From positions 1 to 33,954 of the IMG/VR virus record IMGVR_UViG_3300047667_001010: a stretch of 33,954 nt of DNA. One strand, written 5' to 3'. The notes beneath the pieces are model-generated. The model searched no databases. It saw only the letters and a program-made list of their open reading frames with translations, and was not told the DNA's origin. Below, one piece after another: positions 1-33,954 of the stretch. The stretch is from a virus. The stretch's first letter is position 1; each line of letters starts with the position of its first letter. The position numbers and the translations under genes were made by a program.

Positions 1-685
1 CTTTGATGCCTTCACCCAAGCTGCGGATCCACGAACCCACGCCTTCGGTCGCTGCGCCTACACCTTCGGTAACTGCGACGGCGGTATCACCAACGCGTGC
101 GCCAATTGTTGCGTCATCTTCGCTGTAACGGGCAGGGCGGGCAGCATCTACGGCTATGTCAGCACTGCCAATCAGGCCACCAATGCCTTCAACGGCCATT
201 CCTGCGCCTTCAATGACGGATCCGGCAGCGTTCGCCGCATAGTCAGTGATACCCCAATTGTTGTTCCGGCGTTCGCGCTGTGCTGTCTGACCTTCGGAGG
301 GATAGACTTCGTCAGCAATCGAATAGGCCGCCTCAAGGATCTGCTTGGCCTCACCTTCGTCAGACGTCAGAACAGCGAGGGCTTGTTCGGGCGTGTCTCC
401 GTTGGCGATGCGGGATGCAAAGAAGTGTGCGTCTTGGACGATTGATTCCTGTGTGATGTTGCCACCAACGGCGGCGCGGTCGGCCAGCGCCCAAACAACG
501 TTGGCGGGTGCCGTTGTTTCCGTTGAAATCTGGTCGATGAAGTCTTTTGCGGTGGGTGCTGTGGCCTCAACGGGCGATTCCGCGCTGTCAGGACGTAGAC
601 CCAAAGGCGATGACGTGGCGCGGCGTGCGGCGATTTCCTCGGCGGCAGTGATGCGGGGGTCAGTCGAAAAAGCGTTTTTGGTCAT
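1..685 (-). CDS. Internal virion protein, N-terminal part (cut by window edge)
   Basis: The reading frame opens at an ATG at 685 and stays open to position 1, giving 228 N-terminal residues; the C-terminus lies outside the window. The first part is acidic and helical (MTKNAFSTDP, then repeated A/E/D-rich stretches). It is followed by a segment rich in glycine and small hydrophobic residues (GSVIEGAGMAVEGIGGLIG) that could be an amphipathic or membrane-active region. It is the last visible gene of the leftward virion operon, after the lysozyme and the 681-aa protein, where short-tailed phages usually keep large DNA-ejection proteins. The function is inferred from position and composition only; no catalytic motif is visible in the part present. 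Confidence 0.6.
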   Translation of the reverse strand, partial: MTKNAFSTDPRITAAEEIAARRATSSPLGLRPDSAESPVEATAPTAKDFIDQISTETTAPANVVWALADRAAVGGNITQESIVQDAHFFASRIANGDTPEQALAVLTSDEGEAKQILEAAYSIADEVYPSEGQTAQRERRNNNWGITDYAANAAGSVIEGAGMAVEGIGGLIGSADIAVDAARPARYSEDDATIGARVGDTAVAVTEGVGAATEGVGSWIRSLGEGIK

Positions 686-737
686 ATTGGGCTCGCATCA
701 AAAGGCGGGCCCGCAATTCCTTTGCAGGCTAATCGAT

Positions 738-748
738 GTTTACCGCAC
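738..748 (-). promoter_or_regulatory. Element GTGCGGTAAAC upstream of the left-edge gene
   Basis: In the 86-base gap between the 681-aa gene and the left-edge gene, the minus strand reads AAAGTGCGGTAAAC, about 53 bases before the start codon. The same 11 bases occur about 60 bases upstream of the major capsid start (13625-13635, minus). The shared position suggests a late regulatory or promoter element. This is inference from two copies only. The gap also holds the short palindrome GCGGGCCCGC nearer the start codon. Confidence 0.35.
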
Positions 749-771
749 TTTAACTCTCCGCGACAAGGATA

Positions 772-2817
772 TTACCGACGCAAGACATTTGGTTGTGGTG
801 TGGGGGCGGTTGCGGCTGGATCCACACCGGCAGACGCGGGCCGTCCGGACGTGGCAGCTTCGGCATCACGAACAAGCTGAACCTGTTCAAGAATGGCAGC
901 AAGTTTGTCGTCGTTGCTCATCGCGCTCCATTGACCGGGCAACAAACTGTCTTGCACTGCTTCTAGGGCATCTGCGACGGATGTTTCGTCATCTTTTGAC
1001 AATCCTTCCGTGAATATCTCGCGGCGCATGAAGTCCATGAATTCGACATCACGTTCAGTGTCATCAGCAATGCTTTGCGCTTTAGACGCTGCGGCCGCAT
1101 CGCCGCGCTCAAGTTGCAATTCAAAGGCGCGTTCTGGGGCAAACATCAGCATAGCCTCTTCAACAATCTCATTGAGGCTTTCCCATCGGCGGGTGAAGGA
1201 ATTTCCATCTGCGTCGTTGAACGTGATTTCGGCCCCAAGGATGTTACCTTCGCCATCGCGAATGAAATCAGAGTTTTCTTTGTCGATCTGCAATCCGTCG
1301 CCAAAATATTCCTCGTTGTTGTAGAGGTCCAAGATTGAAGACCCGAACAGTTCAAAATCGCCGGTCGTTGCACCCATGGCTGCGCGGGCATAATCGCGCA
1401 TGCCAGCTTCAACCGTCTCTTTATCGATCCACGTTTGATATTGTTCGGCCTCGGCTACCATGCCGCGACGCATCAATTGTTCGACAATATGGGGGGCACC
1501 GATTTCACGATATTGGTCAATCCAACGTTGGGCGGATGTCTCAACTTCTTGGGATTGCGCACCAGTTCGGGTGCCTAAACCAGTAGGGCGCGCATCTGCC
1601 TCGTTGATCGATGTGTCAGGGACGGCGGCGGCAATCTCTGCGGGATCAGCGGAAAGTGCTGCGGCGTCAGGTACATTCGGCGCGCCGTTAGGCTGCGTGT
1701 AGGGTGCTCCGCGTTCCGCGTTCATAAAATCAGGCGAGGCGTCTTGAGGTGCAGGGGTTTGCATCTGTGATGGTTGGCGGGGTGCTCCGATAGGTTGGAC
1801 TGCGGCGGGCGGGGCCGGTGCGGCGTCGGGATCGGGGCGGCGTGCACCAAGGGATGTTTGAGCGCTGACTTGGTCGTTTGCTGCCCGGTCGGCCATTTCA
1901 CGGTCTGTTGGCATTACTGTGCCGTCTGCATTTACCGCTGTGCGCTCGTTGATCAAGGTGCGCAAACGTTCGGCATCACGGGGTGTAAGCGCGGCTCCGG
2001 TCGGATCCGTGCCAGCGTCAAGCATTCTGGACGCGTTTGTCACAACACGTTGATCAAATTCCATGTCCGTCCCAGCGTCGGGGATGGCGGGGCCGTCACT
2101 TTGTCCCGCAACGCGGTCGCGGTGGCGCTGTTGGACTTCGGGCGGCAGAGTTTGCCAGTATTCGGCGGGTTCCATCCCCTCACGTCCGGCCATTGTTACG
2201 AACGCGGGATCCTGCATTGCTGCGGCATCAGCTGCGTTACTAGATGTTCGGGAAGGGATGTTGCTGGGCTGCACACCGCGCGCTGCCGGATCTTGAATTT
2301 GTGGCGGTGCTTGGCGATCCAATGGCATTTCGCCACCGGGTACGGCAGGACGCATACCCAGAACGGGTGCAGAAGGCTGATCTGGGGCTGAATTGCCGAC
2401 GCTGGGTGCCGGTTGAGCGGGGTCAGGCGTCAATCGGTTGGGGGCGGGTGGAGAGTTGGGTGTGGGTGAAGGAACGCGACCCACGGATGCATCAGTGGGG
2501 GCACCAGTGTTTGGGGGCTGCGCACTGGCAGGGGCGGTGCCAGTCAGCGAGTCGTCAGTCAGATCGGCACCATCTTCATAGATACCGCGGATCCACGCGC
2601 GATCAGCGGCTTGGCGTGCGCGCTCACTTTGAAGATATTCTTGATCATCGCGTGCCCATCCGTCGCTTTCGTCTTGGCGACGATTACCTCGGAGACGTTG
2701 TTCTTCGTTTATTTGATCCAAACGTTCTTGGCGCGCGCGATCAGCGGCGCGGGAATCTCTGCCCTCGCGAAAATTTGCACCTTGCTGTAGTCCACCTATA
2801 AAACCACCAACCGTCAT
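772..2817 (-). CDS. Large internal virion protein, 681 aa, function unknown
   Basis: The start at 2817 (MTVGGFIGGLQQ) is preferred over an upstream ATG at 2868 because a GGAG Shine-Dalgarno lies a few bases before it and the upstream part would run into the lysozyme gene. Residues about 10-65 are charged and likely coiled coil. Residues about 80-180 and 290-400 are low-complexity Pro/Ala/Gly/Gln linkers. From about 420 the protein becomes helical and acidic (for example DDTERDVEFMDFMRR). No enzyme motif was recognised. Position next to the virion lysozyme and before another long protein suggests an ejected internal or inner-core protein. Its N-terminus (GGFIGGLQQGANF.EGRD) resembles that of the neighbouring lysozyme protein (GAFAGGLGNSLQDGKD), as if both carry the same virion-targeting segment. 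Confidence 0.8.
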   Translation of the reverse strand: MTVGGFIGGLQQGANFREGRDSRAADRARQERLDQINEEQRLRGNRRQDESDGWARDDQEYLQSERARQAADRAWIRGIYEDGADLTDDSLTGTAPASAQPPNTGAPTDASVGRVPSPTPNSPPAPNRLTPDPAQPAPSVGNSAPDQPSAPVLGMRPAVPGGEMPLDRQAPPQIQDPAARGVQPSNIPSRTSSNAADAAAMQDPAFVTMAGREGMEPAEYWQTLPPEVQQRHRDRVAGQSDGPAIPDAGTDMEFDQRVVTNASRMLDAGTDPTGAALTPRDAERLRTLINERTAVNADGTVMPTDREMADRAANDQVSAQTSLGARRPDPDAAPAPPAAVQPIGAPRQPSQMQTPAPQDASPDFMNAERGAPYTQPNGAPNVPDAAALSADPAEIAAAVPDTSINEADARPTGLGTRTGAQSQEVETSAQRWIDQYREIGAPHIVEQLMRRGMVAEAEQYQTWIDKETVEAGMRDYARAAMGATTGDFELFGSSILDLYNNEEYFGDGLQIDKENSDFIRDGEGNILGAEITFNDADGNSFTRRWESLNEIVEEAMLMFAPERAFELQLERGDAAAASKAQSIADDTERDVEFMDFMRREIFTEGLSKDDETSVADALEAVQDSLLPGQWSAMSNDDKLAAILEQVQLVRDAEAATSGRPASAGVDPAATAPTPQPNVLRR

Positions 2818-2821
2818 TGTG

Positions 2822-3541
2822 TTATCTCCGTTCAAATTCTTCGATTGCGCGGCGCAGATCTGCGTCACTCACATTGTGAAAACCTTCCCACTCTGCGCGT
2901 AGACCGGCCATTTTACCGGTCATCGTATCAGAGGATCTAAGTCGTTGGCGGGCTAGATGGTCGGCCATCTGTAATTGTGTTTGCTCATTGAAAACCACGT
3001 CATCGGCCAAGCCCAGCGCGTCTGCTGTGTTGCGCATCGTAGTGCCTACGATCTGAAATCGCCCCATGGGTGTGGCGACGCGTGCGCGCTGTCCATTTCT
3101 GTCCAATTCGCCGCGGACCCACTGTCCATATTCGCCAGACGGGTTCGAGAAATCGCGCAGGTCGCCCAATGTCATCTGTGACACACGGGTATCTGCAAAT
3201 TGTCCTCCATTGTTAGAGAACCCAAACAATGTGTCATAGCCACCACCACCTTCGTGGTTGTCTACAAGATCCCAAAGACGGCTGGAACCTCGTGTCGATC
3301 CGCCGTGCCCTGAATCCGCGGCGTTAGGGTTAGGGCGCGTGCCAAGGCCGCTGCGTCCAGTATACGCATCGCGGTCCATGGGTTGATATTGTGGTTGATC
3401 ATAAGCCCCAGCGGAAACGCGACTTTCTTCAATATCGAGCGCGCGATCTTGCTGACCGTACAAACGTTGGCGTTCATCCCGGTCTTTGCCATCCTGCAAA
3501 GAGTTACCAAGGCCACCAGCAAAGGCTCCAAGCGCACTCAT
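2822..3541 (-). CDS. Virion-associated lysozyme / transglycosylase-like protein
   Basis: The protein has 239 aa. Residues 1-85 are a Gly-rich and charged virion-targeting segment. Residues about 86-205 look like a lysozyme-fold domain: LWDLVDNHEGGGGYDTLFG with a candidate catalytic Glu97, then the glycine-rich loop TPMGRFQIVGTTM (about 157-169), then helices ending LQMADHLARQRL. The spacing of Glu, the GRFQI-type loop and the C-terminal helices is typical of phage muramidases used for local peptidoglycan digestion during DNA entry. The start overlaps the stop of the upstream S74 gene as ATGA, so the two are translationally coupled. A role in entry rather than host lysis is inferred from the structural-operon position; no holin was seen nearby. 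Confidence 0.72.
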   Translation of the reverse strand: MSALGAFAGGLGNSLQDGKDRDERQRLYGQQDRALDIEESRVSAGAYDQPQYQPMDRDAYTGRSGLGTRPNPNAADSGHGGSTRGSSRLWDLVDNHEGGGGYDTLFGFSNNGGQFADTRVSQMTLGDLRDFSNPSGEYGQWVRGELDRNGQRARVATPMGRFQIVGTTMRNTADALGLADDVVFNEQTQLQMADHLARQRLRSSDTMTGKMAGLRAEWEGFHNVSDADLRRAIEEFERR

Positions 3542-4458
3542 GCTGCTAACTGGTCAATTTTGGCATCAAGTTCTTTGATTGCGCCCAATGCCACGCCGGT
3601 AATGTCGATCAGGTCGATTGTTTTACCGTCGCCCATGCCAGTGGCTTTGGTAAAGTCTTGGGCATAGGTGCCAATATGCGACTTCTCGTCACCGGCACCC
3701 TTTTTATAGTCCCACTTCTCGACGCGCATTTTGCGAACAGCGCCCAGAACATCGTTTACGGGCTTTTTGTTTTCCTTGACGTTTTCATCAGACATGAGCG
3801 CATAACCGGCGAGAGTTCCCAAGCCTCCCCAAAGTTGGGTTGAAGAATCCTGATTGGCTTGCCATGTTTGCATTTGCTGATTGTGCATGCTGCCAAGGAT
3901 GTTGGCTTGTCCTTGATAGCCAGCTGATGCGGCCGCAAAGCCTGAATTGCCGGATGCGGTGGCCATGCCAAGTGAAGTACCCGGATTGACCGCATATTTA
4001 TTGCCAACGTTGATTGCATCAGCTTTGCGTCGATACCCATCGTCTTCAACCTTACGGGATGCCATGTTGCGTGCGCCTGCGACTGCGAGACCGGTATCTG
4101 TTGCTGTGCGGCGCGTACCCTCATCACTGCGCCCCGAACCCGGACGAACGCCCATAGCGGCCTGTTGGCGGGCGCGTTGGCCTGTAGCTGACTGCATGGA
4201 CTGCTGGACATCAGCCTGCGCCTCATTGGACGCCTGATTACGTCGCTCGGCGGTGTCGTAAGTGGATGCCTCGTTAACAAAGGCCGTTTCCATAGGTTCG
4301 TATATTGTTTCCCAACGTTCGCGATCAGCGGCGGCCCACGCATTGGAAATTCCAGCTTGTTCTTTTGCAAACGCAAGGGCGTCCTGACCTGTCTGCGCAG
4401 TCATCGTAGCTGCGATGCCCTGTGCTGGGTCTGCTGTTGGTGCTGCTGATCCACCCAT
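3538..4458 (-). CDS. Ejection-like protein with C-terminal S74 (intramolecular chaperone) domain
   Basis: This 306-aa protein starts at 4458 after a strong AAGGAGA ribosome site. Residues about 25-205 are Ala/Gln/Arg-rich helix with the pattern RERWETIYEPMETAFVNEA and GVRPGSGR, which I know from gp14-like ejection proteins of podoviruses. Residues about 212-221 are a Gly-rich hydrophobic stretch. The C-terminal part begins SDENVKENKK (Ser223, Lys228) and continues KWDYKKGAGDEKSHIGTYAQDF, the hallmark of peptidase S74 / endosialidase chaperone domains, which trimerise a partner segment and may cleave themselves off just before the serine. S74 domains usually end tail fibres; here the domain ends a separate helical protein. 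Function is inferred from these motifs and from the neighbouring lysozyme. Confidence 0.75.
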   Translation of the reverse strand: MGGSAAPTADPAQGIAATMTAQTGQDALAFAKEQAGISNAWAAADRERWETIYEPMETAFVNEASTYDTAERRNQASNEAQADVQQSMQSATGQRARQQAAMGVRPGSGRSDEGTRRTATDTGLAVAGARNMASRKVEDDGYRRKADAINVGNKYAVNPGTSLGMATASGNSGFAAASAGYQGQANILGSMHNQQMQTWQANQDSSTQLWGGLGTLAGYALMSDENVKENKKPVNDVLGAVRKMRVEKWDYKKGAGDEKSHIGTYAQDFTKATGMGDGKTIDLIDITGVALGAIKELDAKIDQLAA

Positions 4459-4475
4459 GTCAGTCTCCTTGTTCG

Positions 4476-4961
4476 TTATACCGGCGAACGGTTTTCGTCG
4501 CGCTGATCGTTTATAGGAGAGGGTTCAAGCCAACGGCACATATTGCGCGTCATTGACATCGTGATAGCAGGCTCTTGCATCATTACGCCAGCCCCTACGA
4601 CACCGGAGATAAGCGCGCCACTTTTTAGGGCGATGATCTGGACGGGGACATTTGTGATTGCAATCGGGAAAATGAGTTGCGGATAACGACGATATTCAAA
4701 CGCCACCTTGAATAGAGTTTTTAGAATTTGACTGGATGCCCAGCCAGTTTCTCCGCCAAAATGGATTTCAGCGCCAAGCGTTGTGGCTTTCTGCATGACC
4801 ATCACGGCGATGAGCCTGTCCCCCTTGAGCACCCCGATTGCCTTGGCGTCAGGTGCCCAACCTTCTGATTTTGTCAGGACCAAGCCAGCGGCAAGCAGAG
4901 TATCTTGATTGGCGCGGGTGTATTTGGTGGGTTCTGTCATCGGGATCGCTGTATTTTCCAT
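4476..4961 (-). CDS. GNAT-fold-like virion-operon protein
   Basis: The protein has 161 aa. The core resembles a GNAT acetyltransferase fold: a strand (KAIGVLKGDRLIAVMVMQ), a second strand with EIHF, a helix after GETGWASSQILKTLF, then a strand PQLIFPIAITNVPVQIIALKSG that parallels the usual N-x-x-A-x-x-x-x-x-K-x-G motif of GNAT proteins. Many short-tailed phages carry such a protein between fibre and ejection genes, close to T7 gp13-type proteins. The acetyl-CoA pyrophosphate loop (Q/R-x-x-G-x-G/A) is not evident, so it may be structural rather than catalytic. The ATG at 4961 lacks a strong Shine-Dalgarno; an internal ATG at 4940 is an alternative. Confidence 0.55.
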   Translation of the reverse strand: MENTAIPMTEPTKYTRANQDTLLAAGLVLTKSEGWAPDAKAIGVLKGDRLIAVMVMQKATTLGAEIHFGGETGWASSQILKTLFKVAFEYRRYPQLIFPIAITNVPVQIIALKSGALISGVVGAGVMMQEPAITMSMTRNMCRWLEPSPINDQRDENRSPV

Positions 4962-5006
4962 TGGCGGGCTCTTTTGTTGTGGAGAGTGTTATCGGTTATT
5001 ACGGGT

Positions 5007-5408
5007 TTATGCACTAGAATTAGCTTTGCTCCTAATAATCTCATCAATGGCCCTGTATCTGTCGCCAAAATGAAAAGATGACCAACCGAATGCTGCAACA
5101 GCGCCAAAGAAAACTACTGACAGAAACAAGGCAAAAGGAACCTTCAAGGTGCTGCTCTGAGAGAGCGCGTCACGGGTCATCGCTTTGTAAAATTTCCAAT
5201 CATACTCGAAACGGTGTTGCCACGTGAACCCTCGCGCATACCCAAAATCATGATGGCGCCATGACGCTTCCTTGAAAAACCAAGATGCAGTTTTCGTGAT
5301 CACATTTCTGGCCCAATCAGGCAGCCATTCCGGCCCGACACCATTCCCAAAGAACAGTTTTTGGTCTTCTGTTAGATCCTCAAAGGATATTTTCACACTA
5401 TCACCCAT
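5007..5408 (-). CDS. Phospholipase A2-like membrane protein
   Basis: The protein has 133 aa. Residues 51-60 read RHHDFGYARG, followed by HRFEYDWKFYKAM (65-77). This matches the active-site layout of prokaryotic secreted phospholipase A2: a His-Asp pair (H53, D54), a Tyr, and a second Asp (D70) one helix later. FFGNGVGPEW at 19-28 could be the glycine calcium loop. Family PLA2s hydrolyse the sn-2 ester of phospholipids. A strong hydrophobic stretch at about 89-109 predicts a membrane anchor; no signal peptide or disulphide-forming cysteine pair is present. The gene overlaps the DUF4376 gene by 16 bases. A role in membrane penetration or lysis is inference. A DUF1353-like protein, which also has an HD..Y and a later Asp, is the main alternative. 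Confidence 0.6.
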   Translation of the reverse strand: MGDSVKISFEDLTEDQKLFFGNGVGPEWLPDWARNVITKTASWFFKEASWRHHDFGYARGFTWQHRFEYDWKFYKAMTRDALSQSSTLKVPFALFLSVVFFGAVAAFGWSSFHFGDRYRAIDEIIRSKANSSA

Positions 5409-5881
5409 AAAGCTGCGTCATCCGGATCAGTCGTCTGCGGGTTCATTTCCTTGATGGCCCACGATAGCGCATAGATTTGCGACATAAAACTTGCGCCTTT
5501 AATCCATAGGTCAATGACTTGGGAAGGGGTTAAGGTGTGTTGTACATTGCTGCGATCTAGGAAATTTGTAGGCGTAGTGGATCCCATGCTGATTTGGATT
5601 TGCGCGGCAAAGGCCAGACCGTGAAGTGTTGCCTGATCTTCGGGTCGCCCCTGTAGGTCAACAAGACCATAGCCAGTCACATCGACGGTCGTGCCTGCGA
5701 CAATCAGCTTGGCTCGTTTGGTGTTGACCGACTCTCTAAATTTCAGCGTGATTTCATCTATATCGTCATCCAACAAAACAGCGTATGATGCCAAGGGGTC
5801 GGTCATTGCGGATGTTTCGTTGGCCGCGCGAACAAGGTTTATCTGTACAGCACTGGCATTAAAGACTGCATAAGTTGGCAT
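5393..5881 (-). CDS. DUF4376-domain protein, likely fibre-associated
   Basis: The protein has 162 aa. Residues about 25-80 form a strand-rich domain; residues about 85-148 resemble DUF4376, a domain found at the ends of phage tail-fibre and tail-fibre-assembly proteins: LHGLAFAAQIQ, then NFLDRSNVQHTLTPSQVIDL, then helices ending AIKEM. The start ATG shares one base with the stop of the fibre gene (TAATG), so expression is tied to the fibre. It is probably a fibre chaperone or accessory tip protein; this is inferred from domain and place. Confidence 0.68.
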   Translation of the reverse strand: MPTYAVFNASAVQINLVRAANETSAMTDPLASYAVLLDDDIDEITLKFRESVNTKRAKLIVAGTTVDVTGYGLVDLQGRPEDQATLHGLAFAAQIQISMGSTTPTNFLDRSNVQHTLTPSQVIDLWIKGASFMSQIYALSWAIKEMNPQTTDPDDAALWVIV

Positions 5882-8229
5882 TAAACGATACCTCTCTCGC
5901 CATAATACACCACAACTATAAGACCGGGACCACCTGCATTTCCAGTGGCATAGCTTGCGTTATCATCGTTGTTTATCCCACCCCTACCACCGACTGCATA
6001 GTCACCGTCTCCGGCAAAATTACTGCCATTAAAACCTATAAATGCTGGCACTGCGCCCTGCATGGTTAGCAATCCGGCGTCCATTGGTCTCGTGACAGCA
6101 TTGGGAATTATCATGCCATTAGGTCCGTCAATATCTGCGGAAGCCGCGCCAAAATCCATGCAGCCACCTACCGATATTTCATCACGGGCATCGGTATTAC
6201 CCCCGCGACCGCCTGTATAATTGAAGTTACCTCCCGTTGCGGCACCGCCTAATCCGCCAAGAGCACTAGGGGTGCCACTTGACAAGTCGGCGTTTCCACC
6301 ACTTCCGCCAGAACACTGGATATTAATGCCAGCGCCTACCATTGAGGTGTTGCCTCCGTCATTGCCACTTTTGAGAAAACGGTTGTTGTTTTCTAAAACT
6401 TGAGGGCCACCGGCACCAATCGTTATAGTATAAAGTTCTGCCATATCAGGATCTTTTAGTAGCAGGCTTGCAAAACCGCCTCCACCACCGCCAGTTGCCG
6501 TAGGGCGTTGATCCCAAGATTTTGCACAGGCTCCACCTCCACCAGCGCCTATTGCATAAATAATTGCGAACCCAGCATGCTTGAATTGGAACGTAGTAGT
6601 GTTTGCTGTTATACCTTCGGCGTCGATTGCGCCAAGTGGCGCTTTGACAGATCCCGCCTCAAACATCCTCGCAGTGATAAACCCGTCAGCGACCATGTTC
6701 CCTGTTATCAATAACTCATTAAATTGGGCATATCCTGTGTTGTCGATTCTCCAGCCTGCCGTATCTACAGCGTAATCGTCGCTTTGCAGCACAGCGTCCT
6801 TGAACAACAGCATGCCACCCTCGAACGTATATTGGTTGGCCGAAAACGTCAGGCCTGACACGGCGGTGCCGTTCAGATCATCCCACGCATATACCTCTAG
6901 GTAGGAACTGGCCCCACCAGCCACAACTTGCCATTGAAGCGTGGCGCCCAGCCCTGCGTCTATTGCTGCAACTGCCGTTGTGGTTTCCCTGACCCTCGCT
7001 TCCAATACAGTGATCGGAACAACAGTGATTTTGTGGAAAACAATCTGCTTTGATACCGGCCCTGCAAAAAGAGACGTGCTGTCTGCCACAAGTGTGAGGT
7101 TGAATTCCTGCACCGCATTATAAGCTAAGTCGGATGGTCGTTCTATGATGACATTGGCGGTATATCGACGTCCCGAGACAATATCGGCTGCGGGATCTGG
7201 CAGAATATCTTTAAGTGGGACGTTGATTTGGACGCCTAGACCGTCTGATAGTTTCAACCAAGTGGCAAAGATGCCAGCGCCGTCAAGGCTTGCCCCAGAC
7301 ACCCAATCAAACTCTACCGTGACTGAATAGCCAGCGTGATGGTCGGATCCTATCCATGTGGCGGGTATGTCTGATGCCCATTGGATGCCGACCTCGGCCG
7401 CTACAGTGGAAGTAAGGTCAAAGTCGACGGATTGCCCATAGCTGTAGACGTCATTGACCCTGACAGTGCGCCCCGTGGCCACACCCCACGTATTGAACGT
7501 TCCTGCTTCAAAGAATGGGCTTTCAAGCACGTTTGCGCCTGACGTAAGAAGTTTTGCGGCAACGTCCGTAACGGCTACGGCAGCATTAAACGCATTTGAC
7601 GCGCCTGACTCCGATGTTGCTGCTGCCTGTTGGCTGACACTTGCTTCACCAGCGGCCGTTTCGGCAGCCACCTTGTCACTTTGGGCAGCGGTAGCACTCG
7701 TTGCACTGCCTGTCGCGGATGTTTCAGCCGCGGTCTGTGCTGTCGCGGCTGCGGATGCTGCACCAGCGGCAGCACTTTCGGAATCCGCGGCGGCTTGCGC
7801 AAAGGTTGCTGCTTGTGAGTTGGCCAATCCAGCGTCCGTTTGGCTTTGTGCTGCGGCGCCGGCCGATGTTGATGCGTTACCTGCTTCTGTCGCTGCGGTC
7901 TGTGCGGATTGTGCCGCTGCGTCGCGCGCTGTCTCTGCGGCTTCGGCAGCAACCAATGTAATTTCGTAATCGACGGCTAGTGAATTTGATAATGCCTCTA
8001 GGCGTGAAACTGTTGCTATAGGCTGGGTGACTTGACCGGGTGTGCTGGCGACCTCAATAAACGTTTCAATAAATGACGTTGAGGATCCTAATTGTTCAGC
8101 AAAAGTGACGGCCAGCGTTTTTTCATCACCAACGGTAAGTGCTTTTCCAGTACCATCGCCACGTATTCCCAATAACACTTCTAGGCGTTCAAGCGCAATT
8201 TCAAACCGCATTTCCAACGGGGTGGTCAC
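5881..8229 (-). CDS. Tail fibre / receptor-binding protein with glycine-rich tip
   Basis: The 782-aa protein starts with GTG in a GTGA overlap with the nozzle gene. Residues about 1-85 should attach to the tail. Residues about 87-225 are an Ala/Ser/Thr-rich heptad-like stalk (repeated A-A-x-S-A-x-x-A), typical of trimeric fibre shafts. Residues about 235-400 look like a beta-sandwich domain (LESPFFEAGTFNTWGVATG and following). A linker with DNTGYAQFNELLITGNMVADG resembles phage central-fibre regions. The last 230 residues or so are extremely Gly-rich (GAGGGG, GGGGGG, GGSGGN, GGRGGN, GNAGGPG), as in glycine-rich tips that bind receptors through polyglycine sandwiches. Receptor and host range cannot be read from sequence. 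Confidence 0.85.
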   Translation of the reverse strand: MTTPLEMRFEIALERLEVLLGIRGDGTGKALTVGDEKTLAVTFAEQLGSSTSFIETFIEVASTPGQVTQPIATVSRLEALSNSLAVDYEITLVAAEAAETARDAAAQSAQTAATEAGNASTSAGAAAQSQTDAGLANSQAATFAQAAADSESAAAGAASAAATAQTAAETSATGSATSATAAQSDKVAAETAAGEASVSQQAAATSESGASNAFNAAVAVTDVAAKLLTSGANVLESPFFEAGTFNTWGVATGRTVRVNDVYSYGQSVDFDLTSTVAAEVGIQWASDIPATWIGSDHHAGYSVTVEFDWVSGASLDGAGIFATWLKLSDGLGVQINVPLKDILPDPAADIVSGRRYTANVIIERPSDLAYNAVQEFNLTLVADSTSLFAGPVSKQIVFHKITVVPITVLEARVRETTTAVAAIDAGLGATLQWQVVAGGASSYLEVYAWDDLNGTAVSGLTFSANQYTFEGGMLLFKDAVLQSDDYAVDTAGWRIDNTGYAQFNELLITGNMVADGFITARMFEAGSVKAPLGAIDAEGITANTTTFQFKHAGFAIIYAIGAGGGGACAKSWDQRPTATGGGGGGFASLLLKDPDMAELYTITIGAGGPQVLENNNRFLKSGNDGGNTSMVGAGINIQCSGGSGGNADLSSGTPSALGGLGGAATGGNFNYTGGRGGNTDARDEISVGGCMDFGAASADIDGPNGMIIPNAVTRPMDAGLLTMQGAVPAFIGFNGSNFAGDGDYAVGGRGGINNDDNASYATGNAGGPGLIVVVYYGERGIV

Positions 8230-9920
8230 TGGACTATCTCGGTGTGCGATCCTGCGATGATGACGCGTTCTACCTTCATGTTGGTTAATATCTCAACGCG
8301 CCATTTTGTGTACATATTGTCCCCGGTAAGGCGCGACACGGCGTTGGGCTCGAACGTCTGTCCAACTAAAACGTCATCGCCATAAACATCAACGCGGAGA
8401 TAGTCGTCACAACCAAGGGTTTGAGCATCTGCCTTGACGACACCGAACGATATAGGGTGGTCAAGCTGCAAGGTGCCGGATGTCCATTCCGCATATGTGT
8501 CGATTGGCTGTGAAGGGTCATCGTAGGTTTTTACTGTCAGCCCATCGGCCTCAAGGTAGAAGATATTAGATGATGTGATGTCGAAAAACAGATCAATTGG
8601 ATCAAAACCGGCTTCCTCAATAAAGGGCTGTGCGCCGTTTGTGTTGAGAATAAAGACACCACTGGCAGTCTTGAACAGATACTTGCCGTCGATTTGTGCT
8701 GCGCGGATTGTTTCGGGCGCGAGGTTGACCCACTGGTTTCGAGTGTACAGGTTTGCAGTGACAATTTGTGGGCCCGCCTGCGACATTATCACGAGTCCGC
8801 GCTGTGATGCGTAGGCGGCGGCATATCCTAGATCCACTACAGATCGGGCGGATACGCAAGGCAGGTTCACTTCCATTTTTTGCATGACCATGCTGTCGGG
8901 GGTCTGGCCTTGCACCATGTAAGGATTGCCTGTGGTAAGAACGCACAACGTCATGCCGAACGCAGCGAGGCCAACAATATCATATTCCGTTGTCAGTTCG
9001 TATTTTAGCGGCCACGCGTGGGGAATGTATGGTTCACAGAACCGAAGTGACCGGCCATCAAAGGCGGCCATCATACCATTTGGAAGCGTCACAATTCCGC
9101 TCATAGTGTCGGATGGAAGGTCATAATCGCGCGATGTGATGAATTCACCTAATGGCACAGCGACAATGTCGTGGTTGTAGTTTGATTGAGCAACGGGAAT
9201 TTCGACCACAAAATAGAGGTCTGTGACGCCCAGCGCAGAGGTTTGTGACCGGTACAGACGTATCCTATCGATATTGCGCCCTACGGACGGTTCAACAAAG
9301 CCTGTGACGGTCAATCCTTGGCCCGACTGCCAATTAATGTTGTCAGATAGTGCGCTGGGCGGCGATTCCTCGTCAAAGACGGTCACATAGGTGTATGCCG
9401 CTACGATCGATGTCAGCGCTGGGCTCGGATTTTCGTTCAGTGCGGTGGCTACGGGAAGAACCGCATCTACCGACGCCCCACCAGCTGCGGCAACCAAGCG
9501 ATCATATTCGGCGGTTGCGGCTGTTTGTGCATCGGCGGCCGCGATAGATCCGACTGTTGATATATCGCCGGTGGCGGTGATTGTGAGTTGACCAACAGGC
9601 GCGGGCAACTTGAGGTCAAACCGCCCTACGCCTTCCACAAACATGGATGGAACACCGTCACCCGTCAGATACAGGCGGTCGCTTGCAATAGGCCCCGGTG
9701 CGGCGTTCACATTACCAGCAAAACCGCGCCATGTGTCGTTGTGCAAAATGATGGTGGAAACAGCGTCCGAGAACGTGTGTGCGGTGGCACTGCCATTGAT
9801 TGGCACAATGCAACCATCTTCAAAGCGGGCATTTTTGGCGGATGCCGCAACGCCTGGTGGGATATCTCGGGCGTTCAGCTTAGGAACGATGCCTTGGAAT
9901 GATTGGAGTGTGACTTTCAT
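8226..9920 (-). CDS. Tail nozzle protein (P22 gp10 / T7 gp12-like)
   Basis: The protein has 564 aa. The N-terminus (FQGIVPKLNARDIPPGVAAS followed by NARFEDGCIVP) is typical of beta-propeller tail-tube closure proteins of short-tailed phages: P22 gp10-like DNA stabilisation proteins and T7 gp12-like nozzles. The rest is strand-rich with propeller-like repeats (IRLYRSQTS, VTLPNGMMAAFDGRSLRFCEP, YMVQGQTPDSM, YLEADGLTVKTYDDPS). An inserted Ala-rich helix lies near residues 125-160. The gene lies three bases after the connector and ends in a GTGA overlap with the fibre gene, matching the connector-nozzle-fibre order of podovirus tails. Confidence 0.72.
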   Translation of the reverse strand: MKVTLQSFQGIVPKLNARDIPPGVAASAKNARFEDGCIVPINGSATAHTFSDAVSTIILHNDTWRGFAGNVNAAPGPIASDRLYLTGDGVPSMFVEGVGRFDLKLPAPVGQLTITATGDISTVGSIAAADAQTAATAEYDRLVAAAGGASVDAVLPVATALNENPSPALTSIVAAYTYVTVFDEESPPSALSDNINWQSGQGLTVTGFVEPSVGRNIDRIRLYRSQTSALGVTDLYFVVEIPVAQSNYNHDIVAVPLGEFITSRDYDLPSDTMSGIVTLPNGMMAAFDGRSLRFCEPYIPHAWPLKYELTTEYDIVGLAAFGMTLCVLTTGNPYMVQGQTPDSMVMQKMEVNLPCVSARSVVDLGYAAAYASQRGLVIMSQAGPQIVTANLYTRNQWVNLAPETIRAAQIDGKYLFKTASGVFILNTNGAQPFIEEAGFDPIDLFFDITSSNIFYLEADGLTVKTYDDPSQPIDTYAEWTSGTLQLDHPISFGVVKADAQTLGCDDYLRVDVYGDDVLVGQTFEPNAVSRLTGDNMYTKWRVEILTNMKVERVIIAGSHTEIVQ

Positions 9921-9923
9921 GGC

Positions 9924-10574
9924 CTAGAACCATATCGTTTTGCTGCGCGTGCGTGGCCGTGTCTGGTTCTTAAATTCCGACGCGCTCAGGTTCGAGAGGG
10001 ACTGGTTAAACATCGCGCTGTGGTAGGCGACAATCTCGGGGTTGGAGTATTCTTGATTGGGCATAGCAGAAATTGCAGCAATAGCGCCGTCTGCAATCAC
10101 ATCACCATGATTGCGGTGCAGGAAGTCGGGGACGCGATCATAGGCGTCCTGCATTGCGGTATCGCCTGCCATCGTGCCAAATGACTGGCCTTGGCGGGGC
10201 TTTAATGTGCAGCGGATCACAAGTTCGCCCTCGGTATAGGGCGCGATGTGGATCTTGTCGGTCTCCGGCGTGGAATAGAAATACGGCGTGCCTACGTCCT
10301 CTTCACCAAATAGATCATCGTGAACGGCCGCAGTGAGCAACTGCCCCTCCCAAGTCACTAAGCGAATAGTGTGAAGTGCGGCATATGTGGGTATGTCGAT
10401 AGCCGTTTCGGCCGCGACCACTGATTGAGTGATGGTTTCGCGCCATAGCCTTGTGCGTTCGCAAAAAATAATAGCGGCTTGCCGGATCTGGTTGGTGATA
10501 ACGATCTTTGGGCAGGCACCCACATAGGGCTGAACCAAGGGCAGGAACGCATCAAGGTGTATCGTGGTGGCCAT
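9924..10574 (-). CDS. Head-tail connector / adaptor-like protein
   Basis: The protein has 216 aa and starts after a good GAGGAA ribosome site. The N-terminal helices (AFLPLVQPYVGACPKIVITNQIRQAAIIFCERTRLW) followed by a beta domain (IDIPTYAALHTIRLVTW, then ELVIRCTLKPRQG) and a C-terminal helical part match the pattern of adaptor proteins that sit under the portal in T7-like and P22-like phages. The basic tail (TRPRTRSKTIWF) could contact DNA or the portal ring. The assignment rests on fold pattern and place between another connector and the nozzle. Confidence 0.62.
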   Translation of the reverse strand: MATTIHLDAFLPLVQPYVGACPKIVITNQIRQAAIIFCERTRLWRETITQSVVAAETAIDIPTYAALHTIRLVTWEGQLLTAAVHDDLFGEEDVGTPYFYSTPETDKIHIAPYTEGELVIRCTLKPRQGQSFGTMAGDTAMQDAYDRVPDFLHRNHGDVIADGAIAAISAMPNQEYSNPEIVAYHSAMFNQSLSNLSASEFKNQTRPRTRSKTIWF

Positions 10575-10585
10575 GATGAATTCCT

Positions 10586-11272
10586 CTATACGGTCGGATC
10601 AGGCGCGGGGATTTCCGGGCGAACGGTCTTTTCAGCTGATACCTCAACACCCATGCGCGTGGCAAACGCTTGATAGTGAAATGTGGCTCGGGCTGACATA
10701 CCCGGCAGATCGATGTCTTTGTTGGTAGCGCGGAAACAGAGGTAGTCTACGAGTGCATCGCCTTCGGCATCCTGCAACGGGCTGTCTACAGCGGCATAGG
10801 ATGCTAGATGGTTGGGGTTTTTGGGGTCTTCTACAATGACTGCAATGACGGTTTCGACCAAAGCGCGGATGGTGCCTGTGCCATCATTTGCCGGAAATAC
10901 CATAAATGTTGTGATGTCGGCTTCGTCAACAATGACGTGATCGACAATTGCATGGGAACCAAGCGTGGCAGCGTTGCGCCAGTTTGGAATGTACGAGTCC
11001 AAAAGCTGAACGGACGTAGGTGTGATGGCTGGCCCGTTTACATTGCTTTCAAATTTCACGACACGTTTGATTGTGTCTGGGATGGCCTGCTCCACACCGG
11101 CCACAAGGGGTAGCGTGGATCTGCGGATTGCAAGGTCGGGTTTTAAGGCTACTGCGGCGCGCACACCCTCATTTAACCATCCTACCAACTCGCTTACGGT
11201 CCAACGAACAGCGCGCCTATCCTTTAGCAGGATAAGCGCGCTTTCGATGATGGCTGCGACTGTTTTGGTCAC
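10586..11272 (-). CDS. Phage adaptor / connector protein (DUF6682-like)
   Basis: The 228-aa protein begins with GTG at 11272, the only usable start after the preceding stop. Its opening (IIESALILLKDRRAVRWTVSELVGWLNEGVRAAVALKPD) is the helical signature of the phage adaptor family next to portal and nozzle genes. It is followed by the typical strand IPDTIKRVVKFESN and later helices (AEGDALVDYLCFRATNKD). It probably forms a ring joining portal and tail. Together with the next gene it would make a two-part connector; which one contacts the portal is not clear from sequence. Confidence 0.68.
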   Translation of the reverse strand: MTKTVAAIIESALILLKDRRAVRWTVSELVGWLNEGVRAAVALKPDLAIRRSTLPLVAGVEQAIPDTIKRVVKFESNVNGPAITPTSVQLLDSYIPNWRNAATLGSHAIVDHVIVDEADITTFMVFPANDGTGTIRALVETVIAVIVEDPKNPNHLASYAAVDSPLQDAEGDALVDYLCFRATNKDIDLPGMSARATFHYQAFATRMGVEVSAEKTVRPEIPAPDPTV

Positions 11273-11278
11273 GTTGAA

Positions 11279-11878
11279 TTACTCGCTCGTTCCGTTGGCT
11301 TCGTTGGCGAGTGCTTTCGCATCCTCAACTTCTTTATCCATCAGTTGAAGTTGAGCGACGACTGCGGCTTCAATCGTTTGGCGTTTTGAATTGTGGTGCG
11401 GTTTTGTTTCCAAAAGTTCAAAGTGAGCCAAGGCGAGTTCTTCATCAGACAGGTTCTTTACATTGAATTCTGTCAGGACATCCAACTCGGTACCGGGATC
11501 CGGTTCAGGCTTGGGCTCCGTCTTGGTCGCTTCTTTAGGGGTTTTGGGGGTAAGGCCCTCTCCTTCCTCACCCCCAATTCCCTTACTGGCAGCAGCGTTG
11601 TCTCCGGGATGGGTGATCAAGGTGCTGTCGGTAAGGCTTGTATCATCATCGTCCTCATCGCCGTCTGGGGCGGCGTCTGGGTCAAACATAATGAAGGTGG
11701 GGATCTTGAGGAACATCTGGATGTGTGTGGTGTCGGCACATTCACAAATATGTGCATCATCGGACTCTTTGGTCGGCCCAAATTGATAATCCTTGCCTCG
11801 GGGGCTTTTCGTGCTGGGTGGCATATTGATTAGGGTGCCACCAACACGGCGGATTGTGTGTTCAATTTTCAGTTTCAT
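11279..11878 (-). CDS. Acidic linker protein of the head module, function unknown
   Basis: The 199-aa protein is preceded by a strong AGGAGA ribosome site. Residues about 1-66 form a compact strand-rich domain that includes HICECAD. Residues about 67-125 are a disordered, very acidic Gly/Pro/Lys/Glu linker with a run of Asp. Residues about 130-195 are helical (LSDEELALAHFELLETKPHH and following). The position between the decoration-like protein and the connectors suggests a head-completion or head-surface role. No family was recognised. Confidence 0.65.
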   Translation of the reverse strand: MKLKIEHTIRRVGGTLINMPPSTKSPRGKDYQFGPTKESDDAHICECADTTHIQMFLKIPTFIMFDPDAAPDGDEDDDDTSLTDSTLITHPGDNAAASKGIGGEEGEGLTPKTPKEATKTEPKPEPDPGTELDVLTEFNVKNLSDEELALAHFELLETKPHHNSKRQTIEAAVVAQLQLMDKEVEDAKALANEANGTSE

Positions 11879-11925
11879 CGGTCTTCTCCTGTGGAGGGTG
11901 AGGGAAAGGTGAGAGGGTAAGAGGG

Positions 11926-11949
11926 TATCGCCCTATTTTTTAGGCGATA
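11926..11949 (-). other. Stem-loop over the stop codon of the decoration-like gene
   Basis: TATCGCC and GGCGATA form a perfect 7-bp stem; a bulged C allows two further pairs around a short T-rich loop. The hairpin contains the stop codon of the 142-aa gene. No T-run follows on the minus strand, so it is more likely an RNA processing, stability or attenuation element than an intrinsic terminator. Confidence 0.4.
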
Positions 11950-12368
11950 TATTTGATGGTCAGCGTGACGTACTTTGTGCCAGCGGCTTCACCAGCAACC
12001 AGTTTGACACCAATACCGCGGGCAGTGTCGCTGGGCGGAATGGCGGCGGCAGCGATACCGTCAAGTGTTTGAACGGCATTACGGGCTACGCCGTCAAACA
12101 GTTCATCAGCAGATGTGCGGGTGTCGCTTGCATCTTTGTAGACGCCAGTGACAAAACCGACATCAAAGGTTGCTGCTACAGCATCGGTAAACACTTCTGC
12201 GCCGACAAGTTGGCATCCACCCGGCAGCGCGCCGATTTCAACGATATCAGTGCCATCATTAGTGGCAGCGCTGTAAATGTGGGTGAAGGTTGCGGAATGG
12301 ACAGCCCCGGCTGTTTGCGGGACGGGAATGCTTTGGGTTTTGACGTTCTTGGCGATAAATAGGGTCAT
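11940..12368 (-). CDS. Head decoration-like protein
   Basis: The protein has 142 aa and is strand-rich: IPVPQTAGAVHSATFTHIYSA, ALPGGCQLVGAEVFTD, then KLVAGEAAGTKYVTLTIKYIA at the C-terminus. It has no Lys-rich or enzymatic motif. It lies directly after the major capsid gene in transcription order, separated by a hairpin, the usual site of head decoration or cement proteins. I infer a capsid-surface or capsid-assembly role; direct family recognition is weak. Its leader contains the 14-base TTTTGACAG element described separately. Confidence 0.55.
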   Translation of the reverse strand: MTLFIAKNVKTQSIPVPQTAGAVHSATFTHIYSAATNDGTDIVEIGALPGGCQLVGAEVFTDAVAATFDVGFVTGVYKDASDTRTSADELFDGVARNAVQTLDGIAAAAIPPSDTARGIGVKLVAGEAAGTKYVTLTIKYIA

Positions 12369-12392
12369 GACGTGGTTTCCAGTTCAGTAAAT

Positions 12393-12406
12393 GGGTTTTG
12401 ACAGGG
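12393..12406 (-). repeat. CCCTGTCAAAACCC element upstream of the decoration-like gene
   Basis: On the minus strand, 14 bases ending 25 bases before the start codon are identical to 22211-22224 on the plus strand, which is part of the large stem-loop in front of the zinc-ribbon-like early gene. Both copies are non-coding and lie in gene leaders. It may be a binding site for a phage regulator; this is inferred from the exact match and placement. Confidence 0.35.
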
Positions 12407-12425
12407 ATCAGGATCAGAAAGTAGT

Positions 12426-12450
12426 GCGGGGCCCTAGAGGAGAGCCCCGC
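12426..12450 (-). terminator. Hairpin after the major capsid gene
   Basis: GCGGGGC and GCCCCGC form a perfect 7-bp GC stem with an 11-base loop, eight bases past the capsid stop codon on the minus strand. The following bases (ACTACTTTCTG) are only moderately T-rich. It is a plausible partial terminator or 3'-end stabiliser, which would raise capsid expression over the downstream genes. Confidence 0.55.
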
Positions 12451-12458
12451 CTAATTGC

Positions 12459-13565
12459 TTATGTGACCGGTGCGGCCGCTGTATCAACTGCCATGACACC
12501 AAAGTCAGAACCGATTCCAGCTTGGTTTTTGTAGCGCGTCTTCTTCACACCGCAAATCATACCAGCCGCAATGGACACTTGGTTTTCATAGTCTGTGGAC
12601 TCTTCGACCCATGACATACGGGAAGACGAACCACGTCCGTAGGCTTTGACACCGGCTTGACGCCCAAGGAACAACGCGCGGGATACGTTGACGTTACCGC
12701 CTGCACCATAGTCAGAGAACCGGCGAATGTTGTTGTGCGAGTGCAGCGAGACGTTGCCGATTGTGCCCATTTGATCTGTAAAGATCGGGTTGTCGGATCC
12801 GCGAGAACCCGCGGCCTTTTGGATTTCAAGCCAATCGCCTGCGGCACCGCTTGTGCGGAGGTCATGCTTTTGCCAATCGTTCATCAGCATAACAAAGTGG
12901 CTTTTTGCGCCATCTTTGATGGGCTGCATGTTTACAACATCAGGGTTCGTAGCGTTGAGCATGCCGACCTTGGCAATAACCCGTTCGATCAGCGCAACGG
13001 ACATTTTATCCGCGGCAGCAAGATCAGCTTTTGAAGTTGCATCGCCGCCATATGTGATGTGGGCTGCGTCGGGTGCTTCGATTGGGTTGCCAGCAAAGTT
13101 TGCTTCGGTGAAGATTTTGTCTTCATTTTCCGCGTTGTTGCCCAAATCGCCGGACAGATAGCAGAATGTCGCGTCATCGTCCCATTCAGCCATATAGTCG
13201 CCGGTACGGTCGCGCATCAGCTTGCGCATATCGTGGATTGTGCGCTGACGGGACATCCGACCACCACCAGAACCGGGCTTACGGACTTGGTCGATCTTGA
13301 TTTCGTCTTGCAGGAACGTGAGGGCTTCTTCATTTCCTTCGGCGCGGTTGTCGCCATAGACCGGCTTCTCACGGAAACGCATGTTCAGGTCAAAGAAGAT
13401 CGTGTCGCCTGCGTCTTTGGTCAGGTCGACCTTTTCTTGAATGATCGCGTTTTCGGAGGTGTTGGTGAATTTTTTGAAGTACGACTTCTTTGCCATGTCG
13501 ATGGCAAGGGCGGTCGCCCACTTCTTCTGGTTTTGGGCCGATGCGTTGGTAATGCGGGATTCCAT
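12459..13565 (-). CDS. Major capsid protein (N4-gp56 family-like)
   Basis: The 368-aa protein starts at 13565 (MESRITNASAQNQKKWA) after AAGGA; an upstream ATG at 13694 would add 43 unlikely, Arg/Cys-containing residues read through the leader. It shows the N4-gp56/DUF4043 pattern: AIDMAKKSYFKKFT near the N-terminus, DAGDTIFFDLNMRF, then the RQRTIHDMRKLMRDRTGDYMAEW helix region, FVMLMNDWQKHDLR, and a late strand (RALFLGRQAGVKAYGRGSS). It forms the icosahedral shell with an HK97-type fold. The long leader with a candidate promoter element and the hairpin after the gene fit high-level expression. Confidence 0.85.
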   Translation of the reverse strand: MESRITNASAQNQKKWATALAIDMAKKSYFKKFTNTSENAIIQEKVDLTKDAGDTIFFDLNMRFREKPVYGDNRAEGNEEALTFLQDEIKIDQVRKPGSGGGRMSRQRTIHDMRKLMRDRTGDYMAEWDDDATFCYLSGDLGNNAENEDKIFTEANFAGNPIEAPDAAHITYGGDATSKADLAAADKMSVALIERVIAKVGMLNATNPDVVNMQPIKDGAKSHFVMLMNDWQKHDLRTSGAAGDWLEIQKAAGSRGSDNPIFTDQMGTIGNVSLHSHNNIRRFSDYGAGGNVNVSRALFLGRQAGVKAYGRGSSSRMSWVEESTDYENQVSIAAGMICGVKKTRYKNQAGIGSDFGVMAVDTAAAPVT

Positions 13566-13624
13566 GGTTGTGCGTCCTTTGGAAGTAACAAATATCGGCA
13601 CTTCCTGCGCACTATGTGCTGAAC

Positions 13625-13635
13625 GTTTACCGCAC
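13625..13635 (-). promoter_or_regulatory. Element GTGCGGTAAAC upstream of the capsid gene
   Basis: This is the second copy of the 11-base element also seen at 738-748. Here the minus strand reads AATGTGCGGTAAAC, 60 bases before the capsid start, in the 91-base non-coding gap after the 96-aa gene. A late-gene promoter or activator site is the simplest reading, but two copies do not prove it. Confidence 0.38.
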
Positions 13636-13656
13636 ATTGCGGCAATCGTGCAAGCC

Positions 13657-13947
13657 CTACGATAAAATACCCTTTTGAACAGCGATAGGGACACTTCGGG
13701 CGACGTCGACCATTATAACCAAACTCGACGTTGGGTTTGCTTCCTTCAAGAAGATTTTCCCAACATCTATTGATATTTCCACAAGGTCATTGATGTAGAG
13801 AGGCAAGGGAATCTTGCGCACGACTTGATTGTGCCTCTCAACCGTCAACACAGCTGCATCAATGGAAAACACCATCGCTGCATCCCCAATCTGTATGACG
13901 AGGGGTTGGTCTATGATCCGGCTAAGAGGCGACTTGTGAACGAACAT
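13657..13947 (-). CDS. Small protein between scaffold and capsid, function unknown
   Basis: The 96-aa frame begins 18 bases after the scaffold stop codon. The protein has a clear alternating hydrophobic pattern (QPLVIQIGDAAMVFSIDAAV, IPLPLYINDLVEISIDVGKIF, SSLVIMVDVARSVPI) that looks like a small beta-sheet domain. The Shine-Dalgarno is weak (GGGA about 11 bases upstream). It fills what would otherwise be a 400-base gap in a tightly packed operon, which supports it being real. It could be a head-assembly or capsid accessory protein by position. No family was recognised. Confidence 0.58.
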   Translation of the reverse strand: MFVHKSPLSRIIDQPLVIQIGDAAMVFSIDAAVLTVERHNQVVRKIPLPLYINDLVEISIDVGKIFLKEANPTSSLVIMVDVARSVPIAVQKGILS

Positions 13948-13965
13948 CCCGCGAAGATTCCCTGT

Positions 13966-14925
13966 TTAATCGCGCAAGTAGGCGTCTCGTTCGGCTTCCG
14001 ACATACTCGCCATTGCTGCTTCTGCACTGTAAAGTTCTTGGGTGTTCGTCACGTTGGTGACTGCCTTGTCAATCGCGCCGAACCGGCTGTCATTTGGGCT
14101 GTTCAAATCGGCGGCCGGCGCTGTTTTCAACGTGGTGGGTGCGCCCGGTCTTGGTTCTGTGCTGACCTTCAATTTGCCTTCATCAGGATCGACTGGCGGT
14201 ATCACTGGTGCTGCGCCTGTCAAAGGGATCCCCATGGCGTCTGCGGTGATTTTATAACGCTCATAGGCCAGCTTTATGTTTTGATCCATGTCACGGCGTG
14301 GAAATTGCGTATTAACGGCACGCAGTTCAGCGTCCCAGCCTGCGTTGTGTTCAGCGGTTTGTAGGGCTGGGTTGATTGCGTGGAAGTTGTCCAGCTTTCC
14401 ATACCATTGATCAGCTATGGCGTTCTGGCTTTGTTGCCGCATAGCATTGGCGGATTCAATGACAACGCGCGAATTCACAATCGTTTTATCAACATCCATT
14501 AGGCGTGTTGTGAATTCTTCGTCATCGATGTCGCCTGCCTTATATTCGTCCATCACAGCCTTCTTGGCAGCTTCGGCGGCAGTTAGTTCTTGCTGCGCTT
14601 TTGTGGTGTCGGGGATCTGCTCTTGTTTTGCCACTGGCGCAGGTTGGGCGGCTTCAATAGCTGCGGCATCTTCATCAGCCTTTGCTTGTTTGACGGATGC
14701 TTCTTCGGCTGCCGCTGCATCTGTGATGGCCTGTTGATCGGCAATAATGGCATCGCGCTCGTCTTCCGGCAGCGCTTCAAGATCTTCAAGCGTGAATTCT
14801 TCCGGCAAGCCATCAGCATCCAGCGCGCGTTCTGGCGTTTCGACTTCGGGTGTTTCTACCGCGACATTAACGGCAGCATCTTTGTCTTCTTCTGTGATGG
14901 CGGCATCTGGGTTTGCAGTGTTCAT
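13966..14925 (-). CDS. Capsid scaffolding protein
   Basis: The 319-aa protein starts after AAGGAA. It is strongly acidic at the N-terminus (EEFTLEDLEALPEDERDAII), has long Ala/Glu/Gln/Lys coiled-coil segments (about residues 60-185), a more structured centre (QWYGKLDNFHAINPAL), a Pro-rich region and a helical C-terminus ending SMSEAERDAYLRD. The position between portal and capsid and this composition are typical of scaffolds that guide shell assembly and are removed before packaging. No protease domain is seen. Confidence 0.78.
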   Translation of the reverse strand: MNTANPDAAITEEDKDAAVNVAVETPEVETPERALDADGLPEEFTLEDLEALPEDERDAIIADQQAITDAAAAEEASVKQAKADEDAAAIEAAQPAPVAKQEQIPDTTKAQQELTAAEAAKKAVMDEYKAGDIDDEEFTTRLMDVDKTIVNSRVVIESANAMRQQSQNAIADQWYGKLDNFHAINPALQTAEHNAGWDAELRAVNTQFPRRDMDQNIKLAYERYKITADAMGIPLTGAAPVIPPVDPDEGKLKVSTEPRPGAPTTLKTAPAADLNSPNDSRFGAIDKAVTNVTNTQELYSAEAAMASMSEAERDAYLRD

Positions 14926-14937
14926 GGCGAGGGTTCC

Positions 14938-17307
14938 TTAGTTCATTGGGGGTTGTGGGGGCATCGCGTCTGGCGCTGCTTCTGGGTTTGGCTGTGGCTG
15001 TGGTTGCGGTTGTTGTTGTGTGGCCGGATCGCCGGGGGGCAGGGCGTTAGGATCTGCCATTGGTGGGCCGCCCTGTGGCTTGGTGGCGTTCAATCGTTGT
15101 TGAATCGCTGTTGCCATAATTTGGTCGGCTGTCGCGGCAGCGTTGGGCACACCCATAAGTGAAATTGATGTTTCAATCGCGCTCTGGATGTTGGCGAGGT
15201 AGAGCCCATCCATTTCAGCCTCGCTAAGTTTGGCTTGAGCCATAGCGCGCATGCCTTCGCCTTGGGCTTTATTGGCTTTGCCCTCTTTTTCGGCTTTGTC
15301 TGCCATTGCCATTGACTGCTCGAACTCCGCCTTTGCCGCTTTTGACTTCTCCAGTGCCAACGTTTCTTCGTCGGGATTGTTTGGATCGGCGTCGGGATCT
15401 GCAACACCAGTGATTTGGCGGATGCGTTTGACAATTTCATCTTGCTTGGGAATATCCATGGCTTCGATAACCAAGTCAGCAATCTGCATAGCAAACATTG
15501 GGTTGGCCTGACCAATGACGCCAACAAGGGCGACAAGCTGTTCAACGGCTGCCTGTCGGTGTGTTGCGCGGTAGTCTTCCTCGGATACGATAAAGTCTGC
15601 CTTGGTGAGGCCAATGAAGTTGTTCTCTTCGCCGTCAATGCTGTCGTCGTTGATCCCCACATACTCGGGATTTCCGCGCTTATTGGTGATCCTAAAATTC
15701 TTCTTCTCGGTGAAGAACTGCTCGACGTTGGATAGAACCTTTTCGCCGTGGATCTTGCGGCAAAAACGCAGGTTTTCAAAGAAAGTGTTCGTTGTCAGTT
15801 GGCCTTGATCTTGTCGGGCAGTGATGGCCTTACCGGATGTGGCGTTGGATGACCGGCCCATATTTTCATTGGTAACGCCAGATGTCTGCTCAATCATGGA
15901 AATACCGCGCGACATCGCATCACTTTGCGCGTTGGCCAGTGCTAGATCAGTCGTGGTTTGCGGCGCTTGTGAGCCCTCATTGTAAACGATGTACGCATCA
16001 GGTCGCAGAACTTCCTCACGCATCGCTTCGTGATCGTCGGTGGCGTTTTTGGAAATTACAGTCTTTTGCGCGGACAGGTGCCAAAGAGCCTTGCTGGCGC
16101 GCTTGTTAATATCGATCTGGATACTTCGCACGCCACGGATCATTCCATAAGGGAAACCTGTTTCAGCATCACGATATCCCCACATAGGTGTGAAGGGGAA
16201 ACGGTTGTGGCGATATGGGCTTTCAGTATCGATCAGCAAGCCCTGTTCACACATGATAGCGACGCGCACACGCTCCTTGACCTTACTGGCGATGGTTGCG
16301 CGGCCTTCGTTGATTTCTGCAACGTGGCCTTCTGACCATTTGTCGAAGATTTCGCCTGTAAAGTCACCTCCACGTAGAAATTCCGTTTCCTCCGGGACAC
16401 GATACCAGACCTCAATCAACCGAACGCGTTTCCGGCTAGACATTTCGGAATAGAGTGACGAGCCAGCAAAGTCGTTGATTGCCATTTCCTGCGCGTCCAT
16501 AGCGTCATCGCCTGACTGCGACGTTGCGTGGCGGGACTCATATGTGGTTTCGACGGATTGGCGTATGACTTCCGCGCGGTGTGGGAACATTGTGATAGCG
16601 CGATCAAGATCCAGCCACTTGGGGCGGAACATATAACGGCCATCTGATAGATCCCATTCCGTGGCTGCGGAATCATAGATGATATTGCGCCAGCTTTCGT
16701 GCCGCTCAAATACAATCTCGCGTCCATCTTCCGGATCCTGCACACCAGTTTCCATCCAAGACAGACCTGCTTTGACCTGCTCCCCGAATGATCGGCTTTC
16801 ATGCATGGGGCGGTGACAGACATCCGATAGATATTTCATCAACTCGGTCTTGCGTTCTGCCTGTGCCAGCCCTTCCTTGCGTCGTGGAAGGATTGAATAG
16901 TCCATGGGCTTCTGACGTTGAGAACCAAGGATCCAGTTAACGGACGTGAATGTGACGTTGTAGACCAATGGGACCTGACCACGCGATTCAAGGACGGCGA
17001 TATCGGCTTCGTCCCATTGTTTGTGATCGTAGATTGCCTCGTCAGTCGCCATTTCCATCCGTGGGATGTAGTGAACATTCAATTCGCGCTGATAGTGCCC
17101 CATGAGGTTGCGGTGAACCGCCATCATGCTTTGGCTGTCGAGAGGATCTGGTTCTTCGTCTTCCTCGGGCTCCTTGCCCCATCCAGCATAGGAATCGCCG
17201 GGAACCTCGGACGAATGCTTGCGAAAAGCATCTTCGGGGCGGGTGTATTCGTCTTCTTCTCGCTCAAACATCGTCCCAAATATCCCTCTGTTCGACAATT
17301 TTGCCAT
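14938..17307 (-). CDS. Portal protein (P22-type)
   Basis: The protein has 789 aa, close to the usual 700-790 of P22 gp1-like portals. Key stretches are NWILGSQRQKPMDYSILPRR in the N-terminal core, the FPFTPMWGYRDAETGFPYGM segment and GMIRGVRSIQIDINKRASKA leading into the long crown helices, GKAITARQDQGQ, and a C-terminal helical barrel ending in a Pro/Gln-rich tail (QQQPQPQPQPNPE). The dodecameric portal is the DNA gateway and seat of the tail. The gene starts inside the last 44 bases of the preceding 150-aa gene and is followed by the scaffold gene. Confidence 0.9.
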   Translation of the reverse strand: MAKLSNRGIFGTMFEREEDEYTRPEDAFRKHSSEVPGDSYAGWGKEPEEDEEPDPLDSQSMMAVHRNLMGHYQRELNVHYIPRMEMATDEAIYDHKQWDEADIAVLESRGQVPLVYNVTFTSVNWILGSQRQKPMDYSILPRRKEGLAQAERKTELMKYLSDVCHRPMHESRSFGEQVKAGLSWMETGVQDPEDGREIVFERHESWRNIIYDSAATEWDLSDGRYMFRPKWLDLDRAITMFPHRAEVIRQSVETTYESRHATSQSGDDAMDAQEMAINDFAGSSLYSEMSSRKRVRLIEVWYRVPEETEFLRGGDFTGEIFDKWSEGHVAEINEGRATIASKVKERVRVAIMCEQGLLIDTESPYRHNRFPFTPMWGYRDAETGFPYGMIRGVRSIQIDINKRASKALWHLSAQKTVISKNATDDHEAMREEVLRPDAYIVYNEGSQAPQTTTDLALANAQSDAMSRGISMIEQTSGVTNENMGRSSNATSGKAITARQDQGQLTTNTFFENLRFCRKIHGEKVLSNVEQFFTEKKNFRITNKRGNPEYVGINDDSIDGEENNFIGLTKADFIVSEEDYRATHRQAAVEQLVALVGVIGQANPMFAMQIADLVIEAMDIPKQDEIVKRIRQITGVADPDADPNNPDEETLALEKSKAAKAEFEQSMAMADKAEKEGKANKAQGEGMRAMAQAKLSEAEMDGLYLANIQSAIETSISLMGVPNAAATADQIMATAIQQRLNATKPQGGPPMADPNALPPGDPATQQQPQPQPQPNPEAAPDAMPPQPPMN

Positions 17308-17716
17308 GTAGGCTCTTTGTCATATGGCCAGTTATTGAGAGGGGGCGTTTAGGCGCCGGTGGCATTCGTATTAAGTCGTCTAAGCGTGATCTTACAACTG
17401 ACATAATTTGAAATATGTCGTCGTTATTCCCTTGGTTCTTACCCAAGTAGGGGCAAAAGTCTATCGCCAACAATGCGGCTTCGTATTCGTTACCGGTTTC
17501 TTCGGCCCATTTCCATGCGGATGACAAGGGCACAACACAGGGTGTGACTTCTGCAAGCGATCGATGCGCGGGAACCAGCACAAGGCACGGATCGTTGTTT
17601 CCGATAAACAGCCACGTACCAATAACGCGGATGTCTCCAATCTTGTGATCGAAGTGCATATACATCAAATCGAGCGCTGGGCGTTCTTTGACTGGTGTGA
17701 ATGATGTTGGTGTCAT
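17264..17716 (-). CDS. Small protein between terminase and portal, function unknown
   Basis: The start at 17716 (MTPTSFTPVKERPALDLMY) forms an ATGA overlap with the terminase stop; the longer frame upstream is a shadow of the terminase gene. The protein has 150 aa: a strand-rich first half (IGDIRVIGTWLFIGNNDPCLVLVPAH) resembling a small beta-barrel, then a helical second half (WKWAEETGNEYEAALLAIDF) and a basic C-terminus. It overlaps the portal start by 44 bases. A packaging or head-assembly accessory role is inferred from place. Confidence 0.72.
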   Translation of the reverse strand: MTPTSFTPVKERPALDLMYMHFDHKIGDIRVIGTWLFIGNNDPCLVLVPAHRSLAEVTPCVVPLSSAWKWAEETGNEYEAALLAIDFCPYLGKNQGNNDDIFQIMSVVRSRLDDLIRMPPAPKRPLSITGHMTKSLHGKIVEQRDIWDDV

Positions 17717-19314
17717 GCGACGAGTCCTGACCTTCTGTTTTTGGTGCGGCTGCTTATTGTCTTGCTGGCAGCTTTGTATCCCTGCGCCTTTTGGCGAAGT
17801 GCATCTGTTGCGTGGCTTGCGTCGTCGTGGCGTGGCACGTTTGTCCACGTTTGAAGACGGATGTTGTATTCGCGCGTGTAGTTTTCGACGTGTTTCAGAC
17901 CTTCCTTGGTGGTCTCTTCGTTGAAACAGTAGGTTGCGAAGTCGTTCCGCATCAGGTCGATGCCATGTTGGATGGTGGACACGCGCGGGACCAGCTGCCA
18001 ATCCCATGACGGCTTTGCTTCTCGCAGTTGCGATAAAAGAGACCGGACGTCCTCAATACCTTGGCGTTGTTGTGCCGCATCGTGTGGTAGGTACATCGTG
18101 CCGACACTGACCTGTAACGTGTCGATCCAGTTTATGAAGGCTACGAAGCCCTCTCCGGCTGCTTCACGATAATTTATGAAGTGATCCATTGAATTGACGG
18201 ATTGGTGAAGCCAGCACACACAGGTATCGCTTGCTCCAATATCCCAGAAACCGTTGACGGGCAGTCCGGGGCGATGGGGGAACATTCCGATACGATTTTC
18301 GCGACGCGCGGCAGCAATAACATGGTGCATGTATTTGCCTTCGTTTCCGCTTTTCCAACATTCCTCGGGCGTCGACGGATATTCACGCCACATCAGTTCA
18401 GGTTCTACGCCAAAGTCTTCGTCGCGCTTATTAACGTACCAAGCGCGCTGTTCCAGATCGATGGCAACGTCCATCACACCTTCAATCAGGTTGAAGTATT
18501 TGTGATCGGCAGGGGATATCACGACGCCATCCGGATCCATGCGATACGCCGGATCCATCCACCACGCGTAAAAGTGGAATTTGTAGTCTGCGATGGTCAG
18601 TTGTTTGTTTGACTTGTGCTTTGCCTCTGCGCGGCGTGCCATATCGTAGAAATATCCGGACTGACCTTCCGCGGTGGATTCGATGAACACAAATCCGTCA
18701 CTTGGCACTGCTTGTAGCGAACCGGTGGTTAACTCTTTCGCTTTATCGGGGTGATTTGCTGCAATCTTGCCCATTTCTGACACGTGCAGAAAGTGAACGG
18801 TGCCAGATCTTGCAGAGGTAACAACGCGGATCTGTGAATTGTTGTGCTTGAATATCAGTTCGGACTGAGTGTCCTTTTTCAGTGGCATAACCTTGAGCAG
18901 GAACGTGGGAAGGCGTTCATATGCATACATGATCTTATCGCGGAACAGTTCGCCGGCCGCTAAGAGATCCTGTGCGATAACCACTACGTTCCGGTCTTCG
19001 TTGAACAGGGCAAAATCAAGCGCAAGTATTTCAATCAGTGTTGAAAACCCCATTTGGCGGGCTTTTAGGATCAGGTTTCGCCCATGCGCCTCCGCTAAGA
19101 ACTTTCGCTGGGCAAGGTTGGGGGTGAATGGCTGTTCAAGTGAAACCTCTGCGCTGTCTTCTGTGGCGGCAGCTATCTTCACTTTGATTTTGTAAAGTCT
19201 GCCGGACGTGATGCGCCAGTACCAATCATCGAGATTCCGTAGAACCTCTGCATCCTCTGGGTTGATGTCCAGCGCCTCTAGGGCTGCAATGGTTTGGGAT
19301 AGACTATCGCTCAC
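17713..19314 (-). CDS. terL: Terminase large subunit
   Basis: The 533-aa protein starts with GTG in a GTGA overlap with the upstream gene. The ATPase part shows an atypical Walker A (LKARQMGFST, about 83-92), Walker B ending in a catalytic Glu (FLHVSE, E180) and the coupling motif STAEG (213-217). The nuclease part shows FWDIGASDT (D358), YLPHDAA (D412) and HDDASHATDALR (D504), the three acidic positions of an RNase H-like domain. It pumps DNA through the portal and cuts concatemers. Packaging mode (headful, cos or direct repeats) cannot be settled here. Confidence 0.93.
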   Translation of the reverse strand: MSDSLSQTIAALEALDINPEDAEVLRNLDDWYWRITSGRLYKIKVKIAAATEDSAEVSLEQPFTPNLAQRKFLAEAHGRNLILKARQMGFSTLIEILALDFALFNEDRNVVVIAQDLLAAGELFRDKIMYAYERLPTFLLKVMPLKKDTQSELIFKHNNSQIRVVTSARSGTVHFLHVSEMGKIAANHPDKAKELTTGSLQAVPSDGFVFIESTAEGQSGYFYDMARRAEAKHKSNKQLTIADYKFHFYAWWMDPAYRMDPDGVVISPADHKYFNLIEGVMDVAIDLEQRAWYVNKRDEDFGVEPELMWREYPSTPEECWKSGNEGKYMHHVIAAARRENRIGMFPHRPGLPVNGFWDIGASDTCVCWLHQSVNSMDHFINYREAAGEGFVAFINWIDTLQVSVGTMYLPHDAAQQRQGIEDVRSLLSQLREAKPSWDWQLVPRVSTIQHGIDLMRNDFATYCFNEETTKEGLKHVENYTREYNIRLQTWTNVPRHDDASHATDALRQKAQGYKAASKTISSRTKNRRSGLVA

Positions 19315-19730
19315 GAGGATATCACGCGACTGACATCAAGGGCGGCTTCCCATTGGAATTGGTGTTCGGGTGTCTCGTCTAGGTGGTCTGAAATATAGAT
19401 CGACATCCTTGCGCTTAAAATTGCATGCAGGATTGATCTTGGATCAAGGAATTCTCGGAATAGTGACACAGTCAGGAAGTCGTTGGGGCGGTTGCTGTCT
19501 TCCATCCGCACTACCAGCATGTCGGCAATCCATGGCTTGGGCGGCACCACTGCGAAAGCTGCATACGCGATCAGGCCATCAATTAGGCTTAGGTGGGGGC
19601 TGTTCGTCCGTTCCATGTTATCGCGCGCGCCAGCCAGTGTCATGTTCACGTGATCTAAAAGCGAGACTTGCGGTTGTCCCAAGTGTCCTGTCGGGTTTGA
19701 AATTAACGGATTGGACGGAATAAGTGTCAT
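19311..19730 (-). CDS. Small protein between the two terminase subunits, function unknown
   Basis: The 139-aa protein overlaps the small subunit by ATGA and the large subunit by GTGA, so all three are coupled. It is mainly helical with hydrophobic patches (SLIDGLIAYAAFAVVPPKPW, SILHAILSARMSIYIS). No motif was recognised. The tight coupling inside the terminase cassette suggests a role in packaging or in coordinating the two subunits; this is inference. Confidence 0.72.
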   Translation of the reverse strand: MTLIPSNPLISNPTGHLGQPQVSLLDHVNMTLAGARDNMERTNSPHLSLIDGLIAYAAFAVVPPKPWIADMLVVRMEDSNRPNDFLTVSLFREFLDPRSILHAILSARMSIYISDHLDETPEHQFQWEAALDVSRVISS

Positions 19731-20482
19731 TCTACGACACCGTCTTGCAATCGCTTGTCTCCGAATGCCGGAGGCGATCCTTTCTTTCCCAAATCTTTCA
19801 GGAAGTTGGCGAACACGGTGGATATTTCATCACCAGGCTTTCGTTCATCGTCAAAGACGCCAAGGAATCGCGCGACTTGGTCGAGTGCATGCGTTTGGTC
19901 GTGGGTTTTGATTTCGATGCCATGCTGGGTCTGTTTTACGCCTGCATATAGCGCGCGTGAGGCAGGTGGCAGCTTGTTTGTATCCTTGAGCACAGTGAAG
20001 CTATCTCCACGTCCGTCACAGCGCTGACAGGTTGCGCAAGGATCGCCTTTGCGTCTGTATCCATATCCACCTTCGTTGGTTGGTTCATCGAAAGATGCGC
20101 GCTTTGCTTCGGGGATCTGTCGCCAGCTTTGGTGTGTCTCTTCAAACTCCGCCTTGGTGCGCCAATGGTACTGGCCTTTCTTGCCATAGCAGAACCGGCA
20201 GGGGGCGACTTCAAGGCTCATGATGTCGTTAATGTCGGCTGTGGCGATCATCAGGTATCGGGAAGCGACATCCGCCACGGATATCATCGCAATCTCCATA
20301 GCCTTTTTGGTTAACTCTGCGATGCGGGATTTGACCATCGGCTCCTTCATCATCTTGTTCCCGTGAGTGCTTGCAGATGCCTTCGCATATCCGGCGCGTA
20401 CCGCTGCCTTAGCAATGCTGCGGTCCTTCATATATTCGACGCAAAACGCGTCTTTTTTTGCTGAAAGTTTGCCTGTGGCCAC
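19727..20482 (-). CDS. terS: Terminase small subunit
   Basis: A GTG at 20482 preceded by AGGAAG at ideal spacing is chosen; upstream in-frame ATGs would code across the control region. The 251-aa protein begins with the terminase_2-type DNA-binding part (LSAKKDAFCVEYMKDRSIA, then KAAVRAGYAKASAS). The centre carries two cysteine groups (CRFC and CATCQRC) that could bind zinc, as in other members with a Cys-rich insert. The C-terminus is charged and likely binds the large subunit. It recognises the phage DNA packaging site. Confidence 0.85.
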   Translation of the reverse strand: MATGKLSAKKDAFCVEYMKDRSIAKAAVRAGYAKASASTHGNKMMKEPMVKSRIAELTKKAMEIAMISVADVASRYLMIATADINDIMSLEVAPCRFCYGKKGQYHWRTKAEFEETHQSWRQIPEAKRASFDEPTNEGGYGYRRKGDPCATCQRCDGRGDSFTVLKDTNKLPPASRALYAGVKQTQHGIEIKTHDQTHALDQVARFLGVFDDERKPGDEISTVFANFLKDLGKKGSPPAFGDKRLQDGVVE

Positions 20483-20564
20483 GGTTCTAGCTTCCTGCCG
20501 GATGTGCGTTACGCGTCCACACTTCTGGTTTTTTTGATAACAGGTCAAGATTATTCGAGTTTGT

Positions 20565-20593
20565 TTGATAATCACGGCCATTATTTTGATCAA
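20565..20593 (-). promoter_or_regulatory. Candidate promoter for the virion operon
   Basis: On the minus strand TTGATC and TATCAA are spaced by 17 bases, each matching four of six consensus positions, about 83 bases before the terminase small-subunit start. It is the best sigma70-like candidate found for the leftward operon, but weak. Confidence 0.3.
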
Positions 20594-20609
20594 TTGGCCC
20601 GATTTTACC

Positions 20610-20638
20610 TTGTATGTGTAACGTTTTGTTACTATCCT
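20610..20638 (+). promoter_or_regulatory. Candidate early promoter with operator-like inverted repeat
   Basis: TTGTAT (20610-20615), a 17-base spacer and TATCCT (20633-20638) form a plausible sigma70-type promoter 48 bases before the first rightward gene. The spacer contains the inverted repeat GTAAC-GTTTT-GTTAC (20618-20632), exactly where a repressor would block polymerase. The regulator is unknown. Around it, 20483-20685 holds no other convincing gene. Confidence 0.5.
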
Positions 20639-20685
20639 ATATGAACAGGCCAAGAATTTTGGCAAAGCCACGCAAGGATCAGACG

Positions 20686-21042
20686 ATGAAAACTCAATAT
20701 CCAAATCTTTTTAGCGCGACCGAGGCAGCTATCATTTCCAAAGTTCAGGAATGGTTTTTGAGCCAGACTGACACGAGGTACGCAATTCGTGTTTTCGACG
20801 GCGAAGAAACATCCTGCCAGATAACGCGCAACGTTGTTGAAATTAACGCTGCGGTCGCGATCACTGATGAAACATCATTTGTGATTTACGAGGAACGCGG
20901 TGAGCGGATTGGTTCAATCCTCTTCATTCATGGAAATGAAGGTGATGTTTTGTCCGATTTTGGTTGGGACAAAAACAACGCGAAGGCGGCAGAAACCATG
21001 GATGCAATGTGGACATCCATTCAATCAGAGTTGGATCTGTAA
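20686..21042 (+). CDS. First early gene, function unknown
   Basis: The start at 20686 (MKTQYPNLFSATEAAIISKV) has AAGGA eight bases upstream; an earlier in-frame ATG lies inside the promoter. The protein has 118 aa, is acidic, and is a small alpha/beta protein (RYAIRVFDGEETSCQIT, INAAVAITDETSFVIYEE, ERIGSILFIHGNEGDVLSDF). No family was recognised. As the gene nearest the operator-controlled promoter, it may act early in take-over or regulation. Confidence 0.72.
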   Translation: MKTQYPNLFSATEAAIISKVQEWFLSQTDTRYAIRVFDGEETSCQITRNVVEINAAVAITDETSFVIYEERGERIGSILFIHGNEGDVLSDFGWDKNNAKAAETMDAMWTSIQSELDL

Positions 21043-21043
21043 A

Positions 21044-21274
21044 ATGACAAACCAAAACACCAAATTTTTCTATGTCACAGCGATTGAGGGCGACAGCGTC
21101 TTCTATCTCGCCGGACCTTACGTTGATCACCAAGTGGCTCTGGCCCGCGTTAGCGCTGCCGAGCGCTCCGCGAATGATCCTACATTGAATACCAATTGGG
21201 CCCGCGCGGCCTTCATGTCTTTCGGCACAGTCGGATCCAAGATCCGCAAAGCCACTGCATTGGGAGTAATCTAA
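21044..21274 (+). CDS. Small conserved 'GPY...GT' phage protein, function unknown
   Basis: The 76-aa protein starts one base after the preceding stop. It has the pattern FYVTAIEGD, then LAGPYVDHQVALARVSAAE, then RAAFMSFGTVG and a C-terminal LGV. I recall this pattern from short uncharacterised proteins widespread in phages and plasmids of Proteobacteria; the function is unknown. It shares one base with the next gene (TAATG). Confidence 0.75.
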   Translation: MTNQNTKFFYVTAIEGDSVFYLAGPYVDHQVALARVSAAERSANDPTLNTNWARAAFMSFGTVGSKIRKATALGVI

Positions 21275-21963
21275 TGGAACGTCCAAACAACATCATAAGC
21301 GCGCTGCGCACACCGGCACCAAAATCAAAGCTGCAAAATGCGGTGGGAATATCGCACTGGTTGAGCGTCACAACGGTTATCACAGAAGATGCCAAAATCT
21401 GGTTGGTGCGTGGGTATGATCAAAGCAACCCCACTTTGTCTGCCTGTTCCCATGTTGCCGCTGTTGACCTTGATGACATCTACGGTGTGGTTGATCGCGA
21501 CAACCCAGCTATCGATGACTTAGGCATCCGGTCTGAAAGCCACGTTCACTACACTGGTGATGGCCCTACTATAACAGAGATACCAACGCCTGTTGATGCG
21601 CCAAGCGTGACTTATCAACTTGAGCGCTCCTACATCGGTGATAACGAACAGTGGCGCGGCGATATGGTTAAGGTTGATTCCGTAAAATATCCAGATCGTA
21701 AAGTTGCGCAGTCCGAAGCTGACACGTTAAATGGCAAACCGTTCAGCGTGTTTTTCTGGCGCGTCCTGCCATCCACTGCGTCCGCTGCGCTTCCTCTGAC
21801 ATCTTTCGATACGTCGCAGTCCCTTGACGTAATTTGGGAAGCGTTGAGCAGTTACCGTGACGACTGCATTCCGGCTGGTTTTGATGAAAATGACAAAACT
21901 TGGGATGACGTCACCACTGCAATGGCGTGGATTACCGAAGCACTTGGGGTGGATCCATTATGA
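21274..21963 (+). CDS. Early protein, function unknown
   Basis: The 229-aa protein starts in a TAATG overlap (MERPNNIISALRTPAPKSKL). It looks like a two-part alpha/beta protein: a first half with AKIWLVRGYDQSNPTLSACS and VDLDDIYGVVDR, and a second half with MVKVDSVKYPDRKVAQSEAD, FSVFFWRVLPS, and a C-terminal acidic helix region (DVIWEALSSYRDD). No motif was recognised. It ends in ATGA with the next gene. Confidence 0.72.
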   Translation: MERPNNIISALRTPAPKSKLQNAVGISHWLSVTTVITEDAKIWLVRGYDQSNPTLSACSHVAAVDLDDIYGVVDRDNPAIDDLGIRSESHVHYTGDGPTITEIPTPVDAPSVTYQLERSYIGDNEQWRGDMVKVDSVKYPDRKVAQSEADTLNGKPFSVFFWRVLPSTASAALPLTSFDTSQSLDVIWEALSSYRDDCIPAGFDENDKTWDDVTTAMAWITEALGVDPL

Positions 21964-22202
21964 AACCAGCAACCAAAGCCATGATGGATGAGATTGTAGA
22001 ACACGCGAACGCGGGTAACGACATCATCCCAATGTTCTTTCAGCCACGCAGGGGCGGTATTGATGCCACTGTATCAGCTGCAATCCGCTGCGCGAAGGCG
22101 CGCGGTCTGATTGTTCCGGCTGGCTTGGATGGTGTGGGTAATCCCATGTACCGCGCGCCGGTCAAGTTACAGACGCACGCGGCACATATGACGATTAACT
22201 AA
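21960..22202 (+). CDS. Small winged-helix-like protein
   Basis: The 80-aa protein starts in an ATGA overlap. The middle (ATVSAAIRCAKARGLIVPAG then VGNPMYRAP) resembles a winged-helix recognition helix followed by a hairpin wing. It could be a DNA-binding regulator, but this is a pattern judgement without catalytic or diagnostic residues. It is the last gene before the large stem-loop at 22214-22262. Confidence 0.65.
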   Translation: MKPATKAMMDEIVEHANAGNDIIPMFFQPRRGGIDATVSAAIRCAKARGLIVPAGLDGVGNPMYRAPVKLQTHAAHMTIN

Positions 22203-22213
22203 TCGTGCACCCC

Positions 22214-22262
22214 TGTCAAAACCCCTGTCAAAACCTGTTGGAGGGTTTTGACAGTTTTGACA
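22214..22262 (+). repeat. Stem-loop built from four TGTCAAAA repeats
   Basis: Two direct copies of CTGTCAAAAC are followed by two inverted copies. CTGTCAAAACC (22225-22235) pairs perfectly with GGTTTTGACAG (22244-22254) around an 8-base loop. After a CCC bulge, TGTCAAAA (22214-22221) pairs with TTTTGACA (22255-22262), giving 19 pairs in all. It lies 24 bases before the start codon of the zinc-ribbon-like gene and just upstream of its AAAGGA ribosome site. No T-run follows on the plus strand. It may be an operator array, an RNA structure controlling translation, or a replication element. Confidence 0.75.
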
Positions 22263-22286
22263 CCCCCTCCAAAAAAAGGAAAACCA

Positions 22287-23003
22287 ATGCCTGAATTCAA
22301 AGCTAGAGTAGCCATGAACGCCCGAGTTTACGGGTCCGTCACAATCGAAGCCAACACGCTTGAAGAGGCGGGTAAACTGATTGATGCACAATATGTGTCT
22401 GATAATTTCACGCCACACGGTGGCAATAATGATATCGATTATTCGCACCCATCCGCTATCTGGGTGGAATGTGTTCAAGATGAAGATGCCGACGATGATG
22501 CTGACAGTCTTACTGAATTTGATGTACCTGACGGGCCATGGATGAGGCATTCAGCCGTTTCTCACGTTGAATCGCAGTCACCAGCAGAACAGCGCATTAT
22601 CGATCAGATGACAGCCATGGCCTACATGCCGCAATTCTCGGACATTTCCGGTGTCTCGCTGCCGGATCCTGACATTCAAAAGATGCCGAAACGGCAAGTT
22701 AGGTTTGAATGCCAATACTGCCTTGAGGATGTATACTTTGACACAACTGCATATTGGGATGCCGATATGCAGTGTTACCGTTTCAGCGATGATTTTAACA
22801 GCAATTATGCCTACTGCGGTGATTGTGGCGGGGAGGATTGTCTAAAGGTTGTTGATATTACAACTGGTGATGTCTTGGGATTAAGCACGGATCAAGAGAC
22901 GTGGATCCCGCTTGATCAGGCAAAGGCTGAACGCGACACCCAGCAGAAAGCCTATGACCACAAATTCGCCAATTTGACGGCGCATAAGGAATCTCAATCG
23001 TGA
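22287..23003 (+). CDS. Zinc-ribbon-like early protein
   Basis: The start at 22287 (MPEFKARVAMNARVYGSVTI) follows AAAGGA and the stem-loop. The protein has 238 aa. The N-terminal third is strand-rich (RVYGSVTIEANTLEEAGKLI, a pattern common in small phage early proteins), followed by a very acidic linker (DEDADDDADS). Residues about 132-188 carry FECQYC and YAYCGDCGGEDC, two cysteine pairs suited to a zinc ribbon. It overlaps the methyltransferase by GTGA. The link to the methyltransferase (regulation or specificity) is inferred from coupling only. Confidence 0.72.
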   Translation: MPEFKARVAMNARVYGSVTIEANTLEEAGKLIDAQYVSDNFTPHGGNNDIDYSHPSAIWVECVQDEDADDDADSLTEFDVPDGPWMRHSAVSHVESQSPAEQRIIDQMTAMAYMPQFSDISGVSLPDPDIQKMPKRQVRFECQYCLEDVYFDTTAYWDADMQCYRFSDDFNSNYAYCGDCGGEDCLKVVDITTGDVLGLSTDQETWIPLDQAKAERDTQQKAYDHKFANLTAHKESQS

Positions 23004-24523
23004 ATGATCTGGGCCCAGAACAATTCAACATCCCGTTTGCAGTGGACCCTACCCCCCGACAAGAAGGCGAGGCACTGATCATCGATAATTTTGCAGGCGG
23101 GGGCGGTGCCTCAACCGGCATTGAGCGCGCCTTGGGTCGTTCCCCAGACTTTGCAATCAATCATGATCCAATCGCGCTTGCCATGCATGAGGTAAATCAC
23201 CCAGCAACAACGCACCTGACGTCGAGCGTGTGGGCCATAGATCCGCGCGATCTTGTGAAGCGCGGCCAAAAAGTTGGCTTGGCGTGGTTCTCGCCTGACT
23301 GCAAACACCACAGCAAAGCGAAAGGCGGGAAACCAGTAGAAAAAAACATCAGAGATTTGGCGTGGGTGGTTATCTCGTGGGCCGAATTGGTGTCGCCCGA
23401 CATCATCATGTTGGAAAACGTCGAGGAATTCAAAGATTGGTGCCCCTTGACCGATGAAAACAGACCGGATCTATCCCGTCGCGGCGAGACCTTCCGCGAA
23501 TGGCTCAAGAGGCTGCGTGCACTTGGCTATAAGGTTGAACATCGCGAATTGCGCGCCTGTGACTATGGCGCACCTACTATTCGCAAGCGTCTGTTTGTGA
23601 TAGCGCGGCGCGATGGTCGACCAATCATATGGCCCGAAGCCACACATGGCGCTCCGGATAGTCCGGACGTGGTCAATGGGACGTGCAAACCATGGCGCAC
23701 AGCGGCCGAGATTATCGACTGGTCCCTGCCTTATCCGTCGATTTTCGACACGAAGCAGGAAATTTGGGACAAGTATGGCCTGCGCGCTATTCGCCCATTG
23801 GCTGACAACACGTTGCGGCGCGTCGCGGCAGGCATCAAGCGCTACGTTCTGGACGCTGATGAACCATATTTTGTGACATATGGTCAGCATGGCGGGGTGA
23901 ACAGATCCGCAAGTGATCCAATGCACACCATCACAGCCAGCCGAAAGGACCAAAACGCGGTTGTTGCGGCGTTTCTAGCCCAACACAACACCGAGCGCAG
24001 GGGTGTGAACCCCGGAAAGGATGTGCGGTTGCCTTTGGCGACGCTGACGACGCGTGCGACGCAGATCAACGTGGTAGCGGCGCACATTCAGTCGATGCAC
24101 GGGACAACGCGCAGGGATCGCCCATTAAATGCCCCCCTGCAAACTCTGACAGCCGGGGGCGGCCATGCTGCTTTGGTTGCGGCGTTTCTCACCAAATACT
24201 ACGGCAGCGGTGATAATGGTGCAGATATGAATGATCCAATGCACACATTGACGACGCCCGACCGGTTTAATTTGGTGATGTGCAGCGTCGCAGGCGTGCC
24301 GCATTACATTTATGACATCGGAATGCGGATGCTTTCGGCGCGGGAAGCCTTCAACGCGCAAGGATTCCCGCCGTCTTACATAATCGACGTGGGCCCAGAC
24401 GGGCGCGTGTTCACCAAGACCGAGCAAACCAGAATGTGTGGCAACAGTGTGCCCCCTGATTTATCAGAGGCATTGTGTCGCGCGAACGCGGGGCATTTGT
24501 CCCGCCTTGAGGTGGCGGCATGA
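23000..24523 (+). CDS. C5 cytosine DNA methyltransferase, non-canonical catalytic loop
   Basis: The 507-aa protein starts with GTG in a GTGA overlap. Motif I is DNFAGGGGASTGIE (29-42); motif IV is SPDC with catalytic Cys101 instead of the usual PPCQ; motif VI is ENV (139-141); motif VIII is RKRLFVIARR (195-204); motif X includes GNSVPP (481-486). It should methylate the C5 of cytosine in a specific DNA site using S-adenosylmethionine. The target-recognition part (about 300-420) contains four units centred on P-x-x-T-x-T. The likely role is protection of phage DNA from host restriction; no cognate restriction enzyme is adjacent on the same strand. Confidence 0.9.
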   Translation: MNDLGPEQFNIPFAVDPTPRQEGEALIIDNFAGGGGASTGIERALGRSPDFAINHDPIALAMHEVNHPATTHLTSSVWAIDPRDLVKRGQKVGLAWFSPDCKHHSKAKGGKPVEKNIRDLAWVVISWAELVSPDIIMLENVEEFKDWCPLTDENRPDLSRRGETFREWLKRLRALGYKVEHRELRACDYGAPTIRKRLFVIARRDGRPIIWPEATHGAPDSPDVVNGTCKPWRTAAEIIDWSLPYPSIFDTKQEIWDKYGLRAIRPLADNTLRRVAAGIKRYVLDADEPYFVTYGQHGGVNRSASDPMHTITASRKDQNAVVAAFLAQHNTERRGVNPGKDVRLPLATLTTRATQINVVAAHIQSMHGTTRRDRPLNAPLQTLTAGGGHAALVAAFLTKYYGSGDNGADMNDPMHTLTTPDRFNLVMCSVAGVPHYIYDIGMRMLSAREAFNAQGFPPSYIIDVGPDGRVFTKTEQTRMCGNSVPPDLSEALCRANAGHLSRLEVAA

Positions 24524-24810
24524 CTATGAGCAAGAGGTCCAATGATATGACAGATGCGGAATTTTTCAACACAATGTCACCAGTTGAACGCCTGCGCGAA
24601 TTTAACGATTTGTGCGGGATGGTTTTTCCGGGCGACACGCAAAAACGGATTGCGTGCAAAATTGGTGTCAGTCGAAAGACTGTTTCCGAATGGCACAGGA
24701 CATCAATCGTTCCTACGTGGGCACTTCTGTTGGTTCTTGCGTGGTCAACAATTGGCAGCCACCAGCTGCTCCCAATTGGGTCAAGACAAAAAACGTCTCC
24801 TGCACCTTGA
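24520..24810 (+). CDS. Small helix-turn-helix protein
   Basis: The 96-aa protein starts in an ATGA overlap with the methyltransferase; ATGAGC at 24526 is an alternative start. Residues about 40-58 (TQKRIACKIGVSRKTVSEW) form a classic helix-turn-helix, followed by VPTWALLLVLAW, a pattern common in short alphaproteobacterial phage regulators. The tail overlaps the convergent HNH gene by 98 bases. It could regulate the methyltransferase or the early operon. Confidence 0.65.
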   Translation: MTMSKRSNDMTDAEFFNTMSPVERLREFNDLCGMVFPGDTQKRIACKIGVSRKTVSEWHRTSIVPTWALLLVLAWSTIGSHQLLPIGSRQKTSPAP

Positions 24811-25168
24811 TAGGCAGCAGGCGCAACAGTTCGGGCGCGGGATGCCAGTCAGTTAAGACGGCCCCGCGCTTGTTGTTACATCCAGCACACGCGGCCACAA
24901 AATTGGCCTTATATTCGGAACCGCCGTGGCAAAGTGGGATGATGTGATCAATGGTTGCCTTACGTCTATCCAGATCTTGGCGCGATAATTCCTTGCCGGT
25001 TTCCAAATAGATCAGGTTTGCCGCTGCCTTGTATGACATGCGGCGCGGCAACCACATCATTCCCATACACCAAATACATTTACTGTGTTGTGTTCCAACG
25101 CGCACTTCTAAAATTTGACGGCGTTTTCTATCCCGCTGAATGGCGCGGGCACGTTTCTGCTCACTCAC
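24713..25168 (-). CDS. HNH endonuclease
   Basis: The 151-aa protein starts in an ATGA overlap with the methyltransferase-like gene. It has CIWC (31-34), the catalytic IDHIIPLCHGG (73-83), Asn in KANF and CAGCNNKRG (94-102), the two zinc-binding CxxC pairs and the beta-beta-alpha metal core of HNH nucleases. The N-terminus is very basic (KRARAIQRDRKRRQ), suited to DNA binding. It may nick or cut DNA in packaging, exclusion of rivals or homing; position with replication genes does not decide between them. Confidence 0.85.
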   Translation of the reverse strand: MSEQKRARAIQRDRKRRQILEVRVGTQHSKCIWCMGMMWLPRRMSYKAAANLIYLETGKELSRQDLDRRKATIDHIIPLCHGGSEYKANFVAACAGCNNKRGAVLTDWHPAPELLRLLPIKVQETFFVLTQLGAAGGCQLLTTQEPTEVPT

Positions 25169-25707
25169 TTAGACGTTCTCCCGACAAACTCAATTGGACC
25201 GCAATGCCTGACGTCGAACAGATACCAAGCAACGTTATCTTTGCCTGTGTGCGGAGAGCCTTCTATCCAGCGCATGCGACCAACAGACAATACGCGGACC
25301 AGGCGCGTCAAGTATGGGGCAGCTTGCACGGTGTGGATCCAGTCGGCATCGAACAACAGCCAAGTAGGGCGCATATCCGAGAAGTGAATTATCATCTGGT
25401 GCAACAGATCGCGCGACCAGACGGGGTTGGTGATGATGTGCGTAGCGGGGGTGGTGTTGATATCCTCGAATGTCACGCCCATAGCGTCTACACGGTAGAT
25501 GCCTTCGGCGTCGGGGGTGATATCGCTTGCCACGACGCATTCAGCGCCATGTGACTGCAATCCATCGACTAGATGGCCCGCGCCCGCGCATGGCTCCCAG
25601 AATTTGCACTGAACCGGCAGATGCGGTGCGAGGGCATCAACGGCCTTGGGATGCCAAGTCAAATATTTGTCTTGCGGCCTGCGGGTGAAATTGCTGCGCT
25701 TACCCAT
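25165..25707 (-). CDS. SAM-dependent methyltransferase-like protein with NPVW motif
   Basis: The protein has 180 aa. It shows a Rossmann motif I (FWEPCAGAGHLVDGL, 36-50), an acidic residue at the second strand (ASDI, D62) and ITNPVW (92-97) at the position of the DNA amino-methyltransferase motif NPPW or DPPY. Family knowledge suggests N6-adenine or N4-cytosine methylation. The second proline of the motif is replaced by valine, so activity could be altered. It is coupled to the replication gene (TGATG) and the HNH gene (ATGA). Confidence 0.72.
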   Translation of the reverse strand: MGKRSNFTRRPQDKYLTWHPKAVDALAPHLPVQCKFWEPCAGAGHLVDGLQSHGAECVVASDITPDAEGIYRVDAMGVTFEDINTTPATHIITNPVWSRDLLHQMIIHFSDMRPTWLLFDADWIHTVQAAPYLTRLVRVLSVGRMRWIEGSPHTGKDNVAWYLFDVRHCGPIEFVGRTSK

Positions 25708-26600
25708 CAGAAAACCACCCTTACGTTCGATAGGTCTTCTTTTGTCACCAAGCCAGCGTTCAGCATTTCAGATGCCATACAGTGATTTATGGCGGTGACG
25801 GGAATGTTGTGTTCTAGTTTCACTTCGTTGGCCCAGAATTCCAGCACTTCGCGGCGGCCGCTTTTGCTAGGCGGGGCTTTGGGTTGGTTTTCCTTCCACA
25901 ATCCGCGCTCTGGGTGCAAAAAATTATCCGATTGTTGGATTTTACCGTCTGTCCAATTTTTTGTTTTCTCAGCATATGCCCTTGCCGACGCCACAAGGGT
26001 TTCGGGTGGTACACCAGACTTGATCAAATCATCCCAGCGCTGATTGCCTTGGGGACTGCCTGATGGGTTGGGGTGTGCTGTCATAAAACGTTCGTAGTCT
26101 CGCGCGTCTTGAGTAGAAGAAGATTTATCTTCTTCTATATGGTATATGGCTTCTGGTTTCTGGGTGTTAACCTTGGGGTTAACCCTCGTTGGCGGTTTTT
26201 CCTTTGTTAATAAGGCTGGGTTGCCACCAGTTCGACCGTTTAAAATGTCACGTTCGGCCTTTTCAAAGTCTCGAACAATGCGTCTACAATAGAGGAACCC
26301 GCGATCATCACGGCTTGAAACGCCTGCCCCTTCAATCTCTGATAACAGCTTTTTGGTGGTTCTCGGGTTGTCTCCAAGGATACTTGCCAACTCCGCGATG
26401 GTCATCGGACGGGGCACCTTGACCACGGTAGCAAGGTCCACATCAAACATTTCGGAATACACCTCTAGGCGACCTGTACCCTCATCAAACATCAATCCCA
26501 TGATGTCGAACCACAGCGAACGCGCAGCGCGGGAAATTAGCTTGAGCTTTTTTTCAGCCCGCCAATCCGAGAAATACAACTTCATAAACCGGTTAGCCAA
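25707..26600 (-). CDS. Replication initiation protein-like (phage O / DnaD-type)
   Basis: The protein has 297 aa with TTG at 26600 after GGTGA; an ATG at 26585 (MKLYFSDWRAEKKLK) is the alternative. The N-terminus (FMKLYFSDWRAEKKLKLISR, then LWFDIMGLMFDE) and the winged-helix part (TIAELASILGDNPRTTKKLL) are typical of phage replication proteins that bind the origin and recruit helicase. A disordered Pro/Lys linker follows, then helical segments (WDDLIKSGVPPETLVASARA). Two direct repeats with GGTTAAC lie inside the linker-coding part and may be origin elements. No helicase gene is seen in the window. Confidence 0.75.
   Translation of the reverse strand: MANRFMKLYFSDWRAEKKLKLISRAARSLWFDIMGLMFDEGTGRLEVYSEMFDVDLATVVKVPRPMTIAELASILGDNPRTTKKLLSEIEGAGVSSRDDRGFLYCRRIVRDFEKAERDILNGRTGGNPALLTKEKPPTRVNPKVNTQKPEAIYHIEEDKSSSTQDARDYERFMTAHPNPSGSPQGNQRWDDLIKSGVPPETLVASARAYAEKTKNWTDGKIQQSDNFLHPERGLWKENQPKAPPSKSGRREVLEFWANEVKLEHNIPVTAINHCMASEMLNAGLVTKEDLSNVRVVF
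26166..26184 (-). repeat. Two GGTTAAC repeats inside the replication gene
   Basis: On the minus strand GGTTAACCCCAA is directly followed by GGTTAACACC, two copies spaced 12 bases apart in the linker-coding part. Lambdoid phages often keep origin iterons at this place in the O gene. Similar sequences occur in the nearby control region (27010-27021 and 27064-27075). Origin function is speculative. Confidence 0.3.
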
Positions 26601-26642
26601 GTTGCATCACCGACACGCCGACATGGCACCATACAACAATCA

Positions 26643-26972
26643 TCAATCAGTGACCGGAGAATGGTGGTGATCGCCATCAACGACATTGATCAACTGGTTG
26701 ATTTCTACGTGGGGAATTGTGGCATCATTTGGCCATAGTGTTCGGATTGCTTCTGTTGCCAATATCAGGCGTGCGGTGCTTAGATCCCCGCCCGCGCGCA
26801 GCATTGTGACTTTTTTGCTGTCTTTGAATATCCGCATGCTGGCGGTGATGTCTTTCAAATCGCCAGCACATTCAACGCGATATCGGTCAACCAGCGCCAA
26901 AAAGGCGGTGATGTAAGGCGACGCTACGCCTTTGGTTTCTGCGGGTGCGATTTTCGCTTTTTGATTGGTCAT
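26643..26972 (-). CDS. First gene of the leftward replication operon, function unknown
   Basis: The start at 26972 (MTNQKAKIAPAETKG) follows TAGGT; an upstream ATG at 27008 is less likely. The protein has 109 aa and is helical (SPYITAFLALVDRYRVECAG, DLSTARLILATEAIRTLWP). It is the promoter-proximal gene before the replication protein, where phages often encode small regulators. No helix-turn-helix is clear enough to claim one. Confidence 0.65.
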   Translation of the reverse strand: MTNQKAKIAPAETKGVASPYITAFLALVDRYRVECAGDLKDITASMRIFKDSKKVTMLRAGGDLSTARLILATEAIRTLWPNDATIPHVEINQLINVVDGDHHHSPVTD

Positions 26973-26987
26973 ACAACCGGACCTAGC

Positions 26988-27007
26988 TGCATTTATTTTC
27001 AAATGCA
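26988..27007. promoter_or_regulatory. Inverted repeat TGCATTT-N6-AAATGCA
   Basis: A perfect 7-bp inverted repeat with a 6-base spacer lies 16 bases before the start of the leftward operon. It could be an operator or a leader hairpin. Confidence 0.45.
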
Positions 27008-27009
27008 AA

Positions 27010-27021
27010 GGTTAACTGACC
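27010..27021. promoter_or_regulatory. Operator-like site GGTTAACTGACC
   Basis: This site differs in two positions from the perfect palindrome at 27064-27075 and lies on the leftward side of the same control region. The pair suggests one regulator acting on both divergent operons; inference only. Confidence 0.35.
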
Positions 27022-27055
27022 CGTTCCCCTTATGTTCCTGCCTGCATCCGGCTTA

Positions 27056-27083
27056 TTGACTTGGGTTAATTAACCTGTATTTT
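27056..27083 (+). promoter_or_regulatory. Candidate promoter with palindrome in the spacer
   Basis: TTGACT (27056-27061), a 16-base spacer and TATTTT (27078-27083) form a candidate sigma70-type promoter for the rightward operon. The spacer contains the perfect 12-base palindrome GGTTAATTAACC (27064-27075), a strong operator candidate. TATTAT at 27092-27097 is an alternative -10. Confidence 0.45.
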
Positions 27084-27117
27084 GATCCATGTATTATCCC
27101 TTTTAGAAAGCGAGATT

Positions 27118-27297
27118 ATGTCACCAGAATTTAGACCAGCTAAGTGGATGTTGGACGCGACGAAGCGCGATAGGCGCAAGGAATTATTCACCAAGGTGTT
27201 CGATTTTTTTGCTTTTTTGGTTTGCTTTGGCTGGGTGGCTTTAAGTTCGTTTATTGTCATTTATCTCATTGCATGGGGGTGGGCAAACTATGTCTGA
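27118..27297 (+). CDS. Small membrane protein
   Basis: The 59-aa frame starts with MSPEFRPAKWMLDATKRDRR, a basic cytoplasmic segment, followed by hydrophobic residues from about 26 to 57 (FDFFAFLVCFGWVALSS, then FIVIYLIAWGW), enough for one long or two short membrane helices. Positive residues before the helix suggest an N-in topology. It is the first gene after the operator-bearing promoter. Superinfection exclusion or membrane effects are possible but not shown. The ribosome site is weak. Confidence 0.55.
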   Translation: MSPEFRPAKWMLDATKRDRRKELFTKVFDFFAFLVCFGWVALSSFIVIYLIAWGWANYV

Positions 27298-27305
27298 TAC
27301 AAGAA

Positions 27306-27328
27306 GCGCTGGGCATGAAGCCCAGCGC
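27306..27328 (+). other. Perfect stem-loop before the HNH gene
   Basis: GCGCTGGGC and GCCCAGCGC form a perfect 9-bp GC-rich stem with a 5-base loop (ATGAA), between the membrane-protein stop and the HNH ribosome site. No T-run follows, so it is probably an RNA processing, stability or translation-control element. Confidence 0.6.
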
Positions 27329-27351
27329 CCCGAAACTGAAAAGGAATATCA

Positions 27352-27717
27352 ATGGGTTATCGTCAGGAATTCCCCTTGCGGGTCAAAGAGGCAGCGTTTG
27401 AGCGATCCAACGGCGTGTGCCAGTGTGGGTGTGGTGTTAAATTTGGGACCCATCCCAAGGAACGGCCACACTATGACCATGTCTTGAACGCGAGGATGGG
27501 TGGCAAGGGCACGCTGGATAATTGCGAAGTCTTGCGCGTGTCCTGCCATGAGGCGAAGACCCTGCGGGATGACACACCCAAAATTGCCAAAATAAACCGC
27601 GAAGTGAAGCGTCAGCGCAACATCAGCGCCGTTAAGGTGCCAATGCCGGGGTCTAAGGGATCCGGCATGCGCAGGGGTTTTGATGGAGTTGTACGTTTTG
27701 AGGGGCGCGATCAGTGA
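27352..27717 (+). CDS. HNH endonuclease
   Basis: The 121-aa protein starts after AAGGA at good spacing. It has CQCGCG (23-28), HYDHVLNARMGG (40-51) with the catalytic Asp-His, DNCEVL (56-61) and SCHEAKT (64-70), the order of a compact phage HNH nuclease. A basic C-terminal half (INREVKRQRN) follows. It is coupled to the next gene by GTGA. The role (DNA processing or a free-standing nuclease) is not set by sequence. Confidence 0.85.
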   Translation: MGYRQEFPLRVKEAAFERSNGVCQCGCGVKFGTHPKERPHYDHVLNARMGGKGTLDNCEVLRVSCHEAKTLRDDTPKIAKINREVKRQRNISAVKVPMPGSKGSGMRRGFDGVVRFEGRDQ

Positions 27718-28070
27718 ACAATACCCATATCCCGCCATTACGGAACCGCCCTCCCAATCGTCGACCAGCTGTAACCCGCATGATGACTTGGAAAACAGAG
27801 GTTTCGAGCCATAATTTCCACATCACCATTGGCTACGACCACAATAGCCTCAAGCCCGTGGAAGTTTTCTACGCAGACGGGCAGACTGTTGGATCGCAGT
27901 TGCAACACGCCATTCAAGACGCTTGTGTTTTGATCAGCCTGTTGCTGCAACACGGTGTGGATCCCATTGTTATCGCCAAGAGCCTTTCTACCACGCCCAT
28001 CTTTGGTGAGGTTCTGCCCTCTACGGTGGTCGGTGTCATCGCATCGGCTGTTCAGGACGGCGAATTATGA
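27714..28070 (+). CDS. TSCPD-like small protein
   Basis: The 118-aa protein starts with GTG in a GTGA overlap. After a basic Pro-rich start (RNRPPNRRPAVTR) it has FHITIGYD, EVFYADGQTVGSQLQHAIQD and ACVLISLLLQHGVDPIVIAK, closely matching the TSCPD-type domain found in short alphaproteobacterial phage proteins and at the ends of some ribonucleotide reductases. The zinc-binding cysteines of the reductase tail are absent. Function in phages is unknown. Confidence 0.68.
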   Translation: MNNTHIPPLRNRPPNRRPAVTRMMTWKTEVSSHNFHITIGYDHNSLKPVEVFYADGQTVGSQLQHAIQDACVLISLLLQHGVDPIVIAKSLSTTPIFGEVLPSTVVGVIASAVQDGEL

Positions 28071-28222
28071 GTGATCGGACAATCAAGATCATCAATAGTC
28101 GGACGGCAGAGGATCTGTATTGGCTGTTGCATGCTTGGGCCGAACGCAAAGAAGACCTCACCCCTCACGAGAAAATTGCAGTGGAGAGGCGCAATGCGTC
28201 GTTCCGGAACGGAAAAGGATAA
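28067..28222 (+). CDS. 51-aa protein, function unknown
   Basis: A short frame starts in an ATGA overlap with the TSCPD-like gene and reads MSDRTIKIINSRTAEDLYWL to a stop at 28220-28222. It is charged and mostly helical (LHAWAERKEDLTPHEK). It overlaps the start of the next gene by 29 bases. The coupling and typical composition support it as real. No function is known. Confidence 0.6.
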   Translation: MSDRTIKIINSRTAEDLYWLLHAWAERKEDLTPHEKIAVERRNASFRNGKG

Positions 28223-28922
28223 TAATTTGGAAGATCAACGTGCCGCACAGACAGCCCACACCATGAACACCGCGCGCGAACTTTTGGCCGGTGTTGAAAC
28301 GCCACACTCCATGCGGTCACGTCCTATCGATCACAGGGGGTTTCCTGTGCCTTGGTTTGTCACCCAAAAAACGCCGGATGACCGTTGGGACTTTGTCGAC
28401 ATCAAGCAAACGCGGGCAATGGAAGCCGTGAAGCATGAAAAGTGTTGGGTCAGCGGCCAACGCCTTGGAACTTACAAGGCCTATTGCGTTGGGCCCATGT
28501 GCGTCATCAACCGGACGGCAGGGGATCCACCCACAACAAAGGAAATCGCCCTTTGGAGTGTGAAGGTCTGCCCGTTTATGTCTCGACCATTGGCGAGGCG
28601 TGAAAATCACAGCGATGATGCGGTGGCAGAGGGCGCAGGGCTTGGTGGCATCGGAATTATGCGCAATCCGGGCGTCACCGCTGTGTGGGTGTCGAAAAAC
28701 AGCAGATTTGAGAGCCATAGGCGGGGTTTCAATCTTGGGGATCCCGAAGAAGTGACGTGGTGGTGCAAGGGTCGCCCCGCGACGCGCGAGGAAGTCGATG
28801 CGTCAATCGCGTCAGGCATTCACCACCTTCAAAAGATGGCGGCAGAAGAAGGCTGGTTGGCGCAGCAAGAGTTGCTTGACTACATCAAACGCGCGCAGCC
28901 GTTGTTACCTGCACCACAGTAA
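28194..28922 (+). CDS. Conserved phage protein with Cys motifs, function unknown
   Basis: The ATG at 28194 has GGAGAGG just upstream; a TTG at 28227 after AAAAGGA is a good alternative. The protein has about 242 aa. It contains HRGFPVPWFVTQKT, EKCWVSGQRLG, YCVGPMCVINRTAGDPPT, VKVCPFMSRPLARRE and NPGVTAVWVSK, which I recall as a family common in siphophages and podophages and without known function. Conserved cysteines (CW, MC, VC) could bind metal. The C-terminal part is helical (REEVDASIASGIHHLQ). Confidence 0.72.
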   Translation: MRRSGTEKDNNLEDQRAAQTAHTMNTARELLAGVETPHSMRSRPIDHRGFPVPWFVTQKTPDDRWDFVDIKQTRAMEAVKHEKCWVSGQRLGTYKAYCVGPMCVINRTAGDPPTTKEIALWSVKVCPFMSRPLARRENHSDDAVAEGAGLGGIGIMRNPGVTAVWVSKNSRFESHRRGFNLGDPEEVTWWCKGRPATREEVDASIASGIHHLQKMAAEEGWLAQQELLDYIKRAQPLLPAPQ

Positions 28923-28960
28923 TAATTATCACCAAAACCCAACAGAGAAAGTCACATTCC

Positions 28961-29401
28961 ATGATACTTACTGCAACTGCTTTTACAGCAACCGCGCCCG
29001 AAGGATCCGGCCTTTCCATTGCCCTCGCAGAATCCGGCAAGGCAAAACGCCAGTACATGCGTCTCGGGATTACAGCGGCAGCGCAACTTGAACACTTTGG
29101 GCGGATGTTGACCGACGATGATGCCGTGGCGCTTGAAATTGATAACGCTGCGGGAAAAAATCATGCCTTAAAAATCAAGATCGTCGGCAAAATGGTTAAC
29201 AGTGCGATCATGTTGTCGGGTGGCATCAAGGATAGTCGGTATTGTAAAGTGGTGCCATGGAACCAAGTCGCGCCCGGAAAGCGTCCCGCCGAGCGGATGA
29301 TTATTATTTCAAACAACAGCGACATGGCAGTAATTTGCCGTCTGCCTGATTGGGCGCGACCTCGCGCGCTCAAAATAGGGGAAGGTGAGGCTATGTCATG
29401 A
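28961..29401 (+). CDS. Strand-rich phage protein, function unknown
   Basis: The 146-aa protein follows a short leader with AGAGAAAG. It is dominated by strands (AVALEIDN, HALKIKIVGKM, CKVVPWNQVAPGKRPAERMI, DMAVICRLPDW). It has no catalytic motif. It ends in ATGA with the next gene. Confidence 0.65.
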   Translation: MILTATAFTATAPEGSGLSIALAESGKAKRQYMRLGITAAAQLEHFGRMLTDDDAVALEIDNAAGKNHALKIKIVGKMVNSAIMLSGGIKDSRYCKVVPWNQVAPGKRPAERMIIISNNSDMAVICRLPDWARPRALKIGEGEAMS

Positions 29402-29661
29402 CGTTGGCAGGCACCCTTGCCCTAACAGCGGTCATCACCCTTTCTGGGGGTGATGATAGCGCGCCGCCGTCGATGGTTCCGGGTTGTGTCAAAACAATAC
29501 CGTTTCTGGAATTGAACGCTGTGGAAAACGACGAAGGCTTGGTCCCTCTCTTCAAAATGATCGATCTTTGCGTTGAATTTGGGATCATATGCCGTCCGGC
29601 TGGGGGCGACTATGCGGGGCCCCTGACGTGTGCAGGCATGTTTGCCGCGGTTCCTGTGTGA
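29398..29661 (+). CDS. Small protein upstream of the integrase, function unknown
   Basis: The 87-aa protein starts in an ATGA overlap and ends in a GTGA overlap with the integrase. Its N-terminus (MTLAGTLALTAVITLSGG) is hydrophobic, but has no positive residues and is unlikely to be a signal peptide. The rest (FLELNAVENDEGLVPLFKMI) looks globular. Possibly an integrase partner or simply an upstream coupled gene. Confidence 0.6.
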   Translation: MTLAGTLALTAVITLSGGDDSAPPSMVPGCVKTIPFLELNAVENDEGLVPLFKMIDLCVEFGIICRPAGGDYAGPLTCAGMFAAVPV

Positions 29662-30659
29662 CACGAGAGTTACCCCCTCACGTGACGCGTTTGCGTGGCG
29701 TGCTCTATTATCGTCGCCGTGGGTTTGGGACAGTTAGGTTTCAGACGCAGATTGCCGATGATAGACGCCTGACGGGCGTTTTCTATGAAGAGTACGCACA
29801 GATGATCAAAGGGCTGCGGGATCCGGCAGCGGTAACGACGAACGCGGATCTGATCGCCAGTTACAAGACATCAGAGGCATATTCGAGCAAAGCCCAGCGC
29901 ACCAAAGAAGACTACGACAAAATCATGGCGTTCCTCGCCACGCAGATAGGGCACCTACCAGTGGCCGACATTCAGCGCAGACACGTCATCAGCCTGCGCG
30001 ACAGCAACCGAACCCGCGTTAGGTTTGCAAACTACATCGTTCAGATGACGCGGATCCTCATGGAACACGCAATCGACATCGGGATACGTGAACACAATCC
30101 CGCGCGCGGGGTTTCAGAACTGAAAAGCACCACCCCAGCGCGCCAACCATGGCCACAGGACCTTGTGCACGTGTTTCGTGACACCTTCCTGCATGATCAG
30201 CGTGTGAGACTGTTGTTTGAACTGTTATTGGGCACCGGCCAGCGGATCGGTGACGTTCTGGCCATGCAGTGGGGGCAGATCAGCGATGGCGCGATCGATG
30301 TCATCCAGAACAAGACCAGGCGCAGGCTTGTTATTCCCCTGACACCGCACCTTCAAACCTGTCTGGATCTGGCACCGCGCCAAAATTTGACCATCCTTAC
30401 CAAGCTGAACGGATCCGGGCCATGGAAGTATCGCGGCGCAGCTGACGCAATGATGGCCGCGCGTCGCCGGATTGGGGCTGCTCCCTACCCTATCCACAGC
30501 TTGCGACACACCACGACATCAGAACTGGCCGGATTGGGCCTATCAGACGAGTTAATCCAATCCGTGACAGGCCACACATCGACGGCATCCGTTCGCCGGT
30601 ATTCAGACGCAGCGCGCCAGAAGGCACGCGCGATCATCGCACAGGAGAAGCGAAAATGA
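29658..30659 (+). CDS. int: Tyrosine integrase
   Basis: The 333-aa protein starts with GTG overlapping the preceding stop; the longer frame upstream is a shadow. The N-terminal part has a short basic arm-binding start (RELPPHVTRLRGVLYYRRRG) and a SAM-like core-binding domain. The catalytic set is complete: Arg196 (GTGQRIGDVL), Lys219 (NKTRRR), His280 and Arg283 (HSLRHT), His306 (GHTS) and Tyr315 (RRYSDA). It would insert phage DNA into the host chromosome. No attP core or tRNA fragment could be identified nearby. Confidence 0.92.
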   Translation: MTRELPPHVTRLRGVLYYRRRGFGTVRFQTQIADDRRLTGVFYEEYAQMIKGLRDPAAVTTNADLIASYKTSEAYSSKAQRTKEDYDKIMAFLATQIGHLPVADIQRRHVISLRDSNRTRVRFANYIVQMTRILMEHAIDIGIREHNPARGVSELKSTTPARQPWPQDLVHVFRDTFLHDQRVRLLFELLLGTGQRIGDVLAMQWGQISDGAIDVIQNKTRRRLVIPLTPHLQTCLDLAPRQNLTILTKLNGSGPWKYRGAADAMMAARRRIGAAPYPIHSLRHTTTSELAGLGLSDELIQSVTGHTSTASVRRYSDAARQKARAIIAQEKRK

Positions 30660-31054
30660 CGCAATTGAGTATATTTAAGCATATGGAATTGGTTTTGGGG
30701 CGGCAGATCGACAAAAGGTTGAGGCTGGGGCGCATTGCATTCTATGAAGTGGACGCGGATCGCGAAATGCAACGTCATATAACACCTGACAGGATCTTGG
30801 ATTTCCGTCTTTCAGTGGGTGCGCGGGTGCGAACAAGTGACAGCCCGCGTGCCATTCAAGATGCCGAGCGCGATATAATCAAACTTTTTTCCCGCGAAAT
30901 GATGGGAGACCTGACCGACGAGTTGATCAAACTCGATGAGTGGCTGCTTGAGCAAGGCATAGGCGAGGATGTTCGCATACGTGTGCGACGCTTGATCCAA
31001 ATGACGCGCGGCGAAAACACTTTTGACATCCCAGAAATGGAGACAGAACAATGA
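30656..31054 (+). CDS. Protein coupled to the integrase, function unknown
   Basis: The 132-aa protein starts in an ATGA overlap with the integrase. It is helical and charged with a short strand pair (GRIAFYEVDAD, ILDFRLSVGARV) and long helices (AERDIIKLFSREMMGDLTDE). It lacks an excisionase-like winged helix. It ends in ATGA with the next gene. Confidence 0.65.
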   Translation: MTQLSIFKHMELVLGRQIDKRLRLGRIAFYEVDADREMQRHITPDRILDFRLSVGARVRTSDSPRAIQDAERDIIKLFSREMMGDLTDELIKLDEWLLEQGIGEDVRIRVRRLIQMTRGENTFDIPEMETEQ

Positions 31055-31506
31055 CTAATATACCCCTATCAATAGCAGATCCAACACTGGTCGATTATGC
31101 CCAAAACGTGTGTGACGGCAAAATGCCGGGTGCTGTGTTCGTGAAAGACTATGGCGACGGTAAAGGCATCTGCGCACATATGTGGCTTATGGACATGGAG
31201 TTTGATCCGGTTCGCGTGTCGTTTGACATCTTCGGTTTTGTCTCAATCCACGCAGACAAAAGCAACTACTGGATATTTAGTGCCACACAGCTTGGGTGGA
31301 TCGCGGCGCGGTGCTCACAGGGGCAAAAACTTTCTAAGAAGGTGTTTGATTTGCATGAGGATTCGGAAAACCCCAAAACCGACGAACGCGCATCCGAGGC
31401 GATGATGACGCGTGCAGACTATGTGCAGAAACAGATCGACCTTGTGAACTCGCGCGTCGTCTACAGCCTTTCAAAACAGCCTCTCGGCCAACCCGACGCA
31501 CAATAG
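31051..31506 (+). CDS. Phage protein, function unknown
   Basis: The 151-aa protein has strands in the first half (AVFVKDYGDGKGICAHMWLM, VRVSFDIFGFVSIHA), then a helix (SATQLGWIAARCSQGQ) and a charged tail. No family was recognised. Its stop codon opens a perfect stem-loop. Confidence 0.65.
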   Translation: MTNIPLSIADPTLVDYAQNVCDGKMPGAVFVKDYGDGKGICAHMWLMDMEFDPVRVSFDIFGFVSIHADKSNYWIFSATQLGWIAARCSQGQKLSKKVFDLHEDSENPKTDERASEAMMTRADYVQKQIDLVNSRVVYSLSKQPLGQPDAQ

Positions 31507-31532
31507 CGCAACGGATGGTATATCCGTTGCGC
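31506..31532 (+). terminator. Stem-loop after the 151-aa gene
   Basis: GCGCAACGGAT and ATCCGTTGCGC form a perfect 11-bp stem with a 5-base loop (GGTAT), followed by TTTG. The short T-run makes it a weak or partial intrinsic terminator, dividing the rightward operon. Confidence 0.6.
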
Positions 31533-31565
31533 TTTGAACCAATTAGATAAAGGAAGACTGATGAT

Positions 31566-31796
31566 ATGCAGAACCCCTCACCCGTAAATATCACGACGCC
31601 AGAAGACATTCGCGCAAAGGGATGGGCATCAGAATCCCGTGACCAAGACGGCCATCTTTGCAGCACACATGCGTCGTTCGATGATGAAAGCCACTTGGTC
31701 CACTATGTCAGAGAATGTATCGAAAGAGGCCAGACGGTAACGATCTGGCCTGACCCAATCGGAGGCGAACCGATGCTTCCAAACCCTTATGAATGA
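31566..31796 (+). CDS. Small acidic protein, function unknown
   Basis: The 76-aa protein begins MQNPSPVNITTPEDIRAKGW after AAAGGA. It has one helix rich in His and Glu (SHLVHYVRECIERGQTVTIW) and a Pro-rich tail. No family was recognised. The bases just before its ATG closely match those before the next gene. Confidence 0.58.
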   Translation: MQNPSPVNITTPEDIRAKGWASESRDQDGHLCSTHASFDDESHLVHYVRECIERGQTVTIWPDPIGGEPMLPNPYE

Positions 31797-31808
31797 AAGA
31801 CCGATGAT

Positions 31809-32174
31809 ATGGATGATGACGACAAATGCTACCGCTTAAAATGGATGAGCGACGATCAATGGGAGTGCGCCAAAATGTTTGCGCGCATTCGGGGCGGGTT
31901 CCACCATGTTGGAGGTGATTTCTCGAAATTTGGGCACGGGGTTTGCGTAAATGAGCCATATGGAAATTGGGCAACATTTGACTTTAGCGACCTTACTCGG
32001 CTTGTGGTATTTGCTCACGACGACATGATCCGCGTCGAGGTAAAACCATCCGTCTCAGGCAGGTTAAAATTCTGCATGTGGAAGCGGCACACTCGTGTTG
32101 GCGAAATGTTCGAGAGGCACCCCACACTTGAAGACGCAGCGGCAACAATTAGAAACCAAAGATTGGATCAATAA
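31809..32174 (+). CDS. Phage protein, function unknown
   Basis: The 121-aa protein starts MDDDDKCYRLKWMSDDQWEC and is strand-rich in the middle (GNWATFDFSDLTRLVVFAHD, IRVEVKPSVSGRLKFCMW). It resembles small alpha/beta proteins common in accessory regions of phages but no family was recognised. The leader repeats the AAGAC-GATGAT pattern of the previous gene. Confidence 0.6.
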   Translation: MDDDDKCYRLKWMSDDQWECAKMFARIRGGFHHVGGDFSKFGHGVCVNEPYGNWATFDFSDLTRLVVFAHDDMIRVEVKPSVSGRLKFCMWKRHTRVGEMFERHPTLEDAAATIRNQRLDQ

Positions 32175-32178
32175 GCCA

Positions 32179-32391
32179 ATGGCCAGCAAGCACGAACGAC
32201 ACGTAAGGGATGCGCGACTGTTAGCGGCAACGTTACCCCCATTCGAGCGCGATACTGTGCTGCGCTTGTGTCGATCAAGCGAGGGATCCATGGCCGAAAA
32301 TCGCAGGGCAAACCGCGAGTATCGGGAATTGCTTATAATTGCGCATAGGGCGGCTGTTGATCCGCACAAACCTCTACCACCAAAATCATAA
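32179..32391 (+). CDS. Small basic helical protein
   Basis: The 70-aa protein (MASKHERHVRDARLLAATLP) starts four bases after the previous stop. It is basic and helical throughout (MAENRRANREYRELLIIAHR). Possibly nucleic-acid binding; not recognised. The ribosome site is weak. Confidence 0.55.
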   Translation: MASKHERHVRDARLLAATLPPFERDTVLRLCRSSEGSMAENRRANREYRELLIIAHRAAVDPHKPLPPKS

Positions 32392-32409
32392 CAAATCGGA
32401 GACGATACC

Positions 32410-32892
32410 ATGAGCGACTTAATGCGACAGCTTCCACAATATCAAAGCCATAAAAAAGTATGGGCACTCAAAATCGCGAAAATCGTACACAACATTTCAC
32501 CAGATCCCGACATTGACGGAACCGTGTATCTCATACCCGAAAATGACCTCTATGGCCCAATCACACTGCCGCGCGACTATGTTGTAAAGCACCAGCCCGA
32601 TGTTGGCGGCTACTATGTGCAATTTGCTGATGGCTATAAGGCTTTCGCGGACGCCGACGCGTTTGAGGAGGGCTATACTCAAATCAAACATCAGAAAATT
32701 CCAGTTGTGGATTCATACACCGCCGCAGATGCCACCGCAGAAAGTATTGCAGATGCGATGGTAACACTCGACCAGATGCCACCAAGCCGCGAGGCGTCAC
32801 TGGTACAGACTAAACTTGAAGAAGCCATGATGTGGCTTAACTGTGCCAGACCAAAGCGTGGCTTAACGCCCAATCCATTTGGGGACATATAA
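32410..32892 (+). CDS. Protein with Acb2/Tad1-hairpin-like C-terminus
   Basis: The 160-aa protein follows a clear GGAG site. Residues about 10-92 form a strand-rich domain (HKKVWALKIAKI, GTVYLIPENDLYGPITLP, DVGGYYVQFADGYKAFADA) seen in many phage accessory proteins. Residues about 118-147 (PSREASLVQTKLEEAMMWLN) match the helical hairpin shared by Acb2 and Tad1 proteins, which bind and sequester cyclic nucleotide signals of CBASS or Thoeris defence. The combination of both parts in one protein is common in phages. Anti-defence function is inferred from the domain; the ligand is unknown. Confidence 0.65.
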   Translation: MSDLMRQLPQYQSHKKVWALKIAKIVHNISPDPDIDGTVYLIPENDLYGPITLPRDYVVKHQPDVGGYYVQFADGYKAFADADAFEEGYTQIKHQKIPVVDSYTAADATAESIADAMVTLDQMPPSREASLVQTKLEEAMMWLNCARPKRGLTPNPFGDI

Positions 32893-33107
32893 TGGCAGGA
32901 TCCAGTAATGACGGGTTCGAGTTGGTTATAGAAACAAACGAACAGAATTCGTTACGTCGATTGCGCGCTATCTTGGGAGACGCGCTGGGGGCCAAAATAC
33001 GCGATATGTCGCGCGAAATAGACAGCCTGCGCTATGCCCGCGCCATCGATAGGGAACGGCTGCGGCAATTGAGGTCTCAACGCACCAGAAAGGCGGCACG
33101 CCAATGA
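32892..33107 (+). CDS. Small basic coiled-coil protein
   Basis: The 71-aa protein starts in a TAATG overlap with the Acb2-like gene and ends in ATGA with the ASCH-like gene. A helix rich in Arg and Leu (REIDSLRYARAIDRERLRQL) predicts a coiled coil with a basic tail. Its place between the two suggests co-expression only; function unknown. Confidence 0.62.
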   Translation: MAGSSNDGFELVIETNEQNSLRRLRAILGDALGAKIRDMSREIDSLRYARAIDRERLRQLRSQRTRKAARQ

Positions 33108-33787
33108 GTGACAAACCAATCCTTTTCTCGGGTCCGATGGTCCGAGCGTTGCTTGAAGACAGAAAAACCCAGACGCGCCGGATCCTTACCCATGCGCCGG
33201 CCAAGTGGGATTTTATGCCTGAAGGCATGATTTCACGGCTGGATGGCAAGGGGGCATGCTTTCGTTGGCGGGCCAAACTGCACAAAGGTGATGAAATCCA
33301 CGACTGCAACATCCCGATCGCGCCGGGGGATAGGTTGTGGGTCAAAGAAGCCCACTACGCCTATGGATTTTGGCGCACGACAAAGGAAATCACGAAGAAG
33401 ACTGGCAAGTTTAAGCGTGAGTTTGTTAGGTATCCGGTGAATCCGGTGATATTCGATGCCCCGCCCGACTTGTTGTCTGGTCGACTAGAAAAAAAGCCCG
33501 GATTTTATAAGCGATCAAGTCTGTTTATGCCAAAGGCAGACAGCCGACTGTTTCTGGAGGTTTTGAACGTCCGCGTTCAGCGATTGCTTGATATCGATGA
33601 GGTCGACGCGAAGGCGGAAGGGCCGAGCCAACACCCAATGTACCCATCAGAATACTATGTATCGTGGCGGGAGGCGTTCAAACACCTTTGGGACAGCATC
33701 AATGAGCCCAGCGCGCCATGGTCTGATAACCCTTGGGTGGTGGCTTATCGCTTTAAAGTGGTTTCATCTAACATCAGCACCGCCTGA
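33104..33787 (+). CDS. ASCH/PUA-like phage protein
   Basis: The 227-aa protein has the arrangement KPILFSGPMVRALLEDRKTQ then TRR, PGDRLWVKE, SRLFLEVLNVRVQRLLDIDE, LWDSINE and NPWVVAYRFKV, typical of phage proteins with an ASCH/PUA-like fold that are often mislabelled as morphogenetic proteins. ASCH domains bind RNA or modified bases; which applies here is not known. The gene ends over the convergent right-edge gene. Confidence 0.75.
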   Translation: MSDKPILFSGPMVRALLEDRKTQTRRILTHAPAKWDFMPEGMISRLDGKGACFRWRAKLHKGDEIHDCNIPIAPGDRLWVKEAHYAYGFWRTTKEITKKTGKFKREFVRYPVNPVIFDAPPDLLSGRLEKKPGFYKRSSLFMPKADSRLFLEVLNVRVQRLLDIDEVDAKAEGPSQHPMYPSEYYVSWREAFKHLWDSINEPSAPWSDNPWVVAYRFKVVSSNISTA

Positions 33788-33921
33788 CACATCACTGTGC
33801 CACAGCCTTCTTCATCGATAGCTGTGAGCACGGCTTCATATATGCCTGCTTGGATGTCTGGTAGGGCATCCATGACCTTTCCGTAGACGGCTTCTATCAG
33901 TGGTGCAAATTCAGGCGCCAT
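33745..33921 (-). CDS. Small right-edge protein, function unknown
   Basis: The 58-aa frame starts at 33921 (MAPEFAPLIEAVYGKVMDAL) after GAAGG. It is acidic and helical, ending MCQAVLMLDETTLKR, and overlaps the ASCH-like gene end by 43 bases. The good ribosome site and composition support it. It probably belongs to an operon continuing beyond or starting near the window edge. Confidence 0.5.
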   Translation of the reverse strand: MAPEFAPLIEAVYGKVMDALPDIQAGIYEAVLTAIDEEGCGTVMCQAVLMLDETTLKR

Positions 33922-33954
33922 CGTTCTGCCTTCTTGTTTTTTTGTTTTCAACTG

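Follow-up and report, generated by a model that had tools for sequence, protein, structure and literature searches.

A cysteine-free phospholipase A2-like protein encoded beside the tail-fibre genes of a marine bacterial virus

Next to the tail-fibre genes of a marine bacterial virus lies a small open reading frame (5408..5007, minus strand; 133 aa with an ATG at 5408) in which an earlier note had recognised the active-site pattern of prokaryotic phospholipase A2 (PLA2), and this locus raises the question of whether a lipase is encoded there and what a short-tailed phage would do with it. The window, that is the whole stretch of DNA analysed, is a phage record of 33,954 bp, and the same phage is found within a 56,417-bp record (G001). 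Positions 9520-21937 of the window match one end of G001 at 100% and positions 21682-33954 match the other end at 99.8%. These two segments share about 256 bp, in keeping with a complete genome that is circular or terminally repeated. A third stretch (window 10-10408) matches G001 at 99.99%. The portal (PF16510, 2e-155) and the gene order place the phage among the Bcep22/Parlo/PBC5-type podoviruses. An integrase-like ORF at 29589-30659 with a C-terminal HSLRHTTTSELAGLG..TGHTS pattern suggests that the phage is temperate. One uninterrupted reading frame of 4484 aa or more (G001:21045-34499, L078, minus strand), which runs past the retrieved stretch, occupies the place of the DarB-like giant protein in Bcep22-type phages.

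The location of the PLA2-like gene in the late operon of a short-tailed phage, as claimed earlier, was borne out by its neighbours, all on the minus strand. On one side stand the tail fibre (5881..8229) and a tail-fibre chaperone-like protein with a DUF4376 domain (5393..5881; PF14301, E 3.6e-11), which we infer to be a fibre chaperone from its position after the fibre; on the other side stand an acyl-CoA N-acyltransferase-like (GNAT-like) gene (4476..4961; phrog_4470) and a virion structural protein with an S74 chaperone-like end (3538..4458; phrog_8003, PF13884). The true start of the PLA2-like gene is probably the in-frame GTG at 5396 (5007..5396, minus strand, 129 aa), as suggested by the sequence GTGA (5393..5396, minus strand), in which this codon overlaps the stop of the preceding chaperone gene, and by the N-termini of relatives, since the N-terminus read from this start, MKISFEDLTEDQ, aligns with MKRPSFHDLTPEQQ-type starts among them. 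Through this overlap, the gene is likely translationally coupled to the chaperone gene. A functional link with the acyltransferase-like gene was considered and rejected, because the latter is a fixed neighbour of Bcep22-type phages, kept at the same place in Bcep22-like phages without any PLA2.

The motif RHHDFGYARG corresponds to residues 51-60 of the 133-aa form. Within it, HHDFGY (residues 52-57; 5238..5255, minus strand) holds the predicted catalytic His53-Asp54 (codons at 5250-5252 and 5247-5249) and Tyr57, and HDFGY is identical in the solved group XIV PLA2s 4AUP, 1FAZ and 8K1W. Downstream, R66...D70 (5199..5213, minus strand; D70 codon at 5199-5201) aligns to the RxD of group XIV PLA2 and would provide the second catalytic Asp of the dyad. 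The loop FGNGVGPEW (residues 20-28 of the 133-aa form; 5325..5351, minus strand) lies at the position of the PLA2 calcium loop and is a candidate for that function, with Asn replacing the group XIV loop Asp (DGCS) in the GNGxGP loop of all 24 aligned relatives. In these same 24 sequences, which diverge down to 37% identity to the first row of the alignment, H53-D54, Y57, R66, D70 and two glycines are invariant, as are the loop N-G-x-G-P-x-W and the final V...G, a degree of motif conservation that goes beyond chance. Of the ten gene pairs tested for pN/pS, seven gave 0.085-0.294 and one gave 0.386; pairs of chromosomal copies (0.139-0.176) fall within the low range, and the comparison of the window gene with L002 gave 0.454 but with saturated synonymous sites (dS). 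The family, chromosomal copies included, thus reads as being under purifying selection.

In Pfam, no family matches the window protein itself, PF09056 has no match at E<=1 for any of 22 members, and PF07087 (DUF1353) is listed for only two of the 22 with a best E of 0.26, which does not reach the Pfam cut-off. On the other hand, phrog_6098 is matched by all 22 members, down to 4.9e-10 (window protein, E 2.1e-6), and its bacterial members include signal-peptide-bearing, cysteine-rich proteins of the DGCS..CC..HD..Y..GG..R..AD...VR.GG type. Both PLA2 and DUF1353 families were then matched in profile-profile comparison (hhalign), far above their controls of 150 column shuffles per target and reversed profiles: the score was 37.6 against four group XIV PLA2 sequences (probability 89%; best of 150 shuffles 23.1, reversed 10.5) and 40.9 against DUF1353 (probability 91.6%; best of 150 shuffles 19.1, reversed 9.7). 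The aligned profile region spans the HD helix through the terminal helix, the loop being outside the alignment. One member of the phrog_6098 family also matches phrog_1158, the DUF1353 family. These relationships are read as common descent of the PLA2-like family and DUF1353 as sisters. Scavenger-receptor (CD163) matches from the PDB phmmer search and the first profile-search rows were rejected as compositional, being due to the tryptophan/glycine-rich loop, and a weak cytochrome bd match of one member (E 0.02) was set down to chance.

The earlier note had held that a best match to DUF1353 would point to a non-lipase family, a view overturned by the DUF1353 protein TtaP, which was demonstrated in 2024 to be a PLA2 with a site formed by H70/D71/D85 and whose activity is lost in a D85A mutant (PMC11525133). 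The authors of that work also point out the similarity of TtaP to prophage DUF1353 proteins (PMC11525133). Consequently, the DUF1353 relationship strengthens the lipase reading.

Structure prediction by AlphaFold2 gave a pLDDT of 73.5 for the window protein and 86.7 for its relative L014. When compared by Foldseek with 350,542 PDB chains, PLA2 chains took ranks 1-2 for the window protein and 1-4 for L014, the latter being TbSP1, Saccharothrix and Sciscionella PLA2 with probabilities of 0.84-1.00; the E-values (0.28-1.7) are not significant, as expected for a short helical core. A BFVD search returned as second match a phage protein named 'Phospholipase A2'. The three-helix PLA2 core is therefore supported by these predictions. 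The C-terminal membrane segment proposed earlier held in part. The hydrophobic stretch is real and present in all 24 relatives (mean Kyte-Doolittle value of 2.23 for residues 90-108 of the window protein, range 1.45-2.72), but it is no added anchor: this transmembrane-like helix (residues 89-110; 5079..5144, minus strand) is the third PLA2 core helix. In solved PLA2s the same helix is weakly polar (-0.06 to -0.34) and in DUF1353 moderately hydrophobic (0.9-1.4), which indicates a core helix turned hydrophobic. Taken together, the profiles, phrog_6098 and fold matches make a PLA2-type ancestry very likely, and confidence is high that both the fold and the active site are PLA2-like by descent.

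The family is a variant and not a textbook group XIV member, given its lack of disulphide cysteines, the absence of an evident signal peptide and the Asn at the loop Asp; neither a cysteine nor an N-terminal hydrophobic signal is found in the sequence and hydropathy profile of the window protein. With group XIV secreted PLA2s (4AUP, 8K1W, 1FAZ; PF09056) it shares the HDFGY active-site helix, the downstream R..D..F helix, a third helix ending yy.AVr.fG and the best fold matches, whereas it differs from them by the features just named, by its hydrophobic third helix and by its phage operon. Like DUF1353 proteins (PF07087/phrog_1158, TtaP included), it is small, with no evident secretion signal or disulphide-forming cysteines, is phage-borne and often near lysis genes in its family, and carries HD..Y, R/AD..F..aM and a final helix ending avR..G; unlike them, its family has FGNGVGP.W.P in place of the TD.ASVP loop and a much more hydrophobic third helix. 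The Y..GG..R..AD and VR.GG motifs are common to it and to the phrog_6098 bacterial proteins (DGCSxFPDG..CC..HD..Y..GG), many of which, unlike it, bear signal peptides and are cysteine-rich. Such phrog_6098-type proteins (L090/L091/L092/L099) are widespread in bacteria, being found in 19 of 398 sampled genomes, many with signal peptide and cysteines; four tested proteins of this type, the divergent member L086 included, have no Pfam match at E<=0.1.

That the window protein is an active phospholipase is, on these sequence grounds, probable. A PLA2 fold that has lost catalysis and now serves as a structural protein or chaperone would agree with the linkage to the fibre module, with the Asn for Asp in the loop and with the PHROGs label of the sister DUF1353 family (phrog_1158), 'tail assembly chaperone'. 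It is nevertheless very unlikely, as every residue for catalysis is among those invariant in 24/24 relatives, a DUF1353 member is an active PLA2 (PMC11525133) and the site is retained in chromosomal copies, where there is no tail.

The family was followed by one scan of viral contigs, which gave 9 relatives, and one of genomes, which gave 19, nearly all from Rhodobacterales with two from Rhizobiaceae; later scans added divergent ones. The gene is rare: 3 of the 298 genomes sampled from the family of G008 carry it, as does 1 of 385 from its class, and tblastn against 50,697 named phage records returned no relative of the window protein, of a P2-like member or of a divergent member. Two Pelagimonas copies (L015:7995-8594 and L022:6624-7244) are extended at the C-terminus by an additional domain of about 65-70 residues, and a copy of Ruegeria halocynthiae (L028:7992-8309) is without the N-terminal loop and is apparently a decayed gene.

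Tail-fibre chaperone genes are the usual predecessors of the PLA2-like gene, which in some phages adjoins the lysis cassette. In P2-like prophages, it comes directly after fibre/fibre-assembly genes (phrog_105, 136, 2837), often before the sheath gene or after gpD, and the named phage AmM-1 carries a phrog_6098-type relative at the same place. This position directly 3' of fibre or fibre-chaperone genes, shared by the window podovirus, P2-like myophages and AmM-1, together with the structural genes flanking it in the window and lysis genes located elsewhere, would suit a virion-borne PLA2 packed with fibre or tail proteins and hydrolysing envelope phospholipids at entry, as parvovirus VP1 uses a PLA2 domain. 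Such a role is judged fairly unlikely: the hydrophobic helix and the likely chaperone-coupled translation fit a cytoplasmic membrane protein equally well, several relatives are located in lysis cassettes, and Bcep22-like phages manage without the gene, BcepIL02 and Parlo having the internal virion protein, structural protein and acyltransferase but lacking the fibre-chaperone-PLA2 block.

Stand-alone copies are also found in Rhodobacterales chromosomes with no visible prophage (L016:7992-8378, L019:7995-8378, L029:7995-8378 and L085, minus strand, about 1486-1900), with the active site intact. From sequence reading and no profile search, the neighbours of L016, L019 and L029 are named as di-haem oxidoreductase genes, those of L019 also include imelysin and trpB (trpB being named in the same way), and L085 lies near TetR and RadC-like genes, likewise named. 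At the expected start position, L016 reads ATA. These copies, which lie next to imelysin and di-haem oxidoreductase genes and are subject to purifying selection, and the patchy distribution seen in the family of G008 are what an accessory (moron) lipid-remodelling enzyme would predict, one altering the cell envelope during infection or lysogeny, for instance in superinfection exclusion or envelope homeostasis; TtaP likewise remains with the cell, and its loss leaves envelope integrity unaltered (PMC11525133). Since the phage copies are within late tail or lysis operons and several overlap the chaperone gene, which implies late expression, this explanation is regarded as unlikely.

The reading favoured here, with a rough probability of 0.45, is a late hydrolysis of host membrane lipids auxiliary to lysis. 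It is supported by relatives beside lysis genes: L076 has the order chaperone, PLA2-like, holin, endolysin, Rz, Rz1; in L084 the PLA2-like gene is followed by a short membrane protein, endolysin, Rz-like and lipoprotein gene; and in L002 by one small gene and then endolysin. It is supported as well by DUF1353 genes, which in phage Sf11 close the endolysin-holin-Rz cassette and in Asesino, FNU3, JD-Fnp5 and DMCA lie about 1.5 kb or less from an annotated endolysin or cell-wall peptidase. Opposed to a lysis role are the distance of about 19 kb between the PLA2-like gene, inside the structural operon, and the phage's own cassette, the position between fibre chaperone and sheath genes in P2-like phages, at least three chromosomal relatives outside a phage context, and the DUF1353 genes of pv27, CPX, CBB and XaC1, away from lysis genes.

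The lysis genes of G001 itself comprise a holin, a PG-binding endolysin-like gene, an Rz-like coiled-coil membrane protein and an overlapping LysC/Rz1-like lipoprotein. As the complete phage has this spanin-like pair, the PLA2-like protein does not replace the spanin, and that candidate role was rejected. Between the holin and endolysin-like genes, a 176-aa protein with an N-terminal membrane segment (G001:20000-20530, L078; phrog_37731) is a possible extra component of the cassette. Patatin is a Ser-Asp enzyme whose fold is unrelated to that of the PLA2-like protein. A lytic cassette with a patatin phospholipase has been proposed for phage WO (PMC9203015), which resembles the present case as a phage phospholipase proposed for lysis and differs from it in that WO is without a canonical endolysin while the phage of the window has an endolysin-like gene. 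No phage-lysis PLA2 of the present fold was found in the published literature.

From these data we infer the catalysis, calcium dependence, topology, timing and lysis role of the favoured auxiliary lipid hydrolysis as follows. The window protein would be a cysteine-free enzyme of the PLA2 superfamily, kin to group XIV secreted PLA2 and to DUF1353, made late with its translation coupled to that of the tail-fibre chaperone. Its third core helix, now hydrophobic, would seat it on or in the membrane, and its late expression, hydrophobic helix and lack of a signal peptide suggest a cytoplasmic-membrane protein attacking host phospholipids. As it carries no such peptide, its initial location is probably the calcium-poor cytoplasmic side of the membrane. 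With H53/D70 as catalytic dyad and D54 and the GNGVGP loop as likely calcium site, it would cleave acyl chains from phospholipids in the host's own membranes, and full activity may come once holin or membrane damage admits seawater calcium. The resulting lysophospholipids could then aid the canonical holin-endolysin-spanin system in breaking the envelope. The stronger proposal, a distinct membrane-embedded, cysteine-free PLA2 family that acts alongside holin, endolysin and spanins as a fourth component of lysis (or as an entry lipase of the virion) in tailed phages unrelated to one another, and that stays latent in the calcium-poor cytoplasm until calcium flows in, is rather doubtful.

Many phage DUF1353 genes are labelled 'tail assembly chaperone' (phrog_1158; for example NC_054636.1:33244-33585 and NC_031107.2:137191-137832). 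The label is doubtful, as PLA2 activity has been demonstrated for a DUF1353 protein and several of these genes adjoin endolysins, which suggests that it should be re-examined.

The family of the window protein has drawn little notice and accompanies tail-fibre and lysis genes in phages of several kinds. The current view is that tailed phages infecting Gram-negative bacteria disrupt three layers by means of holin, endolysin and spanin. If the favoured auxiliary role in lysis, or one at entry, is true, phage release or entry would include a further step of lipid chemistry, carried out by a conserved lipid-cleaving enzyme encoded in late operons of phages of several types, and the DUF1353 PLA2 recently found in typhoid islets would gain a phage context.
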